Assembly: GCF_026339875.1 (NCBI RefSeq)
Contig: NZ_JAPEPZ010000003.1
Coordinates: forward strand, 221,216-285,215
Length of the DNA: 64,000 bases
Reading direction: 5' to 3'
DNA from: Streptomyces sp. NBC_01571
Lineage (GTDB): Bacteria; Actinomycetota; Actinomycetes; Streptomycetales; Streptomycetaceae
The translations under genes and the position numbers were made by a program. Positions 1-64,000 of the stretch are shown piece by piece (the first letter of the stretch is position 1; every line of letters begins with the position of its first letter). Under the pieces are notes generated by a model that was given only the letters and a program-made list of their open reading frames with translations, had not been told where the DNA came from and did not search any database.

Positions 1-302
1 TTTCTGTAGGCCGCGTCCAGGTCTCGCACCGCGGACTGCAGGACATCGACGGACACCTCCGCGAGCCACGCCCGCTCGGCTGTCCGCTTCGCCTCCGTGA
101 TCACCCGCCGGGCCAACACCCCGCTGGAGATACGGAACTTGTCCGCCCCATAGGCAGCCTTTCTTGCGGCCAGCGCGTCGTTGTAGACCACCCGCGCACA
201 GCCGAACGTACGGGCCAGCGCAACGCGCTGGCCCGGCGTCGGCTCGATACGGAAGGAGTAACGCAGATGCACGCGACCAACGTACAAGCCGCCACCGACC
301 AT
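1..302 (-). CDS. tnpB: TnpB-family transposon nuclease, 5' part only (runs off the left edge)
   Basis: The minus strand is open from an ATG at 302 to the window edge, giving about 100 residues. It starts MVGGGLYVGRVHLRYSFRIE and continues PTPGQRVALARTFGCARVVY, then NDALAARKAAYGADKF. This is the characteristic N-terminal region of IS200/IS605- and IS607-type TnpB proteins, the RNA-guided nucleases of these elements. The RuvC core lies outside the window, so activity cannot be judged. An internal GTG at 272 (VHLRYSF) is an alternative start. No recombinase gene is visible between this start and the divergent dehydratase at 428, so it may be a stand-alone TnpB or the edge of a decayed element. 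It differs in sequence from the complete TnpB at 32464-33921. Confidence 0.85.
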   Translation of the reverse strand, partial: MVGGGLYVGRVHLRYSFRIEPTPGQRVALARTFGCARVVYNDALAARKAAYGADKFRISSGVLARRVITEAKRTAERAWLAEVSVDVLQSAVRDLDAAYR

Positions 303-427
303 CACCCCGCAAGCCGTCGACGGTGGACGGTGATCAGCGCAGTCGGCGACTCATCACTCCCTGCCCTGCTCCGCAGGGGTCCGTTTCCTCCCCGGCCGGA
401 AGGCCGGGCCGTCCACGGAGGAACCCG

Positions 428-1420
428 ATGACCACCACACACATCCTCGTCACCGGCGGCGCGGGGTTCATCGGATCGCACTACGTGCGCACCCTGCTCG
501 GCCCGGCCGGCCCCGGCGACGTCCACGTCACCGTCCTCGACAAGCTCACCTACGCCGGCAACCCCGCCAACCTCGACCCGGTCCGCGGCCACCCCGGCTT
601 CCGCTTCGTCCACGGCGACATCCGCGACACCCGCCTGGTGGCCGAACTCGTCGCCGGACACGAGCAGATCGTGCACTTCGCCGCCGAGTCCCACGTCGAC
701 CGCTCCATCCTCGGCGCCGCCGAGTTCATCACCACCAACGTGCTGGGCACCCAGACCCTGCTGGACGCGGCGCTGCGCCGGCCCGGCGGCCGGGCCCGCT
801 TCCTGCACGTGTCCACCGACGAGGTCTACGGTTCCCTGGCCGAGGGGTCCTGGCCGGAGAGCGACCCGTTGCGGCCAAACTCCCCCTACGCCGCCTCCAA
901 GGCCTCCTCCGACCTGGTGGCCCTGTCCTACCACCGCACCCACGGCCTGGATGTACGGGTGACGCGCTGCTCCAACAACTACGGCCACCACCACTTCCCC
1001 GAGAAGGTCATCCCGCTGTTCGTCACCAACCTCCTCGACGGGCACCGCGTCCCGCTGTACGGGGAAGGGCTGAACGTACGGGACTGGCTGCACATCGACG
1101 ACCACGTGCAGGCCCTGGAACTGGTGCGCACCGGCGGCCGGCCGGGCGAGGTGTACAACATCGGCGGCGGCACCGAGCTGAGCAACAAGGAACTGACCAC
1201 GCTGCTGCTGGACCTGGCCGGGGCGGGCTGGGACAGCGTCGAGCACGTGCCCGACCGGCTGGGCCACGACCTGCGCTACTCGGTCGACTGCGGCAAGATC
1301 TCCCGCGAGCTGGGCTACCGGCCCCGCAAGGACTTCACCCAGGGCCTGGCGGAGACCTTCGCCTGGTACCGCGACAACCGTTCCTGGTGGGAACCCCTCA
1401 AGCACAAGGCCGCCCTGTGA
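428..1420 (+). CDS. rmlB: dTDP-glucose 4,6-dehydratase
   Basis: Converts dTDP-glucose to dTDP-4-keto-6-deoxyglucose, the entry step to deoxysugars used to glycosylate natural products. The 330-residue protein is the usual length for an extended SDR. It opens with the NAD-binding Rossmann motif TGGAGFIGSHYV, carries FAAESHVDRS and STDEVYG near residue 125, and the catalytic YxxxK as YAASKASSDL. The ATG at 428 has GGAGG just upstream; a longer in-frame ORF starts at 164 but its extra residues are not dehydratase-like and cross the tnpB start region. A strong terminator follows. Its pathway partner, a dTDP-4-keto-6-deoxysugar epimerase, lies at 3942-4568 on the other strand. No glycosyltransferase is in the window, so the remaining sugar genes may be outside it. 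Confidence 0.95.
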   Translation: MTTTHILVTGGAGFIGSHYVRTLLGPAGPGDVHVTVLDKLTYAGNPANLDPVRGHPGFRFVHGDIRDTRLVAELVAGHEQIVHFAAESHVDRSILGAAEFITTNVLGTQTLLDAALRRPGGRARFLHVSTDEVYGSLAEGSWPESDPLRPNSPYAASKASSDLVALSYHRTHGLDVRVTRCSNNYGHHHFPEKVIPLFVTNLLDGHRVPLYGEGLNVRDWLHIDDHVQALELVRTGGRPGEVYNIGGGTELSNKELTTLLLDLAGAGWDSVEHVPDRLGHDLRYSVDCGKISRELGYRPRKDFTQGLAETFAWYRDNRSWWEPLKHKAAL

Positions 1421-1451
1421 ACGGGTGAGCCCCGGCGGGGCCGCGCGGTCG

Positions 1452-1499
1452 CACACCGGTGCCCCGAAGACCCGTACAGGTCTTCGGGGCACCGGTGTG
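1452..1499 (+). terminator. Long perfect hairpin after the dehydratase gene
   Basis: A 21-nt arm (1452-1472) and its exact reverse complement (1479-1499) flank a 6-nt loop. The hairpin begins 31 nt after the dehydratase stop and lies before the ArsR-family gene, so it probably ends rmlB transcription. There is no clear U-tract, which is common for actinobacterial terminators. Confidence 0.85.
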
Positions 1500-1593
1500 A
1501 CAGTCCCTCGGATCGGCAGCGGGCGGGAGGCATCGGCAGAAGGTCCCGCGCGCCGGACAGCGGATTCCGGGAGTCCGCGCCAATCCCCTTGCG

Positions 1594-1619
1594 CAATGGT
1601 CAAGAATCGTTGACCATTG
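1594..1619. promoter_or_regulatory. Perfect palindromic operator before the ArsR/MFS pair
   Basis: The half-sites CAATGGTCAA and TTGACCATTG are exact inverted repeats of 10 bp separated by 6 bp. The element ends 5 bp before the ATG of the ArsR-family gene. This size, symmetry and position fit an autoregulatory operator for the adjacent winged-helix repressor; binding is inferred. Confidence 0.8.
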
Positions 1620-1624
1620 CTCGC

Positions 1625-2164
1625 ATGCCTACCGACGATCTCCCCGAGACGTTCCACGTCACCACGGACGAACAGCTGCGCGCCGTCTCCAACCTCACGC
1701 GCCACCGGATCATGGCCGTGCTCCGCTTCGAGCCCGCGACGATCACGCAGCTCGCCGAGCGAGTGGGTCTCGCGAAGGGGAGTTCCAGCTACCACGTACG
1801 GCTGCTGGAGCGGGCCGGCCTGGTGAAGGTGGTACGGACACGGAAGGTCCGGGGGGTCACCGAGCGGTACTACGCGATGGCCGCGCGGTCGATCGCGCTG
1901 CCGGATCCCGGCGAGGGAGGGCCGGATGTGCTGATGCGGCACGCGGTGGCGGACCTGGAGGCAGCGCCGGTGGATACCGAGCGGCATGTGCGGATGGCGC
2001 ACCTGCGGCTCACCGAGGAGCAGTTCGCACAGCTGGGGGCGCGGCTGCAGGCACTGACGGACGAGTACCGGGAGCTGTCCGATCCGTCGCTGCCGGACGC
2101 GTCACTCGTCTTCGCACTGTTCCACCCGGCATCGGGCGAGCAGGCCGAAGGAGACGCCAAGTGA
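1625..2164 (+). CDS. ArsR-family winged-helix transcriptional regulator
   Basis: A 179-residue DNA-binding protein whose N-terminal half is a winged helix (RAVSNLTRHRIMAVLRFE, then ITQLAERVGLAKGSSSYHVR as the recognition region). The C-terminal part is helical and lacks the cysteine clusters of metal-sensing ArsR proteins, so the ligand is probably not a metal. The ATG at 1625 is preferred to upstream starts because those would put the perfect palindrome inside the coding sequence; there is no good ribosome binding site, so the message may be leaderless. The gene overlaps the following MFS gene by 4 bp (GTGA). A repressor coupled to a transporter suggests drug- or product-induced export. Confidence 0.88.
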   Translation: MPTDDLPETFHVTTDEQLRAVSNLTRHRIMAVLRFEPATITQLAERVGLAKGSSSYHVRLLERAGLVKVVRTRKVRGVTERYYAMAARSIALPDPGEGGPDVLMRHAVADLEAAPVDTERHVRMAHLRLTEEQFAQLGARLQALTDEYRELSDPSLPDASLVFALFHPASGEQAEGDAK

Positions 2165-3456
2165 CCTCAGAAGCCCGGAAGTTGCCGGCCGGATTCGGAC
2201 GGCTGTGGACCGCACAGACGATCTCCTCGCTCGGTGACGGGGTGACGCATGCCGCACTGCCGCTGCTCGCGTTGACGTTGACGCGGGATCCGATGGCGCT
2301 CGCCGTCGTCACGGCCGCCGGAACCCTGCCGTGGCTGCTCTTCGGGGTGCTCGGCGGTGCCCTGGTGGACCGCTGGGACCGCCGCCGCACGATGTGGGTC
2401 ACCGACGCGGCGCGTGCGGCACTGCTCGCGATACCCGCGGCAGCGGCCGCGCTCGACGTGCTGAGCATTCCACTGCTCGCGGCCGTCGCCTTCCTCCTCG
2501 GCCTCGGCGGACTCTTCTTCGACACGGCCGCCACGGCCTACCTGCCGGATCTGCTCCGCCGCGACCCCGCACTCCTGGAGCGCGCCAACTCCCGCCTGCG
2601 CGGCGCCCAGACCGCCGCGTCCGGCTTCGCCGGGCCGCCCGCGGGCAGTGCCCTGCTCGCGCTCGGGCGGGCGGTCCCGCTGCTCGCCGACGCGGTGTCG
2701 TTCCTGCTCTCCGCACTGCTCGTCCGTACGCTGCCCGCCATGCCCCGCCCCGTGCCGGAGGCCCGCGAGTCGCTGCTTCGGCAGGCGCGGGCCGGGGCCT
2801 CGTACGTCTTCGGGGACCGGGTGCTGCTCGGACTCGCGCTCCGCCCGGCGGTCGGGAACGTCGCCTTCCTCGCCGTGGAGACCGTCCTCGCCCTCTTCGC
2901 GCACGACCGCCTCGGCATCGACACCTACGGCTTCGGCCTGCTCCTCACGGCGGAGGCCACCGGCGGCCTGCTCGGTGCGGGCATCGCCTCCTTCCTCGGC
3001 CGGCGGCTCGGCACCGGTACCGCACTGACCTGCACAGCCGCCGTCGAAGGGCTTGCCATCCTGGGCCTGGCCGCCGCCCCGAACCCGTACGCGGCCGGGC
3101 TGGCGCTCGCCGTCTGCGGGGCCGGCATGGGCGCCACGATGGTGCTCGCCCCCTCCCTCCGGCAGGCGATCGTCCCCGCCCGCCTGATGGGCCGGGTCGC
3201 CTCCACCTCCCGCATGCTCGCCCTGTGCGCCGCCCCCGTCGGGGCCTTCCTCGGCGGCTGGCTGGCCACCGCCTACGACATCCGCACCCCGCTCTACGCC
3301 GCCGGCGTCCTCCTCCTTGCGATGACGGCCGTCACGGCATCCATGACCAGCAACCGCCGGGTCGAGGCGGCGCTGCGTGCCGCCGCCCCGGCCGGCGGTC
3401 CGGATCACCCGGCAGGCAAGGATCCCGCCCAGGAGAGTGCGCCCGGCTTGGTGTGA
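2161..3456 (+). CDS. MFS transporter, macrolide/enterobactin-exporter-like
   Basis: A 431-residue integral membrane protein of the major facilitator superfamily, with about 12 predicted hydrophobic helices and the loop 2-3 motif GGALVDRWDRRRTMW. It resembles the MFS_3 branch that contains EntS-type and macrolide efflux proteins. The GTG start overlaps the ArsR stop by 4 bp, so the two are translationally coupled and probably co-regulated by the palindrome at 1594-1619. A role in product export or self-resistance is likely but the substrate is unknown. Three MFS exporters occur in the first 10 kb. Confidence 0.88.
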   Translation: MTSEARKLPAGFGRLWTAQTISSLGDGVTHAALPLLALTLTRDPMALAVVTAAGTLPWLLFGVLGGALVDRWDRRRTMWVTDAARAALLAIPAAAAALDVLSIPLLAAVAFLLGLGGLFFDTAATAYLPDLLRRDPALLERANSRLRGAQTAASGFAGPPAGSALLALGRAVPLLADAVSFLLSALLVRTLPAMPRPVPEARESLLRQARAGASYVFGDRVLLGLALRPAVGNVAFLAVETVLALFAHDRLGIDTYGFGLLLTAEATGGLLGAGIASFLGRRLGTGTALTCTAAVEGLAILGLAAAPNPYAAGLALAVCGAGMGATMVLAPSLRQAIVPARLMGRVASTSRMLALCAAPVGAFLGGWLATAYDIRTPLYAAGVLLLAMTAVTASMTSNRRVEAALRAAAPAGGPDHPAGKDPAQESAPGLV

Positions 3457-3941
3457 CGCCTGCCGCGAAGGCGTCGCAACAGGCCGGGTGCCAGGCCCGT
3501 ACGCCGCAGCGCGACCAGGTAACGGGCCGTCATCGAGGAAGAGGAATTCGCTTCAGCTCCGGGCGCGTGAGCACCCGGGTGAATGTCCCGCACGCCTCGG
3601 CCCGCCCATCAGAAGTTCCACCGGACGGTCGACGGAAGGGTCCTCGCCGCAGTTCGGAGGGTTTCCGCCGGAGGGCGAAGAGGTCCTCGCCGGAGGGTGG
3701 CCGGGCCGGCTGGGTCTCGGGCCGGACCGGAGCCTCATGCGGCTGGATGCCCGGCCCGGCGGTGGCCGATGCCGCCGGAGCTCGGTGCGGCGGTGACCGG
3801 AGCCCTGTGTGGCGGTGGGCCGGGGACGGGTGCGGTGTTCGCCGTCGCGGGTGCGCTGAGGGCGTGTTCGCCGTCGCGGGTGCGCTGGGGCGGTCGCCGT
3901 GGTGCCGGGGTGCGGTGGCTGTCTCCGGCCGCCGGGGGTGT
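3457..3941. other. Intergenic region between convergent MFS and epimerase genes, with a short direct repeat
   Basis: No convincing gene is seen. The segment contains two copies of GTTCGCCGTCGCGGGTGCGC, near 3836 and 3868, and other G-rich redundancy. No clear terminator hairpin was found although the flanking genes converge here. Confidence 0.5.
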
Positions 3942-4568
3942 TCAGCTGCCGAGGTGCTGGGGGTGCGGGAGCTGCCAGGAGGGGCCGTAGGAGGTGAGTG
4001 CCTCTTCGTAGGTGGGCAGCAGGCCGCGTGCGACGGCCTCGGACAGGCTCGGGGCGGTGGCGTCCTTCTCGGAGCGGATCAGGCCTGTGGTGGTGGGCCA
4101 GGGGATGCCGATGGCCGGGTCGAGGGCCTGGATGTCGACCATGGTGCCGGGGACGTACTCCTCGGAGCACAGGTAGTTCATGCAGGTGTCGTCGGTCAGG
4201 GCGAGGAAGGCGTGGCCGAGGCCGTCGGCGAGGTAGACGCCGATGCCGGAGCCGGCCTCCTGCAGGGTGGTGTCGAACATGCCGAACGTCGGGGAGCCGA
4301 CGCGCAGGTCGACCACCACGTCCAGGGCGGCGCCGCGTACGCAGGTCACCAGTTTCGCCTGGCCGGGCGGCAGGGTGGTGCCGTGGATGCCGCGCAGGGT
4401 GTTGCGGTGGGAGACCGAGAAGTTGACCTGGCGGACGGTGAACGGCTGGCCGCTGCTTCCGGTCAGCTCGCCCAGGCGCCAGGCCTCGAAGAACCGGCCC
4501 CGGTTGTCCGGGAGTTGCGACGGCGTGATCCGGAAGGCGTCGCGGACCTTCATCTCCTCAATGGCCAT
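3942..4568 (-). CDS. rmlC: dTDP-4-dehydro-6-deoxyglucose 3- or 3,5-epimerase (RmlC family)
   Basis: A 208-residue cupin-fold sugar epimerase acting on dTDP-4-keto-6-deoxyglucose. The N-terminus matches the family (DAFRITPSQLPDNRGRFFEA). The catalytic His sits in RGIHGTTLPPGQAKLVTCVR, followed by DVVVDLRVGSPTFG and the conserved GLGHAFLALTDD. Whether it acts at C3, C5 or both cannot be decided by reading. It is the last visible gene of the long leftward gene train, 133 bp after the MFS gene start side at 4702, and functions with the dehydratase at 428-1420. This pairing points to a deoxysugar on the final product. Confidence 0.9.
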   Translation of the reverse strand: MAIEEMKVRDAFRITPSQLPDNRGRFFEAWRLGELTGSSGQPFTVRQVNFSVSHRNTLRGIHGTTLPPGQAKLVTCVRGAALDVVVDLRVGSPTFGMFDTTLQEAGSGIGVYLADGLGHAFLALTDDTCMNYLCSEEYVPGTMVDIQALDPAIGIPWPTTTGLIRSEKDATAPSLSEAVARGLLPTYEEALTSYGPSWQLPHPQHLGS

Positions 4569-4701
4569 GCTTCCTCGGTTCGGGTCGTCGGGTCGTGGGG
4601 TGGTCCGGCCGCGGGGTGACGGGCCGTCAGCAGTGTGGCGGTGTGTGCCGAGGGCGGGGTCCGCGGCCGTCGGGGCCGCGGACCCCGGGTGGGTGTGCGG
4701 G

Positions 4702-6207
4702 TCAGTGCAGCGGGGCCGGGGTGCTCTCCCCCGCCGGTGTGTGCTGCCCGGCCGGGGCGGGCTGCGCGGCCGGGGCGGGCTGCGCGGCCGGGGCGCGGGT
4801 GGGCGCGGCGGCGGGGCGGCGGGAGGGGGCGAGCAGCATGGAGAAGGTCGCCAGGGCCACCGCGACGGCGCCGACCCACATGGCGGGGACGAGGCCGTCG
4901 ACGAAGTTGCGTGGTGAGGCGTAGCCGCCGTTGGCGCTGAAGATGGAGGCGAGCAGGGCGACGCCGAGGGCGGCGCCGACCTCGCGGGTGGCGGCGGTGA
5001 CGCCGGAGGCGATGCCCTGTTCGTGTTCGGCGACCGAGCCCATGGTGAGGTTCATCAGCGGGGCGTAGAACAGGGCCATGCCGGCGCCGCAGATCATCAG
5101 GGAGGGCAGCTGGGCGGCGTAGGAGACGTCCGGTTCGAGGACGAAGGCCCAATAGACCATGCCGGCGGTCATCATGGCGAGGCCGAGGGTGACCACGGGT
5201 TTGCCGCCGATGCGGTCGGAGACCATGCCGCCGATCGGGGCGACGACCATCGGCATGGCGGTCCAGGCCAGCAGGCGGACGCCGGCCTGCATGGCGGTGT
5301 AGCCCTGGATGTTCTGCAGGAACTGGGTCATCAGGAAGATCGCGCCGAACATGCCGACCGACATCAGGGCGCCGGCCAGGTTGATCGCGGTGAAGGCGCG
5401 GTTGCGGAACATGCGCATCGGGACCATCGGGTGTTCGGTGCGGTTCTCCCAGACGACGAACAGGGCCATCACGGCGGTGCCGCCGATCAGTGCGCCCAGG
5501 ACCTGCGGGGACGTCCAGCCGTCGCCGTGGCCCTTGATGAGGCCGAGGACGATGCCGAACAGGCCGAGGCTGGCCAGGGCGGTGCCGACGGCGTCGAGGC
5601 GGGAGTGGGCGATACGGCTCTCGGCGAGCTTGCGGAAGGACAGCGGGGCCAGGGCCAGGCCGATCGGCACGTTCAGCCAGAAGATCCACTGCCAGGACAG
5701 GTGCTCGACGATGGCGCCGCCCACCAGCGGGCCGGCGGCGATGGACAGTCCGTTGACGGCGCCCCAGATGCCCAGGGCCGCGCCGCGTTTCTCGGCGGGC
5801 ACGGCGGCGGTCAGCAGGGTCACCGACAGCGGCATGATGATGGCCGCGCCGACGCCCTGGACGGCGCGGGCGGCGACGAGTTCGTTGATGCCGGGCGCGA
5901 GGGCCGCGGCCGCGGAGGCGGCGGTGAACAGCAGCAGGCCCAGGCTGAAGACCTTGCGGCGGCCGAAGCGGTCGCCGAGGGCGGCGCCGAACATCATCAG
6001 GACCGCGAAGGACAGGGTGTAGGCGTTGACCGTCCATTCCAGGTCGGTGAGGCTGCCGCCGAGTTTCTCCCGGATGGTGGGCAGCGCCGTGATGATGACG
6101 AGGTTGTCCAGTCCCGCCATGAACGAGGCGAGGCTGGTGGTGAGAATGGCCCAGAAGACCACCCTCTTGGTTTCACCGCCCGGGGATGGGGGGTTGACGG
6201 TGCTCAT
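4702..6207 (-). CDS. DHA2-family (EmrB/QacA-type) MFS exporter
   Basis: A 501-residue drug:proton antiporter with about 14 hydrophobic helices. Family signs are GLDNLVIITALPTIREKLGG in the first helix (motif D1), WTVNAYTLSFAVLMMFGAAL, and GDRFGRRKVF in loop 2-3. The C-terminal 40 residues are Pro/Ala-rich with repeated PAPAAQPAPA units and look disordered. The ATG at 6207 has AAAGGA upstream. It lies between the epimerase and a SnoaL-like gene, in the same direction, and probably exports the cluster product. Confidence 0.9.
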   Translation of the reverse strand: MSTVNPPSPGGETKRVVFWAILTTSLASFMAGLDNLVIITALPTIREKLGGSLTDLEWTVNAYTLSFAVLMMFGAALGDRFGRRKVFSLGLLLFTAASAAAALAPGINELVAARAVQGVGAAIIMPLSVTLLTAAVPAEKRGAALGIWGAVNGLSIAAGPLVGGAIVEHLSWQWIFWLNVPIGLALAPLSFRKLAESRIAHSRLDAVGTALASLGLFGIVLGLIKGHGDGWTSPQVLGALIGGTAVMALFVVWENRTEHPMVPMRMFRNRAFTAINLAGALMSVGMFGAIFLMTQFLQNIQGYTAMQAGVRLLAWTAMPMVVAPIGGMVSDRIGGKPVVTLGLAMMTAGMVYWAFVLEPDVSYAAQLPSLMICGAGMALFYAPLMNLTMGSVAEHEQGIASGVTAATREVGAALGVALLASIFSANGGYASPRNFVDGLVPAMWVGAVAVALATFSMLLAPSRRPAAAPTRAPAAQPAPAAQPAPAGQHTPAGESTPAPLH

Positions 6208-6448
6208 CGAGCATCCTTTCTGGAGGCTGGTCAGTGCGAGATGCTCTTCGCCGTGACCTGTCCGGCCTGCGCCGGCGCATCCGTCGCCACCGGGCCGGTC
6301 CGGCGCCGACGACGCTACGGACGCGTACTCGACTCCTCCTCGAGCCCCGGTGGGCGCCGGTGCGGGGTGCGGGCACGGCGGCGCCGCGGGGCCCGCGTAC
6401 CGGTGTCGGTAGGCGGGCGCCGCGGCGTGCGGGCGGCGGTGGGCCCGG

Positions 6449-6919
6449 TCAGGCGAGCTGGCGCTGGAAGGTGGCGATGTCGAAGTAGAGGGTCTCGTCG
6501 ATGAGGACGTCGCCGTCGAAGTGGAAGAAGACGGCGACGGGGGCGTCGATGGACTTGCCGCGGTTGGGTATGCCGCGCCAGTCCGCGTGCTGCTTGCCGC
6601 GGGCCTGGGCCTCCAGGATCACCGCGGTGGGCGTGTGGTGCACGTGGTGCAGGTCGTGCTCCAGGTCGGGGAAGGCCGCCTTGAGGTCGGCGAAGTAGCC
6701 CTTCTTGATGGCTTCTTCGCCGATCAGGGGGCCTTCTTCGAAGGCCTGGATGCGGTAGACGCCGCCGCGCGGGAAGGTGGCCAGCACGCCGTCGATGTCC
6801 CAGGCGATCTCGGCGACCGTGTGCTGCAGGACGACCGCCTCGCGCTTCTTGCGCAGTTCGGCGTCGGGCTGCGGGAGATCCGCGCCGGGCAGAGTGAATT
6901 CGTGTGCTTCGGTGGCCAT
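6449..6919 (-). CDS. SnoaL-like (NTF2-fold) polyketide cyclase/ester cyclase family protein
   Basis: A 156-residue protein with the cone-shaped NTF2-like fold expected from AWDIDGVLATFPRGGVYRIQ, IGEEAIKKGYFADLKAAFPD and the late strand VAVFFHFDGDVLIDETLYFD. SnoaL relatives close rings in aromatic polyketides or act as non-catalytic binding proteins. The ATG at 6919 (MATEAHEF) is chosen because GGAGG lies 7 nt upstream; the ORF could extend 6 codons further. It sits in the leftward tailoring group between an MFS exporter and a cupin. A second, longer SnoaL homologue is at 15578-16447. Confidence 0.82.
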   Translation of the reverse strand: MATEAHEFTLPGADLPQPDAELRKKREAVVLQHTVAEIAWDIDGVLATFPRGGVYRIQAFEEGPLIGEEAIKKGYFADLKAAFPDLEHDLHHVHHTPTAVILEAQARGKQHADWRGIPNRGKSIDAPVAVFFHFDGDVLIDETLYFDIATFQRQLA

Positions 6920-7033
6920 GACCATTCCTCCACGCATCGGCCTGTTCGGTTGCCGCCGACGCTAGGGCGGCGCGCTCGCTCGGCCCTCGTTTCCGGCTCG
7001 AACCGCCAGGCTGGGGGCGGGTGGTGGGGGTTT

Positions 7034-7603
7034 TCAGGCGGTGGGCTGCAGGCGTGCGGTGTCCTGGGGCGGGCGGTAGGTGGGGCGGTAGCCGCAGGCC
7101 AGGCCGAGGGGGGCGAGCAGCAGGCACAGGCCCATGTCGAGGGGGAAGGGGCGGCCGGTGACGACGCGGTACTCGTCGCGGAAGGCGAGGGCGAGCAGCG
7201 GCATCTGCAGGCGGGGGGTGCCGTCGGGGCGCAGCCGGCCTTCGTCGGTCAGTCCCCACAGGGTCTCGAAGACGGTTTCGGTCTGGTAGGCGGGGGTGGT
7301 GCGCCAGATGACGCGGGTGGTTTCGGGGCCGGGGTTCCACATGGAGTGGACGGCGCCCGGGGGGATGTGGAAGTCGGCGCCCTGGTCGTACTCGTGGAGG
7401 GTGCCGTCGAGCTGGAGGTTGAGGCGGCCGCTTTCCAGGCGCATGTGTTCGGTCTGGCGGGGGTGGTAGTGCTGGGGCGGTTTGATGACGGCGGGCGCGT
7501 ATTCGACGGCGACCTCGACGTAGGCGCCGTCGGTCTCGGCGGCGGTGGTCAGGAAGGTGAGGGTGTCTTTTCCGAGGCGCAGGGTGTCTCCGGGGCGGGC
7601 CAT
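7034..7603 (-). CDS. Cupin-domain protein
   Basis: A 189-residue single-domain cupin. Metal-binding motif 1 is visible as QHYHPRQTEHMRLESGRL, with two histidines and a glutamate, and motif 2 as IPPGAVHSMWN. A hydrophobic stretch near the C-terminus (DMGLCLLLAPLGLACG) is unusual and could be a membrane contact. Substrate is unknown; in polyketide clusters such cupins act as cyclases, isomerases or dioxygenases. It follows the MFS gene at 7646 with 42 bp between them and is probably in the same operon. Confidence 0.8.
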   Translation of the reverse strand: MARPGDTLRLGKDTLTFLTTAAETDGAYVEVAVEYAPAVIKPPQHYHPRQTEHMRLESGRLNLQLDGTLHEYDQGADFHIPPGAVHSMWNPGPETTRVIWRTTPAYQTETVFETLWGLTDEGRLRPDGTPRLQMPLLALAFRDEYRVVTGRPFPLDMGLCLLLAPLGLACGYRPTYRPPQDTARLQPTA

Positions 7604-7645
7604 CGGGTGCCTCTTCTCGTCCGGTGAGGGGGGTGGCGGGGTGGG

Positions 7646-9133
7646 TCAGGCGGTGCGGGTGCCGGCGGGGGTGGTGCGGTGGCGGGGCAGGCCGAAGTAG
7701 GCGGTGAGGAGGTTGAGGACGCCGATGCCGGCGGCGATCCAGAAGCCCAGGTGGAGGCCGTCCAGCCAGGCCAGGGCGGGGTCGGTGCGGGCGGTGAGTT
7801 CGCTGGTGGTGCGGGTCAGGGCGCTGGTGGCGACGGTGGCGACGCCCAGTGAGGCGCCGACCTGGAAGGCGGCGACCAGGACGCCGGAGGCGATGCCCTG
7901 CTGGTGGGGCGGGATGTCGGAGACGCCGTGCACGTTGACGGGGATGCCGCAGCACTGCATGGAGGCGCCCAGGATGAGCAGGGCGGGCAGCAGGTGCAGC
8001 AGGTAGTTGCCGTCGGCGGGGGCCTGGGTGAGCAGGAGCAGGCCCAGCAGGGAGCCGGCGGCGCCGGCCAGGTAGACGGGGCGGGGGCCGGCGCGGTGCA
8101 TGACGCGGGTGGCGGGGGCGGTGACCAGGATGGCGACGATGCCCAGGGGCAGGAACGCGAAGCCGGACCTGAGGGTGGAGTAGCCCAGGGTGCGTTGCAG
8201 GTAGTAGCTGCACAGGAAGAGTACGGAGGCCTGGACCCCGCTGGTCAGGACGCGGCCGAGGCCGGCGGTGGCCAGGGAGCGGGTGGCGAACAGGTGCAGC
8301 GGCATCAGCGGGTCGGCGGCGCGGCGTTCGATGAGGACGAACGCGGCCAGCAGGACGAGGGCGGCGGCGGCCGGGGCGAGGACGTAGGGCGGGGAGGCGG
8401 CACCGTGGTCCTGGATGTTGACGATGGCGTAGACGAGGGCGGCCAGGCCCGCGGTGACGGTGGCGGCGCCGGCCAGGTCGGGGCGGGAGCCGCGGACGGC
8501 GGTGTCGGGGCGGCCGCGGGAGAGCAGCAGGACGCCGGCGACGGCGACGGCGCCGAAGGGGAGGTTGATGTAGAAGATCCAGCGCCAGCTGAGGCTGTCG
8601 GTGATCAGGCCGCCGGCGATGACGCCGAGGGTGCCGCCGAGGCCGGCGAGTGCGGCCCACACGGCGAGTGCGGTGGTGCGTTCGCGGCCGCGCGGGAAGG
8701 TGGTGGTGACCAGGGACATCGCGGCGGGTGAGAGGAAGGCGGCGCCGCAGCCCTGCAGGGCGCGGGCGGCGATGAGCAGGCCGGCGTCGCCGGACAGGCC
8801 GCACAGCAGGGAGGCGGCGGTGAACAGCAGGGCGCCGAGCAGGAAGGTGCGTCGCCTGCCCCAGCGGTCGGCGGTGCGGCCGCCGAGCAGCATGAGGCCG
8901 CCGAAGCACAGGATGTAGGAGGTCAGTACCCATTCGATGGCGGTGGGGCCGGCGCCGAGGTCGCTCTGGATGGCGGGCAGGGCGAGGTTCACCACGGTGG
9001 TGTCCAGGAGCACCATGAACTGGGCGAGGGCGACGAAGACGAGCAGGCGCCAGCGGCGCGGGTCGGCCGCGGCGCCGTCGGCGTCGGGTGTGCGGTTCTT
9101 GGTGCGGGCGGCGGCGGGGTGGTCGGTGGTCAT
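7646..9133 (-). CDS. DHA2-family (EmrB/QacA-type) MFS exporter
   Basis: A 495-residue, roughly 14-helix antiporter. The signature LLDTTVVNLALPAIQSDLGA marks the first helix, followed by WVLTSYILCFGGLMLLGGRT and ADRWGRRRTFLLG. It is a different protein from the exporter at 4702-6207, so the gene train carries two exporters of the same class. It begins 82 bp after the stop of the Fe(II)/2OG oxygenase. Predicted role: efflux of the final or intermediate product. Confidence 0.9.
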   Translation of the reverse strand: MTTDHPAAARTKNRTPDADGAAADPRRWRLLVFVALAQFMVLLDTTVVNLALPAIQSDLGAGPTAIEWVLTSYILCFGGLMLLGGRTADRWGRRRTFLLGALLFTAASLLCGLSGDAGLLIAARALQGCGAAFLSPAAMSLVTTTFPRGRERTTALAVWAALAGLGGTLGVIAGGLITDSLSWRWIFYINLPFGAVAVAGVLLLSRGRPDTAVRGSRPDLAGAATVTAGLAALVYAIVNIQDHGAASPPYVLAPAAAALVLLAAFVLIERRAADPLMPLHLFATRSLATAGLGRVLTSGVQASVLFLCSYYLQRTLGYSTLRSGFAFLPLGIVAILVTAPATRVMHRAGPRPVYLAGAAGSLLGLLLLTQAPADGNYLLHLLPALLILGASMQCCGIPVNVHGVSDIPPHQQGIASGVLVAAFQVGASLGVATVATSALTRTTSELTARTDPALAWLDGLHLGFWIAAGIGVLNLLTAYFGLPRHRTTPAGTRTA

Positions 9134-9215
9134 GGCTCCCTCTCGGACAGGTCTGCCTCCCGCTCCCTTCCCGGTGCCGCCCCTGGGGCGGGCGGCCGGG
9201 AAGGGGGCGGCCCGG

Positions 9216-10124
9216 TCAGGCGGCGGGTGCCTCGATGTAGCTGAGGGCGTTGTAGATGGTGCGGTCGGGGTCGGTGATGGCGCGCCGGCCGTGCATGACG
9301 CGGGTGTTGTCGATGACGGCGGCGTCGCCGTCCTGCCAGTCGAGGTTCTCGGTGAGGCGGGCGGTGACCTCTTCGACCTCGGCGAGCAGGGGTGCGGGCA
9401 GTTCGGTGGTGTCGGCGAAGGTGATGGTGGGCTTCTCGTAGTTGAAGGAGGGGCCCAGGATGCTGTTGGCGAAGGAGGGGCGGGGGCCGAAGACGGTGGG
9501 GCCGGCGGCGGGGGTGCGGAAGGAGTAGCGCACGCCGCCGTCGTCCTGGGGGGTGATCTCGGTGCCGGGCAGTTGTCCGGCCAGGGCGAGGAGTTCGGCC
9601 ACCTGGATCTGGTCGGCGGGCTTGGTGCGGCCCAGCAGGTGGTGGGCCATGGCCCGCCACTGCGGTTCGGCGACGTAGCGGCTGTAGACGATGTCCTGGG
9701 CGGCGAACGCGGTGCGGGCCTGGTCGCTGAGGGCGTCCCAGACGCGGTAGCCGTCGCAGACGGTGGTCTGGGAGCCGGAGGAGGCGGCCTTCTCGCAGAA
9801 GAACCAGGCGAGGTGGGAGCGGAAGGGGCTGTTGCCGTTCTCGGTGTGCAGGCCGACCTCGTCGAAGCCGGCGTCGACCTTCTGGGCGACCTCGGAGTAG
9901 AAGTCGCGGGCGGGGTCGAGGGTGGTGGAGGTGGAGGTGTTCTGGACGAGGGCGGTGAAGGCGTCCATGTCGGCGCCGAAGCCGCGCAGCAGCAGGAAGC
10001 CGGCCTGGGCGATGAGGTCGCGCAGTTCCTTGGGGTCGATGCCGTCGAGGCCGCCGGGGCCCGCGGGCTGGACCAGCAGGCCGCTGCCGGTGCCGTAGGG
10101 CGTGGTCTGCACAGCCGTACTCAT
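9216..10124 (-). CDS. TauD/TfdA-type Fe(II)/2-oxoglutarate-dependent oxygenase
   Basis: A 302-residue non-haem iron oxygenase of the TauD/clavaminate-synthase-like group. The facial triad is visible as the HxE variant in GLHTENGNSPFRSH and the distal His in NTRVMHGRRAI, with arginine residues following to hold 2-oxoglutarate. Expected chemistry is hydroxylation, desaturation or oxidative rearrangement of an acyl chain or amino acid. The ATG at 10124 overlaps the ligase stop by 4 bp (ATGA), so the two are translationally coupled. The ligase and the thermostable-hemolysin-family gene upstream form a tight three-gene cassette with it. The substrate may be a ligase-activated acyl thioester, by inference. 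Confidence 0.9.
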   Translation of the reverse strand: MSTAVQTTPYGTGSGLLVQPAGPGGLDGIDPKELRDLIAQAGFLLLRGFGADMDAFTALVQNTSTSTTLDPARDFYSEVAQKVDAGFDEVGLHTENGNSPFRSHLAWFFCEKAASSGSQTTVCDGYRVWDALSDQARTAFAAQDIVYSRYVAEPQWRAMAHHLLGRTKPADQIQVAELLALAGQLPGTEITPQDDGGVRYSFRTPAAGPTVFGPRPSFANSILGPSFNYEKPTITFADTTELPAPLLAEVEEVTARLTENLDWQDGDAAVIDNTRVMHGRRAITDPDRTIYNALSYIEAPAA

Positions 10125-11740
10125 GCCTTCTCCTTGGTCTGCTGGGGTGCCGCGGCCGCGGCGGGGGGCTGGTTGAGAACGTGGTGGCGGATGACGTCGC
10201 GGCGGGGGCGTCCGGTGACGGTGAAGCAGGTGGCGTAGGCGGGGTCGTCCTCGGACATGAGGTGGACGACGGCGGCGCGTTCGATGCCGGAGAGTTTGCG
10301 CCGGCCGAATTCGGTGATGCGGCTGCGGGCGGTGTCGGGGTCGAGGCCGGCGTCGATGACGAACAGGCCGTGCACGTGGTCGAGGCCGTCGGCGATGACG
10401 GCGGCCTCGCGGATGAAGCCGAGTTCGCGGTAGCGGGCCTCGACCCATTCGGGGGCGACGTTGCGGCCGCCGGCGGTGATGACGAGGTTCTTCTTGCGTC
10501 CGGTGATGCGCAGGTAGCCGTCGTCGTCGATCTCGGCGAGGTCGCCGGTGTGCAGGCGGCCCTGGTCGTCGACGACGACGCTGGAGGGGTCCTCGCGGGT
10601 GTAGCCGGCGAACAGGGAGGTGCTGCGGATGAGGAGTTCGCCGTCGTCGGCGAGTTCGGCGTGCACGTGGTCCAGGGGGCGTCCGACGGTGCCGAAGCGG
10701 ACTTCGCCGGGGAAGTTCCAGGACACGACGGAGGAGTTCTCGCTCAGTCCGTAGCCCTCGTGGACGGTCAGTCCGTGGGCGTGCAGGCGCTGGAGGATCT
10801 CGGGCGGGACGGGGGCGCCGCCGCAGGCGATGAAGACGGGGCCGTCGTGTCCGAAGATCCGCCGGTGGCGTTCGGTGACGCTCTCGGCGGGCTGCTGGTC
10901 GCACAGGGCGAGGAAGAGGCCGGCGACGGTGGGCGGGACGACCAGGGCGGTGGGGCGGGCCTGGCGCAGCAGGGTGAGCATGCGCGGTGCGGCGTCGGCG
11001 GCGGTGCCGACCAGGGCGGTGCCGGGGGGCAGGAAGGACACCGAGCCGCCGGCGAGGAAGGGCATGTAGAGGCCGGCGACCTGTTCGATGAGCAGGCTGA
11101 GGGGGACGATGGACAGGTACCGCTCGAAGATCGTCGGGCGGGTGCGGGTGCGCAGCGAGGTGAGCAGTGCGTCCAGGCCGTGCCGGCGGATCTGCACGCC
11201 TTTGGGGGCGGAGGTGGTGCCGGAGGTGTGGATGACCTTGACGACGGCGTCGTGGTCGGGGACGGGCGGGTGGGGGGCGGGGGGCCGGGCGAGCAGGGCG
11301 GGCAGGTCGAGGGGGGTGGTGGGGCAGCCGGCGGGCAGGACGGGGTCGGGGGTGGCGGTGGTCCAGCGGGCCAGCGCCGCGCCGCCGGCGGTGTCGGTCA
11401 GGCACAGGTCGGCCCTCTCCAGGAGGGAGGCGGCCTGTTGGGCGGTGAAGGCGGTGGGTACGGGGATCTCGACGGCGCCGGCGAACAGGGCGGCGAGGTC
11501 GGCGGCGACCCATTCGGGTGAGTTCTCGGCGAGCAGTCCCACCCGGGCGGGCCGGCCCAGGGTGCGGGCCAGGTCGGTGAGGTCGGCGGCCAGGGCCAGG
11601 GCGGTGCGGATGAGGTCGCGGTAGCTGTGGGCGGTGCCCTCGCCGCCGTCGGCGGCCAGGACGCGGACCATGACGGCGTCGCTGTCGGCCTGCCGGAGCA
11701 GTCCGCGGGCCAGCGACAGGGGTGCGGTGTCAGGCGGCAC
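10121..11740 (-). CDS. Adenylate-forming acyl-CoA/acyl-ACP ligase (ANL superfamily)
   Basis: A 539-residue AMP-binding enzyme that activates a carboxylic acid and transfers it to CoA or a carrier protein. Motifs are intact: P-loop IHTSGTTSAPKGVQIRR, the EGYGLSENSS core motif, the hinge region LHTGDLAEIDDDGYLRITGR and KKNLVITAGGRNVAPEWVEA. The sequence resembles bacterial long-chain fatty-acid ligases more than NRPS adenylation domains. The GTG start at 11740 lies inside the last codons of the thermostable-hemolysin gene (11-bp overlap), and the stop overlaps the oxygenase start by 4 bp. It could prime the type II PKS with an unusual acid or activate the finished chain. Confidence 0.92.
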   Translation of the reverse strand: MPPDTAPLSLARGLLRQADSDAVMVRVLAADGGEGTAHSYRDLIRTALALAADLTDLARTLGRPARVGLLAENSPEWVAADLAALFAGAVEIPVPTAFTAQQAASLLERADLCLTDTAGGAALARWTTATPDPVLPAGCPTTPLDLPALLARPPAPHPPVPDHDAVVKVIHTSGTTSAPKGVQIRRHGLDALLTSLRTRTRPTIFERYLSIVPLSLLIEQVAGLYMPFLAGGSVSFLPPGTALVGTAADAAPRMLTLLRQARPTALVVPPTVAGLFLALCDQQPAESVTERHRRIFGHDGPVFIACGGAPVPPEILQRLHAHGLTVHEGYGLSENSSVVSWNFPGEVRFGTVGRPLDHVHAELADDGELLIRSTSLFAGYTREDPSSVVVDDQGRLHTGDLAEIDDDGYLRITGRKKNLVITAGGRNVAPEWVEARYRELGFIREAAVIADGLDHVHGLFVIDAGLDPDTARSRITEFGRRKLSGIERAAVVHLMSEDDPAYATCFTVTGRPRRDVIRHHVLNQPPAAAAAPQQTKEKA

Positions 11741-12386
11741 GGGTCAGCACCCCCTGCCGGTCCGGGCGGTTGCTCAGCAGCCGCATGTCGACCGAGGTGA
11801 AGCAGTAGCGGCCGATGGCGGCCAGCAGCAGGGTGGACTGTTCGGCGGCCTCGGCGTAGCCGACGACGGGCCGGGTGTCGTAGTAGGTGCCCCAGGAGGC
11901 GCGTTCGTCGACGGGCAGGCGCTCGGGTGAGGCGTCGGCGAGGGGGTGGAAGACGCAGCCGAGGCGCTGCATGAGCGCGGCGAGCCGGCCGGTCATGGTC
12001 ATCACGGCGTAGGGGCGGCCCAGGCAGGCCATGATCAGCGGGATCGCTTTGATGATCTCGGCGCCGGCGGCGGCCCGCACCGAGGCGATGGAGCCGATCT
12101 GCAGGACCTGGTCGCGTTTGACGGGGGTGCCGACGGCCTGGGTGATGACGTCTTCGACGGGAGCGTCGAGATAGCGTTCCAGCAGGATGGTCTCTTCCTC
12201 GGGGAAGGACAGGCCGGCGCAGGCGAGGACTTCCTCCTGGCCGTCGGCGGTGTCCTCGAAGAAGGCGAGGAAGCCGTCCGGGTCGGGGGTGATGCTGGCC
12301 CGGTACTGCTTGGCGAACACCAGCCGGGCCAGGTCCGCGGCGGTCTGCCAGTCCGGGGTGCCGCGCTCGGACAGGGTGATTCTCAT
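11730..12386 (-). CDS. Thermostable hemolysin family protein (GNAT-like fold)
   Basis: A 218-residue protein matching the thermostable hemolysin (T_hemolysin) family described in Vibrio. Recognisable blocks are ILLERYLDAPVEDVI, QIGSIASVRAAAGAEI, YAVMTMTGRLAALMQRLGC and RASWGTYYDTRPVVG. The family name comes from heterologous haemolysis, but the fold is related to GNAT/acyl-homoserine-lactone-synthase-type acyltransferases, so an acyl-transfer role is plausible. It overlaps the ligase gene by 11 bp and is 43 bp downstream of the FAD oxidase. Together with the ligase and oxygenase it looks like a conserved small pathway embedded in a polyketide cluster. The ATG at 12386 has GGGAG upstream. Confidence 0.82.
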   Translation of the reverse strand: MRITLSERGTPDWQTAADLARLVFAKQYRASITPDPDGFLAFFEDTADGQEEVLACAGLSFPEEETILLERYLDAPVEDVITQAVGTPVKRDQVLQIGSIASVRAAAGAEIIKAIPLIMACLGRPYAVMTMTGRLAALMQRLGCVFHPLADASPERLPVDERASWGTYYDTRPVVGYAEAAEQSTLLLAAIGRYCFTSVDMRLLSNRPDRQGVLTRAA

Positions 12387-12429
12387 GTGCTGCGCTCCCT
12401 AACGGGGTGGGGTGAGACGCGGGGCGGAC

Positions 12430-13611
12430 TCATCGCCCGAGCACCGCGGAACGGTGCGCGGCCGGCCGGGCGCTGAGGGCGAGTTCCGCGGCCCGCAGGG
12501 CGCTGTTGATGGAGGTCTCGGCGAGGATGCCGGGGGCGGCGACGCTGTCGCCGGCCAGGAACACCCCGTCCCCGCGGTCGACGGCGGGCCGGTCGCGCCA
12601 GCTGAGGCCGGGCAGGTCGAGGGCGCCGGTGCGGCCCCGGGAGACGCCTTCGCGGCGCCACAGGATGCGCTGCTGCCAGCCCGGTGTGGTCAGGTCGAAG
12701 AGTTTCTCCAGCCGGGCCAGCGCGTCGGCCTTCGACTCGCCGGGCCTGATCGGCATCTGTCCCTGGAACAGGGCCTGGCCTTCGGGGGCGAGGGAGGGGT
12801 CGTGGTCGGAGTACTGGGAGGTGAAGCCGCCCTCGTCCATGTCGAAGGAGACGTTGCCGTCCTTCTTGGAGTGGGTGACGGCCATGTCGAGCAGGGCGGC
12901 GGTGCCGCTGGGCCACTGCAGGGAGTTGTCGCCGAGCAGGCTGCGGGCGGAGGCGAGGGAGGTCGCGACGATGACCGGTCCGCCGGTGGGCAGTTCGGTC
13001 AGCCGGGAGCCTGTTTCGATGACCACGCCGCGGGCGCGGGCGACGCGTTGCATGCGCTCGATCAACGCGCCCCAGCCGCCCATGAAGTAGCGGCTGGGCA
13101 GCGGGAAGCGGGGGGTGCCCACGCGCAGCAGGCGTTCCCACACGAAGGCCGCCGAGAGGCGTCCGGGGTCGCCGTCGAAGAGGATCGGGCCGAGGAAGCC
13201 GAGGGCTTCGTCGACGGTCTGCTGGGCGAAGCGTTCGCTCGCCCAGTCCTGGAAGGAGCGGTCGACGGGGACGTCGATGCCGCGGTGCATCCAGGTCATC
13301 CTCATGTAGCCGCCGGGCAGCGTCATCCGCAGCCGGCCCTGGTGGCGGAAGCGCATGCGGGTCCACTCGTGGAAGGACAGCCGTACGTAGCGGCCGGCCA
13401 GTCCGCGCTGCAGCAGCCAGTGCCAGGCGTCGCCGTTGTCGAAGAAGGTGTGCGGCCCGTCGTTGGTGACGTAGGGGCCGGAGGCGGAGCGGGCGCGGCC
13501 GCCCGCGTGGGAGTGGGCCTCGTGGACGGTGACGCGGGCGCCCTGTTCGGCGGCGGAGATCGCCGCGGTCAGGCCGGCCAGTCCGCCGCCGATGATCGTG
13601 ATGTTCGCCAT
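12430..13611 (-). CDS. FAD-dependent oxidoreductase (amine oxidase / phytoene-desaturase-like)
   Basis: A 393-residue flavoprotein. The N-terminal dinucleotide-binding motif IIGGGLAGLTAAISAAEQGA and the downstream GGRARS are typical of the amine oxidase/phytoene dehydrogenase group, and the C-terminal FAD motif is DGVFLAGDSVAAPGILAE. Related enzymes desaturate or isomerise polyene chains or oxidise amines. The start at 13611 follows a tight fit to the Rossmann strand; the ORF extends upstream to 13755 but that part overlaps the aldo/keto reductase end. It lies 46 bp after that reductase and 43 bp before the hemolysin-family gene. The substrate is unknown. Confidence 0.87.
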   Translation of the reverse strand: MANITIIGGGLAGLTAAISAAEQGARVTVHEAHSHAGGRARSASGPYVTNDGPHTFFDNGDAWHWLLQRGLAGRYVRLSFHEWTRMRFRHQGRLRMTLPGGYMRMTWMHRGIDVPVDRSFQDWASERFAQQTVDEALGFLGPILFDGDPGRLSAAFVWERLLRVGTPRFPLPSRYFMGGWGALIERMQRVARARGVVIETGSRLTELPTGGPVIVATSLASARSLLGDNSLQWPSGTAALLDMAVTHSKKDGNVSFDMDEGGFTSQYSDHDPSLAPEGQALFQGQMPIRPGESKADALARLEKLFDLTTPGWQQRILWRREGVSRGRTGALDLPGLSWRDRPAVDRGDGVFLAGDSVAAPGILAETSINSALRAAELALSARPAAHRSAVLGR

Positions 13612-13657
13612 GGTTGTCGCTCTCACTCGCCTTCGAAGGTCCGCGGCCGGTCTGGTC

Positions 13658-14653
13658 TCAGCCGTCGAGCGTGGCCATGGCGCCGACGGGATAGCGGTCC
13701 CCCACCGTGGAGCCGTGGGGGGCGATCTCGTCGAGCGCCGTGAGGTCGTCCGCACTCAGGACCACGTCGCTCGCGGCGAGGTTCTCCTGGAGGTACGGGA
13801 CGCGCTTGGTGCCGGGGATGGCGACCACGTCGTCGCCCTGGGCGAGCACCCAGGCCAGGGCGAGCTGCCCGGCGGTGATGCCCTTGGATGCGGCCAGGTG
13901 CTGCAGCCGTTCGACGACGTGCAGGTTCTGGTCGAGGTTGCCCTGCTGGAAGCGGGGCGCGACGCGGCGGAAGTCGTGTTCGGCCAGGCCGTCGAGGCTG
14001 CGGATGCGGCCGGTGAGCAGGCCGCGGCCCAGCGGGCTGTAGCCGACGAAGCCGATGCCCAGTTCGCGGACGGTGGCCAGGACTCCGTTGACCTCGACGT
14101 CGCGGGTGGACAGGGAGTACTCGGTCTGTACGGCGGCCAGGGGGTGCACGGCGTGGGCGCGGCGGATGGTGGCGGCGGACGCCTCGCAGACGCCGAGGTG
14201 GCGTACCTTGCCGGCCTCGACCAGTTCGGCCAGGGCGCCGATGGACTCCTCGATGGGCACGGCGGGGTCGACGCGGTGCAGGTAGTACAGGTCGAGGTGG
14301 TCGGTGCCCAGCCGGCGCAGGGTGCCCTCGACGGCGGTGCGGATGTAGTCGGGGCGGTTGTTGAGGCGGCCGGTGATGGTGCCGTCCTCGGTGATCTCGT
14401 TGCCGACCTTGGAGGAGACGACGACGCCCTCGCGGCGGCCGGCGATGACGCGGGCGACGAACTCCTCGTTGCTGTGCGGGCCGTAGAAGTCGGCGGTGTC
14501 GAGGAGGGTGACGCCCAGCTCGAGTGCCCGGTGCGCGGTGCGCAGGGCCTCCTGGTCGTCGGCGGGGCCGTAGGCGAAGGTCATGCCCATGCAGCCGAGT
14601 CCCTGTTCGGAGACCGCCGGCCCCTGGCTGCCGAGTGTTCGTTGCCGCATCAT
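13658..14653 (-). CDS. Aldo/keto reductase
   Basis: A 331-residue NADPH-dependent TIM-barrel reductase. It has the family opening [20 protein letters not shown], catalytic Asp/Tyr region [16 protein letters not shown], the Lys in [19 protein letters not shown] with the catalytic His, and the C-terminal cofactor motif [16 protein letters not shown]. It resembles YajO/Tas-type reductases often found in polyketide clusters for carbonyl or deoxysugar keto reduction. Two ATG codons (14653, 14650) follow GGAAGGA; the first is taken. It starts a tailoring sub-operon separated from the SnoaL-like gene upstream by more than 900 bp of repetitive DNA. Confidence 0.92.
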
Positions 14654-15577
14654 CGGTTCCTTCCTGAGCCGTGCGCGCGGTTGTCGTTCCCGGGGGCTGC
14701 CGGTGCCGGTACCACCCGGGAATTAGCAGTGACAGTATTGATGCCCCTGCTAGAGAAGTACTGGGGCCGCGCTTCGCCGGCCGGCCTACGCCCGTTCACC
14801 GGCGCCGACTCCGTCGGGCGGCAGGCTTGTTCACGGGGGTTCGCTCCCCCGGGCCGGGGGCCGGTGCGCGGGGACCGGGGGCCGGGGGCCGGTGCGCGGG
14901 GGCAACTCTCGTGGGCCGGTGACACCGTGCGCGGGGGCCACTCCCCCGGGCCGGGAGCCCGCACATGGAGGGGCAACTCCCTTACGTTGAGGGCCAGTTC
15001 AGGGCTTCGACTCCGGCCCCGTACACCTTGGGCCCGTTCACGGATCCGGCCCCGTACGCCTTGGGCCCGTTCACCGGCGCCGGCTCGTACGTGGGCCGCG
15101 AGCCCGGCCGGCGGGGTCGACTCCCCCGGGATGCGCAGGCCTGCGTCCCGGTTTCAACGCCCTTGCGGCGGGGGTCTGTTCACCAGGTCTCCGCGCGGGC
15201 CGGAGTCCCTCATCCGCGGGGGCACTCCCCTGGGCCGAAGGCCCGTACACGGGTGTCGACGCCCGCGGGCCGGAGCTGCGCTCGTCGGTGTCGTTCCCGG
15301 ACCGGAAAACCCGTTCACCGGCACCGCCCCCCGGGCCGGAGGCCCGTTCACCGCCGCCGGCACCGGCACGGGCCGGAGGGCTGTTCGCGGTGTCAACGTC
15401 TGCGAGCCACGGGCTCGTTCACCGGTGCCGGCGGGGCCTGGGGGCCGGTGCGTGGGCGTCAACACCCCCCGGCTGGAGGCCCGTTCGCCGCCGCCGGCCC
15501 ACGGCCGGTTCGCGGGGGGCGGCTCGTTCGCGAGGGCGCCGGTCACCGGTCGCGCCGGGCGGCGGGCGGTTCGCGGG
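14654..15577. repeat. Gene-free, repeat-rich region
   Basis: About 920 bp with no convincing gene in either direction. The region is full of imperfect copies of a unit built on GGCCGGAGGCCCGTTCACCG and variants; GCCCGTTCAC occurs near 15033, 15063 and 15345, and the related CCCGTTCAC near 15311. A second family is GGGGCCGGTGCGCGGGG near 14860-14930. Several ORFs cross it but their residues are low-complexity and match no family. Any promoter for the aldo/keto reductase should lie near 14654-14750, where the composition is less extreme. Confidence 0.6.
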
Positions 15578-16447
15578 TCAGTCGGCGGTGGCCAGTTCGC
15601 TGGTGACGGAGGCCCAGGTGTGGCCCGTGCCGGCGGTTGCGCTCTCGGCCAGGCGGGTCCACGGGTCGGTGCCGAGGACCTCGGTGGCCTGCTCGCGCAG
15701 CCAGTGGTCGAAGGGGTCGGCGGAGGTGAGCAGGCGGCGGGCGGCGGCCTGCGGGTCGCGGGCCTCGATCTGGTGGACCAGGACGTCCTGGCCGTCGAGG
15801 GGGCGCAGGTCGAAGGACTCCTGGAGGATGCCGGCGCGGCGCCGGGAGGCCTCGTAGGCGTGCAGCCGCGGTCCGGTGAGCTCGGCCTGCAGGCGGCGCC
15901 AGCCCTCGGCCGCGCCGCCGGTCAGGGGCAGCAGGGCGCAGGCGCCGGTGACCGTCCGGCGGGCGGCGGCGCGGGCGGCGGTGCGGGCGGCGGGGGCCAG
16001 CCGGCGCATGCCGAGCACGGCCAGCATGTTGGACTCCACGCCGATGCCCCAGCGTTCGGCGATCAGGCCGTTGTCCAGCAGCCGCCACACCACGACGCCG
16101 GTGAACTCGATGACCTGCCCGGTGGGGGCGGCGCCCAGGAAGTCGCCCAGGTGGGTGCCGCGCCAGGTGTTGTGGATGACGACGTGGTCGCCGTGGGCGC
16201 TCATGTCCTCGATGGTCACGTGCAGGTCGGGGAAGCCCTCGCGCAGGCCGGCGATGGTGTAGCGGACTCCTTCGAGTCCTTCGGGGGCTCCGGGCAGCGG
16301 CTGGTGGTCGACCATGTCGGGGCTGTAGATCTCGTCCACGACCGAGAAGTCGCCCTGGTTGACGAAGGCGTCGAAGACCCGGCGGATGGTCTTCTTGTTG
16401 CGCTCCTCCACGCTCTGTGCGGTGCGCACCGTCTCTTGTATCGACAC
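15578..16447 (-). CDS. SnoaL-like ester cyclase domain fused to a DUF6176-like C-terminal domain
   Basis: A 289-residue two-part protein. Residues about 15-150 are a SnoaL/NTF2-like domain (RVFDAFVNQGDFSVVDEIYS, HQPLPGAPEGLEGVRYTIAG, GFPDLHVTIEDMSAHGDHVV). After an Ala/Arg-rich linker, residues about 215-265 (RAGILQESFDLRPLDGQDVL to TSADPFDHWLREQATEVLG) resemble DUF6176, a small ferredoxin-like domain seen in other proteins. SnoaL proteins are usually about 130-150 residues, so this is a fusion. The GTG at 16447 has AAGGA upstream. It lies 68 bp after the KASIII-like gene, so it may act on the nascent chain as a cyclase or carrier. Confidence 0.78.
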   Translation of the reverse strand: MSIQETVRTAQSVEERNKKTIRRVFDAFVNQGDFSVVDEIYSPDMVDHQPLPGAPEGLEGVRYTIAGLREGFPDLHVTIEDMSAHGDHVVIHNTWRGTHLGDFLGAAPTGQVIEFTGVVVWRLLDNGLIAERWGIGVESNMLAVLGMRRLAPAARTAARAAARRTVTGACALLPLTGGAAEGWRRLQAELTGPRLHAYEASRRRAGILQESFDLRPLDGQDVLVHQIEARDPQAAARRLLTSADPFDHWLREQATEVLGTDPWTRLAESATAGTGHTWASVTSELATAD

Positions 16448-16515
16448 GTTCCATCCTTATGGCGTCGGCGCCCGCGAGGGGCGGGTCGGGGCTGGCGGGG
16501 GCGGGCGGCGGCCCG

Positions 16516-17646
16516 TCACCTGCCGGGGAAGGGGGCGTCCCAGGTGAGGGTGAGGCCCGCGTACACGTAGCGGCTGGCCTCGATGGCGAGCAGCAGGACG
16601 GTGTCGCCGGGGGTGATGCGGCCCTCGCTCCAGCCGGCGTCCAGGGCCAGCGGTACGGCGGCGGAGCCGGTGGCGCCGACGTCGGTGAGGTTTTCCACGA
16701 TGGTCTTGCTCAGGGTGGTCTGGTCGGCGGGGGACAGTCCGGCGGTGCCGTACTCGCCGGCGAAGTACTCGGCGTTGCCCTCGGGCAGGACGCAGGCGTC
16801 GATGTCGTCGAGGGTGAGGCGGGAGCGGTGCAGCATGTCGTGGATGCCTTCGACGAAGACCCGGGGGCCGAACCGGGCGGTGCCGGGGATGTCGAGGCGG
16901 ATGTCCATGAGGCGGGGGCGGCGCTGCTGTTCGGCGAGGGGGGCGTCGGTGCCGCCGCCGATGATGTGCATGCCGGGTTTGCGGGTGCCGCCCAGGGAGC
17001 GGGTGGCGAAGACGGGGCGGGGGCGGCCGGCGGCGGAGCCTTCCTCGCCGGCGCGCAGCACCATGGCGCCGGCGCCGTCGCCGAAGGTGTAGACGGTCAG
17101 CCGGTCGCGCATCCGTACGCGTTCGGGTTCGCGGCCCAGGAAGACGGGGGCCAGCAGGGGGGAGACGGCTTCCGCGCCGATGACCAGGGCGGTGGTGTAG
17201 GTGCCGTCGGCGAGCAGGCGGCGGGCGATGTCGAGGGCCTGGACGGCGCCGACACAGCCGGCGCGGACCTCGATGACGGCGCAGCGTTCCAGGCCGAGTT
17301 GTTCCTGGACGTAGGTGGCGGCGACGGGCAGCAGGTAGTCGGGGCTGGCGGTGGAGACGACGATCAGGTCGATCTCGTCGGCCGTGACGCCGGCCCGGTC
17401 GAGGGCCTGGCGGGCGGCGGCGGTGGCCATGGCGGAGGTGCTGGTGGTGTGGGCGCCGGTGGCGGGGTCGACCATCCAGTGCCGGCGCTCGACCTGGATG
17501 CCGTCCAGGACGTCGTCGGGCAGCGGTCCGCAGACGCGGGCGAGGGCGTCGTTGTCGAGGGCCTCGCCGGGCAGGTGGGCGCCGGTGGCCAGGACGGACA
17601 CGTGGCGTTCGGCGGGTGCGGGGGGCGGGGCGGGGGTGTGGGGCAT
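16516..17646 (-). CDS. KASIII (FabH)-like protein with altered catalytic residues
   Basis: A 376-residue thiolase-fold protein of the 3-oxoacyl-ACP synthase III family, normally used to start chains from an acyl-CoA. The nucleophilic Cys is present in EVRAGCVGAVQALDIA, and DYLLPVAATYVQEQLGL fits the family. The catalytic His region, usually VPHQAN, reads CVLPEGNAEY, and the HGNTSAAS region with the catalytic Asn reads DVGATGSAAVPL. Two of three catalytic residues therefore seem to be replaced. Such homologues can work as acyltransferases rather than condensing enzymes, by inference. The ATG at 17646 lies 2 bp after the fused KS-CLF stop, so it is translationally coupled to it. Longer upstream ORF sequence overlaps the KS-CLF gene and is not real. 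Confidence 0.88.
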   Translation of the reverse strand: MPHTPAPPPAPAERHVSVLATGAHLPGEALDNDALARVCGPLPDDVLDGIQVERRHWMVDPATGAHTTSTSAMATAAARQALDRAGVTADEIDLIVVSTASPDYLLPVAATYVQEQLGLERCAVIEVRAGCVGAVQALDIARRLLADGTYTTALVIGAEAVSPLLAPVFLGREPERVRMRDRLTVYTFGDGAGAMVLRAGEEGSAAGRPRPVFATRSLGGTRKPGMHIIGGGTDAPLAEQQRRPRLMDIRLDIPGTARFGPRVFVEGIHDMLHRSRLTLDDIDACVLPEGNAEYFAGEYGTAGLSPADQTTLSKTIVENLTDVGATGSAAVPLALDAGWSEGRITPGDTVLLLAIEASRYVYAGLTLTWDAPFPGR

Positions 17647-17648
17647 GG

Positions 17649-20009
17649 TCAGTTCTCCGTTGCGGGACGCAGGACGAGGCTGATGTGGGTGCCGCCGAGG
17701 GAGGAGCTGTTGATGAGGACCGGGCCGGCGGGGGTGTCTTCCTGCCAGCCGGTGACGGCGAGGAGGGCGGCGAGCTGGGCGCCGGCGCCGACGGGTTCGC
17801 CGAGGGTCTGCTTGGGGGTGTGCACGGGGCAGCCGGACTCGGCGGCGAGCCGGCCGGTGGCCCGTGCCTCGGGGGCGTCGGCGCGGGTGAGGCCGGCGGC
17901 GTTGGCCCAGATCGCGGTGACCTCGCCGGGGTGCAGTCCGGCGTGGCCGAGGGCGGCGTGCATGGCGCGTTCGACGCCTTCGCCGTCCTCGTCCCAGCGG
18001 CCGACGCCGGCCGCGTCGCAGGCGGTGCCGTGGCCGGCGAACTCGGCCAGGATGCGGGCGCCGCGGGCGCGGGCGCTCGACTCGCGTTCCAGGACCAGGG
18101 TGATGCCGGCCTCGGCGAGGGTGTAGCCGGTGTCGGTGAACAGGGGCAGGCCGCGGTAGGCGGTCAGGACGCCCGGGGAGAGGTCCTCGACGGCCGGGCA
18201 CAGGACGGCGTCGGCGCGGTGCTGCAGCAGCAGGTCGTGGGCGACGGTCAGGGCGGAGGCGCCGGCGGCGTGGCCGGTGGTTACGGTGGAGGTGGGGCCC
18301 TTGGCGCCGACGTGCATGGCGACCTGGCCGGCGGCGGCGTTGAAGACGGTGTTGGGGAAGACCGCCGGGCTGCCCTCGGCGGGGCAGCCGTCCAGGACGG
18401 GCAGCAGGAAGTCCTCGATGCTGCGCATGGGGCCCAGTCCGGTGCCCAGGACGACGCCGGTGTGCTCGTCGGCGTCCAGGCCGGCGTGGGCGAGGGCGGC
18501 GCGGCAGGAGGCGACGGCGAGCTGGGAGAGGCGGTCCATGCGGCGGCGGTCGCGGGCGCTGATGTGCGCGGCGGGGTCGAAGTCGGCGCGGGCGACGTGC
18601 AGTCCGTCCTCCTCGGCGCCCAGCCGTCCGCCGTGCCGCCAGGCCTCCCAGAGTGCTTCCAGGCCTTCGCCGGCCGGGGTGATGGCGGCGCCGCCGGTGA
18701 TGACGACCTTCTCCGCGGCGGGCGGGGCCGGTACGGAGAAGCGGCGGCCGGAGGGCCAGCCGAAGGCGACGCAGGCGTTGGCGCCGGCGAAGGCGAAGTT
18801 GTTGGACAGGGCGGCGTTCATGGCCAGTTCACGGCCGGTGTCGGGGACGGCGTCGAGTCCGCATTTGGGGTCGGTGCCGGTGAAGTTGGCGGTCGGCGGG
18901 GCGGTCTGTTCCACCAGGGCCTGGACGGTGACGATGGCCTCGACCGCGCCGGCCGCGCCGAGCAGGTGGCCGATCATCGACTTGGAGCTGCTGAGCGCGG
19001 TCTTGTCGGCGGCCTCGCCGAACGCGGCGCGCACCGCGTTGGACTCGGCGGAGTCGTTCTTGGGGGTGCCGGTGCCGTGGCCGTTGATGTAGCCGACGTC
19101 CTGCGGGGTGATGCCGGCTGCCTTCAGGGCGCCGCGGATGGCGCGGGCGGCGCCCTCGCCCTCGGGGTGCGGGGCGGTGGCGTGGTAGCCGTCGGCGGAC
19201 AGGCCGTAGCCGAGGACCTCGGCCAGGATGGGGGCGCCGGCGGCGCGCGCCACGGACTCCTCGGCCAGGACCAGCATGCCGGCGCCCTCGCCGAGCGAGA
19301 GTCCGTCGCGGTCCTTGGAGTAGGGGGCGGCGGGCTTGGTGGACAGGGACTGCAGGCTGGTGAAGCCGGCGAACGCGGTCTCGGTGAAGGCGTCGCTGCC
19401 GCCGGCGAGCATCGCGTCCGCGCGGCCGGCGGAGATCGCCTCGGCGGCGTGCGCGATGGCGTGGGCGCCGGAGGCGCAGGCGGTGTTGACGCTCAGCGCG
19501 GGGCCCTTGAGACGGAAGGCGCTGCTGAGTGCCTCGGCGATGGCCTGCGGGGGGACCAGCAGGTAGTGCCGGCCGTCGTCGGGGGGCGCGGTGCCCTCGC
19601 GGCTGCGGCGGGCGAGTTTCTCGGCGGTGCGCAGGCCGCCGTTGCAGGAGCCGAAGGCGACGCCCCAGCGTTCGGCGGGCAGCGCGCCCAGGCCCGCGCC
19701 GGCCATCGCCTCCTGGGCGGCGGTCAGCGCGAAGTCCATCGCCGGCTCGCGCTCGCGGCCGCCGAAGGAGGCCAGGTAGTCGTAGGCGGGCCGGGAGGGG
19801 TCGGGTACCTCGCCGCCGATGGCCGTGCCGTAGCCGTCCATCGGCATGCCGCGGACCGGGCCGATGGCGGAATGCCCGGCCCGGATGCCCTCCCACAGCG
19901 CCGTGGCGCCCTCGCCCTGGGCGGTCACGGCGCCGACGCCGCAGACCACCACGGTCCGGGGCCGGGCCGCGGCGTCCGGCCGGGTGTCGTGGTCGTAGAC
20001 GTCGGTCAT
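17649..20009 (-). CDS. Fused ketosynthase-chain length factor (KS-CLF) on one polypeptide
   Basis: A 786-residue protein made of two complete condensing-enzyme domains. Domain 1 (about residues 18-400) has all three catalytic residues: Cys in VNTACASGAHAI, His in INGHGTGTPKND and His in SMIGHLLGAAGA. Domain 2 (about 410-780) keeps the fold but has lost them: the Cys region reads VTTGHAAGASAL, the first His region IWANAAGLTR, and the second LGEPVGAGA. This is the active KS / inactive partner arrangement of type II PKS, normally two separate subunits. The frame is open through the junction, so the fusion is real in this sequence. The ATG at 20009 has AAAGGAG upstream; an alternative GTG at 20210 overlaps the CLF stop by 4 bp and would add 67 Pro/Ala-rich residues. 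Confidence 0.93.
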   Translation of the reverse strand: MTDVYDHDTRPDAAARPRTVVVCGVGAVTAQGEGATALWEGIRAGHSAIGPVRGMPMDGYGTAIGGEVPDPSRPAYDYLASFGGREREPAMDFALTAAQEAMAGAGLGALPAERWGVAFGSCNGGLRTAEKLARRSREGTAPPDDGRHYLLVPPQAIAEALSSAFRLKGPALSVNTACASGAHAIAHAAEAISAGRADAMLAGGSDAFTETAFAGFTSLQSLSTKPAAPYSKDRDGLSLGEGAGMLVLAEESVARAAGAPILAEVLGYGLSADGYHATAPHPEGEGAARAIRGALKAAGITPQDVGYINGHGTGTPKNDSAESNAVRAAFGEAADKTALSSSKSMIGHLLGAAGAVEAIVTVQALVEQTAPPTANFTGTDPKCGLDAVPDTGRELAMNAALSNNFAFAGANACVAFGWPSGRRFSVPAPPAAEKVVITGGAAITPAGEGLEALWEAWRHGGRLGAEEDGLHVARADFDPAAHISARDRRRMDRLSQLAVASCRAALAHAGLDADEHTGVVLGTGLGPMRSIEDFLLPVLDGCPAEGSPAVFPNTVFNAAAGQVAMHVGAKGPTSTVTTGHAAGASALTVAHDLLLQHRADAVLCPAVEDLSPGVLTAYRGLPLFTDTGYTLAEAGITLVLERESSARARGARILAEFAGHGTACDAAGVGRWDEDGEGVERAMHAALGHAGLHPGEVTAIWANAAGLTRADAPEARATGRLAAESGCPVHTPKQTLGEPVGAGAQLAALLAVTGWQEDTPAGPVLINSSSLGGTHISLVLRPATEN

Positions 20010-20206
20010 GGCCGCACTCCTTTCGGGGATGCCGTGTGTTGCGGGCATTCCAGCTGCTGCGGGTATCGCGGGTATGGCGGGTGAACCGGGTGCTGCTGAT
20101 GTGCCGGGTGTGCCAGGCGTGTTGGGTATGGCCGGTGTGCCGGGTGCGGCTGGCGGGCCGGGTGCGGCCGGTGTGCGGGGTATGGCGGGTGTGTCGGGCT
20201 GCCGGG
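20010..20206 (-). other. Repeat-rich spacer, possibly an N-terminal Pro/Ala extension of the KS-CLF
   Basis: This 197-bp spacer is an array of imperfect GGGTATGGCGGGTGTGCCGG-like units. On the minus strand it stays in frame with the KS-CLF and would encode PAIPRTPAAPGPPAAPGTPA and similar. A GTG at 20210, overlapping the upstream stop as GTGA, could start translation here. The stronger ribosome binding site lies inside, before the ATG at 20009. Confidence 0.55.
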
Positions 20207-21496
20207 TCACGAGGGCCGTCCCAGGGCGACGGCGACGGCCTGCCCCTCCAGGCCGCGGGCCAGGGCCAGGGCGCTGTCGGGGCGGGTGTGGCGGGGGCTG
20301 AGCGGGACGTAGTCGAGGTCGCACTCGGGGGCGGGGCGGTGCAGGTTGAGGGTGGCGGGCACGGTGCCGCTGTCCAGGGCGAGCGCGGCGACGGCCGCGT
20401 TCAGTGCGCCGGCGCCGCCGACCAGGTGCCCGGTCTGTGGTTTGACGCTGCTGATCTGGGCGGACTTGGCGGCGGTGCCGAGCGCGTCGTGCAGGGCGAC
20501 GGTCTCGCTGGCGTCGCCCTGCGGGGTGGCGCAGCCGTGCGCGGCGATGTAGCCGCCGTCGGGGAAGGGGCGTTCGGCGTCGCGCAGGGCGCGGGTGATC
20601 GCGCGGGCCAGGCCGCGGGCGCGGGGCTGGGGGCTGGGCGGGCGGACGCAGTCGTTGCCGGCGCCGAATCCGGTGACTTCGGCGTAGCAGTGGGCGCCGC
20701 GGGCCAGGGCGTGTGCGCGTTCCTCCAGGACGAGCAGGGCGGCGCCCTCGCCGAACACGGAGCCGGAGCGGTCGCGGTCGAAGGGGCGGAAGGCCTCCTG
20801 GCCGAGGTCGGTGCGGGTGCTCAGGACGCCGAGGCCGTCCATCTTGGACATCGCCCACCAGCCGGTGGCGTCGTCGTAGCCGCCGGCGAGGACCACGTCG
20901 GCCTCGCCGCGGCGTACGGTGCGCATGGCCCGGCCGATCGCCATCGCGCCGGAGTCGGCGGTGCCGGCGAAGTAGGCGTTGGCGCCGCGGATGCCGTACT
21001 TCTCGGAGATGTGGAAGGCGGCGGCGGGCTGCAGTCCCTCGACGAAGAACAGCGGGGCGACCACCGAGGAGGCGGTGCGGCCGAGCAGGTGCAGGTCGGG
21101 GGTGCCGTCGTCGGCGCGGACGGCCTGGAGCTGGGCGATGAGTTCGTCCATGCGGGGCATTTCCTTGTTGCTGCCGAGGAAGAGCCCGGTGCGCTGTCCC
21201 AGGTCGCTCTCGCCGTCCAGGCCCGCGTCGCGCAGGGCCAGGGTGGCGCCGGCCAGGGCCAGTTGGTCGCCGCGGCACAGCATGCGCAGGGTGCGCCGGC
21301 CGGCCCACCGGGTGGGGTCGAAGCCGTGGATCTCGGCGCCGATGCCGGTGCGCAGCGGGGCCGGGTCGTAGGCGCGCAGCGGGCCGATGCCGCAGCGGCC
21401 CTCCAGCAGGCTGTCCCAGGTCTCGGCGGCGCTCTGGCCGATCGCGGTCATCAGGCCGATGCCGGTGACCATCACGCGGCGGCGCTGCTCGCTCAT
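20207..21496 (-). CDS. Chain length factor / inactive ketosynthase subunit (KS-beta)
   Basis: A 429-residue FabF-like protein. The nucleophile is missing: the usual TAC(S/A)SG reads GTADSGAMAIG, with Asp at the Cys position. Both histidine regions survive (YIAAHGCATPQGDASE and KPQTGHLVGGAGAL). This matches the non-catalytic partner that sets chain length in a type II heterodimer. The likely active partner is the KS at 22005-23282, with the dehydratase gene between them. The ATG at 21496 overlaps the dehydratase stop by 4 bp. A second KS-CLF pair, fused, follows immediately, so the cluster encodes two condensing heterodimers. Confidence 0.9.
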   Translation of the reverse strand: MSEQRRRVMVTGIGLMTAIGQSAAETWDSLLEGRCGIGPLRAYDPAPLRTGIGAEIHGFDPTRWAGRRTLRMLCRGDQLALAGATLALRDAGLDGESDLGQRTGLFLGSNKEMPRMDELIAQLQAVRADDGTPDLHLLGRTASSVVAPLFFVEGLQPAAAFHISEKYGIRGANAYFAGTADSGAMAIGRAMRTVRRGEADVVLAGGYDDATGWWAMSKMDGLGVLSTRTDLGQEAFRPFDRDRSGSVFGEGAALLVLEERAHALARGAHCYAEVTGFGAGNDCVRPPSPQPRARGLARAITRALRDAERPFPDGGYIAAHGCATPQGDASETVALHDALGTAAKSAQISSVKPQTGHLVGGAGALNAAVAALALDSGTVPATLNLHRPAPECDLDYVPLSPRHTRPDSALALARGLEGQAVAVALGRPS

Positions 21497-22008
21497 GCTG
21501 TGCCCTCCCAGGTCGTCGTGGCGCTGACCAGGGTCAGGGCGCGGACGGTGGCGACCACCCGGCCCTCGACCCGGGCGGTGGCCCGGCATTCGGTGCGCTG
21601 CCGGCTGTGTTCGCTCACCTCGACGGTGAGGTGCACCTGGTCGCCGGGGCCGACGAAGTGCTTGAAGCGCACCCCGCGCACGCCGGCCAGGCGCCAGGCG
21701 CCCGGGCCGGCGGCGGTGCGGGCCAGGGCGGCCAGGCTCTCCAGCAGCAGCACGCCGGGCAGGACGGGGTGGCGCGGGAAGTGGGCGGTGAAGCACGCCA
21801 GGGTGGCCGGCACGTTGCGCACGGCCACGGCCCGTTCGCCCTCGGCGAGTTCCAGCAGCCGGTCGAAGGCCGGCAGTCCCCCGGTGCCGGCCGGCGCCTG
21901 CGCGACGGCGGCGGTCTGCGGGGTGGTGGCGGTCTGCGGGGCGGTGGCGGTCTGCGGGGCGGTGGTGGCGGCACCCTGCGGGGCGGTCTGCGGGGCGGTG
22001 GTGGTCAT
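21493..22008 (-). CDS. 3-hydroxyacyl-ACP dehydratase, FabZ-like hotdog protein
   Basis: A 171-residue hotdog-fold protein removing water from 3-hydroxyacyl-ACP to give a trans double bond. The catalytic His and Glu are both visible in HFPRHPVLPGVLLLESLAAL, matching the FabZ pattern. About 40 N-terminal residues are a low-complexity linker of repeated PQTA units, encoded by a short in-frame DNA repeat, which FabZ proteins do not normally have. It overlaps its neighbours by 4 bp on each side (stop with CLF start; start with KS stop). It probably works with the His-less hotdog subunit at 23279-23731. Confidence 0.9.
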   Translation of the reverse strand: MTTTAPQTAPQGAATTAPQTATAPQTATTPQTAAVAQAPAGTGGLPAFDRLLELAEGERAVAVRNVPATLACFTAHFPRHPVLPGVLLLESLAALARTAAGPGAWRLAGVRGVRFKHFVGPGDQVHLTVEVSEHSRQRTECRATARVEGRVVATVRALTLVSATTTWEGTA

Positions 22009-23282
22009 GTGTCCTCCCGCGGGGCGCCGATGACGAGGCTGGTGTTGCTGCCGCCGAACGCGAACGCGTTGATGAGGGCCGCGTCCACCGGCATCGGGCG
22101 GGCGGTGTGCGGCACGTAGTCGAGGTCGAGGCCGCGGTCGGGCTGGTCGAGGTTGACGGTGGGCGGGACCAGGCGGTGGCGGATCGCGCCGAGTGCGGCC
22201 AGCACGCCCAGGCCCAGGCTGGCCGAGGTGAGGTGGCCGGCCATCGACTTGGGGGCGCTGACGACCAGGCGGCGGGCGTCGTCGGCGAACACCTTCTTGA
22301 TGGCGACGGTCTCGGACTGGTCGTTGCCGTGGGTGCTGGTGCCGTGCGCGACGACGTAGTCGATGCCGCCGGTGCCCACGCCCGACTCGGCCAGTGCCGC
22401 CTGCATGGCCTGGATCGCGCCGGAGCCGTCGGGCGGCGAGTCGGTGATGCGCCAGGCGTTGAGGGTGGAGCCGTAGCCGAGGACCTCGCCGAGGACCGGT
22501 GCGCCGCGTTCGCGGGCGGCATCCAGGTCCTCCAGGACCACGGCGACGGCGCCCTCGCCGACCACGAAGCCGGAGCGGTCGGCGTCGAAGGGCCGTGAGG
22601 CGTGCTCGGGGTCGTCGTTGTGACGGTCGGTCAGGGCGCCCAGCAGGCTGAAGCCGAGCAGGTCGAGCCAGGTGGTCAGGGAGTCGTAGCCGCCGGCGAC
22701 CATCAGCTGGGCGTCGCCCTCCTGGATGGCGCGGAAGGCCTCCCCGATGGCGTGCCCGGATCCGGAGCAGGCGGTGGAGATGCCGATCATCGGGCCGGTC
22801 GCGGACATCATCCGGGCCATGGCGCTCAGCGGCACGTTCTGGTCGTCGGTCAGGGTGACGGCCGGCGGGTGGCACAGGAAGGCGTCCGGGCGGCCGGTGG
22901 TGGCGCGCAGGTGACCGACGTCGAGGAGGGCCTGCAGTTCGGGCCGGCCGACGCTGGCGCCCATGGCGACACCGCGCTCGTCGAAGGGGTACACGTCCTC
23001 GCCGAGTTCGTCGGCGCCCGCGTTGCGCAGTGCCTCCCAGGCGGCCGCGACGCCGAACTGGCCGACCCGGGAGAGGTGTTTGCGTCCCACCCGGGCGGGG
23101 ATCGCCGTGGCCGCGTCGAAGTCCTTGACCTGGGCGGCGATACGCACCGGGAAGCCGGAGGCGTCGAAGGTGGTGAGCGGGCCGACGCCGCTGCGTCCGG
23201 CGGCCAGCGACTGCCAGGTGCTGTCGGCGTCGTTGCCGAGCGGGGTGACGGCCCCCACTCCGGTGATGGCTACACGGGTCAT
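22005..23282 (-). CDS. Ketosynthase (KS-alpha) of a type II polyene-type PKS
   Basis: A 425-residue FabF-like 3-oxoacyl-ACP synthase that condenses malonyl-ACP with the growing chain. The triad is complete: Cys in GISTACSGSGHAIG, His in VVAHGTSTHGNDQSE and His in PKSMAGHLTSASLG. N-terminal MTRVAITGVGAVTPLGNDAD is typical. It lies between the two hotdog genes with 4-bp overlaps on both sides. The gene arrangement (two hotdog proteins, KR, several KS-like proteins, discrete ACP) recalls aryl-polyene and ishigamide-type highly reducing type II PKS systems. Its heterodimer partner is probably the CLF at 20207-21496. Confidence 0.93.
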   Translation of the reverse strand: MTRVAITGVGAVTPLGNDADSTWQSLAAGRSGVGPLTTFDASGFPVRIAAQVKDFDAATAIPARVGRKHLSRVGQFGVAAAWEALRNAGADELGEDVYPFDERGVAMGASVGRPELQALLDVGHLRATTGRPDAFLCHPPAVTLTDDQNVPLSAMARMMSATGPMIGISTACSGSGHAIGEAFRAIQEGDAQLMVAGGYDSLTTWLDLLGFSLLGALTDRHNDDPEHASRPFDADRSGFVVGEGAVAVVLEDLDAARERGAPVLGEVLGYGSTLNAWRITDSPPDGSGAIQAMQAALAESGVGTGGIDYVVAHGTSTHGNDQSETVAIKKVFADDARRLVVSAPKSMAGHLTSASLGLGVLAALGAIRHRLVPPTVNLDQPDRGLDLDYVPHTARPMPVDAALINAFAFGGSNTSLVIGAPREDT

Positions 23283-23731
23283 CCCACCGGCCCTCCGCCC
23301 TGCAGCTGGTGCGCCATGCGCCGGGTGTCGGCCGGGTCGTCGAGGCGCTCGGCGTCGATGAGCGCGCACAGGATGCCGCTCGCGCTCAGGACGTCCTCGC
23401 CGTCCGCGGTCACGGTGCCGTCCAGGAGGGCGGCCTCCTCGGTCATCGACTCGATGGTGGCCCGCATGCGCAGTACCTCCCCGGGGCGTACGGCGCGGTG
23501 CGCGGTGGCCTCGCCGACGGCGAGGAGCGCGGCACGCAGCCGGTGGTCGGTGGAGAGCATGATCAGCCAGGTCGCCGACTGGCACAGCGCCTCCAGGGCC
23601 AGCCCGAAGGGCAGTGCCGGTCCGCTCCCGGTGTCCTGCCAGTAGGTCTCGTCGACGGAGGTGACCTTGCGCGCGGTGATGTGCTCCCGCGGCGTCCAGG
23701 TCTCGATCCGGTCGATCAGATGGAATCGCAT
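23279..23731 (-). CDS. Hotdog-fold dehydratase-like subunit lacking the catalytic histidine
   Basis: A 150-residue protein whose central helix region (ALPFGLALEALCQSATWLIM) aligns with the FabA/FabZ hotdog helix and keeps the acidic residue. The segment that normally carries GHFPGHPVMPG reads YWQDTGSGPALPFG, so the histidine is absent. Similar non-canonical hotdog proteins pair with an active one in polyene type II systems to form a heteromeric dehydratase; that role is inferred. It overlaps the KS start by 4 bp and lies 32 bp after the ketoreductase gene. An alternative is a product-binding or thioesterase-like hotdog. Confidence 0.75.
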   Translation of the reverse strand: MRFHLIDRIETWTPREHITARKVTSVDETYWQDTGSGPALPFGLALEALCQSATWLIMLSTDHRLRAALLAVGEATAHRAVRPGEVLRMRATIESMTEEAALLDGTVTADGEDVLSASGILCALIDAERLDDPADTRRMAHQLQGGGPVG

Positions 23732-23763
23732 CGTCGTCTCTTCTTCCGTTCCCTCACGGTCCG

Positions 23764-24531
23764 TTACGGACGGCCGATGCCCAGCTGGGCGGAGAACCCG
23801 CCGTCGACGCAGAGCAGTTCGCCGGTGGTGTAGCCGGAGTCGGGTCCGGCCAGGAACACCGCTGCCGCGGCGACCTGCTCGACGGTGGCGAAGCGGCGCA
23901 GCGGTATCTGCCGCTTGATGCTGCGGCCGCCGTCGCGCTGCATCACCCCGTCCACCAGGTCGGTCGGGGTGAACCCGGCCAGGACCGCGTTGACCCGCAC
24001 GCCGAAGCGGGCGAGTTCGATCGCCGCGCAGCGGGTGAAGGAGTTCAGCGCGCCCTTGGAGGCCGAGTAGTTGGCCTGGCCGATCCAGCCGCGCTCGCCC
24101 ATGGCCGAGGAGATGTTGACGATCGTGGCGTCGCCGTGGGCCATGAACTGCTCCATGACGGCGTGCGTGCAGTGGTACGCGCCGCCGAAGTTGACTTTCA
24201 TGACGTTCAGCCAGGCGTCCGGCGGCGCGTCGTAGATGAGGCCGTCGTCGCTGGTGCCCGCGTTGTTGACGAGCACGTCGAGGGAGCCGAGGAGGCGGGT
24301 GGCCTCCTGCACCAGGCGGGCGGCCTGCTGCGGGTCGGCGACGTCGGCGCCGATCGCCACGGCCCGGCCGCCCGCGGTCTCGATCTCCTTGACGACCGCG
24401 GCGGCGTCCTCCTGCCGGGAGCGGTAGTTGACGGCGACGGCCGCCCCCTGCTCGGCCAGGGCCAGGGCGATGGCCCGGCCGATGCCGCGTGAGGCACCGG
24501 TGACCAGGGCGGTGCGGTCCTTCAGCTTCAT
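23764..24531 (-). CDS. fabG: 3-oxoacyl-ACP reductase (FabG-type SDR)
   Basis: A 255-residue short-chain dehydrogenase reducing 3-ketoacyl-ACP to 3-hydroxyacyl-ACP with NADPH. It has TGASRGIGRAIALALAEQGA, the NNAG motif (VLVNNAGTSDDG), the catalytic Ser in NISSAMGERGW and the YxxxK as NYSASKGALNSFTRCAAIE. The C-terminus CVDGGFSAQLG is typical. In this cluster it would act after each condensation, feeding the dehydratases. No enoyl reductase gene is visible in the window, which fits retention of double bonds. Confidence 0.93.
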   Translation of the reverse strand: MKLKDRTALVTGASRGIGRAIALALAEQGAAVAVNYRSRQEDAAAVVKEIETAGGRAVAIGADVADPQQAARLVQEATRLLGSLDVLVNNAGTSDDGLIYDAPPDAWLNVMKVNFGGAYHCTHAVMEQFMAHGDATIVNISSAMGERGWIGQANYSASKGALNSFTRCAAIELARFGVRVNAVLAGFTPTDLVDGVMQRDGGRSIKRQIPLRRFATVEQVAAAAVFLAGPDSGYTTGELLCVDGGFSAQLGIGRP

Positions 24532-24686
24532 CTGTCTCTTCCCGTTTCTGCTACGAGGTGGGCGGCGGCTGCCGGGGCCCGCGCGGACAGGGGCCGCACC
24601 CCGGCCGGCCGCTGGCAGGGGAGGGGCGGGAGGCGACAGGTGGTGCGCGGGACGCCGCCTGCCCGCACACCACCGGCCGGGTGGGG

Positions 24687-25109
24687 TCAGGCGGCGTTCT
24701 GCGCCGCGGCCCGCTCGGTCAGCAGGTCGGTCAGGTTCTGCACGGTGAACAGGCCCAGCACGCCCTCGGCGGTCAGCGGCTCGGCGAGCTGGCTGCGGTC
24801 GAACTGCGGCAGGACCTTCTCCAGGTGGGTGAGGCCGGTGTCGTTGACGACCTCGTTCTCGTCACCGAACTCCTCGTCGGGGATGCCGCCCTGGAGCAGC
24901 GCGGCGATGTCGGCCACGGTGATCTTCACCTTGGTGGCGCGCTCGATGCGGAAGAGGATGTCGAGCAGGTCGATCGACTCGGCGCCCAGCTGTCCGAGCA
25001 GGGTCGCCTCGGCAACCGCCTCGGACTCGTCGATGCCGAGGGCGTCGGCGATGGCGGCCTGGACCGCATGGAAGTAGTCGGTCGAGGTGGAAGTCAGGGT
25101 TTCGGACAC
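24687..25109 (-). CDS. Acyl carrier protein with a long C-terminal extension
   Basis: A 140-residue ACP. The phosphopantetheine Ser lies in LLGQLGAESIDLLDILFRIE near residue 50, inside an ordinary four-helix domain (about residues 8-85). The remaining 55 or so residues, including EEFGDENEVVNDTGLTHLEK, are acidic and do not belong to a standard 80-residue ACP. The GTG at 25109 (VSETLTSTS) is preferred because AAAGG lies 9 nt upstream; the ORF reaches 25151. It is the only discrete single ACP in the polyene block and presumably carries the growing chain between KS, KR and DH. Confidence 0.9.
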   Translation of the reverse strand: MSETLTSTSTDYFHAVQAAIADALGIDESEAVAEATLLGQLGAESIDLLDILFRIERATKVKITVADIAALLQGGIPDEEFGDENEVVNDTGLTHLEKVLPQFDRSQLAEPLTAEGVLGLFTVQNLTDLLTERAAAQNAA

Positions 25110-25220
25110 CGTTGGCTGCCTTTCGGATGGGTCGTTCTCCGGTGCCGGCACCGGAGGCCGGCACCGGACGGACGGGAACGGGAGAGGGAAGAAGGAGAAG
25201 AGGGAACAGGACGGGAGCAG

Positions 25221-25256
25221 GACGAGCAGGACGAGCAGGACGAGCAGGACGGGCAG
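25221..25256. repeat. 9-bp tandem repeat between ACP and acyltransferase genes
   Basis: Four copies of GACGAGCAG (the last with one change) are arranged head to tail at 25221-25256, preceded by a diverged copy. The surrounding 210-bp spacer is G/A-rich and holds no gene. Confidence 0.8.
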
Positions 25257-25319
25257 GGGGAGCAGGTGCGGGGGCGGGGGGCGGGGGCCCGTGGGTCGGG
25301 GGCCGCCCCGCGCGGCGGG

Positions 25320-26288
25320 TCAGGCGGCGGCGTCAGGGGCGGACTCCTGCCTCAGCTCGCGCAGCAGCGCGGTGATGCGGCGCGCGTCGTGGGTGCTGCG
25401 CACCACGGAGTGGACGCCGGTGCGGTTGGCGAAGCCGCTCAGCACCCGGCCGGGGCCGGCCTCGAGGCAGCCGCCCGTCCCGTGCGCTCCCGCGGCGCCC
25501 AGCACGTCCACCCAGCGCACCGGCCCGGCCAGCTGACGGCGCAGCAGGTCCCGGGCGTGCGCGCCGTCGCGCACCAGGGTGCCGGTGACCGAGCTGATCA
25601 CCGGCAGCCGGGGTGCGGCGAAGGTGACGCGCTCCAGTTCGGCGGCGAACTCGTCCTCGATCGCCCGCATCAGCGAGCAGTGGAAGGGCGCCGAGACCTT
25701 CAGCGCCACCACCCGTTCGGCGCCGGCCGCCAGCGCGCGGCGGGCGGCCTCCTCGACCGCCGCGCGCTGCCCGGAGATCACCGTCTGGCCCGGCTCGTTG
25801 TAGTTGGCGATCTCCACCACGCCCAGCGGGGCACAGCCGGCGCAGATCTCCTCGATCCGGGCGGGGTCGAGGCCCAGTACGGCCGTCATCGCCCCGCCGG
25901 CCCGGCGCGAGACGCCGGCCATCAGCTCGCCGCGGCGGCGCACCAGCCGCAGCGCCTCGTCGGCGCCCAGCACCCCGGCGGCGACCAGCGCCGTGTACTC
26001 GCCCAGGCTGTGCCCGGCCACCACGGCCGGCACGAACCCGGCCTCCTCGCGCAGCACTTCGAGCACCGCGAGGCTGGTGGCGACGATGGCGGGCTGGGCA
26101 ATCTCGGTCGGGGCCAGCTCCTCCTCCCCCGCCGTGCTGCACAGCGCGGTCAGCGGCAGGCCGGTGGCGTCCTGCGCGCGCGCCAGGACGCGTCCGGCGG
26201 TGCGGGGGTGCTCACGCAGCAGATGCCCGGCCATGCCCGCGCGCTGCGAGCCCTGCCCGGGAAACATCGTGAAGAAATTGTCGATCAT
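25320..26288 (-). CDS. fabD: Malonyl-CoA:ACP transacylase
   Basis: A 322-residue acyltransferase that loads malonyl units from CoA onto ACP. It shows MFPGQGSQRAGMAGHLL, the catalytic Ser in VVAGHSLGEYTALVAAGVLG, the substrate-orienting Arg following it, and the catalytic His in VSAPFHCSLM. Most type II PKS clusters borrow the fatty-acid enzyme; a dedicated copy is typical of polyene-type systems. It is the first gene of the long leftward train, so its upstream region (26289-26571) should hold the main promoter. The ATG at 26288 begins MIDNFFTMFPG; the ORF continues further upstream without family similarity. Confidence 0.93.
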   Translation of the reverse strand: MIDNFFTMFPGQGSQRAGMAGHLLREHPRTAGRVLARAQDATGLPLTALCSTAGEEELAPTEIAQPAIVATSLAVLEVLREEAGFVPAVVAGHSLGEYTALVAAGVLGADEALRLVRRRGELMAGVSRRAGGAMTAVLGLDPARIEEICAGCAPLGVVEIANYNEPGQTVISGQRAAVEEAARRALAAGAERVVALKVSAPFHCSLMRAIEDEFAAELERVTFAAPRLPVISSVTGTLVRDGAHARDLLRRQLAGPVRWVDVLGAAGAHGTGGCLEAGPGRVLSGFANRTGVHSVVRSTHDARRITALLRELRQESAPDAAA

Positions 26289-26335
26289 CCCCGTTCCTGC
26301 CTCACTGAGTTGACGAAAGCGCCGGAGAAAGGTCA

Positions 26336-26364
26336 TCGAGCCGTCGGCGAGCGGATCTCGATTC
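26336..26364 (+). promoter_or_regulatory. Possible SARP-type direct repeats in the divergent promoter region
   Basis: TCGAGCC, GCGAGCG and TCGATTC start at 26336, 26347 and 26358, an 11-bp period as in SARP binding sites. They read in the + direction, whereas the malonyl transacylase operon reads the other way, so the target is uncertain and chance similarity is possible in GC-rich DNA. Confidence 0.35.
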
Positions 26365-26542
26365 TGTGAATCTGGCACGGAGTTCTGGCGCATTCCTCGA
26401 ATGCGTCTGGACCGGCACCACCGCGCGGGATTTCCTCCACCGGATTCCCCCGTCCCCGGGGGGCGCTTTTCCCGCCGGGGTCCGCCGGGATTCCACCCGG
26501 ATTCCACCCGGGCCGGGCTTTCCGCCCCGCCCCCCTTGACCG

Positions 26543-26564
26543 AGTTAGTGATCAACCACTAACT
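26543..26564. promoter_or_regulatory. Palindromic operator overlapping the TetR-family gene promoter
   Basis: AGTTAGTG and CACTAACT form a perfect 8-bp inverted repeat around a 6-bp spacer, ending 7 bp before the ATG at 26572. A -35-like TTGACC begins at 26536 and TAACTT lies 18 bp after it, so the palindrome occupies the promoter. It is the expected autoregulatory site of the adjacent TetR protein, and may also control the divergent PKS operon. Confidence 0.8.
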
Positions 26565-26571
26565 TTCGGTC

Positions 26572-27165
26572 ATGGTGAGGATGAGTGCAGACGAGCGGCG
26601 CGAGAGCGTCATCCGCGCGGCCCTGAGCGAGTTCGCCCGGGGCGGGTACGACGGCACCTCCACCGAGGCCGTCGCCCGGCGCGCGGGGGTGTCGCAGCCG
26701 TACCTCTTCCGCCTCTTCGCGGGCAAGCGGGCGCTGTTCCTCGCGGCGGCGCGGCGCTGCCTGGCCGACACCACACGGCTGTTCGCCGAGGCGACCGAGG
26801 GGCTGAGCGGCGAGGAGGCGCTGGGCGCGATGGCCAACGCGTACACCCGCGTCATTCTCAAGGAACCGGAACGGCTGCTGATGCAGATGCAGGTGTACGT
26901 CGCGGTGGCGGCGTGCGAGGCGCGGGGCGACGCCGGGTTCGGCGAGGCGGTCCGCGCCGAGTGGCAGCGGCTGTGGGACACCGTCCATCTGCCGCTCGGC
27001 GCGGACACCGGCCGGACCACCACGTTCATGGCGTACGGGATGCTGGTCAACGTCCTGGTCTCCCTGGGGTTTCCGCCCGACCACCCGGTCTGGGACGGCC
27101 TGTACCCGGCGGCACGGGCCGCGGCGCGGCCGTCGGCGCCGCAGCGGGCGGCTCCGCCGGACTGA
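26572..27165 (+). CDS. TetR-family transcriptional regulator
   Basis: A 197-residue repressor. The N-terminal helix-turn-helix reads RRESVIRAALSEFARGGYDG then VARRAGVSQPYLFRLFAGKR; the rest is a helical ligand-binding domain with a TetR_C-like segment. The ATG at 26572 lies directly behind a perfect palindrome that overlaps the promoter, so autorepression with a nearly leaderless message is likely; ATG at 26581 (MSADERRE) is an alternative start. It is divergent from the PKS gene train and is not of the butyrolactone-receptor type seen at 57915. A role as a product- or intermediate-sensing repressor of the PKS operon is an inference from position. Confidence 0.9.
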   Translation: MVRMSADERRESVIRAALSEFARGGYDGTSTEAVARRAGVSQPYLFRLFAGKRALFLAAARRCLADTTRLFAEATEGLSGEEALGAMANAYTRVILKEPERLLMQMQVYVAVAACEARGDAGFGEAVRAEWQRLWDTVHLPLGADTGRTTTFMAYGMLVNVLVSLGFPPDHPVWDGLYPAARAAARPSAPQRAAPPD

Positions 27166-28201
27166 CCCGGAGGCGGTGCGGGGTTTCGGCCGGGGGTGTT
27201 TCCTGGCGGGGCGTCCATGTCGTTGCTTCGGGTCCTGTTGCGGTTCGGTGCCATCCCGGGGAGCCGGCCCTGGGTGCGGTGTTCCGGGCGGGCTCCGGCG
27301 CGTGGGCGGGGCGGGTGCGGTCGGTCCCGGCGTGGATCGTGAGGCCGTGCCCTGCGGGGCGTGAACGCGGGCCGTGGCGGCGGGGAGTTGAGGGTGCGGC
27401 CGAGGTCCCGGAAGTGCCGTATCGGGGCGGGGCGGGCGCCGTGGCCGGCCGGTGGCTTCGGGAACGGGCCGGGGTACGCAGGCGGGGGTGCTCGGGCGGG
27501 CCCCCTCGACGGCTGCGGCAGGCGGGCGCTCCGGCCGCCGCTGCCCTCCCCGGCGGGAGCGCGGCCCGGGGCCGATGCCTCGGCGGCCGACGCGCGCGGG
27601 CGGCCGGGTCCGGAGCGCTCGGGTCCGGAGCGCTCGGGCGCGCCCCGGACCGGAGGCGGAGCCCGGACCGGAGTGCGCCCCGGACCGGAGTGCGCCCTGG
27701 AGCAGAGTGCGCCCTGGAGCAGAGTGCGCCCCTGTCCGAGTTGCACCCCTGGCCAGGGCGCGCCCCCGACCGGCCCGGGGCCCGGGCCGGGCCGGGGCGT
27801 TGGCCCAGGACGGTGCGGGCCTGGGGCCGGTGCACGGCGGTTCGGGCCTGGGACGGGTCCACGGTGCTGCCGGCCTGGGGTCAGCCCAGCGGGGTTCGGG
27901 CCTGGCATCAGCCCATTGGGGTTCGGGCCCGGGGCCGGTCCACCATGGCGCGGCCCAGAGCCGGCCCGCAGTGACACGAACCCGGAGGCGACCCACCGGG
28001 GTACGGGCCCGGGCCGGTCCGCGATGGCACGAACCCGGGGCCGGACCACCGGAGTTCGGGCCCGGGGCCGGTCCACCATGGCGCGGCCCAGAGCCGGCTC
28101 GCAGTGACACGAACCCGGAGGCGACCCACCGGGGTACGGGCCCGGGGCCGGTCCGCGATGGCACGAACCCGGGGCCGGACCAACGGAGTTCGGGCCCGGC
28201 G
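27166..28201. other. 1-kb gene-free region rich in G/C repeats
   Basis: No gene could be supported between the TetR stop and the monooxygenase stop. Many overlapping ORFs exist on both strands, but their products are Gly/Pro/Arg-rich and follow the repeat. The right part is a tandem duplication (27921-28187); the left part (27630-27790) has short repeats such as GTGCGCCCTGGAGCAGA, present twice. Confidence 0.6.
27921..28187. repeat. Two tandem copies of a 133-bp unit
   Basis: Copy 1 (27921-28053) and copy 2 (28054-28187) start GTTCGGGCCCGGGGCCGGTC and match over their length with about three differences, including one 1-bp indel. An indel that shifts any frame argues that the repeat is not coding. 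Shorter diverged pieces of the same unit extend to the left. Confidence 0.85.
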
Positions 28202-29425
28202 TCAGTCCACGGTGGTGCGGGGGGCGGGGACCGGGTGGTCCGGGCGGGTCTCGCGGGCCCAGCGGGTGCCGTAGGAGACCTGGCCCTTCTCGGCCGCGGC
28301 GAAGGCCTTGGTGTTCCAGTTCTTGCGCATGAACGCCTCGCGCGCCCGGATCAGCAGCGGATTCTCCACCGCGCCCATCCGCCCGATCCGCCACGCGATC
28401 CGCTGCAGCGGCGCGGTGCGGGCGCGGCGCTCCTGCTCGTAGCGGCGCAGCGCCGCGACCGGGTCGCCGCCGGCGGGTGCCAGGTGCTCGGCGAGCACGA
28501 GGGCGTCCTCCAGCGCCTGACAGGCGCCCTGGCCGATGTTGAAGGTGATGGGGTGCGCGGCGTCCCCGAGGAGGGTGACACGGCCGCGGCCCCAGCGGCG
28601 TTCGGGGCGGCGGCCCTCGACGTCGCCCCGGATGATGCCCTCCTCCGGGGTGGCGGCGAGGATGTCGGCGACCGGGCCGCCCCAGCCCCGGTGCCGGCGC
28701 AGCAGCATCTCACGCACGCCGGGCTCGTCGCGTCCGCCGGCGGGCCCGTTGGCCACGCTCATCCAGTGCACCAGGCCGGGCGCGACGTCGTAGTAGGTGA
28801 ACCGGACCCCGGGCCCGAACATCGCGTTGAAGGTCCCCGGCGGGATGTCGGGGTGCTGGAGGGGGGAGCGGCCGCGCCAGGCGATGTAGCCGCTGTAGCG
28901 GTTGCCGGCGGGGCCGAACAGGCAGTCGCGGACGGTGCCGTGGATGCCGTCGGCCCCGATGAGCAGGTCGCCCCGCTCGCTGCCGCCGTCCGCGAAGCGC
29001 ACGGTGACCCCGTCCTCGTCCTGATCGAAGCCGACCACGTGCGCCCCGGTGCGCACCGGGGAGCCCTGCAGGGCGTCGCGCAGCACACCGTGCAGGACGG
29101 AGCGCTCGACGGCGATCGTGGGCGCTCCGTAGCGCTCGACGAAGTCACCCACCGGCCAGGCGCCCAGCACCTCGCCGCGGTGGGTGCTGAAGTGCGCGAC
29201 CTGCTGCGCGGGGGCCGTCTCCAGGACCTGGCCGGCCACGCCCAAATAGTCCAGCGCGAGGACTCCGTTGGTCCAGATGTGCAGGCCCGCGCCGCCGTCG
29301 CGCAGTTCCTCGGCCCGTTCGAAGACCACACACTCCACACCGCTGCGCTGCAGCGCGAGGGCCGCGGCCAGGCCGCCGATCCCTCCGCCGGCGATGAGTA
29401 CGCGACGGGCACGTCCAATGGCCAT
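28202..29425 (-). CDS. FAD-dependent aromatic/polyketide monooxygenase
   Basis: A 407-residue class A flavoprotein monooxygenase (salicylate/6-hydroxynicotinate hydroxylase-like). It has the GxGxxG motif LIAGGGIGGLAAALALQRSG, the DG motif LLIGADGIHGTVRDCLFG, and the GD motif VTLLGDAAHPITFNIGQGAC. It would hydroxylate or epoxidise an electron-rich ring or chain using NAD(P)H and O2. The ATG at 29425 is followed directly by the FAD strand; the ORF extends further up without similarity. It is divergent from the DUF1772 gene at 29659, sharing a 233-bp promoter region, and this pairing suggests joint oxidation of an aromatic intermediate. Confidence 0.92.
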   Translation of the reverse strand: MAIGRARRVLIAGGGIGGLAAALALQRSGVECVVFERAEELRDGGAGLHIWTNGVLALDYLGVAGQVLETAPAQQVAHFSTHRGEVLGAWPVGDFVERYGAPTIAVERSVLHGVLRDALQGSPVRTGAHVVGFDQDEDGVTVRFADGGSERGDLLIGADGIHGTVRDCLFGPAGNRYSGYIAWRGRSPLQHPDIPPGTFNAMFGPGVRFTYYDVAPGLVHWMSVANGPAGGRDEPGVREMLLRRHRGWGGPVADILAATPEEGIIRGDVEGRRPERRWGRGRVTLLGDAAHPITFNIGQGACQALEDALVLAEHLAPAGGDPVAALRRYEQERRARTAPLQRIAWRIGRMGAVENPLLIRAREAFMRKNWNTKAFAAAEKGQVSYGTRWARETRPDHPVPAPRTTVD

Positions 29426-29658
29426 CTGGGTGTCTCCTCGTGGCGGTGCGGGCGGATGTCCTCGCAGGGCGCGGTACGGCGGACCGCCGCGGCCGGGCCG
29501 TCCCACGTCCCCGCTGAATCCCTTGCGAACCAATGCAGTTGTCAACGCTAGCATTCGAAGCACTGAACTTGATAGTGTCGGCAGGACATCTAGCATTGAT
29601 ATATCCACGGGGCGGCAAGGCCCTTGTGGCAACCGGCAGACGGACAAGGGTGGTTGTG

Positions 29659-30132
29659 ATGGAAGCGCTCGTACAAACCCTGGCCGTGGTGGCCACGATG
29701 GCCAACGCGGTGGTCTACGGCACCGACGTCTTCTCCGCGATCGTCCAGCGGCCCGCCCTCGCGCACGTCGACGACGCGGTGCTGACCAGCACCATGGGGC
29801 AGATCCACCGCTTCGGGGACCGGCGGATGCCCGTCCCGGGCGTCTTCGGCCTGGTCGCCACCGTGGCCACGGCCGTCGCGGCCGGCTTCGGCGGCGAGAC
29901 GGCGCCGGCCGTCGCCGCGGCGGTGGCGGCGCTGGCCCTGGTGGTGTGGCTGGCCGTCTACAACAAGGTCAGCGCGCCGGTGAACAAGGAGCTCACCGGC
30001 GCGGCGCTGGACTGCCGCACCGCGCCCGACGCGCGGGGCCTGCAGCGCACCTGGGACAGCGTCATCAACGCCCGGGTCGTGCTGCAGGCGGTGGCCCTGG
30101 GCGCGATGTGCGTGGCGCTCGTGACGTCCTGA
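29659..30132 (+). CDS. DUF1772 membrane protein (anthrone-oxygenase-like)
   Basis: A 157-residue small membrane protein with about four hydrophobic helices and the DUF1772 features NAVVYGTDVFSAIVQRPAL, the mid-protein VYNKVSAPVNKEL, and TWDSVINARVVLQAVALGAM. Members include fungal anthrone oxidases (HypC type) and many uncharacterised actinobacterial proteins. A role in oxidising an anthrone- or quinol-like intermediate is plausible next to a flavin monooxygenase but is not shown. The ATG at 29659 is chosen because the longer ORF from 29533 would extend into the divergent promoter. A strong terminator follows at 30168. Confidence 0.85.
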   Translation: MEALVQTLAVVATMANAVVYGTDVFSAIVQRPALAHVDDAVLTSTMGQIHRFGDRRMPVPGVFGLVATVATAVAAGFGGETAPAVAAAVAALALVVWLAVYNKVSAPVNKELTGAALDCRTAPDARGLQRTWDSVINARVVLQAVALGAMCVALVTS

Positions 30133-30167
30133 CGGCACCGGCCGGCGGACGGGACGAGGGGAGACGA

Positions 30168-30200
30168 GGGGAGGGGACCCGCCGGGCGGGTCCCCTCCCC
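30168..30200 (+). terminator. Perfect hairpin after the DUF1772 gene
   Basis: A 15-bp perfect stem (GGGGAGGGGACCCGC at 30168-30182 and its complement at 30186-30200) with a 3-nt loop lies 36 bp after the DUF1772 stop. The small peptide gene converges from the other side, so the hairpin may serve both. Confidence 0.85.
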
Positions 30201-30234
30201 GTGTCCGCCCGCCGTCCTGCTGCGCGACGCCGCC

Positions 30235-30363
30235 CTACTGCAGGGCGATGCTGCCCAGGACGTCCGCCTCCGTGTCCTCGTCCAGACCGTCGGTGACCTC
30301 ACTGCCGAAGGCGGGGATGAGCTCCGGCTCGGGTCCTGCGGGATTCCTCTTCTTGCTGACCAC
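30235..30363 (-). CDS. 42-residue acidic peptide, function unknown
   Basis: A GTG at 30363 preceded 7 nt upstream by GAAGGGA opens a 42-codon frame ending in TAG. The peptide starts MVSKKRNPAGPEPELIPAFG, is acidic in the middle (DGLDEDTEAD) and ends VLGSIALQ. It has no signal peptide and no cysteines. The clear ribosome binding site and ordinary composition, in a region where most ORFs are repeat-derived, support a real gene. It lies on the same strand as, and downstream of, the XRE-TPR regulator, separated by a G-rich tract. It could be a signalling peptide, a RiPP precursor or a small regulator; none of these can be confirmed, and no modifying enzyme is adjacent. Confidence 0.6.
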   Translation of the reverse strand: MVSKKRNPAGPEPELIPAFGSEVTDGLDEDTEADVLGSIALQ

Positions 30364-30656
30364 GATGGTGTCCCTTCGGGCGTGAACGGCCAGTACCGTA
30401 CCGAGATTCACGAACCGGCACTCCACACGTCAAGGCAACTTCCGCCCCGTCCACCGGAATTCGAGGCGCCGTCGAGAAAAACCCGGAAAAGCGGGAAGGT
30501 CGGGAAGGCGGGAAGGCGGGAAAGCAAATCCCCCGGGGCGGCGGGAAATCCGCTGCGCCGGCCATCCGAATTTCCCGCCCCGCCGGCTGCCGGCCCCGGG
30601 ACCGGGACCGGGACGCACGAGGGTGGGCGTGCCGGGGGGGGTGAGCGTGCCGGGCG

Positions 30657-30733
30657 GAGTGTGCGGGGTGGGGTGTGCGGGGTGGGGTGTGCGGGGTGGG
30701 GTGTGCGGGGGGGGTGTGCGGGGGGGGTGCGGG
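30657..30733. repeat. G-rich tandem repeat between the XRE regulator and the small peptide gene
   Basis: About four copies of a 14-15-bp GGGGTGGGGTGTGC-like unit. Runs of four or more G spaced closely could fold as a G-quadruplex on the + strand, that is, on the template of the leftward transcripts. The flanking stretch 30364-30656 contains no gene. Confidence 0.75.
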
Positions 30734-30741
30734 GACAGTCC

Positions 30742-31953
30742 TCAGGCCGGCGGGGCGGGGGTGAGGGCGTCCGCGAGGGTGCGCCAGATCTCCGCGGCGA
30801 GGTCGATGTTGGCGTCGGCCTGGGCCTGCTGGGCGAGGGTGCGCAGCCCGTCCACGCCGGAGACGTCGCCGCCCAGGATCAGCAGCTGCTGGCGCAGGAT
30901 CTCCAGCCGGACCCGGTCGCGGTAGGTCATCCTCGGCTCGTCCCCGGCCAGGCCGCCCAGCAGGGCGCGGGCATCGTCGTAGCGGCCGGTGGCGAAGGCC
31001 AGATCGGCCTTCAGCGCGGTCAGGTCCTGGCGCAGGGCGGGGGTGCCGACGAAGGTGAGAGCGGCCTCGGCCTGCTCGGCGCAGCGCTGTGCCTGTGCGG
31101 GGTCGGCGGGCAGTTTCTGCAGGTGCAGCCGGCCCGCGGCGAGCCGCAGTCTCAGCCACAGCACCAGGTCCTCCTGGCTGCTGAAGCGTTCCAGGGCCTG
31201 GTCGAGGCAGTGCTGCGCGCCGGTGTGGTCGCCCTGGCGCACCCGCACGGCGGCGGCCGTCCACATCGCCTCGGCCCACAGCGTGTCGCTGCGGCCCTCG
31301 ACCAGGGCGGTGAGTTCGTCGGCGTGCACCCGGGCCTCCGGCACCTGCCCGGCCTCCGCCTGGACCGACACCAGGGCCAGCAGCGCGGCGGCACGGTCCT
31401 CGACGCCCAGGTCCTCGCCCAGGGCGAGCCGGTGGGCGGCGACGGCCGCGTCCAGGGCGGGGGTGATCTCGCCGAGCGAACGCAGGCAGCGTGCCAGCCG
31501 GGTCAGGCCGCGCACCCGCAGCTCGGCCAGGCCCACCTCGTCGCCGAGCGCGACCAGTTGGGCGAGGTGGGCGCGCTCCGCGGCATGGTCGCCCTGCAGG
31601 CGTGCGGCCCTCGCCAGCAGCCACAGCGCCTGCCAGCGCAGCACCGCGCTTTCGTGGCCCTCGGCGGCGAGTGCCGCGCGCAGCGCCTCGATGGCGTCCG
31701 CGGAACCGGTGGAGGAGGCCAGGGTCAGCGCGTGGGCCAGCGAGCCGGTGACCGGCTCCTCGAAATCGGCGACCTCAAGGCCCAGCCGGTCGGCGAGGTA
31801 GCCCACGGCCCGGTCGGTGGGCTGGCGCGCCCCGGACTCCAGACGGGAGAGGTAGCCGGTGGACATGCCCTCACCGGCCAGGGCCGTCTGCGACAGCCCC
31901 TGGGCCATCCGGAGCTTCTTCAGGCGGTGTCCGAACGCGGGCTGTCGCAGCAT
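30742..31953 (-). CDS. XRE-family regulator with a TPR-like helical domain
   Basis: A 403-residue protein. Residues about 7-65 form a Cro/C1-type helix-turn-helix (RLKKLRMAQGLSQTALAGEG then MSTGYLSRLESGARQPTDRA). The rest is all-helical with repeated A/L-rich pairs typical of tetratricopeptide arrays, e.g. RGLTRLARCLRSLGEITPAL and AEAMWTAAAVRVRQGDHTGA. This layout occurs in peptide-sensing RNPP regulators of Firmicutes and in many uncharacterised actinobacterial regulators. The ATG at 31953 is at the start of the helix-turn-helix; the ORF to 32079 adds nothing recognisable. A phased 11-bp repeat array lies 120 bp upstream and a small peptide gene downstream. Confidence 0.85.
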   Translation of the reverse strand: MLRQPAFGHRLKKLRMAQGLSQTALAGEGMSTGYLSRLESGARQPTDRAVGYLADRLGLEVADFEEPVTGSLAHALTLASSTGSADAIEALRAALAAEGHESAVLRWQALWLLARAARLQGDHAAERAHLAQLVALGDEVGLAELRVRGLTRLARCLRSLGEITPALDAAVAAHRLALGEDLGVEDRAAALLALVSVQAEAGQVPEARVHADELTALVEGRSDTLWAEAMWTAAAVRVRQGDHTGAQHCLDQALERFSSQEDLVLWLRLRLAAGRLHLQKLPADPAQAQRCAEQAEAALTFVGTPALRQDLTALKADLAFATGRYDDARALLGGLAGDEPRMTYRDRVRLEILRQQLLILGGDVSGVDGLRTLAQQAQADANIDLAAEIWRTLADALTPAPPA

Positions 31954-32074
31954 GATTCGAATCCCCTGGGGTGAGCGGGCAAGAAAGTTTCGCCGGGAGC
32001 CGCCCCGAGCGTAGGGCGCCGGGCAACACGCGGGCAAACCTTTGCCAGGCCGGGGGCGGAAATCTCGTGCGGAC

Positions 32075-32140
32075 CTCACGCCCGCCTCACGCCCCTCTCA
32101 CGCCCCTCTCACGTCCGTCTCACGTCCGTCTCACGTCCGT
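32075..32140. repeat. Six head-to-tail 11-bp repeats upstream of the XRE regulator
   Basis: Six units beginning CTCACG follow each other with an exact 11-bp period: CTCACGCCCGC, CTCACGCCCCT twice, then CTCACGTCCGT three times. One unit per helical turn places the same face of the DNA six times. The array is 122 bp upstream of the XRE regulator start, in an otherwise gene-free region (31954-32463). It may be a multimeric protein-binding site. Confidence 0.75.
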
Positions 32141-32430
32141 CTCGTGCACTTCTCCAGCGTTCCTCCAGCGCGGCCGGGCACGCTCGGCATCATCCGGCCG
32201 GCACACCCGGCCGGCGTGGAGTCCTTGCGCATGTCAAACGTCCGGGAGTCGACGATGAGGCCATCGGTGTGCGCGCACCGGGCGGCGTGGACGGCCGCCG
32301 CGGGACACGGCAGCCGGGCCCGGGCACCGGGCGCCGGCGGGCCGGCCGGAGAGGCACCCGCCCCCTCCGACGAGGACATCGGCTGGCCCAGACGGTGCGC
32401 CGTTGCTAAGAGCCTCAGCTGCTCTCAGCA

Positions 32431-32452
32431 TTCCGGGCATTTCGGCCCGGAA
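32431..32452 (-). other. Hairpin just beyond the tnpB stop
   Basis: TTCCGGGC and GCCCGGAA form a perfect 8-bp stem with a 6-nt loop, 12 bp beyond the TnpB stop. In TnpB elements the guide RNA is made from the 3' end of tnpB and the element's right end, so this hairpin may belong to that RNA or to a terminator. The exact element boundary cannot be set by reading. Confidence 0.45.
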
Positions 32453-32463
32453 GGTCCGTCTCG

Positions 32464-33921
32464 TCACCAAAGCGTGAGGGCTTCGGCGTGAGTACGGTCT
32501 CTCGCTTCCTCCTGCCGCTGGTGCGGCAGGGGTGCGCCACCTGCCCGCCCCGCGCTCGCCTTGCGGCGGGTGCGGGTGGCGCGGGTCTTCTGGTCGGCTC
32601 TACGAGGCTTCGACACCACCTCGGTGGCGTCCTGGTCTCCAGCCACTCCGGTACCAGTCAGGCAGGCTGCCGCGAGAGCGGCGAGGTTGAGTGCGGCGTT
32701 GTCGTCCCGGTCGATGACCAGGCCGCAGGTGTCGCATTCGTAGGTCCGGACGTGCAGCGGCAGCTTGGCTTTCACCGCGCCGCACCCGGAACAGGTCTTC
32801 GAGGAGGGGTACCAGCGGTCCGCGGCCACGAGGTGGGTGGTGTGGCGCTGGCGGGTTTTATAGGTGAGCTGGCGTCGGATCTCTGCGAATCCGGCGTCGG
32901 CGATCCTGCGCGCGAGGCGCCGGTTGCGGAGCATCCCGGCGACGTTCAGGTCCTCGATCACGACCGTGCCGTACTCGGCCGCAACGCTCGTGGTGAGCTT
33001 GTGCAGGGCGTCCGCGCGGAGGTTCGCCACCCGGTGGTGCACGCGGTTGCGGGCGGCGTTGGCCTTCTCCCACCGCTTCGACGGCTTCTGTCCGGTGCGC
33101 CGGTCGGGGCCCTGGCGGCGGGAGACGATGCGAGAGGCGCGGCGCAGCTGCTTGCGTGCCCGGTCGTAGTGTCCGGGGTTCGCGACGGTGCGGATCTCAC
33201 CCGTCGAGTCGGCCATGACCGCGAGGGTCTTCACGCCGAGGTCGATGCCGACCGCCACGTCCGGCCGCGCCACACGTTCGAGGTCGCGCTTGACCTCGGC
33301 CTGGAAGGCGACGTACCAGCGTCCGCGCTCGTGCCGCACGGTCGCGGACAGGATCCGGGCCGTCCCGGCCTCAACGCGCGCGAGGAGCTTCACCGTGGGC
33401 TCGTGGGTACGGATCGTGCCCAGCCTCGGCAGCGTCACGTGCCGGCCGCCCGTGTCCACGCGGATCGCGCCGGTCGTGAACCGGCAGGAAAGACGGGCCT
33501 TCCGCTTCGACTTGAAGCGGGGCGTACCCATCCGCTTGCCGTGCCGCTTGCCCTGCTTGGACTTGGTGTAGTTGTCGAACGCCGCCGCAGCGTTGGCGAG
33601 GCCGGTGTTGTACGCCTCTTTGGAGTTCTCCTCCCACCAGGCGGCGAACCTGGGGTCAGCGTGCTTGGTCTCGTTGAACGCCTTCCTCAGTGCGGGCAGC
33701 GACCACGGCCGCCACTGCGTCAGCCCGGCCTCGGCGATGCCGTAGGACTCCTCCGCGCGGCGCTGCCACCACGACGCGGTCACCCAACCGACAGCCCAGT
33801 TGTACGCGGCACGCGCCGCGCCGCAGTGCGAGCGCAGCGCGTGCTCCTGAGTCGTGTTCGGGTCCAGGGCGAACCGGAACGCCTGAACCTGGAACCCGGG
33901 CTGTGGCTGGAATTTCTTCAC
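32464..33921 (-). CDS. tnpB: TnpB RNA-guided nuclease of an IS607-type element
   Basis: A 485-residue TnpB with an apparently complete RuvC-like nuclease: first Asp at about residue 227 in VAVGIDLGVKTLAVMADSTG, Glu in TVVIEDLNVAGMLRNRRLA, and final Asp in CGLVIDRDDNAALNL. The zinc-finger cysteines flank it (SSKTCSGCGAVKAKLP and YECDTCG). The N-terminal domain (FRFALDPNTTQEHALRSHCG) is typical. The GTG at 33921 overlaps the recombinase stop by 4 bp (GTGA), the standard IS607 arrangement. TnpB proteins cut DNA guided by an RNA from the element's end and help keep the element in place. The element separates the XRE regulator from the second biosynthetic block. Confidence 0.93.
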   Translation of the reverse strand: MKKFQPQPGFQVQAFRFALDPNTTQEHALRSHCGAARAAYNWAVGWVTASWWQRRAEESYGIAEAGLTQWRPWSLPALRKAFNETKHADPRFAAWWEENSKEAYNTGLANAAAAFDNYTKSKQGKRHGKRMGTPRFKSKRKARLSCRFTTGAIRVDTGGRHVTLPRLGTIRTHEPTVKLLARVEAGTARILSATVRHERGRWYVAFQAEVKRDLERVARPDVAVGIDLGVKTLAVMADSTGEIRTVANPGHYDRARKQLRRASRIVSRRQGPDRRTGQKPSKRWEKANAARNRVHHRVANLRADALHKLTTSVAAEYGTVVIEDLNVAGMLRNRRLARRIADAGFAEIRRQLTYKTRQRHTTHLVAADRWYPSSKTCSGCGAVKAKLPLHVRTYECDTCGLVIDRDDNAALNLAALAAACLTGTGVAGDQDATEVVSKPRRADQKTRATRTRRKASAGRAGGAPLPHQRQEEARDRTHAEALTLW

Positions 33922-34493
33922 TCGGCAGCCTCGCCGGTCGCCACGGCCACCGCGCGGGCGGCCCGGTCCTTCGCCGCCCGCCGCCCGTACAGGCGGGCAC
34001 ACATCGAGGTCAGCACCTCGGTGATGTCGCGCACCAGGTCATCGGCGGTCTCGGTGGGGTCGAGGACAACCAGGCGCCGCCCGGAGGCGGACAGGACGGC
34101 TTCGAGATGCTCGACGCCGAACCGGGCCAGCCGGTCCCGGTGCTCGACCACGATCACCGCGGCCCGCGGATCGGACAGCAGGCGGTGCAACTTGCGCCGA
34201 CGCCCGTTCAGCCCCGAGCCGACCTCGGTCACGACCTCCGCAACCGGCAGGCCGAGCCCGGTAGCCCCCTGGACCACGCGGGCCACCTGCCGGTCAAGAT
34301 CCGGCTTCTGGTCCGCCGACGAAACCCGGCAGTACGCCACGACACGGCCGGACGTCTCCGGGGCGGGCTCGTCGACCAACCACGTACCAGACGGCGTCTG
34401 GCGCACCGGGACCGGCATGCGGCCCTCTTTCGCCCACGTCCACGCGGTCTGGTAGTGCACACCGTTGCGCGCCGCCCATTCGGAAAGCTTCAC
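33918..34493 (-). CDS. tnpA: IS607-family serine recombinase (TnpA)
   Basis: A 191-residue IS607 transposase. An N-terminal MerR-like DNA-binding domain (MKLSEWAARNGVHYQTAWTW) is followed by the serine recombinase catalytic domain: nucleophile Ser in VVAYCRVSSADQKPDLDRQ and the Arg pair in VVEHRDRLARFGVEHLE. IS607 enzymes carry the DNA-binding domain at the N-terminus, unlike resolvases. It starts with GTG at 34493 and is coupled to tnpB by a 4-bp overlap. The pair is intact and may be a mobile copy; IS607 elements lack terminal inverted repeats, so the ends are not marked. Confidence 0.93.
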   Translation of the reverse strand: MKLSEWAARNGVHYQTAWTWAKEGRMPVPVRQTPSGTWLVDEPAPETSGRVVAYCRVSSADQKPDLDRQVARVVQGATGLGLPVAEVVTEVGSGLNGRRRKLHRLLSDPRAAVIVVEHRDRLARFGVEHLEAVLSASGRRLVVLDPTETADDLVRDITEVLTSMCARLYGRRAAKDRAARAVAVATGEAAE

Positions 34494-34816
34494 GCGATCA
34501 AGATAACAGATGAGAAAAGCTGATATTTACTGATGGATCATGCAACAGTTGAAAGCCCTACCAACTCCACGGCTGGGAACCCGTCTCCGCTTCCAAATGG
34601 ATCTCCTGGGCCCTGCTGATCAGCGTCACCTTCGTCATCTGCCGGGCCCGTCACCCCGCCCGGCCCGGCGCTCCCGCGGCCGTCCGGCCGAAGACCCAAA
34701 CCCTGAAGACCGGGCTCGAAGGCCGCACTTGAGGGCCGGGCCAAGCGAGACGGGCTGGAGAGCCGCCTTCGGGGGACGGGCTTGAGGGCCGGGTCCGGGG
34801 GACGGGCTTGGGCGGG
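34494..34816. other. Intergenic region upstream of the IS607 element
   Basis: The first 60 bp are AT-richer than the neighbourhood (near 34500-34560) and probably hold the element's left end and tnpA promoter. The rest has imperfect repeats of GACGGGCTTGAGGGCCGGG near 34770-34810 and no gene. Confidence 0.5.
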
Positions 34817-35560
34817 TCAGGCGGAGGGGCGGGCGGCCGGGGGGCGCAGGCCTGATTCGAAGGCGTAGATGGCCGCGTGGACGCGGTTGCGCAGGCGCAG
34901 CTTGTGCAGCAGGTTCTGCACGTGGGTCTTGACGGTGTGCTCGGACAGGGTCAGGGCCTGGGCTATCTCGCCGTTGGACAGGCCGCGGGCCAGCAGGTCG
35001 AGGACCTGGCACTCGCGGTCGGTCAGCCGGTCGGGGCTGACCGGTGAGATCGGCGGGATGGGCGCGGCGGCGGATCGGCGTCCGGCCGGGGCCGGGGCGG
35101 GTCCGTGCGCGAGGGTGTAGCCGGCCGCGGCCAGCACCACGGCGGAGGCCAGCTGGCCCGCGGTGGCGGTGGCCGGCAGATGCCCGCCGGCCGGCCGGCC
35201 GGCACGGTCGGTGCGGGCCGGGCCGCCCAGGACCAGCAGCGGCAGGTCCCCGCCGCCGAAGGCCAGGGCCTCGCGCTGGTCGCCCGCGAACGCGCCGTGG
35301 GCGACCAGGACATGGGGCGGCCGGGCGGCCAGCGCGCGCAGCAGTTCCGGCCCCGGTTCGCTCTCGCCGGTGACACGGATACCGGGGTGGCCCTCGAGCA
35401 GGGCCGTGATGCCGCGGCGGGCGAGCGGGTCCTCGCCGACCACGTGCACCCGCACGGCGGCCGTCGCGCCGGGCCGGGGGGCCGGGGCACGGCCGGCGTG
35501 TTCGTCGTGTGCGGGGGCTGGCGCGGGGAGCACCCGGAGTGCGGCGTGCCGCTCGTCCAT
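34817..35560 (-). CDS. LuxR/NarL-family regulator with an atypical receiver domain
   Basis: A 247-residue protein with an N-terminal receiver-like domain (RVHVVGEDPLARRGITALLE) and a C-terminal LuxR helix-turn-helix (LTDRECQVLDLLARGLSNGE then QALTLSEHTVKTHVQNLLHK). The phospho-acceptor position, usually in a VVLLDVRMPG segment, reads HVLVAHGAFAG, so phosphorylation is unlikely and no histidine kinase is nearby. The ATG at 35560 has GGGAGGAGG upstream. Orphan regulators of this kind often activate antibiotic clusters. It sits at the end of the ligase-PPTase-KS-ACP gene group in the same direction. Confidence 0.85.
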   Translation of the reverse strand: MDERHAALRVLPAPAPAHDEHAGRAPAPRPGATAAVRVHVVGEDPLARRGITALLEGHPGIRVTGESEPGPELLRALAARPPHVLVAHGAFAGDQREALAFGGGDLPLLVLGGPARTDRAGRPAGGHLPATATAGQLASAVVLAAAGYTLAHGPAPAPAGRRSAAAPIPPISPVSPDRLTDRECQVLDLLARGLSNGEIAQALTLSEHTVKTHVQNLLHKLRLRNRVHAAIYAFESGLRPPAARPSA

Positions 35561-35953
35561 GGCGGCCTCCTCCCTGTCGTCCGGGGATGTCCCGCCGGAT
35601 CCCGGGATGTCCCGCCAGGTCACCGTAGGCGGCGGGCGGCGCCGTGTCCGGTGCGCTCCAGCGGGCCACGACCGGTCCGCTACCACGTCTCACCCCGCCG
35701 GCCCGGCCCCCGCCTGCGGCCGGCCTCCGATCTCTCCGGCCCTGTGTCCCCGGCCCGTTGACCTCCGGGCCGCCGGGGCCGGGATGCGCGGGCTCCGGCC
35801 CGGTCTCCTCCGGGCGGCGGGCGCGGGGCCGTTGCCCGCGGGGCGGGTCCGGGGTCCGTCGCCCTCAAGTCCCCTTGTCCGCAAGTCTCCTTGTCTTCTT
35901 GTCCCCGGGCTGGTTGTGCCGCGGTCCGTACCGGGGGTGCCGGCCGGGGTGGG
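35561..35953. other. Intergenic region between LuxR and FAAL-like genes
   Basis: About 390 bp with no supported gene. The 35640-35940 part is GC-rich with repeated CCGGGCC words; ACAAGTCTCC-type short repeats occur near 35875-35900. The LuxR promoter should lie within the first 100 bp. Confidence 0.45.
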
Positions 35954-37711
35954 TCAGGCGGCGGCTTCCCCGGCGGCCAGGGCGTGCAGCCGCAGGCGCA
36001 GTTCGCGGCGGGCGGGCCGGCCGCCCGGCCGGCGGGGGACGGCGTCGAGGGCCTCCAGGCGGCGGATCTGCTCGCCGGGGCCGAGCCGGGCGTTGGCCTG
36101 TTCGGCGACGGAGTCGAGGACGTCGAGGAGACCGGGGGCATCGCCGTCGGGCGCCTCGCGCAGCACCACGCCGGCCCAGACCAGGGCGCCGCGCGCCGGG
36201 TCGGGCCAGTCCGCGACGATGCAGTCGGCCACCCGCGGGTCCTGGCCGATGACCCGCTCCACCACGCTGGGCGCGACCAGCGCGTCGTCGCAGGTGAACA
36301 CGGAGCGGTGCGCGTCCACGAGGTGCAGTCCGCCGTCCGCGTCGAGGTAGCCCGTGTCACCGGTGGCCAGCCAGCCGTCCGCGTCCCGCGGTGCCGGGCC
36401 GGGTCCGTCCGCCGGGCCGGGGCTCAGCTGCGGTCCGCGGATCTGCACCTCGCCGGTCGACCACACCGCGGCGGGCCGGGTGCTGCCGGGCAGGACGACC
36501 CGGCACTCGGTGCCCGGCAGCGGCACCCCGACCGCGCCGAGACCGGGCCGGGAGCCGGGCGGCTGGTGGTGGGAGAGCGTGAAGACCTCGGTCAGGCCGT
36601 AGCCCTGCAGAACGGACACGCGCAGCGCGTCGCGCAGCGCACGGGCCCGTTCCGGCGCCAGTACCCCGCCGCTGACATGGATGGCGCTCAGGTGCCGGCC
36701 GGGCAGGTGCGCCCGGCCCGCGGCCAGCCGGGAATCACCCGCCAGCCGGTCCAGCCGGGCGGGCAGCCCGTAGTAGTGCGTGGCCTCCGCCCGCGCTGCC
36801 TCCGCCAGCGCCCCGAAGGGGTCGGGGTCCGTGCACAGCACCTGCCGGGCTCCGGCGTGCACGGCCGAGTTGAGGTGCACGGCGTGGTACTGCGGCAGAT
36901 GGTTGAGGACGACGGAGGAGGCACCGAGCCGGTGGGCCAGGGCGGTCTGGGCGGCGCCCGCGACGAGATTGCGGTGCGTCATGCGCACACCTTTCAACCG
37001 CCCGCCGCCGTCCGGCGCGAACTGCAGGCACGCCACCGCGTCCACACCGGGCCGCGCCCTGCGTACGGACCCGGTGGCGGGCACCGCCGCCAGAGCCGCG
37101 GACAGCGCCACCACCGCGCAGGCCCCCTGCCCACCGGACACCGCAGCACCCGACACCGCAACATCCGACACCGGGACACCGGACGGCTGGACACCGGACA
37201 GCTGGACACCGGACGGCTGACGGTCCGGCACCCAGCCGCCGGATACCGAGCCGCCGGGTGCGGGGCGCACGGGTGCGGGGCGGCCGGTGGGGTCCGTGGG
37301 GTCGGTCACCACGATGGTGTGCAGCCGGGGCAGCCGGTCCGCGAGTGCGGCGAGCAGCGCGGCCAGCGCTCCGGGTACGAAGGCGATCTCGACCCCGGCC
37401 GCCGCGCACACCTCGTGCAGCGCGGCCGGCCCCATCCGCGGATCGAGCAGGGCCAGCAGCCGGCCGCTGCGGACGGTGCCGTAGTACACGGCGGGGAAGG
37501 CGGTGTCGAGGGTGGTGGCCGCGGCGACGACGGCGTCGGCCCGCCGGACGGTGCGCCCCACGTAGCGGGCGATGCGGTCCGCCTCCCGGTCCAGGGCGGC
37601 GTACGTCACCGCGGCCCCGGCCGTGACCACGGCCGGGGCGTCGCCGTCACGGTCCGCGGCCCGCCGCAGCAGGTCGTCCAGCGGGCTCTGCGGATACCTG
37701 AGGATGGGCAC
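35954..37711 (-). CDS. FAAL-like adenylate-forming enzyme with a degenerate nucleotide-binding loop
   Basis: A 585-residue ANL-superfamily protein, closest in pattern to fatty acyl-AMP ligases. Landmarks are the N-terminal LDDLLRRAADRDGDAPAVVT, the A5-like VLQGYGLTEVFTLSHH and the late GWLATGDTGYLDADGGLHLV. The ATP P-loop, expected as QYTSGSTxxPKG, reads CLQFAPDGGGRLKGVRMTHR, so the Ser/Thr-rich loop is lost and activity is doubtful. A repeat-derived insert (SGVQLSGVQPSGVPVSDVAV) precedes the loop. The GTG at 37711 has CAGGAGG upstream. It lies 118 bp after a phosphopantetheinyl transferase, in the same direction as the inactive KS and tandem ACP. Confidence 0.8.
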   Translation of the reverse strand: MPILRYPQSPLDDLLRRAADRDGDAPAVVTAGAAVTYAALDREADRIARYVGRTVRRADAVVAAATTLDTAFPAVYYGTVRSGRLLALLDPRMGPAALHEVCAAAGVEIAFVPGALAALLAALADRLPRLHTIVVTDPTDPTGRPAPVRPAPGGSVSGGWVPDRQPSGVQLSGVQPSGVPVSDVAVSGAAVSGGQGACAVVALSAALAAVPATGSVRRARPGVDAVACLQFAPDGGGRLKGVRMTHRNLVAGAAQTALAHRLGASSVVLNHLPQYHAVHLNSAVHAGARQVLCTDPDPFGALAEAARAEATHYYGLPARLDRLAGDSRLAAGRAHLPGRHLSAIHVSGGVLAPERARALRDALRVSVLQGYGLTEVFTLSHHQPPGSRPGLGAVGVPLPGTECRVVLPGSTRPAAVWSTGEVQIRGPQLSPGPADGPGPAPRDADGWLATGDTGYLDADGGLHLVDAHRSVFTCDDALVAPSVVERVIGQDPRVADCIVADWPDPARGALVWAGVVLREAPDGDAPGLLDVLDSVAEQANARLGPGEQIRRLEALDAVPRRPGGRPARRELRLRLHALAAGEAAA

Positions 37712-37829
37712 GGCGGCCTCCTGGCTGCAGACAGCAGGAACAGCGGACGCCTCACGGTAGGTGTCCCGGCTCAAGAGGTCTTCGAAGCCCGCTGGAGATG
37801 CCCCCGGGCCGCCGCACCGGCCCGGGAAG

Positions 37830-38774
37830 TCACGCCGGGACCGCGGCCAGGCGGCCCCCCACCGGCCGGGGCAGCGGGAAACTGCGGAGCTCCGAGCGGC
37901 TCCAGGGGAAGCCGTAGCCGAGGTGGAGCACCGGGTCCTGGGCCGCGTCGGCGGGCACGGCGACGGCGACCAGCACGCCGGGCACCGGCTCCAGTTCGAC
38001 GAACCGCCACGGGCGGGCCGTGTCGTCGGCGGGCGGCGTGAAGGCGCGTACGCCGCGTTCGTCGTCCAGGGTGAAGACGAACGCGTCGAAGGGCAGTCCC
38101 AGGCCGAGCCCGCGGGCCTTGGAGTAGGCCTCCTTGAGCGTCCACACCCGCAGTGCCCGCCGGTCGCGGTCCGGGCCCTGTGCCGCCTGCTCGACCCACT
38201 CCCGCTCCGGGGCGGCGAAGGTGCGCACGATGGTGGTGATGGCCCGCTCGTCCCGGTCCTCCAGCCGCTCCACGTCCACACCGATGCGGTGGCGGCGCAC
38301 GATACCCAGCAGGCTGTAGCCGCCCGCGTGGGAGAGGTTGAAGTCCAACTGCGCTCCGCCGCGCGGCAGTTCACCCGGAGCGGGCCGCAGGAAGGGACGG
38401 CCCCGCGCGGAACGCCAGATGACCAGCTCGGCCTCGGCCAGGCCCGCCTCCAGCGCCAGCGCGCGCCGCACCAGGGTGTGCGCGAGCAGGTACTGGCGCC
38501 GGTCGCGTTCGAACAGGAAACGGCTCGCGGTCTTCTGCTCCTGCGCGTCGAGCCAGTGCGCGGCGAGCAGGCCGGCGACCGCGGGCGGCAGGCCGTCGTT
38601 GGGACACAGCCACAGCTTGACCGGCTCGTCCGTGCCCGCGTCCGCACCCGCGACGCCAACCGGAACGGACGCCGGGACCAGGGCCGGAGCCGGGGCCGGG
38701 GCCGGGAACGAGGACGAGGGTGCGACCGCGGACAGCGACGGTGACGGGGGCGGGGATGTCAGGGGTGCGGTCAC
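37830..38774 (-). CDS. Sfp-type 4'-phosphopantetheinyl transferase
   Basis: A 314-residue enzyme that converts apo carrier proteins to the holo form using CoA. Core motifs are [20 protein letters not shown], the Mg-binding [11 protein letters not shown] and [21 protein letters not shown] 45-residue Ser/Pro/Ala-rich N-terminus is unusual. The ATG overlaps the KS-like gene stop by 4 bp, so it is made together with the degenerate KS and tandem ACP and probably modifies that tandem ACP. A second transferase is encoded at 50593-51696. Confidence 0.93.
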
Positions 38775-41080
38775 CGCCGTGCTCCGTCCGTGCCGCCGTC
38801 GGGTGCGGGCACACCCGCGCCGGACGCCGTCGCGTCCGGGCCGGACTCCACCGGCCGTTCCTGAGGCCCGCGTCGAGACCGGAACTGCACCTGAGACCGG
38901 GCGTGGACCTGAGACTCGGGCTCGGGCTCGGGCTCGGGCTGAGAGTGGGGCTCAGGCTGAGAGTGGGGCTCGGGCTGGGGTTGGGGCTCGGGCTGGGGTT
39001 GGGGCTCGGACTGGGGTTGGGGCTCGGACTCGGGTTGGGGCTCGGGTTGGGGCTCGGGTTGGGGCTCGGGTTGGGGCTCGGGTTGGGGCTCGGGTTGGGG
39101 CTCGGGTTGGGGCTCGGGTTGGGGCTGGGGTTGGGGCTGGGGTTGGGGCTGGGGTTGGGGTTGCAGGACGGTGGGGGGCAGTTCGATGCCCGCGGATCCG
39201 GGGTGCGCGGGCAGTACGGCGCAGATGTCGGTGCCGGCCAGCCACAGCCGCGCCAGCTGTTCGAGGCGGCCGCCCTGCCACAGGGCGGCCACGTAGGTAC
39301 GGGTCTCCGCGAGCCCGTCGAGCAGCAGCGGGTCGCCTGCGTCGCGCAGGTCGGCGCTGTGTACGCCCGCCGGGTGCCGGCCGGGGCCGGCGGCCTCGGC
39401 GAAGGCGGCCAGCTGTGCGGCCAGGCCGGTGACCGTGTGGGCGACCACCGCCAGACGGCAGCGCAGGGCCGCGCGTCCCAGCCGCAGTTCGTGCGCGACC
39501 GCGGCGAGGTCCGCTCCGGGCGGGCCGCCGTGCGCAGCGGCGCCGGTCAGCCAGCGGGCGAACCGCGCCGCGGTGGCGGCCAGTTGCCGGGGCGTGGCGG
39601 CGGACAGCAGTACCAGTTCCGCGTCTGCGGGGCGGCGGGCGGGCCGCGCGGGGGGACGGTGGGCGGGGGGTGCCTCCTCCACGACCAGCACGGCGTCCGC
39701 GGCCGGCGGCCCGGACACGCCGACCAGGGCCCTGCGGGGCACCGTGGTGCCGTCGTCGCGGCGGGCCGGCTCCCAGCCGGCGGGCGCCGCCCGGCCGGGC
39801 CCGGGCAGCAGCGTGGCGTGGCGCAACTGCCCCACGGCACGGACCAGGGCGGCCGCCCCGGCGACCACCCCCGGGCCGTCCCCCGTGTCACCCGCCGGGT
39901 CCGCCGTCCGGGCGCTCTCCCGCACAGCGATGCCCAGCGCCTCCAGTCCGGCCCCCGCCACCAGGCCCGCCCCCGGGCCGTCCGGACCGGGGGCGGCGGC
40001 CGGCGCCGGCTGCCGAGTGATCTGCGGCGGCGGCCCGGTGCGCGTCCCGTGCGGATCGGCGGCCGGGGCGGTCAGGCCGGCCGCAGCCAGCGCCCGGCCG
40101 ACCAGCCGGGCGTGGTGCGGTACGGCTCCCAGGCGGCCCGGGTGACCGGCCGCGCCGGCGCGGATCACCGCGTACACGCGGTCCCCGGCGGCACGGGCCG
40201 CGGCCAGCGGCTTGAGCAGCACGACCACCACTCCCCCGCCACCGTCCCCGACACCACCACCCCCACCATCGGCATCGACACCGGCATCCGTGCCCGCACC
40301 GGTGTCGGTGTGGGTGCCGGTGTCAATGTGGGTGCCGGTGCGGGGCGGCCGAGGTGCCGGACGCGGTGGCAGCTCGACGGCGCCGGCCAGCGCCGCCTCG
40401 CACTCCCCCGCGCGCAGCGCGCCGAGTGCGAGGTGCAGCGCGGTGAGGAAGGAGGACGCGCCGGTGTCGACGCTCAGGCTGGGCCCGCGCAGGTCGAGCA
40501 GCCGCGACAGCCGCCCGGCCGGTCCGGGCCCGCCCGGCGTGTCCCCGCCCGGCGCGTTGTCTGCCGGGCCGGCGGCGAGGTAGACACCGACGCTGCGCCC
40601 TGCGTGGTCGGGGCCGGTGAGCCGGTCGGTCCGTACTCCGGCGTATCCGGCGCTCTCCAGGGTCTGCCACGCGCTGCGCGCCAGCAGGCGTTCACGGGAG
40701 TCCAGGACGGCCGCGCCGGCGGTGTCGAGGCCGAACAGGGCGAGCAGGCCGGCGTCGAACTCCCGGATGCCGTCCGCGAATCGGTCCCCTCCCCGCGGGG
40801 ACGATGCCGTGGGGGTGTGCTGTTCCAGGGCGTGGCGCCAGAAGGCGTCCAGGTCGTCGGCGTGCGGGAAACAGCCCTGCATTCCCACGACGGCGCACGG
40901 CTCGGCGCCGCCGGCACCGGGGCCGGCCGGTGGTTCACGCTCCGCCGCGGGCCGCACCGCGGGGCCGGGCCGCGGCGGTGCTCCGGCCGGCGATGCGGCG
41001 CCGCGCAGCAGGGCCACGGCGTGCTCGCGCTGCAGGGTGCCGCCTTTGAACCGCGTCAGGATCTCGCGGGTGTCCGTCAC
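38771..41080 (-). CDS. Type I-style ketosynthase lacking the active-site cysteine, with an EPQP-repeat tail
   Basis: A 769-residue protein. Residues about 60-240 are a modular KS N-terminal domain ([40 protein letters not shown]). The nucleophile motif VDTACSS reads [19 protein letters not shown], so Cys is replaced by Ala. The HGTGT motif is reduced to [10 protein letters not shown] and the third catalytic His was not found. A post-KS linker region follows ([40 protein letters not shown]). The last 110 residues are Glu-Pro-Gln-Pro repeats, probably extended and disordered. It starts with GTG at 41080, 15 bp after the tandem ACP, and overlaps the PPTase by 4 bp. It cannot condense; a binding, gating or scaffold role is inferred. 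Confidence 0.85.
38919..39165. repeat. 12-bp in-frame repeat array encoding the Glu-Pro-Gln-Pro tail
   Basis: GGCTCGGGTTGG and close variants (GGCTCGGGCTCG, GGCTGGGGTTGG) repeat head to tail for about 245 bp inside the KS-like gene. The period keeps the frame, so copy number can change without breaking the protein. On the minus strand it reads PQPE/PQPQ. Confidence 0.9.
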
Positions 41081-41095
41081 CGTGTGCCCTTCGTG

Positions 41096-41908
41096 TCAGG
41101 CGGAACGGGCCGCCAGCAGGGCAGCCGCCTCGTCGATGCTGAGCACCTCGTCGCGCACCGCGTCCAGCAGGGCGTTCAGGTCGATCTCCACGGCCCGCGG
41201 CGGCTGCGCGGGGGCGGGGCCGGACGCGGGTGCGGGTGCGGAGCCGGACGCGGGTGCGGGGCCGGTGGTGCGGGTGTCCGTCACCTGCGCGGTGACGTGT
41301 GCGGCCATGGCCGCGAGGTCGGGGTGGTCGTAGAGCAGGTCGGTCTGCTCGCTGAGGCCGTAGGTGCGGTTGATGCCGGCCAGGAACTCCGCGGCCAGGA
41401 TGGAGTCCAGTCCCAGCGCGGCGAACGGCGCGCTCACGTCGATGTCCTGCGCGGCGCAGTGCAGGATCCCGGCGAGCTGCGTGCGCAGGGTGTCGGTGAC
41501 GGTGTCCGGCCCCGCGACGGGCCACGGGCCGGCACCGCGCACCGCAGCCGCAGCCTGAGACGGGGCCTGGACCGGGTCGGGCTGCCCGTCACCGTGCCGC
41601 GGGGCGGGGCCGGTGCGCGGCAGGGGCCCGGGCGCGGCGAGTTCGGCCGCGACGTGCCGGGCCAGTGCCTCCGGGGTGGGGTGGTCGTACAGCGCGGTGG
41701 CCGCAATCTGGGTGCCGTAACGGGCGTTGAGCGCCGCGACGAACTCGAGGGACAGCATCGAGTCCAGGCCCAGCAGCCGGAAGGACTCCTGCGTGTCGAG
41801 GGACTGCGGCTCGACCCGCATCATGCCCGCCAGTACCGCGGTGAGCTCGGCGAGCACGTCGGCCGCCGGCGTCGGCGAGGCCGTGTGCGGATGAGGGGCG
41901 GAGGTCAT
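41096..41908 (-). CDS. Tandem acyl carrier protein (two ACP domains)
   Basis: A 270-residue protein with two ACP domains. ACP1 (about residues 17-90) has its attachment Ser in SFRLLGLDSMLSLEFVAALN, and ACP2 (about 130-205) in PFAALGLDSILAAEFLAGIN. Both keep the DS motif, so both can be phosphopantetheinylated. Linkers and the C-terminus are Ala/Pro/Gly-rich (PASGSAPAPASGPAPAQPPR), and the end (LDAVRDEVLSIDEAAALL) could be a docking helix. Both are type I-like ACPs (GLDS, LYDHP) rather than type II. It is followed after 15 bp by the cysteine-less KS and likely forms one carrier unit with it. Confidence 0.92.
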   Translation of the reverse strand: MTSAPHPHTASPTPAADVLAELTAVLAGMMRVEPQSLDTQESFRLLGLDSMLSLEFVAALNARYGTQIAATALYDHPTPEALARHVAAELAAPGPLPRTGPAPRHGDGQPDPVQAPSQAAAAVRGAGPWPVAGPDTVTDTLRTQLAGILHCAAQDIDVSAPFAALGLDSILAAEFLAGINRTYGLSEQTDLLYDHPDLAAMAAHVTAQVTDTRTTGPAPASGSAPAPASGPAPAQPPRAVEIDLNALLDAVRDEVLSIDEAAALLAARSA

Positions 41909-42560
41909 GGTGGGCGTCTCCAAGGGTCGGATCCCGGGTGGCCGTCCTGGCATTGTGGGCGCCGCCGCCACCGCGCCACATCCCCGGCCGTGGTGATCCC
42001 GCCGAAGGCGACTGGCTCCCGGGAACCAGCCGGCGCCCAAACCCTCCGCCCAAAGAATGAGCCGCCCGCCCACCTGCCTGCCCCTGCCCGCCCACGGCAG
42101 CCGCAACGGCGGCTGCCGGCCCGCGCGCCGGTCTCCCGGCGGGCATGGGCTGCGTGCGGCGCCCGCCGGGCCCGTCCGGCAGGCGACCCGCGGTCCGGGC
42201 AGGGGAGTCGCGCCACTGGTCCCGTGGCGCCGGGGGTGCCGTCCATCCGGCCCGCGGATACGGCGCGTTCAGCCGCTTCCCGCATCCGCGGGCAGCCCGC
42301 GCACCACCCGCACCACCCACCCCGTCCGTCCGCACCATCCGCTCCGTCCGTCCGCACCATCCGGCCCGTCCGCACCGCTCGGACGGTCGGTGCGGCCGGA
42401 CGGTCGGGGCGGCCCGAGGTGCCCGAGGTGCCCGAGGTGCCCGAGGTGCCCGAGGTGCCCGGGCGGCCCGAGGTGCCGAACCGCCTTGCAGTCCGGCGCA
42501 GTTGCTGCCGGCCGCCCGCACGGCGGTGGCCCGTGCCGCCGCCGCGTGGGCGGTGCGGGT
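41909..42560. other. Gene-free spacer with a 9-bp minisatellite
   Basis: No supported gene between the SARP stop and the tandem ACP start. At 42414-42475 a GCCCGAGGT unit repeats about seven times with few changes, and near 42295-42375 there is redundant CCGTCCGCACCATCCG sequence. Long ORFs through this stretch are frames of the repeats. Confidence 0.65.
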
Positions 42561-43385
42561 TCAGCGGGCCCGTGCGGGCGCGGGGGGTCCCGCGCCGTCG
42601 AACGGTGCGGGCGCCGCCGCCGTCTCCGGCGCCGCCGTCTGGATGGAGTGCTGCAGCCGCCGCAGCCGCGGCGAGGGCTCCAGGCCCAGGTCGTTGACGA
42701 GGGTGGCGCGCAGCTGGTGGTAGACGCTGAGCGACTCGCTGCGCCGGCCGGAGCGGTGCAGGGCCAGCATGAACTGCGCGTGCAGGTTCTCGTGGGTGCG
42801 GTAACGGCTGGTCAGCACGGTCAGTTCGGGCAGCAGTTCACGGTGGCGGCCCAGCCGCAGATCGGCCTCGATGCGCTGGTCCAGCGCGCACAGCCGGCTC
42901 TCCTCCAGCCGCCGGGTCTCCATCGCCAGCTGCGCCCCGGCCTGCACGTCGGCGAACGCGGCCCCCGTCCACAGCCGCAGCGCCCCGGCCAGGGTGCGGG
43001 CCGCCTCGGCGAAGGCCCCCTGGTCCATGGCCCGGTAGCCCTCCCCCGCGAGCCGCTCGAACTCGCGCACGTCGCTGCTGCCGCCGCCGGAGACGAGCAG
43101 ATAGCCGCCCGGCAGGGTCATCAGGACGTCCTTGGCGCCGCTGCGGCCGTGCTCGAGCGCCTGCGCGATGAGCTCGCGCAGCTGCAGCACGTACGTCTGC
43201 AGGGTGGTACGGGCGCTGCGCGGCGGGGAGTTGCCCCACAGTTCCTCGATGAGGGCCGCGACGGGCACCACCTGGTCGGCACGGAGCGCGAGCAGCGCCA
43301 GGACCTGCCGCGGTTTCGGCGCCGTCGGGGTGATGGACACCCCGTTCTCCCGCACTGCCAGTGCGCCCAGTACGTCGATGTCCAC
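42561..43385 (-). CDS. SARP-family transcriptional activator (first of three)
   Basis: A 274-residue Streptomyces antibiotic regulatory protein. The OmpR-like winged helix spans about residues 1-100 (ITPTAPKPRQVLALLALRAD; then PRSARTTLQTYVLQLRELIA), and the bacterial transcriptional activation domain about 100-250 (LEESRLCALDQRIEADLRLG; EPSPRLRRLQHSI). Small SARPs like this activate biosynthetic operons by binding heptameric direct repeats next to the -35 region. The GTG at 43385 has GGGGAG upstream and lies about 30 nt from a good promoter set inside a 47-bp operator-like element. It is a close paralogue of the SARP at 55044-55910. Confidence 0.93.
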   Translation of the reverse strand: MDIDVLGALAVRENGVSITPTAPKPRQVLALLALRADQVVPVAALIEELWGNSPPRSARTTLQTYVLQLRELIAQALEHGRSGAKDVLMTLPGGYLLVSGGGSSDVREFERLAGEGYRAMDQGAFAEAARTLAGALRLWTGAAFADVQAGAQLAMETRRLEESRLCALDQRIEADLRLGRHRELLPELTVLTSRYRTHENLHAQFMLALHRSGRRSESLSVYHQLRATLVNDLGLEPSPRLRRLQHSIQTAAPETAAAPAPFDGAGPPAPARAR

Positions 43386-43423
43386 GCCGTCTCCCCTGCT
43401 CGGTGTCCCGTGCCGCACCCCCG

Positions 43424-43475
43424 ATTACAAAACAGCGCATCCGGTCTGTCAATACCCGACCGGTCGTGCTGTTTT
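43424..43475 (-). promoter_or_regulatory. Promoter and 47-bp operator-like element of the first SARP gene
   Basis: Reading leftward, TTGACA (43452-43447) and TGTAAT (43429-43424) are separated by exactly 17 bp, a strong sigma-70-type promoter. It is embedded in a 47-bp element (43429-43475) bounded by AAAACAGC and its inverted copy GCTGTTTT, with CCGACCGGTCG inside. An ungapped relative of the same length lies at 56356-56402 near the third SARP. The ACCGGTCG core resembles butyrolactone-receptor ARE sites. Confidence 0.8.
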
Positions 43476-43797
43476 AATGGGGGTGGGGGAGGCTGTCCGT
43501 CCGCGGCCCGTGCGCCGCCGGGGAGGGGCGGCTGCCAGGCGTCCTGCGCAACTCCGGTCCGGTTCCGGCCTGTTCCGGCCCGCTCCGGTGGGGCGGGGAG
43601 CGGCGGGGCGGGACCGGTCGGCGTCCCGCAAAGCAGACCGTGGGGTCTGCTCCTGGTGCGGAATGCCGGGCGGAAAGCGGAGCGGCGGGGAGTGCGGGGG
43701 GCGGGAAGTGCAGGGGCGCGGGGGCGGGTGCGGTGCGGGCGGGTGCCGTGGCGGTGCGGGGCGGTGCGGGCGGGTGCGCCGTGGCCGGTCCGCGGGG
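43476..43797. other. Intergenic region between SARP promoter and carboxylase gene
   Basis: About 320 bp, G-rich on the + strand (repeated GGGGCGGTGCGGGCGGGTGC words near 43720-43790). No gene or clear terminator was found although the carboxylase gene ends here. Confidence 0.45.
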
Positions 43798-45390
43798 TTA
43801 CTGCGGGGGGTTGCCGTGTTTGCGGGAGGGCAGGTCGGCGTGTTTGGCGTGCAGCATCGCCAGCGCGCGGATGAGGACCTCGCGGGTCTCGGCGGGGTCG
43901 ATGACGTCGTCGACCAGGCCGCGCTCCGCCGCGTAGTAGGGGTGCATGAGTTCCGCCTTGTACTCCTTGACCATGCGGGCGCGCATGGCCTCGGGGTCGG
44001 CGGCGTCGGCGATCTGGCGGCGGAAGATGACGTTGGCGGCGCCCTCGGCGCCCATCACGGCGATCTCGTTGGTGGGCCACGCGTACGTGAGGTCCGCGCC
44101 GATGGACTGGGAGTCCATCACGATGTAGGCACCGCCGTACGCCTTGCGCAGGATCAGCGAGATCCTCGGCACCGTCGCGTTGCAGTACGCGTACAGGAGT
44201 TTCGCGCCGTGCCGGATGATCCCGCCGTGCTCCTGGTCCACGCCGGGCAGGAAGCCGGGCACGTCCAGCAGGGTGAGGATGGGGATGTTGAAGGCGTCGC
44301 ACAGCTGCACGAACCGGGCGGCTTTTTCGGAGGCTTCGATGTCCAGGACGCCGGCGAGGGTCTGCGGCTGGTTGGCGACGATGCCCACCACCTGGCCGTC
44401 CAGGCGGGCCAGCGCGCAGATGATGTTGCGGGCCCAGCGTTCGTGGACCTCGAGGTAGTCGCCGTCGTCGACGAGTTCCTCGATGACCTTCGTCATGTCG
44501 TAGGGCCGGTTGCCGTCCGCGGGCACCAGGTCGAGGAGGATCTCGCCGCGCCGGCCGGCCGGGTCGTGGGCGGTGGTGTGCGGGGGGTTCTCGCGGTTGT
44601 TCTGCGGGAGCATCGACAGGAGGTAGCGGACCTCGGCGAGGCAGGTCTCCTCGTCGTCGTAGGCGAAGTGGGCCACGCCGCTGGTCTCGGCGTGCACGTC
44701 GGCGCCGCCGAGCCCGTTCTGGCTGATCTCCTCGCCGGTGACGGCCTTGACCACGTCCGGGCCGGTGATGAACATCTGCGAGGTCTCACGGACCATGAAC
44801 ACGAAGTCGGTCAGGGCCGGCGAGTAGGCCGCGCCGCCCGCGCACGGGCCGAGCATCACCGAGATCTGCGGGATGACGCCGGAGGCCTTGGTGTTGCGCT
44901 GGAAGATGCCGCCGTAGCCGGCCAGCGCGGAGACGCCCTCCTGGATCCGGGCGCCCGCGCCGTCGTTGAGGGAGACCAGCGGCGCCCCGGCCGCGATGGC
45001 CATGTCCATGATCTTGTGGATCTTCGTGGCGTGCGCCTCGCCGAGCGCGCCGCCGAAGATACGGAAGTCGTGGGCGTAGACGAAGACCGTACGGCCCTCC
45101 ACCGTGCCCCAGCCGGTGATCACACCGTCCGTGTACGGCTTCTTGGCCTCCAGGCCGAAGCCGGTCGCCCGGTGCCGGCGCAGCTGCTCGACCTCCTGGA
45201 AACTGTTCTCGTCCAGCAGCAGGGCGATGCGTTCCCGGGCGGTCAGCTTGCCCTTGGCGTGCTGGGCGGCGGTCGCCTTCTCGCTGGGGCCCAGCCGGGC
45301 CGCCTCACGGATCGCGTGCAGTTCCGCCACGCGTCCGCGGATGTCGGTCGGCCCCGGCTCGACGGGGGCGGGGGCAGTGGTCATTGCCAT
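43798..45390 (-). CDS. pccB: Acyl-CoA carboxylase beta (carboxyltransferase) subunit
   Basis: A 530-residue biotin-dependent carboxyltransferase giving malonyl-, methylmalonyl- or longer acylmalonyl-CoA. The paired crotonase-like domains show MLGPCAGGAAYSPALTDFVF (first oxyanion hole) and RKAYGGAYIVMDSQSIGADL (second), with DVPGFLPGVDQEHGGIIRHG between. Length and sequence are those of actinobacterial PccB/AccB proteins. The ATG at 45390 has AAGGGA upstream, 29 bp after the epsilon subunit gene. The biotin carboxylase (alpha) subunit is not in the window, so it must come from elsewhere. It supplies extender units to the PKS. Confidence 0.95.
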   Translation of the reverse strand: MAMTTAPAPVEPGPTDIRGRVAELHAIREAARLGPSEKATAAQHAKGKLTARERIALLLDENSFQEVEQLRRHRATGFGLEAKKPYTDGVITGWGTVEGRTVFVYAHDFRIFGGALGEAHATKIHKIMDMAIAAGAPLVSLNDGAGARIQEGVSALAGYGGIFQRNTKASGVIPQISVMLGPCAGGAAYSPALTDFVFMVRETSQMFITGPDVVKAVTGEEISQNGLGGADVHAETSGVAHFAYDDEETCLAEVRYLLSMLPQNNRENPPHTTAHDPAGRRGEILLDLVPADGNRPYDMTKVIEELVDDGDYLEVHERWARNIICALARLDGQVVGIVANQPQTLAGVLDIEASEKAARFVQLCDAFNIPILTLLDVPGFLPGVDQEHGGIIRHGAKLLYAYCNATVPRISLILRKAYGGAYIVMDSQSIGADLTYAWPTNEIAVMGAEGAANVIFRRQIADAADPEAMRARMVKEYKAELMHPYYAAERGLVDDVIDPAETREVLIRALAMLHAKHADLPSRKHGNPPQ

Positions 45391-45419
45391 GTCAGATCCC
45401 TTTCTGGGCGAGGTCCGTA

Positions 45420-45617
45420 TCACTGCCAGCCGCGCGGGCCGCGGTAGGCCCGGGGCCTCCTCCACCAGCGGGAGCCGTTGACCGGCCTGCCCCGGCGGGC
45501 GGGTGCGCCGCCCGCGCTGAGCGCGAGCAGCACCACGGTGAGTGCGGCCAGTTCCTCTTCGCCGGCCCGCCCGCGTTCCACGCGCAGGACGGGCTCGTAC
45601 TGGTTCGGGGTGCCCAT
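45420..45617 (-). CDS. accE: Acyl-CoA carboxylase epsilon subunit
   Basis: A 65-residue protein matching the small actinobacterial epsilon subunit that binds the beta subunit and raises carboxylase activity. The start PNQYEPVLRVERGRAGEEEL is typical (VxRGxxxxEELAALT), and the basic C-terminus (SRWWRRPRAYRGPRGWQ) is also common in the family. GGAGGGAGGAGG lies just before the ATG. It is the first gene of a two-gene operon with pccB, and four SARP-type heptamers lie 56-95 bp upstream. Confidence 0.9.
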   Translation of the reverse strand: MGTPNQYEPVLRVERGRAGEEELAALTVVLLALSAGGAPARRGRPVNGSRWWRRPRAYRGPRGWQ

Positions 45618-45672
45618 ACCTCCTCCCTCCTCCTCCTTCTTCTTCAGCCTTGGGGGACACCATCGGTCACCG

Positions 45673-45712
45673 CGCTCAAGAACCGCTCTCACTGCGCTTG
45701 AAGAGCGCTCCA
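45673..45712 (-). promoter_or_regulatory. SARP-type box: four heptamers with exact 11-bp spacing upstream of accE
   Basis: In the direction of accE the heptamers are TGGAGCG, TCAAGCG, GAGAGCG and TTGAGCG, each separated by 4 bp (period 11). This matches the known layout of SARP sites (TCGAGCG-like heptamers, one per helical turn). The last repeat ends 56 bp before the accE ATG. Three SARP genes in the cluster could supply the activator; which one binds is not known. Confidence 0.8.
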
Positions 45713-46083
45713 CGCCGCCGCCCGCGACCACAGGACGGCCCGGCACACCCGCGCCGCGGGGCCGCGGCGGCCGGACACGGCCCGCACGCAGCAGCACAGG
45801 CCGGGACGGGACGGCCGGGGCGGGGCGGGGCGGGGCGGGGGGAAACGCTTCGGCCAGTTGCCGTGGGTGCGGGGCGGGCGGGAGGTGTCCGGCGGGGCGG
45901 GCCGGGAGCGCGGGGGCGGGGCGTGCGCTCCGGTGCGCGGCGGGTGCGGGGCGGGGCGCGGACGTGATGTCTTGACGGCGCCCGCGGCGGTGATTACGGA
46001 TGCCGCCGGCAGCGGCGCGGGCGCGTGGAAATGGCCGACGGTAACCGTCTGGAGTGCGGCGACGGCGGAATCAGGAGTTCGAT

Positions 46084-46112
46084 TCGAGCCGCGCTGCAAG
46101 CGTCCTCCAGCG
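46084..46112 (+). promoter_or_regulatory. Possible second SARP-type box before the divergent SARP gene
   Basis: TCGAGCC, TGCAAGC and TCCAGCG start at 46084, 46095 and 46106, again an 11-bp period, reading toward the SARP at 46273. A TTGACG/TACGGA pair at 45972-46000 may be the promoter. Two more heptamer-like words (CGCTCGA, GGCTCCA) occur at 46149-46166 with the same spacing. Confidence 0.5.
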
Positions 46113-46272
46113 CCCCGGACAGCGGGCGTGACACCGGACTTGGAAGTCCGCTCGAGAACGGCTCCAGGAAATCGCTGGGGAGGGACGGCCGCGGCTAGCG
46201 TGAGCGGCGGCGCGGATTTCTGGCCACAAAAAGGAACGGGACAAGGAGCTCGACGACATACGGAGGAGACCG

Positions 46273-47094
46273 GTGAGGATTCAGGTTCTGGGTCCGTTGA
46301 GTGCCGAGGTCAACGGGGGATCCATCGTTCCGAGCGCGGGCAAGCCGCGGCAGATCCTGTCGCTGCTGGCGTTGTATCCCGGACGGGTGATGCCCGTCCC
46401 GACCCTCATGGAGGAGATCTGGGCGACGCAGCCCCCGCAGAGCGCACTGACGACCCTGCAGACCTACATCCTGCAGCTGCGCCGGCGGCTGGGCACCGCG
46501 ATGGGGCCCGGCGCGCCGGGCGGCGCCAAGGAGGTACTGGCCACCCGGCACGGCGGCTACCTGCTGCAGATCCCGCCCGACAGCGTCGACGTGCACCAGT
46601 ACGACCGGCTGACACGGGAGGGACAGACCGCGTTCGAGAGCGGCGACGACGAGGTCTCCGCCGCCCGCTTCCGCGAGGCCCTGGGACTGTGGGAGGGACC
46701 CGCCCTGGTCGACGTACGCCTGGGGCCGGTCCTGGAGATCGAGGTGGTCCGGCTGGAGGAGAGCCGGCTGGTCACCGTGGAGCGGCGCATCGACGCCGAC
46801 CTGCGGCTGGGCCGGCACGCCGAACTCATCGCCGAACTCATCGAACTGACCGCCCGTCACCCCCAGCACGAGGGGCTGCACTCGCAGGCCATGGTGGCGC
46901 TCTACCGCTCCGGCCGGCAGGCCTCCGCCCTGGAGGTCTACCGCAGACTGCGGGTCCGGCTGATCGAGGACCTGGGCGTGGAACCCTCCCCCCAGCTGCA
47001 ACGGCTGCACCAGGCCGTCCTCACCGTCGACCCCCAGCTGGACGTACTGGCCGGACCGCGCCACAGCTCCACCTACGACCTGTTCACGGCCTGA
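46273..47094 (+). CDS. SARP-family transcriptional activator (second of three)
   Basis: A 273-residue SARP with the winged-helix domain at the N-terminus (VPSAGKPRQILSLLALYPGR; PPQSALTTLQTYILQLRRRL) and the activation domain after it (LGPVLEIEVVRLEESRLVTV; LIEDLGVEPSPQLQRLHQAV). It is more diverged from the other two, which are near copies of each other. The GTG at 46273 follows a GGAG. It is transcribed away from accE/pccB, with a 655-bp shared upstream region containing two heptamer arrays, so it is a good candidate to control the carboxylase operon and itself. Confidence 0.93.
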   Translation: MRIQVLGPLSAEVNGGSIVPSAGKPRQILSLLALYPGRVMPVPTLMEEIWATQPPQSALTTLQTYILQLRRRLGTAMGPGAPGGAKEVLATRHGGYLLQIPPDSVDVHQYDRLTREGQTAFESGDDEVSAARFREALGLWEGPALVDVRLGPVLEIEVVRLEESRLVTVERRIDADLRLGRHAELIAELIELTARHPQHEGLHSQAMVALYRSGRQASALEVYRRLRVRLIEDLGVEPSPQLQRLHQAVLTVDPQLDVLAGPRHSSTYDLFTA

Positions 47095-47985
47095 GCCCGA
47101 GCCCGAGCCGAACCCGCGAGCAGGAGGGGCGAAAGCGGGAACGGGAGCGTGGACGGAGGCGGAGGCGGGGGACGGGCGACACGGCCGCCGCCGGGCAGCC
47201 TGCGGCCCCCGACCGGCCGGTGACAGCACGACAGGAAACCGGCCCGGGCCCGCCACCCCCGCCCCTGACCCCGGCCCCGGCCCCGGCCCCGGCGCTGGTT
47301 CGGCACCGGGTCTGGGCGGGGCGCGGGGGGCCGCCTGCATTTCCGCCCGCCACGGGCCGGGGGCCGCGCGGGGCGCGGGGCGCGGGGGCCGCGTGACTTC
47401 CCCGCCCGGTCCCGGCTCGGCCCGATGCCGGGCGGTGCCGGGACCGGGCGGTGCCGGCACCGGGCCGTTTTGGGCGCGTGCGGATGCCCCGCGGAACCGG
47501 CGCGCTCTCCCCGGCCCTTCAACTCCTCGACGGGAACGGGGTACGGGCGCATCCGTGCCGTGCGGGTCCGCCCACGGTCCCCGAACCTGCCGCAACGGCG
47601 GCGGGCAACGACGGCAGGGACGGTCCGCCCCGGCGGTGTCCCGGCAGCGCCGCGCAGCGGTGGCCGCCGGGACACCGCCGTCCGCGCCCCGCCCGGCCCG
47701 CCCGGCCCGCCCGGGGCGGCCGGGCGCGAACACACCGCCGCAGCCCCCTCCTTCACGGCCCCCTCCTTCGCGGCCCCCTCCTTCGCGGCCCCCTCCTTCG
47801 CGGGCCCCCTGCTTCGTGGACCCCGCTGCTTCGCGCGGGCGGCGGGGCCGCTGGTGCGCCCGCCCGGGCAACGCCCTGCCCCCGCCCCGGCAGCGCCCTG
47901 CGCTCACCGGACTTGCGCGCGACGCCGGCCCGGGGCCGGGTTCAAAAGGGCGGAGTTCAGGGGGGCAGGGTTCAGGGGGCGGGGT
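47095..47985. other. Gene-free 0.9-kb convergent region with two tandem repeats
   Basis: No gene supported. At 47750-47811 a 15-bp unit containing CCCCCTCCTTCGCGG is repeated about four times, and from about 47960 a 14-bp GGGGTTCAGGGGGC unit repeats four to five times and runs into the 3' end of the condensation/thioesterase-like gene. Both flanking genes converge here. Confidence 0.6.
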
Positions 47986-50253
47986 TCAGGGGGCGGGGTT
48001 CAGGGGGCGGGGTTCAGGGGGCGGGGTGAGGACGGCGCGGACGCCGCGGGCGAGGGCGGACGCGCTGGCGGCGGCATCGCCGATGCCGGTCATGACCACG
48101 GCCGGAGCGGGGCCGGCGGCATACGGCATGTGCTGGGCGAGTTCGTAGGCCGCCCGCCCGCCGGGCCCGCACCCGCACAGCACCAGCCGCCGGCCCGGCC
48201 CCCGGGCCTGGTGCAGTACGGCCTGCGGGGCGCCGGGGGCACCGTCGGCGTGCACGGCCACGATCTTCTCCGGGCCCCGGTGGCCGCGGACGAACAGGTC
48301 GTAACCGCCCCTGGGCACACCGGGGACGACGACCAGGCAGATCACGTCCGCGTGGGGGTGTCCGGGCCGCAGCACGCTCAGCGCGGGACGCGGCGGGGGC
48401 GGGGCGGGGCGGGCCATGCGCGGGACCGCGGCCCGGGCCAGCACGTCCAGCAGCTGCCCGGCGGTGGCCGCGGCATCCCGGTGTCCGGGCAGCGCGCCCA
48501 GCAGACGCACGCACTGGGCGTGCAGGGCGGCGGCGTCCTCGTCGGCCAGGCGCGCCCGGTCATAGACGGCAGTGAGGGCCAGACCGCCCCCGGTGTCGTG
48601 GCGGGCGGTGAGGGTCAGGGGCCGGCCGGTGGCGCCGGCCGCGGTGCGCGGGCTCTGCACGTCGATGCCCTGGGCGGCGAGTTCACCGCGCAGCGCCTGC
48701 GGCAGCAGGAGCGGGCCCTCGAACCGCACCAGGGTGTCGGCGCAGGGGTCGGTGAACGTGTCGGCGAACAGACCCGACCCCGCCCCCGACCCCGACACCG
48801 ACGCAGACACGGACCCGGACACGGCTGGGGGCGGGGAGGGTGGTCTGCCGCTCCACGCGCGGATCGACTCGGCGCCGGCCCACGGATAGGCGGCCAGGTC
48901 CAGGAGTGTGTCGCGGACCTGGTGCAGCAGGTTGGTGAGGGGTTCGTCGGGGTCGACGGTCACGGTCATCGGCAGCGGCCCGTCCAGCGGGCCGGGGATG
49001 CCCGCGGCGCCCGGCAGGGCGATGTCCCGGCCGGACAGCTGCACCCCGAAACTCACCGGCAGCGGACCTTGCGCGTCCGCCGCCCGGTACAGCAGCAGCG
49101 CCCACACCAGGTGCAGGGCGCTGCTCTCCGCCACGCCGCGCAGGGCCGCCCAGGAACGCAGCCGGAAGGTCTGGGCCGCCCGCAGCCGGGTGTGCAGGAG
49201 TCCGGGCCCGTGCTGCCCGGTTTCCCCGCCCGCCCGGCCCGGACGGGTCGCGGCGTGCCGCGGCGGCGCGGCCCGCGCCCACAACTGCCGTGCGGCGTCG
49301 GTGTTCTGGCCGGCCAGCCAGCGGGCGTGATCACGCAGGTCGGGGCGGCGTTCCCCGCCGGGCAGCACACCGCCCGCGGCGTAGGCGCGGTAGAACTCCC
49401 GCAGCAGCAGGTGCACGCCCCGCTCGTCCAGCAGCGCCGGGTGGTAGGTCAGCAGCACCCGCGGGGGCGGGGCCGGCACCGCGGCCGAGGACGCCCCCCG
49501 CAGCAGGGCCAGGCGCAGCAGGCCGGGCCGGTGCAGTGCAAAACCCCGCGCCCGGTCGCGCCGCAGAAGCCGCGCCCAGGTGACGGCGGTACGGGAGTGG
49601 ACGGCGATGTCGGCATCGGCGCGGGCGTGCAGCACCAGACGCGGTGAGGCGACCCAGTCGAAACAGGCCCGCAGCACCGACTCCCGGTCCACGACCGACT
49701 GCCACGCCGCGGCGAACCGGGCCACGTCCAGCGGCCCGGACCAGTCCCAGTACAACTGCTCCAGCTGACCGTCCCCGCCACCCGCGCCGCCCGTACCGTC
49801 CCCGCCGCCGGTGCTGTCCCAACCGTCCGTACCGCCGGTGCTGTCCGTGCCGTTGGCGGGGCCGGTGTGATCAATGTGGTCGGTGTGGTCGGTGGCGCCG
49901 GCGGGGGCGAGGGCCGCGATCAGCAGGGTCTGCTGGTGTCCGGTGACCGGGAGGACCTCACCGCCCGGCGGGGGCGGGGCCAGCACGTCGGCCAGCAGTT
50001 CCGCGGGCAGCGGGACGGGGCCCGGCGCGCCGGCGGGCGGGGTCAGGCGCAGGGTGTGACGGCCGGGCCGGTGACTGTCCAGCGCGACGTCGAAGGCACG
50101 GTGGCGCTGCGCGAGGCGGGCGGCGACGCTCTCCGCGTCGGCCGGGCCCAGCGGGCCGCACAGTTCCAGCACGAGCGGGCCCCCCGGCGGGGGCGTACCC
50201 GGCTCGTGGACCACGGCAAGAACGGCGCCCCGCGGCGCGTACCGGCTGCTCAT
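47986..50253 (-). CDS. Condensation-domain/thioesterase-like fusion with both active sites altered
   Basis: A 755-residue protein. Residues about 100-560 read as an NRPS-type condensation domain (GHQQTLLIAAL; YWDWSGPLDVARFAAAWQSV; VLRACFDW). The catalytic HHxxxDG reads LTYHPALLDERGVHLLLREF, so the motif is broken. The last 170 residues resemble a type II/terminal thioesterase, but the nucleophile elbow GxSxG reads VLCGCGPGGRAAYEL, with Gly in place of Ser. A repeat-derived Gly/Thr/Asp insert (TGPANGTDSTGGTDGWDSTG) lies near residue 140. The ATG is at 50253. It could be a non-catalytic scaffold or an acyltransferase with altered chemistry; its partner carrier is probably the tandem ACP. Confidence 0.7.
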   Translation of the reverse strand: MSSRYAPRGAVLAVVHEPGTPPPGGPLVLELCGPLGPADAESVAARLAQRHRAFDVALDSHRPGRHTLRLTPPAGAPGPVPLPAELLADVLAPPPPGGEVLPVTGHQQTLLIAALAPAGATDHTDHIDHTGPANGTDSTGGTDGWDSTGGGDGTGGAGGGDGQLEQLYWDWSGPLDVARFAAAWQSVVDRESVLRACFDWVASPRLVLHARADADIAVHSRTAVTWARLLRRDRARGFALHRPGLLRLALLRGASSAAVPAPPPRVLLTYHPALLDERGVHLLLREFYRAYAAGGVLPGGERRPDLRDHARWLAGQNTDAARQLWARAAPPRHAATRPGRAGGETGQHGPGLLHTRLRAAQTFRLRSWAALRGVAESSALHLVWALLLYRAADAQGPLPVSFGVQLSGRDIALPGAAGIPGPLDGPLPMTVTVDPDEPLTNLLHQVRDTLLDLAAYPWAGAESIRAWSGRPPSPPPAVSGSVSASVSGSGAGSGLFADTFTDPCADTLVRFEGPLLLPQALRGELAAQGIDVQSPRTAAGATGRPLTLTARHDTGGGLALTAVYDRARLADEDAAALHAQCVRLLGALPGHRDAAATAGQLLDVLARAAVPRMARPAPPPPRPALSVLRPGHPHADVICLVVVPGVPRGGYDLFVRGHRGPEKIVAVHADGAPGAPQAVLHQARGPGRRLVLCGCGPGGRAAYELAQHMPYAAGPAPAVVMTGIGDAAASASALARGVRAVLTPPPEPRPLNPAP

Positions 50254-50592
50254 CCGCCCTCCCGCGAACCAGGGACCACACCCGCGGCACACCAGCGGAC
50301 CGGCCCCCCGCTCCCCCTACCGCACCCACCGCACCGGCCAGACCGGCCGGACCGGCCCCGCGCAGCCAACACACCCGGCACACCCGGCAGTACCGGCTGG
50401 GCGGGCAGTAACGGCTGGGCGGGCCGAAGGGATCGTGGGGACAGGCGGGATCGTGGTGCCCGGCCGGTATCCGGCCGGGCGGCGGCGAAAGCTGCCGCCC
50501 GGCCTGCCGCCGGCGGCACGGGGCCGCGCGGGGGCGGGCGGGGCGGTGTGCGGTGGGGTGGCTGCACGGTGGTTCACGACGCCCGCCTCTCG
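50254..50592. other. Intergenic region with short CCGGC-rich repeats
   Basis: About 340 bp between two leftward genes. The segment 50330-50420 has redundant GTACCGGCTGGGCGGG and CACCCGGCA words. No gene or terminator was recognised. Confidence 0.4.
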
Positions 50593-51696
50593 TCATGTCG
50601 GCTGTGCGCCGGAGCTGCCCGGCAGCGGCCAGCCTAGCGTCGCCGCAGGTGGGAGGCCTGTTTCCTCGAGCGGGTGTGGAGCGGGCCGCGAAGGGGTCTC
50701 GACCGGGAACAGCGGATGGTGGGCGGCACTGACCAGATAGCGGCCGTGGACGAGGTGGGTGGCGAGAATCCACCGCGGCGCGCCGGCCGGTTCGTCGGCC
50801 AGGACCGTACGGCCCTGCTCGTCGCGGCTGAAGCCGAACGCGGCGAAACGGCGCCGCATGCCGTGCCCGAGTGCCTTGGTGTAGGCCTCCTTGAGCGTCC
50901 ACAGGTGCAGCAGCCGCGCCGTGCGGTCGTCCTCGGGCAGCGCGGCGAGTTCGGCGGCCTCGGCGGGGGTGCACACGTAGGGGTGCAGCAGCTCGAAGGA
51001 CGGCCGGCGGGTGACGGGCTCGGCGTCCACCCCGATCGGCCCGGTGCGGCTGACGGCGACCACGATCAGCTCGTCGGTGTGGGCCAGGCTCACCTCGGTG
51101 CCGGCCAGGCCGCGCAGATGGGGGCGGCCGCCGGGCCGGTAGGCCAGGTCGAGGGCGTCCGCGGGCAGTTGCAGGGCGGCGGCCGCGGTGTGTTTGAGGA
51201 CCATCCGCGAGGCGGCGAAACGCAGCCGGCCGGCCGGCGCGGCCGTCTGCCGGTAGCGCGGCCAGTCACGGCCGAGCAGGCCCCGCAGTCCCGGATCCAG
51301 CAGCGCGGCCGCCAGCCACTGCCCCCAGGTGGTGTGCACCAGGACGTGACCGCGGCCGGTGAGCTGGTCATGGACCTCCTCCCAGGGACCCTCGGGACCC
51401 GCCACGTGCAGCGGCGGCCCGAGCAGCCCCCCGCTGCTCCCCCGCCCCTGCCCGCCCCCCGGACCCACCCGGCCCACCCGGCCCACCAGATCCGCCGGTT
51501 CCGCCAGTTCCGCCGGTTCCGGCAGACCCGGGCCGCCCGTACCCGGCCCGCCCGTGCCCGGCCCGTCCGGGGCGGGGACGTCCGGGGCGGGGACGTCCGG
51601 GGCGGGGACGTCCGGGTGGGAGGGGTGCGGGCGGGACGACGGGCGGGGGCGGGCGGGGCCGGTGCTGCCCGGGGCGGCCGGGCCGTGTCCGTTCAC
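50593..51696 (-). CDS. Second Sfp-type 4'-phosphopantetheinyl transferase
   Basis: A 367-residue transferase with the core at residues about 150-330: RFAASRMVLKHTAAAALQLP, VSLAHTDELIVVAVSRTGPI, the Mg-binding GVDAEPVTRRPSFELLHPYV and LLHLWTLKEAYTKALGHGMR. The motif GVDAE replaces the more usual GVDVE/GIDIE. The first 80 residues are low-complexity with repeated DVPAP units. The GTG at 51696 overlaps the upstream gene's stop by 4 bp (GTGA). It is co-transcribed with the dehydrogenase-like and aromatase genes and differs clearly from the transferase at 37830-38774, so the two may serve different carriers. Confidence 0.88.
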   Translation of the reverse strand: MNGHGPAAPGSTGPARPRPSSRPHPSHPDVPAPDVPAPDVPAPDGPGTGGPGTGGPGLPEPAELAEPADLVGRVGRVGPGGGQGRGSSGGLLGPPLHVAGPEGPWEEVHDQLTGRGHVLVHTTWGQWLAAALLDPGLRGLLGRDWPRYRQTAAPAGRLRFAASRMVLKHTAAAALQLPADALDLAYRPGGRPHLRGLAGTEVSLAHTDELIVVAVSRTGPIGVDAEPVTRRPSFELLHPYVCTPAEAAELAALPEDDRTARLLHLWTLKEAYTKALGHGMRRRFAAFGFSRDEQGRTVLADEPAGAPRWILATHLVHGRYLVSAAHHPLFPVETPSRPAPHPLEETGLPPAATLGWPLPGSSGAQPT

Positions 51697-53327
51697 CACA
51701 GCAGCCGGGTCGCGTAGATGTCGCAGTCCACGCCGTGCCGGACCCGGTCGGCGAGTTCCGCCCAGACCTGTTCGCGCGGGTCGGCGGCCGGGCCGGGCAG
51801 CGGCACCCCGAGCCGTTCGGTGATGCCCGACAGTGCCAGCAGCGCCCAGTGCGGGCCGCCCAGGAACAGACCGCGCCCGTCGTCGGCCGCCTCCTGGACC
51901 CCGAGCACGGCCGCGGCCAGCCACAGCAGCGCCTGACGGTCCGCCAGCGCCCGTACGGCCGGACCGTCAGGACCGTCCTGGCCCGCCGCGCGGCACGGAC
52001 GGCGCAGCGCGCGCTGCTCGCTCAGCAGCCGCCGGGCCGCACCGGCCAGCGCGGCACGGTCCGGATCACCGCCGCCCGCACGGGCGGCAGCACGCAGCAG
52101 CCCCGACAGCACCACACCGTCCCCGCCCTGCCCGCCCCCGCCCTGTTTGTCCCCGCCCCGCCCGTCCCTGTCCTGCCCGTCCCTGTCCCGCTCCTGCCGG
52201 TCCTGCCGGTTCGCGGCGGTGACGGCGGGGTCGGAGCCGGGGTGGGGGTCGGAGGCGGAGCCGGGGTGGGGGTCGGCGAGCCGGAACAGGGCCGGGAGGG
52301 CGGTGGGGTGCGGGGGGCGGGGGCTTTCGGCCAGCGCCGGCAGAGCCCGTACCAGGTGGGTCTGCCAGGACCCGGCGGCTGCCGCGTCCACGCCGGCCGC
52401 CGGGAGGTCACCGGCCAGTTTCGCCAGCATGCGGCCCTCAGGACCGGCGGGCCCGTGGCCGCACTCGGTCAGCACCAGTTCGAGCTGGGCCAGTACGTCC
52501 GCCACTACCGTCGGCACCACGTAGCCGGCCACCGCGGGCAGCAGCGCACCGGACGCGGGACGCATCGGGCGGCGCAGCGCCACGCTGGTCAGGCTCTCGC
52601 AGGCCAGCAGGTCGGCGAAGACGGTGGCGAGCACCGGCCGCCACTGCCGCAGGGCCGGCTCGCTGTGGCAGCGGCCGGCCACGATCCGCGCGGCCTGGCG
52701 CAGCACGGTACCGGTGGCGGCCAGCAGCGCGGCCGGCCCCAGCAGGGCGGCGGGCACCGGGCACGCCCGCACGGCCGATGCGCAGGCCTGTCCCAGGGCA
52801 ACGTCCCGGCGCAGGACCGGCCGCAGGGCACGGACCAGCTGGTCGGCGGCCCGTATCCGGCCAAGGCCCGCCGCCGCCAGGAGCCCGGCCCGGTCCTCCC
52901 CCGCACCACCCGCACCACCCGCACCACCCGCACCACCCGCACCACCCGCACTGCCGGCGGTGCTGCCGGTGGTGCTGCCGGTGGTGCTGCCGGTGGTGCG
53001 GGTGGTGCTGCTGCCGGTGGTGGTGCTGCCGGTGGTGGTGCTGCCGGTGATACGGGTGGTGGTGAGGGCGGGCAGGCCGTAGGGGTTGGCGGCATCCCGG
53101 GGGTCGCCGAGCAGGGCGTCCAGGCGCAGTGCGGCGAGTGCCACCTCCAGGGGCGGGGGCAGTGCGGCATAGCGGTGCGCGACGCCCCGGCGGGGCCCGG
53201 GTATCACCGCACCACTGCCACTGCCACTGCCACTGCCACTGCCGCTGCCTTGGCCTTGGCCGTGGCCGGGCCGGGCGGGCGGGAGGCCGGCGGGGACGGT
53301 GCGGGGGGCGGGACGGGTGACGGCCAT
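51693..53327 (-). CDS. Acyl-CoA dehydrogenase-like protein with low-complexity inserts
   Basis: A 544-residue protein. The middle part (RQWRPVLATVFADLLACESL; LLPAVAGYVVPTVVADVLAQ; LELVLTECGHGP) resembles the C-terminal helical domain of acyl-CoA dehydrogenases found next to actinobacterial polyketide genes, and HRYAALPPPLEVALAALRLD fits the N-terminal part. No catalytic Glu or FAD-binding motif could be assigned with confidence. Two inserts are repeat-derived: a Gly-Ser-Thr run near residues 85-145 and a GGAGGA run encoded by a 9-bp repeat at about 52905-52955. The ATG at 53327 has CAGGAGG upstream, 22 bp after the aromatase stop. The family call is tentative. Confidence 0.55.
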   Translation of the reverse strand: MAVTRPAPRTVPAGLPPARPGHGQGQGSGSGSGSGSGSGAVIPGPRRGVAHRYAALPPPLEVALAALRLDALLGDPRDAANPYGLPALTTTRITGSTTTGSTTTGSSTTRTTGSTTGSTTGSTAGSAGGAGGAGGAGGAGGAGEDRAGLLAAAGLGRIRAADQLVRALRPVLRRDVALGQACASAVRACPVPAALLGPAALLAATGTVLRQAARIVAGRCHSEPALRQWRPVLATVFADLLACESLTSVALRRPMRPASGALLPAVAGYVVPTVVADVLAQLELVLTECGHGPAGPEGRMLAKLAGDLPAAGVDAAAAGSWQTHLVRALPALAESPRPPHPTALPALFRLADPHPGSASDPHPGSDPAVTAANRQDRQERDRDGQDRDGRGGDKQGGGGQGGDGVVLSGLLRAAARAGGGDPDRAALAGAARRLLSEQRALRRPCRAAGQDGPDGPAVRALADRQALLWLAAAVLGVQEAADDGRGLFLGGPHWALLALSGITERLGVPLPGPAADPREQVWAELADRVRHGVDCDIYATRLLW

Positions 53328-53349
53328 GGGCGGCCTCCTGTTCATCTGT

Positions 53350-54327
53350 TCATCGCAGACGGCGGACGGTGCTCTCCGCATGCCACTTGGCCAGGCCCAG
53401 TGCCTGTCTGTCGGCCCGGGACAGCCAGCCGTGCACGTACCGGCGGGCCTCCAGGAGGCTGGTGTTCTCGCCGAGTTCCCGGGCGACGGCGTCCTGCCGG
53501 AGCATCGCCCGGTGGGCGGCGACGACCGTCACCCCGGAGGCGTCCGGCAGCAGGGACCACTCGCCGCTGTGGGCGGCGAGCAGGCGGGGCGTGAGGGTCT
53601 CCTTGTAGACGATGCGACCGGCGTGCGGGAAACACAGCCGTACCGCCCGGGTGGTGACGGTCCCTGCGTCCTCGGCGGCGCAGGTGTCCACCTGCACCAC
53701 CTGGACGCCCGGCGCGTCCTCGCGCACGCGGGTCCCCTCGACGTGCGGCAGCCGTTCCTGCCAGTCCCCGATCCGGTAGAGGAAGTCGTAGACCAGCTCG
53801 GCGGGGCCCTCGACACGGATCCGGTCCTCGAAGGACAGCAGCAGCTCGTCGAGTTCCTCCCACCGTTCGGCCGCCCCGCGGACCTCGCCGAGCCGGCGCC
53901 GTACGCCGGCGGCCGCGTCACCGCGCAGGCGGCTGTCGCCCGCGGCGAGCAGCACGGGCAGCACCCGTTCCTGACGCAGGCTCAGCACGCACCGGGTCTC
54001 ACCCGCCGGGCGCACCGTCCACACCCCCGAGGTCACCATGCCCGGGCGGGCCTGGTCCTCCTCCTCGAAGACGACACTGCGGTCCTGCGGCCGCAGGACC
54101 CGCCGGGTGTGCCGGGAGCGGACGTGGCCGCCCGGGGCACCCGCCTCGTCGGCCACCTCCCACACCAGCAGCCGTTCCCGCACGCCGTCGAAGTCCAGCC
54201 GCTCGACGTGCACATGAGAGGGCAGGAACACCGGCCAGCGCACGGCATCGGCCAGCAGGCCGTAGACCACACCGGCCGGAGCGGCCACCTCCACGGCGTC
54301 CTCGCCGGCGTGCACGCGCGACGACAT
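53350..54327 (-). CDS. Didomain aromatase/cyclase (SRPBCC, START-like)
   Basis: A 325-residue protein with two helix-grip domains, as in bifunctional aromatase/cyclases of aromatic type II PKS (TcmN/BexL-type didomains). Domain 1 (about 10-150) shows VEVAAPAGVVYGLLADAVRW and LLVWEVADEAGAPGGHVRSR; domain 2 (about 165-310) shows IRVEGPAELVYDFLYRIGDW, QERLPHVEGTRVREDAPG and a closing basic helix. Such proteins fold and dehydrate the first ring of a poly-beta-ketone. Its presence implies an aromatic product or moiety, yet the cluster's reductive genes point to a polyene. The ATG at 54327 has GGAGGAGG upstream. It is first in an operon with the dehydrogenase-like and PPTase genes. Confidence 0.9.
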   Translation of the reverse strand: MSSRVHAGEDAVEVAAPAGVVYGLLADAVRWPVFLPSHVHVERLDFDGVRERLLVWEVADEAGAPGGHVRSRHTRRVLRPQDRSVVFEEEDQARPGMVTSGVWTVRPAGETRCVLSLRQERVLPVLLAAGDSRLRGDAAAGVRRRLGEVRGAAERWEELDELLLSFEDRIRVEGPAELVYDFLYRIGDWQERLPHVEGTRVREDAPGVQVVQVDTCAAEDAGTVTTRAVRLCFPHAGRIVYKETLTPRLLAAHSGEWSLLPDASGVTVVAAHRAMLRQDAVARELGENTSLLEARRYVHGWLSRADRQALGLAKWHAESTVRRLR

Positions 54328-55043
54328 GCCTGCCCCTCCTCCTGCGGATACCCCCACCCTGCCCCACCCCACTCGAGCCCGCCTCGCGCCCGCACCGACC
54401 CCCCGCACCCCGCCACCCCGGCCGGCACCCCGAACCCCGAACCCCGAACCCCGAACAACCACCGACCCCGCCAACCCCGCCGGCCCCGCCAACCCCGCCG
54501 GCCCGAACAACCCGGCCGACCCGCACGGCATGCACCGGCATGCACCGGCATGCACGGCACGGGACACGACAGGTACTGGCTCGGCACTGGCGGGGAGCGG
54601 CTTCGCGCGGCCCGGCCCAGGCTTCGCACGGCACCGCCGGTATCGCACGGCCGACGCGGCACGGCATGTCCAGGCCCCCGAGCGGGCGGCCCGCGCCACG
54701 CCAAGCCCTACCGCGCCCCCGGCCGAGCCCCGGCCAGATGCCCGTACCCCGGGGGCCCGCGCCAGGGACCGGACCGCCCGGACTTCCCGGCACGGCCTGG
54801 CGGTCCAGTCGGTCCAGTCGGTCCGGACGGTCCAGTCGGTCCGGGCGGTCCGGGCTGTGCCTCTCGGCACCGGGGCCCGCCCGGGGAGGAACAAGAGCCC
54901 CGGGCCGGGGAGTTGGGGGCCGCTGCCAGGGGATCGGGGCCGGTGACCAGGGGGTTGAGACGGAGCCCGGGGGGCGGGACGGTGCTGGGCCGGGGCGGGA
55001 CGGTGCTGGGCCGGTGCTGGGCCGGGGTGGGGGTGGGGGTGGG
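54328..55043. other. Repeat-filled intergenic region
   Basis: About 700 bp without a supported gene. It holds several different microrepeats: CCCCGAACCCCGAACC near 54428, AACCCCGCCGGCCCCGCC near 54475, CATGCACCGG three times near 54530, and CGGTCCAGTCGGTCCGGACG-type repeats near 54803-54855. Heptamer-like words CACTCGA, GCCTCGC and GCACCGA at 54370-54398 have 11-bp spacing upstream of the aromatase gene and could be a weak SARP site. Confidence 0.55.
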
Positions 55044-55910
55044 TCAGCCGACCGGGGCGGCGAGCCGTCCGCTCCCGGCGGGGCCCGTACCGGGACCGGC
55101 GGACCCGGATCCGGCCGTGGCGGTTGCGGCGGGTGAGCCGTCCGGCCGGGCCATCAGGATGGAACGCTGCAGCTTGCCCAGGGCCGCCGACGGCTCCAGG
55201 CCCAGACCGCGTACCAGGGTGGCCCGCAGCCGCTGGTAGGCGTCCAGGGCCTCGCCCCGCCGCCCGGAGCGGTACAGGGCCAGCATGTACTGCCCGCACA
55301 GGCTCTCGTGGGTGGGATACCGGCTGACCAGCACGGTCAGCTCGGCGAGCAGTTCACGGTGGCGGCCCAGGCGCAGATCGGCCTCGATGCGCTGGTCCAG
55401 CGCGCACAGCCGGCTCTCCTCCAGCCGTTTGACCTGGGTGGCCAGGTGCGGGCCGGCCTGCACGTCGGCCAGCGGCGGCCCGCTCCACAGCGCGAGCGCG
55501 GCCCGCAGGTGCCGGGCCGCCTCGGGGAAGTCCGCCCCGTCCATCGCCCGGTAGCCCAGCCCGGCCAGCCGCTCGAACTCCCGCACGTCACTGCTGCCCT
55601 CACCGCTCTTGAGGAGATAACCGCCCGGCACGGTCAGCAGCACGTCCTTGGCCGTACGGTGCCCGCCCGGATCCCTCTCCAGCGCCGCGGTGATCAGCTC
55701 ACGCAGCTGCAGGATGTACGTCTGCAGGGTGGGCCGTGCACTGCGCGGCGGCTGCGCGCCCCACAGTTCCTCGCTCAGCATGCCCACCGGCACCATCTGG
55801 TCGGCATGCAGCACCAGCAGCGCCAGCACCTGCCGCGGCTTGGGAGCGGTCGGGGTGATCGAGATGCCCTTCTCCCGCACATCAAGTGTGCCGAGTATGT
55901 CGGTGTCCAC
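55044..55910 (-). CDS. SARP-family transcriptional activator (third of three)
   Basis: A 288-residue SARP, closely similar to the one at 42561-43385 along its length (same ISITPTAPKPRQVLALL start and LEESRLCALDQRIEADLRLG block), so the two come from a duplication. Winged helix at about residues 1-100, activation domain to about 250, then a Gly/Ala/Pro-rich tail. The GTG at 55910 matches the start of its paralogue. A relative of the 47-bp promoter element of the paralogue lies 440 bp upstream (56356-56402). It probably sits directly under butyrolactone-receptor control. Confidence 0.93.
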   Translation of the reverse strand: MDTDILGTLDVREKGISITPTAPKPRQVLALLVLHADQMVPVGMLSEELWGAQPPRSARPTLQTYILQLRELITAALERDPGGHRTAKDVLLTVPGGYLLKSGEGSSDVREFERLAGLGYRAMDGADFPEAARHLRAALALWSGPPLADVQAGPHLATQVKRLEESRLCALDQRIEADLRLGRHRELLAELTVLVSRYPTHESLCGQYMLALYRSGRRGEALDAYQRLRATLVRGLGLEPSAALGKLQRSILMARPDGSPAATATAGSGSAGPGTGPAGSGRLAAPVG

Positions 55911-56206
55911 GCCGTCTCCCCTGTCCGTTCGCTGCCATCTGCCAGAGCCCGCGGCCACGCACCGGCCACCACCGCCCCGCCGCCCGCCGCAGAGCCGGCC
56001 GGCCCGGTCCCGGGCCCCGTACCGGCCCACCGGCCCACCAACCCGCGGACCGGTAGGACCCGTGAGCCCGTCCGGCCGGCCGCCGGCCCGCCGGCCGCTC
56101 TGCGGCTCGTCACCGGCCGGCCGGCCTTCAGACCCGCCGGCGTCAGATCCTCAGATCATCCGCCCAGCCGGTCCGCCGGCCTCCAGGTCCGCCGGGCTCC
56201 AGGTCC

Positions 56207-56255
56207 GCCGTCTTCAGGTGTGCCGTCTTCAGGTGTGCCGTCTTCAGGTGTGCCG
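56207..56255. repeat. 15-bp tandem repeat in the third SARP leader
   Basis: GTCTTCAGGTGTGCC is repeated three times head to tail, followed by a partial copy. It lies between the 47-bp promoter element and the SARP start, so it would be in a long 5' leader. No peptide with support was seen in this leader. Confidence 0.8.
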
Positions 56256-56350
56256 GCCGAGGGTTCTGCCGGTCCGTCAGCAGGCCCCGTTCTGCCGGGA
56301 CTTGCCGGGCCGCGGACTGACCGCCGCCCCCGTGCTTCCCGGCACACCCG

Positions 56351-56402
56351 AGTAAAAAACAGCATGGACGGTATGTCAATCTCAAACCGGTCGTCGTGTT
56401 TT
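56351..56402 (-). promoter_or_regulatory. Promoter and 47-bp operator-like element upstream of the third SARP
   Basis: Leftward TTGACA (56379-56374) and TTTACT (56356-56351) are 17 bp apart. The element 56356-56402 aligns without gaps to 43429-43475, with about three quarters of positions identical, including AAAACAGC at one end, TGTCAAT in the middle and ACCGGTCGT near the other end. TCAAACCGGTCG resembles ARE half-sites of butyrolactone receptors. Confidence 0.75.
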
Positions 56403-56702
56403 CTCTCCGCCGGCACTCGAGACCCCCTCCAGGGAACGCGACTTTTGCCGCACAACGCCCCGGCCAGGCGGAACACCGGCCCTGCGGGCCCGCTCCCCGC
56501 ACGACTTGACCTCTCCATTGCCGGACCATGCGGTCTGTTTACCCGGAGGCGGGTGCGGTCCCCCGCACGGAACGAGCCGGATCCCCGCCCCGACGGGCAG
56601 AACCGGTCCGCCGCCCGCAGGCGGACTCGGCCTGCCGCCGCAGACGGAACCGGCCTGCGCCCGGGGGCGGGACCGGAGATCCGCCGCCGGGGGGCGGGGC
56701 CG

Positions 56703-57380
56703 CTAGCGGGGGGCGGGGCCGGTCTCGGCGGCGGGTATGCCCGGCCGTGCCGGGCGCCGGGGCGGGGGCGCGGCGAGGCCGGGCAGCAGCAGGGCCCAGA
56801 ACTGTTCCACCAGATGCGGGGAGAGGTGGAAGCGGTGGCGGGAGGCGAGACCGGCCAGCCCGAGGGTGGCGGCGACCACGGCCACCGCGGCCGCCTCCGG
56901 GGAGACCCCCTCCGCCAGTTCACCCGCACCATGGGCCTCGCGCAGCAGCGCGTGCACCCACTCGCTCCACCACCGGCCCGGCCCCTCACCGCCCTTGCGC
57001 GAGGGATCACCGCCCAGCCCGAACCCGGCCCGCAGCACCGGGTCGGCCGACAGCCCCAGCACCAGGTCACGGCTGACCTCCACCAGCAACCGCAGCGCCG
57101 CACCCCCCGCACCCGCTCCGGCGGGGCCGCCCGGCACCCCGCCCGGCGGCGCGTCCTGGCGCGCGGCCAGCCGCTGCAGGGAGACGGTCGCCGCCGCCTC
57201 CACCTCACGGGCCAGCAGATCCTTGCTCGGGAAATGGAAATGCAGCGCCCCGGTACTCACCCCGGCCCGCCGGCTGATCGCCGGCAGCGAGGCGAGGGCG
57301 TACCCGTCATCGGCGAACACCTCGGCCGCCGCCCGGACCAGGGCCTGGCGCGTACGTGCCGCCCGAACCTGCTTGACCAT
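56703..57380 (-). CDS. TetR-family regulator, butyrolactone (pseudo)receptor-like
   Basis: A 225-residue TetR protein. The DNA-binding domain has the butyrolactone-receptor signature: RTRQALVRAAAEVFADDGYA, ISRRAGVSTGALHFHFPSKD and LLAREVE. The ligand domain is diverged and Gly/Ala/Pro-rich compared with true receptors, suggesting a ScbR2/JadR2-type pseudoreceptor that binds other ligands such as the cluster product. The ATG at 57380 has GGAGG upstream; the ORF to 57446 would add 22 low-complexity residues. An ARE-like site lies about 75 bp upstream, so it is probably autoregulated and controlled by the neighbouring receptor. Confidence 0.85.
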   Translation of the reverse strand: MVKQVRAARTRQALVRAAAEVFADDGYALASLPAISRRAGVSTGALHFHFPSKDLLAREVEAAATVSLQRLAARQDAPPGGVPGGPAGAGAGGAALRLLVEVSRDLVLGLSADPVLRAGFGLGGDPSRKGGEGPGRWWSEWVHALLREAHGAGELAEGVSPEAAAVAVVAATLGLAGLASRHRFHLSPHLVEQFWALLLPGLAAPPPRRPARPGIPAAETGPAPR

Positions 57381-57451
57381 CCCGCCTCCTCCCGGGCCCG
57401 CACCGGCCGCCGCCACGGCGGACACCCCCGGGCACTCCGAGGCCATACCCT

Positions 57452-57476
57452 ACCAAACCGCACGCGCGGTATGTTT
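57452..57476 (-). promoter_or_regulatory. ARE-like operator upstream of the pseudoreceptor gene
   Basis: Reading leftward it begins AAACATACCGCGCGTGCGGT and ends TTGGT, an imperfect inverted repeat around AAAC...CCG and CGG...TTTG, close to the autoregulatory element consensus of butyrolactone receptors (ACATACC, then CGGTTTG). Confidence 0.75.
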
Positions 57477-57914
57477 CACTGCGGGGATGCCCCGCCGGCA
57501 CCCCGCCCCACCCCGGCCCGCAGACACCGCCACCGGCCGCCACCGGCCCGGAAACCCCAGGCCACCGCCCCCGGCACCCACCAACGGCCGCCCGGCCACC
57601 GGACACAGCCCCACGGAACAGAAACCGGCCGCACCCCACCCCGCCCGCACCGGCACCGGCACCGGCACCGGCACACCGCGCGGGCAGCCACACGGCCCAT
57701 CCCGCACAAGCCACCCCGCCCGGTCCGCACACACAAACCGGCCCACAGGCCGAGGCACGGGCCCCGAGTCACGGGCCGGTCCACGACTGCGAGGAGGGCC
57801 GTGCGGGACGGGCGCCGGCCTGCCCGCCCGCCGCCCTGCCGGTCTGCGGGCCTGCCGGTCTGCGGGCCTGCGGGTCTGGGGGTGGGCGGTGCGAGCGGGC
57901 CGGGTGTCAGGCGG

Positions 57915-58604
57915 TCAGGCGGGAGCGGCGACCTCGTCCAGGTCCCCCAGCTCTCCCGCCTCGGCGGCCAGCCGCTCGCCCTCGGCGGCGACCTCGGCGG
58001 CCCGGGCCGGGTCGGTGACCAGCTTGCCGAGCACCGCGGGCACCGCGATGCTCGGCAGCAGATGCTCGAACAGCGCGGAGACCCGCCGCTCCAGATCCTC
58101 CCGGCCCGCCAGCGTGTGGGAGTAGACCTGCACACCCGTCCACGCGGCCGAGAACACCCACGCACTCTCCGCCGGGTCCACATGCGGCAGCAGTTCACCC
58201 TGCTCCCGCGCCTCGCGCAGCACCTTCTCCGTCGCATCCAGCCAGGTCGTGATCGTCCAGGTGCCGAAGATGGCCCCCATCTCCTGGCCCAGCGAAAGTC
58301 TCGCCGAGGCACTGACCACCGGGTTGCGGCGCATCCGGTACGCCAGCGACAGCCCCATGTCCACCAGCTCCTGCAGCTTGCTCGCCCGGGGCGCCAGCGT
58401 GAAACCCGAGAACTGCTCCGCCAGCACCCCCTCCGCCAGCGCCTGCTTCGAGGGGAAATGGAAGTACAGAGCCCCCTTGGTCACACCCGCCCGGGTCAGC
58501 ACCTCACCGATCGTGGCGGCCTCATACCCGCGCTCGTCGAAAACCGACGCCGCCGCATTCAAAATCGCCCGCCGGGTGCGAATCGCACGCTCCTGCCGCA
58601 CCAC
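57915..58604 (-). CDS. Gamma-butyrolactone receptor (ArpA/ScbR-type TetR repressor)
   Basis: A 229-residue TetR repressor with the receptor-type DNA-binding domain (RAIRTRRAILNAAASVFDER; VLTRAGVTKGALYFHFPSKQ) and a ligand domain that keeps family residues, including PVVSASARLSLGQEMGAIFG and the Trp in TTWLDATEKVLREA. This is closer to true receptors than the neighbour at 56703. It would bind ARE sites and release on butyrolactone binding. The ATG at 58604 is the natural start. An ARE-like sequence lies 60-85 bp upstream. It shares the region with an afsA homologue at 62787, giving a complete signal-receptor pair. Confidence 0.9.
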   Translation of the reverse strand: MVRQERAIRTRRAILNAAASVFDERGYEAATIGEVLTRAGVTKGALYFHFPSKQALAEGVLAEQFSGFTLAPRASKLQELVDMGLSLAYRMRRNPVVSASARLSLGQEMGAIFGTWTITTWLDATEKVLREAREQGELLPHVDPAESAWVFSAAWTGVQVYSHTLAGREDLERRVSALFEHLLPSIAVPAVLGKLVTDPARAAEVAAEGERLAAEAGELGDLDEVAAPA

Positions 58605-58662
58605 GAACCCTCCAGTGGTCGTTCCTCACTCCATCGCAAGATGTTTTCCTTGCAACCACTCC

Positions 58663-58688
58663 AAACCAAACCAGGTAGTCCGTATTTT
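58663..58688 (-). promoter_or_regulatory. ARE-like operator upstream of the butyrolactone receptor gene
   Basis: Reading leftward it begins AAAATACGGACTACCTGGTT and continues TGGTTT, similar to the ARE consensus and to the site before the afsA homologue. It lies 59-84 bp before the receptor ATG, consistent with autorepression. Confidence 0.65.
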
Positions 58689-58696
58689 CACAAGGG

Positions 58697-60223
58697 CGGC
58701 GCCCCCGCCACCACCCCGCCCCGGCTCAAAACCCCGCCCCCGCCCACCCCCGCACCACACCGCCCCGCCCGCCCCCTCACCGGGCCGGACAACACCTCCA
58801 CCCCCCACCCGCCACCCCCCGCACCCACCCAACCGGAAGTCCGGATTCAACCGGTCCCCGCCCACCCCGCCCCGCCCCGAACCACCACACCCGCACACCC
58901 CGACCCCACAACAACCCCACCCGCCACCCCCACCCACACCCGACAGCCCAACAACCAACACCCGGCACGGCAGACCCCGGCACTACAACCAGACGCTCAC
59001 CCGACCACACCAGGAACGGACACGGCCCACACCCCACCCGCACCCCCCACCCCGTGCCGCCACGCTCACCACCCGCACCGCCGGGCCCACACCCGAAAAC
59101 CCCGGCGAACACCACCCAGCCGCCCGCCCGCCAACAGCCCCCAGGCGCCCCGGCACCCGGCAGCACACCCCCCGGGACCAAGACGCCTGACCCACCCGCC
59201 CAGACAGCACACAACCGCAGACAACCGCAGACAACGACGGGGCGGACACCGGCACCCGCGCACCACCGGGCCCCTTCCCCGCACGGCCCGGCACACCGGA
59301 GAAACCGCATCCGCACACGGCCCGGCAGAACGACGTCTGCCACCCCACCCCGGCCCTGCCGCCCGGCACCCCTGGGCACCCCGGCACCCCTGGGTGCCCG
59401 CGTCTCCTGCCGGGGCCGCACCGCAACACACCACAGGCGCCGGCCGGTTCACACAGCAGGAAAATCCCCTACACCCACAACGTCACGCAGACGGTCGCCA
59501 CCAAGCCCACCCGGCACCAGGCCCCCGAACACCCGGACCGGCCGCACCCGACAGGACCGGAACCCTTCCCCCGGTCCGCGAACCCCCAACCGGCCTCCCG
59601 GACCGGCCACCGGCCACGAAACCCCCCGCCCCCGGCCTCCCGCGCACCGTCACAACCAGCAGCACCCCACCCCCACCGGCGCCGGCCCCGTCCGGGCAGC
59701 ACCAGCCGAAAACTCCGGCAACCACCGACCGGAGCCTCCCCCTCAGCCCGCACTCCACCCACAGCACCCACAGCGCCCACAGCAGCGACAAGCCACAGGC
59801 CAGAACCGGCCGGCCCCACAAAAACCCGCCCGAGACAGCCACAAGGAGAGCGCCGGGCGGCCGCCACCGACAACCACCCACCACAGCCGGCAAACCCGAG
59901 ACAAGACAACACCAGGCCCCACGAGACAAGACAAGGCACGACGAGGCAAGGCAAGCCCGGATGACGGAACTTGACGCAGCCGACACCCCCGGACCCACGC
60001 CATCCCCGGCACCGCCCGGCCCACCGCCCCAGAACGGCCACCACCACCACACACACCGCACCCGCAGGGCGACCCGGCCCGCGAAACAGACAACACACCG
60101 CCCCGCACCAGCCCCTGGCCGGCACCGGCCAGGACCCCCACCCCGGTCAACCCACCAAACCCACCAAACCCACCAAGCCAAGCGGCCCTGGCGGGCCTGG
60201 CGGAGTCCGGCAGGCCCGGTCGC
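58697..60223. other. 1.5-kb gene-free, strongly C-rich region
   Basis: No supported gene on either strand. Long ORFs exist because stop codons are rare in this composition, but their products are Pro/Thr/Arg-rich on the + strand and Gly/Val/Cys-rich on the - strand with no family pattern. Small repeats include CACCCCTGGG near 59380 and ACGAGACAAGACAA-type units near 59895-59950. The + strand has far more C than G throughout. Confidence 0.55.
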
Positions 60224-61837
60224 TCACCCGGCCGCAGCAGCCGGGTGAGCCGCCGGGCCCGGCACCACGGGCAGCACCCGCGGCCCGTTCGAAATGAACG
60301 ACTCCGTACGCGGCAGCTCCCCCGGCCCGAACGCCGCCCGCATCCGCGGGAAACGCCCGAACAACGCCCGCAACGCGATCTCCGCCTCCAGCCGCGCCAG
60401 CGGCGCCCCCAGGCAGTAATGCACCCCATGACCGAACGACAGATGCTCCCGACGCGTCTTTCGCGTCACATCGAACACATCCGCATCCTCCCCGTGCACC
60501 CCCGGATCCCGGCCCGCCGCCGCGAACGACATCACCAGCGCATCCCCCCGCCCGATCACCGTCTCCCCCACCCGCACATCCTCCACCGCATACCGCAAAA
60601 TCGCATTCGCCCCCGGCGCCTCCACCCGCACCGCCTCCTCCACCACATCCCCCCACGACGCCCGCCCCGACCGCACCAACTCCAGCTGACCCACATCCCC
60701 CAGCAACAACGCCACCGCATTGCCCAGCAGATTCACCGTCGGCTCACACCCCGCACTCAACAACATGATCAAGTTGTCGACCAGCTCCTTCCCACCCAAC
60801 CCCCCACCCCCACCCGCACCACCCGCACCACCCGCACCACCCGCACCACCGGCATCACCCGCCGCGATCAGCGCACTGGTCAGATCCTCACCCGGACAAC
60901 GCCGCTTGAACGCGACCAACTCCCCCATCGTCGAATACAGCGCCCGGTAATTGGCCTGCGCCTCCACCGACGACACCGCCGTATCGAAAAACCCGTCAAT
61001 GATCTCCCGCAACGGCCCCCGGAACTCCTCCGGAATCCCGAACAACTCCAACATCACCAGCCCCGGCAACGGCAGCGCGAACAACTCCCGCACATCCACC
61101 ACCCCGCCCGCAGCCCGCCCCGCCGCCTCCTCCACCCCATCCAGCAGACCCCCCGCGATCTCCTCCACCCGCGGCCCCAGCAACGCCACCCGCCGCGCCG
61201 TGAACGCCGACGCCATCAACCCCCGCAACCGCCGATGCTCCGCCCCGTACGACGTCACCAGATTCTGCACCGACACCCACACCGCCAACGGCCAACTCCC
61301 CGACACCTCCCCCCGCCGCCACGCCGGCCAATGCCGATACGCATCCTTCGACACCCGCCCATCCGTCAACAACCCACGCATCACCCCCGCATCCGTCACC
61401 ACCCACGCCCCCACCCCACCCGGCAACACCACCCGCGACACCGCACCCCGCCCCCGCAACACAGCCGCCTCCCCCTGCACATCCCGCCCCAACACATCCA
61501 ACACAAACGGACACCCCCCACCACCCGAACCACCCACCCCAACCACCCCACCCGGACCACCCAGCACCCCCACACCCGCCCCACTCCCCGCCAGCCCCGC
61601 CAGCCCCGCCACCACCGCCGCCTCACTCCCCGCAAGCCCAGCCGACCCCGCCGACCCGGCCACCGCCGTCACACTCCCGGCCGTCCCACCGCCCCCCGAC
61701 CCAGCCACCGCCGCCGCCTCACTCCCGGCCGTCCCGGCCACCCCGCCCCCGGCCACCCCGCCCCCGGCCGCCTCGCCCCCGTCCAGCCCGTCCAGCCCAC
61801 TGCGACCCTGCTCACGCCCATCCAGCCGACGCACCAT
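60224..61837 (-). CDS. Cytochrome P450 with a long low-complexity N-terminus
   Basis: A 537-residue P450; bacterial P450s are usually about 400 residues. The extra length is an N-terminal segment of about 120 Gly/Ala/Val/Ser residues with units such as GGGVAGGGVAG and SAGSAGLAGSEAAVVAGLAG. The core is complete: I-helix MLLSAGCEPTVNLLGNAVAL (Pro next to the usual Thr), ExxR in VVEEAVRVEAPGA, and the haem-binding loop LSFGHGVHYCLGAPLARLE. A GGAGGA run lies in a loop near residue 355, encoded by a 9-bp repeat at about 60810-60850. The ATG at 61837 has GGAGG upstream. Between the receptor and afsA genes, it may tailor the butyrolactone-type signal or the product. Confidence 0.92.
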   Translation of the reverse strand: MVRRLDGREQGRSGLDGLDGGEAAGGGVAGGGVAGTAGSEAAAVAGSGGGGTAGSVTAVAGSAGSAGLAGSEAAVVAGLAGLAGSGAGVGVLGGPGGVVGVGGSGGGGCPFVLDVLGRDVQGEAAVLRGRGAVSRVVLPGGVGAWVVTDAGVMRGLLTDGRVSKDAYRHWPAWRRGEVSGSWPLAVWVSVQNLVTSYGAEHRRLRGLMASAFTARRVALLGPRVEEIAGGLLDGVEEAAGRAAGGVVDVRELFALPLPGLVMLELFGIPEEFRGPLREIIDGFFDTAVSSVEAQANYRALYSTMGELVAFKRRCPGEDLTSALIAAGDAGGAGGAGGAGGAGGGGGLGGKELVDNLIMLLSAGCEPTVNLLGNAVALLLGDVGQLELVRSGRASWGDVVEEAVRVEAPGANAILRYAVEDVRVGETVIGRGDALVMSFAAAGRDPGVHGEDADVFDVTRKTRREHLSFGHGVHYCLGAPLARLEAEIALRALFGRFPRMRAAFGPGELPRTESFISNGPRVLPVVPGPAAHPAAAAG

Positions 61838-62710
61838 CAGACCCTCCCCGCAGACAGCGAAAACACCGGAAAAACCACAACGACACGAACCAACACAGCA
61901 ATACAAACAATCACCAACAACACAAAACCGGCACAAAACGCCAGCCCACAACACAACACAGCACGGCACGGCGCGGCACACCCAGCGCCACCAAGGCCGC
62001 CCCGCACCCACGCACCACCCGACACCCCCGCCACCACGAACCGCCCCGCACCGAACCGCCCGGCACCGAACGGCCCGTCACCCCACCACGAGGAAACCGG
62101 CAACGCACCACCCCCGCACCCCCACCAGGAACGAAGCAGACACGACACCCACACCGGCACCAGACCCCACGCCCGCCCCGACCCCCGCACGGCCACCCCC
62201 AACCCGCACCCCCCGACCCCCGCACCCCCGCACGGCCACCCCCAACCCGCACCCCCCCGCACCCCCGCACGGCCACCCCCGGCCGGCACCCCCCGACCCC
62301 CCACACCACCAGCACCGCACCATCCCGGCCCCGCCACCAGCACCGCCACCCACAGCACCGGCCCGAACCCTCACACCACCCACACCCACACCCGCGCACG
62401 CGCCCACGCCCACGCCCACGGCACAGGCCCGCACCCGCCCAAAACAGCACCCAAACCAAACCGCTCAGCCGGTTTCACCATAGCCCCCGAACCCGCCACC
62501 CGCGAGAGCCCCACCCCACCCCCGCCACCGAACCCGAGCCTCGCACAGCACCCCGCACCCACGGAAGACACCACCAGAACGGAATACAACCCCCCGTTTA
62601 CCCGGAAAGATCCCCACCCCGCCCGCCCCCGGCCACCGACCCCCGCCACCCCGCCCGCCCGGACCCTCCACCCGACCGCCGGCCGCGAAATTCCCCGCCC
62701 ACCCTTGAAA
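61838..62710. other. Divergent P450/afsA intergenic region with C-rich tandem repeats
   Basis: No supported gene. At 62195-62300 a unit containing GCACGGCCACCCCCAACC recurs about three times, and GCCCACGCCCACGCCCACGG lies near 62402. The afsA promoter and operator are at the right end (62705-62734). Confidence 0.55.
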
Positions 62711-62734
62711 AGAAAACCGGTAGGTTCGTATCTT
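62705..62734 (+). promoter_or_regulatory. Promoter with ARE-like operator before the afsA homologue
   Basis: TTGAAA (62705-62710) and TATCTT (62729-62734) are 18 bp apart. The spacer and -10 are covered by AGAAAACCGGTAGGTTCGTA followed by TCTT, a good ARE match: reversed it reads AAGATACGAACCTACCGGTT then TTCT. A bound receptor would block RNA polymerase directly. Confidence 0.75.
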
Positions 62735-62786
62735 ATGACCCTGCACGGTCGATCCCAGCCCATCCAACGGCGCAACGGAGACACCC

Positions 62787-63917
62787 ATGACCCTGCTCAC
62801 CGTCCACCAGGACAACCACCCCACCCCACCCGCCACCACCCCACCCCCGCACCCCGCCCCCACCACCCCCATGCCCCGCCTCACCACCACCGTCCCCCGC
62901 GAATACGTCCACCGCTCAAGCCTCGCCGAGGTCTTCCTCACCGGCAGCGAAAAAACCGGCGACAACCACTACACCCTCACCGCCCAATGGCCCCGCGCCC
63001 ACACCTTCTACACCACCCCCGACGGCACCCACCACGACCCCCTCCAAGCCGCAGAAACCATCCGCCAAACCGGCCTCTACCTCGCCCACGCCGAACTCGG
63101 CGTCCCCCTCGACCACCACTTCCTCATGTGGAACATCCACCTCACCACCCACCCCCAACACCTCCACATCGGCCCCACCCCCACCGACCTCACCCTCACC
63201 GCCACCTGCACCACCCTCCGCTACAAAGGCAAACGCCTCGCCGACTTCACCATGCACATCCACATCACCCGCAACGGCCACACCACCGCCACCGGCGGCG
63301 GCCAATTCACCTGCCTCACCCCCACCACCTACCAACGCCTCCGCCAACCCCACACCACCCAACCCACCCCCCAACCCACCCCACCCCCCACACCCCCCAC
63401 CGACCCCACCCCCTACGGACGCCACCTCCCCCTCGACCTCGTCCTCACCCCCACCCCCCAACCCCACACCTGGCAACTCACCCCCAACCCCCACCACCCC
63501 ATCCTCTTCGACCACACCACCGACCACATCCCCGGCATGGTCCTCCTCGAAGCCGCCCGCCAAGCCACCCACACCCACACCCACCCCACCCCCACCCACC
63601 TCACCACCCTCCACGCCACCTTCCACCGCTACACCGAACACCACACCCCCACCTACATCACCACCCACACAACCAGCGACACCCCCACCCCAAACACCAA
63701 CCAAAACACCACCACCAACAACAACCGAACCAACAACAACCGAACCCACAACAACCGAACCCACACCACCCCCACCACCAACACCCCCACCAACACCCCC
63801 ACCAACACCCCCACCAACACCCCCACCAACACCCGCACCATCCACGTCACCGGCCACCAAAACAACCACACCGTCTTCACCGCCCACATCACCACCACCC
63901 CCACCCACCACCCCTAA
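62787..63917 (+). CDS. AfsA-family gamma-butyrolactone synthase
   Basis: A 376-residue protein with two AfsA hotdog repeats that joins a beta-ketoacyl donor to a C3 acceptor in butyrolactone signal synthesis. Repeat 1 has VPREYVHRSSLAEVFLTGSE, AQWPRAHTFYTT and IRQTGLYLAHAELGVPLDHH; repeat 2 has ILFDHTTDHIPGMVLLEAAR. Both are well conserved. Typical AfsA proteins are about 300 residues. Here there is a Pro/Thr linker between repeats and an insertion of NNNRT and TNTP units (about 63710-63840) before the last strand (RTIHVTGHQNNHTVFTAHI). Codons end almost only in C. GGAG lies before the ATG at 62787. An ARE lies upstream. Confidence 0.92.
   Translation: MTLLTVHQDNHPTPPATTPPPHPAPTTPMPRLTTTVPREYVHRSSLAEVFLTGSEKTGDNHYTLTAQWPRAHTFYTTPDGTHHDPLQAAETIRQTGLYLAHAELGVPLDHHFLMWNIHLTTHPQHLHIGPTPTDLTLTATCTTLRYKGKRLADFTMHIHITRNGHTTATGGGQFTCLTPTTYQRLRQPHTTQPTPQPTPPPTPPTDPTPYGRHLPLDLVLTPTPQPHTWQLTPNPHHPILFDHTTDHIPGMVLLEAARQATHTHTHPTPTHLTTLHATFHRYTEHHTPTYITTHTTSDTPTPNTNQNTTTNNNRTNNNRTHNNRTHTTPTTNTPTNTPTNTPTNTPTNTRTIHVTGHQNNHTVFTAHITTTPTHHP
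63700..63840 (+). repeat. In-frame repeats inside the afsA homologue
   Basis: AACAACAACCGAACC-type units (three copies) are followed by about five copies of the 12-bp CACCAACACCCC unit. Both periods are multiples of three and encode Asn/Thr/Arg and Thr-Asn-Thr-Pro runs within the second AfsA repeat. Confidence 0.88.
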
Positions 63918-64000
63918 CCCACCAACCACGCAACCCAACCCCCACACCCAACCCACCACCAACCCCCACCACCCACGCAACCCAACCCCCACACCCAACC
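63918..64000. repeat. Direct repeat at the right edge
   Basis: CACGCAACCCAACCCCCACA occurs at about 63928 and again at about 63972, each followed by CCCAACC. The sequence is almost free of G on the + strand and holds no gene. Confidence 0.6.

Follow-up and report, generated by a model that had tools for sequence, protein, structure and literature searches.

A single-chain ketosynthase-chain length factor protein encoded in a reducing type II polyketide synthase-like gene cluster of Streptomyces sp. NBC_01571

The ketosynthase (KS) and the chain length factor (CLF) of type II polyketide synthases (PKS) are usually two separate proteins. In the window (the whole 64,000-nucleotide stretch of Streptomyces sp. 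NBC_01571 DNA analyzed here, contig NZ_JAPEPZ010000003.1), both are encoded by one gene that is surrounded by discrete biosynthetic genes; the features are given in minus-strand order:

28202..29647, minus strand: FAD-dependent monooxygenase, upstream of fabD
25320..26324, minus strand: FabD, ACP S-malonyltransferase, start uncertain (TIGR00128, 272 bits, above the cut-off of 260.9)
24687..25151, minus strand: acyl carrier protein (ACP), start uncertain (PF00550)
23764..24531, minus strand: SDR ketoreductase (KR)
23279..23731, minus strand: FabZ-like dehydratase (DH1), stop overlapping the KS2 start (ATGA)
22005..23282, minus strand: second ketosynthase (KS2), 425 aa, Cys-His-His present
21493..22008, minus strand: FabA/FabZ-like dehydratase (DH2), start overlapping the KS2 stop, stop overlapping the CLF2 start (ATGA)
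20207..21496, minus strand: second KS-like subunit (CLF2), 429 aa, Cys replaced by Ala (GTADSGA), both His present
17649..20009, minus strand: fused KS-CLF gene, 786 aa, start ATG at 20009
18759..19958, minus strand: domain 1 (KS1), residues 18-417, intact ketosynthase (Pfam, alignment)
19478-19476 (C178), 19079-19077 (H311) and 18968-18966 (H348), minus strand: catalytic residues of KS1
18714..18758, minus strand: linker of about 15 residues (418-432) from the last strand of KS1 to the first strand of domain 2 (predicted secondary structure, alignment)
17652..18713, minus strand: domain 2 (CLF1), residues 433-786, KS fold
18272-18270 (H580), 17903-17901 (N703), 17813-17811 (K733) and 17798-17796 (E738), minus strand: site residues of domain 2
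16516..17646, minus strand: KAS III-like protein, directly after the fused gene
15578..16447, minus strand: SnoaL-like cyclase
13658..14653, minus strand: aldo/keto reductase (AKR)
12430..13620, minus strand: FAD-dependent amine-oxidase-fold oxidoreductase, start uncertain (PF01593 on the longer frame 12430-13755)
11730..12386, minus strand: "thermostable hemolysin" domain protein (PF12261)
10121..11740, minus strand: AMP-binding ligase
9216..10121, minus strand: TauD-family dioxygenase, followed by MFS, cupin, SnoaL-like and MFS genes

The 786-codon frame runs from 20009 to 17649 on the minus strand without internal stop; its start is backed by the ribosome-binding stretch CCGAAAGGAG before ATG 20009, which is conserved in all six aligned sequences (the window and five loci). 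Inspection of the translated plus-strand frame on the opposite side (17616-20084) revealed no KS sequence. Both the N- and the C-terminal ketoacyl-synthase domains of Pfam were found twice in the protein, which consists of KS and CLF only, with no further megasynthase domains; a family specific to the fused protein was absent from the listed Pfam matches and the best 25 of 41 NCBIfam matches. An earlier sequence-only reading had placed at 17649..20009 one unbroken frame for an active KS followed by a KS-fold domain, the latter having lost all three catalytic residues (TTGHAAG, IWANAAG, LGEPVG); coordinates, frame, domain order and motifs proved correct, and the strand missing there is the minus strand. 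The region from the CLF2 stop to the fused gene's ribosome-binding site includes about 140 bases of repeats with units of 9, 18 and 36 bases (window 20069-20207). The five aligned relatives lack these repeats; read in frame, they would form a Pro/Ala-rich stretch from a GTG overlapping the CLF2 stop.

KS1 carries the active motifs TACASG (C178), NGHGTG (H311) and MIGHLL (H348); C178 is present in 120 of 121 aligned fused-family sequences (one gap), H311 and H348 in all of them. Among the solved structures, the closest KS to KS1 was 9s5h (287 bits), with FabF (4b7v) at 275 bits and the ishigamide KS (6kxd_A) at 206 bits, the latter two matching in one stretch each. In domain 2, which shares 108 of 350 aligned residues with KS1, the catalytic Cys is replaced by H580, the first His by N703 and the last His by E738. 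Position 580 is His in 120 of the 121 family sequences (Asn in the remaining one) and position 738 Glu in 102 and Asp in 18 (one gap); Lys is kept at position 733 in 117/121, and position 703 is variable (Asn 88, Ser 14, Ala 12, Gly 7). As His and Glu/Asp are each kept in 120/121 sequences, the His-Glu/Asp site of domain 2 is, by this alignment, a feature maintained within the family and not the product of simple decay. Purifying selection acts on both halves of the gene (dN/dS of 0.26-0.37 for KS1 and 0.35-0.43 for domain 2, 6 of 11 loci each); 143 of 400 sites in domain 1 reach 97% identity in the 121-sequence alignment, and 87 of 351 sites in domain 2 at least 97%. Domain 2 scored higher against FabF (119 bits) than against the solved CLFs ActI CLF (64), AntE (47) and Iga12 (45), and no CLF chain was present among the 50 VIA rows listed for this domain (one row per entry); in consequence, the term "CLF" denotes its architecture and not descent from the known CLFs.

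DH1, KS2, DH2 and CLF2 are joined by ATGA overlaps. Loci L009-L014, L016 and the annotated plasmid locus L085 share the gene core that begins with FabD and ends with the KAS III gene; the downstream genes vary among the loci (the flank of L014 had no match to the PF12261, AMP-ligase and TauD genes). Ala replaces the Cys of CLF2 in 17/17 rows (two being the window's own copy); L072 and L073 have also lost its first His. In addition to KR and the two dehydratases, the AKR and other oxidoreductases are present as possible reductases. The KAS III-like protein has kept its Cys region (RAGC) while the usual His and Asn seem absent by eye; instead of condensation, it may catalyse acyl transfer. Literature searches on "thermostable hemolysin" revealed nothing relevant to the product. 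The product may be glycosylated, since nucleotide-sugar type genes are located near the cluster (window 164-1420) and rfbC/rfbD in the plasmid relative (L085, 28817-30352). At 32464-34493, a serine resolvase domain and an OrfB/TnpB-type protein are encoded in overlapping frames, a pair which we take to resemble an IS607-type element.

A protein search with the fused sequence yielded 1881 of 7991 scored candidates passing an E value of 0.001; 113 of the best 120 of these homologues are 750-830 aa long, five are longer and two shorter. The named hosts among the listed homologues belong to Streptomyces, Streptacidiphilus, Nocardia, Frankia, Actinomadura, Paractinoplanes and Mycobacterium; searches with domain 2 or KS1 alone added metagenome-assembled Myxococcales, Symbiobacteriaceae and Dehalococcoidia. 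The sequence-only reading had named a search for homologues with the same fusion as a check, and many characterised ones as evidence against its claim: many homologues indeed carry the fusion, but none was found to be characterised (the characterised PfaC belongs to another system). At genome level (searches at E 1e-100) the distribution of the fused KS-CLF is patchy: matches were present in 9 of 199 Streptomyces genomes including the source (six of the same family, three more distant fused types) and in 2 of 396 genomes of the same phylum, likewise including the source. Among the 120 listed matches to domain 2 alone, many of His type are preceded by a KS tail or lie on short contigs and begin within the domain, and several (e.g. 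P0128, P0155, P0160) are without a KS tail; from P0181 on, except P0223, the listed matches are Cys-His-His KSs of 28-39% identity. The 120 listed matches to KS1 alone comprise 64 fused or partly fused proteins, 53 with KS only and three with another tail. There are few KS-only matches of at least 55% identity. Of these, P0277 and P0285 seem to be intact, P0271 stops shortly past the linker and may be broken, the tails of P0257, P0281, P0309 and P0311 look frame-broken, and P0296, P0299, P0302 and P0305 are cut.

In the KS tree, 22 fused and four stand-alone rows constitute the KS1 clade (support 100/100). The stand-alone P0285 is sister to the fused P0253 (100/100); P0277 and P0296, the latter cut by its contig, are placed beside the fused P0258 (99/97), and the possibly broken P0271 is located on weaker branches (82/74). 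Since stand-alone relatives nest inside the fused clade, the fusion is old; its simplest placement according to this tree would be at the base of the KS1 clade, with rare later splits. Streptomyces also encodes other fused types: L074/L075 and L076 resemble the studied gene in having open frames of about 800-890 aa with a KS and a CLF-like domain, but share only 37-42% identity with it, and L074 and L075 have Gly instead of His at the Cys position of domain 2. In a first tree, the KS halves of L074/L075 and L076 grouped with KS1 (97) together with the unfused L025 and L048, and the domain-2 halves of the three fused types grouped together (93), apart from the KS halves; a recent tandem duplication, with KS1 and domain 2 as sisters, was not seen in this tree, in which several branches are long. 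In a tree with more rows, unfused KSs separated KS1 from the remaining fused types (branch 95), an arrangement in favour of independent fusions; all fused types may derive from a single event or from separate ones.

In the predicted structure, a further check named by the sequence-only reading, both domains are packed within a single-chain model (pTM 0.94), and its best structural match over both domains was the KS-CLF didomain of PfaC (6riw; TM 0.83 by query). A further set of VIA rows, confined to domain 1, did not include 6riw, which does not count against the PfaC match. Most probably, the protein is a KS-CLF pseudo-heterodimer formed by one chain and belongs to a type II PKS of the reducing, polyene type. 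C178 of domain 1 would take over the acyl chain and condense it with malonyl-ACP provided by FabD and the ACP of the cluster; domain 2, packed on KS1 in the same chain, would give the pocket its shape without itself condensing; KR and the two dehydratases would convert each beta-ketone into an alkene, so that the chain is proposed to grow as a polyene. KS2 and the Cys-less CLF2 probably serve another chain-length range.

A one-chain KS-CLF is known from the polyunsaturated fatty acid (PUFA) synthases (PfaC didomain, PDB 6riw, Santin et al. 2020, cited in PMC12895367, accessible part). Like the fused protein, PfaC combines an active KS and a subsequent KS-fold CLF in a single chain; it is, however, part of a multidomain megasynthase, whereas the protein studied here consists of KS and CLF only, has discrete ACP, KR and DH genes beside it, and shares 19% identity with PfaC as opposed to about 40% between KS1 and FabF. 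The polyene or highly reducing type II systems (ishigamide Iga11-Iga12, 6kxd; youssoufene; globisporamic acid; mbg clusters) have the discrete ACP, KR, dehydratases and several KS/CLF pairs in common with the present cluster (PMC9381841 and PMC13311259, accessible parts); their pairs are separate proteins, and these parts of the sources mention no fused pair. The aromatic actinorhodin KS-CLF (1tqy) likewise combines an active KS with a Cys-less KS-fold partner, but in two proteins, and with a score of only 64 bits for domain 2 against its CLF. AmcF-AmcG of cispentacin biosynthesis is a KS with a motif-poor KS-like partner, encoded as two proteins and not as one chain; the fused protein reached 289.5 bits (in two stretches) against the AmcF model cut-off of 325. 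The Cys-His-His KS, the Cys-less KS-fold partner and the discrete ACP and tailoring enzymes are those of a type II KS-CLF, whereas in place of two polypeptides there is one 786-codon frame, likewise in the relatives. In the open-access literature searched (accessible parts of PMC10698177, PMC10132072, PMC9582728, PMC13311259, PMC12664062, PMC9381841, PMC11446937 and PMC8358021), a fused KS-CLF of a discrete type II system was not described. The PfaC-type architecture is hereby extended to clusters of discrete enzymes, where it is old and recurrent. A KS-CLF that is naturally one chain has a fixed 1:1 stoichiometry, an advantage for work on type II PKSs given that a partner produced separately can be insoluble on its own, as noted for AmcG (PMC10698177, accessible part).

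With regard to the reason for the fusion, the sequence-only reading had pointed to a second KS/CLF pair made from the same operon and suggested that the fusion fixes the pairing, which may matter because subunits could otherwise be exchanged. The second pair is real (KS2 and the Cys-less, KS-like CLF2): it adjoins the fused gene in the window and in plasmid L085, and was located directly upstream in 12/12 loci with an intact fused family gene and enough flank (L009-L014, L016, L080-L084). That the fusion was selected to keep KS1 or CLF1 from swapping partners with this pair is possible but unsupported, and in our estimate rather unlikely. The more distant fused KS-CLFs L077, L078 and L079 had no other KS in their 20-kb stretches (about 8-9 kb on each side), and the fusion may predate the link with KS2/CLF2, given that the neighbourhoods covered only a part of the clade. 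Moreover, cinnamoyl-lipid clusters generally contain two or three KS/CLF pairs (PMC9381841, accessible part), and clusters with three or four unfused pairs still pair correctly: their pairing was confirmed by experiment, and one wrong KS/CLF pair gave no detectable complex (PMC13311259, accessible part). In the Pfam scan of L077 and L079, the fused genes adjoin a GCV_T (aminomethyltransferase-like) gene and a KR; L077 also contains FabA-like, PALP and ornithine-cyclodeaminase genes. Two loci with a broken fused frame differ in this respect: in L017 (Streptacidiphilus sp. 4-A2) the second pair is present and the break could be a sequencing error, whereas L018 (Streptomyces eurocidicus) has no other KS in its 22 kb and looks like a case of pathway decay.

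Of greatest remaining interest is the His-Glu/Asp site of domain 2. Aromatic CLFs have Gln at the Cys position, where the fused family has His (120/121). Domain 2 might be a second enzyme instead of a passive CLF, with H580 and E738 (and K733, N703) forming an acid-base site in the KS fold; the chemistry on the tethered chain could be isomerisation, dehydration, decarboxylation or ring closure. The conservation of His, Glu/Asp and Lys-733 is consistent with this, as is the Glu of the more distant L074 and L075, although there Gly replaces Cys; a precedent is AmcF-AmcG, in which AmcG was proposed as a "cyclization factor" (PMC10698177, accessible part). Even so, we judge a second active site unlikely: conservation alone is not proof of catalysis, since the aromatic CLFs also keep a residue at this place and 87 of the 351 domain-2 sites are conserved to at least 97%; N703, in addition, varies. 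In the wider set gathered with KS1 alone, moreover, the Cys position was occupied by H 31, Q 1, G 1 and C 1 times with 14 gaps, the residues other than His coming from P0347, P0306 and P0353, which are fused proteins of the more distant kind; P0250 has Gln at 738. That an old one-chain condensing family gained a second active site in its CLF half, so that it condenses and then processes the chain, is a doubtful proposition; if true, His (for Cys) and Glu/Asp (for the last His) would perform acid-base chemistry on the chain just extended by the first half. The site offers a testable example for the question of whether CLF-type domains do chemistry.

FabF is a homodimer, and KS1 is FabF-like by score (4b7v); two fused chains could therefore be imagined to form a homodimer through their KS1 domains, leaving domain 2 on the outside or domain-swapped. 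The high pTM of the single-chain model and the PfaC match across both domains argue for the pseudo-heterodimer and render such an assembly improbable.

A type I PKS or PUFA-synthase fragment was rejected, the protein having only two KS domains and discrete enzymes as neighbours. An origin of the fusion in sequencing or assembly errors is hardly conceivable and was rejected as well: the broken frames of L017 and L018 indicate that errors or decay do happen in this gene, but independent assemblies carry the same single frame, each of the 16 plasmid records with a match contains one place that spans at least 80% of the query, and the linear plasmid of 267,650 bases among them (NZ_CP107820.1) has the fused gene annotated as one CDS. 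The ten plasmid matches listed are single pieces, all from Streptomyces. Together with the 113 proteins of 750-830 aa among the 120 listed homologues, the plasmid records demonstrate that the fusion did not arise by error and is not confined to this genome; the single-chain KS-CLF of this reducing, type II PKS-like cluster is real, old and recurrent. At positions 58000-64000 of the window, the plus strand is strongly rich in A and C (GC skew down to -0.64, AT skew up to 0.62) and contains numerous short CCACCC/CACCAAC-like repeats. The window end coincides with the end of the 285,215-base contig, where a linear plasmid may terminate.
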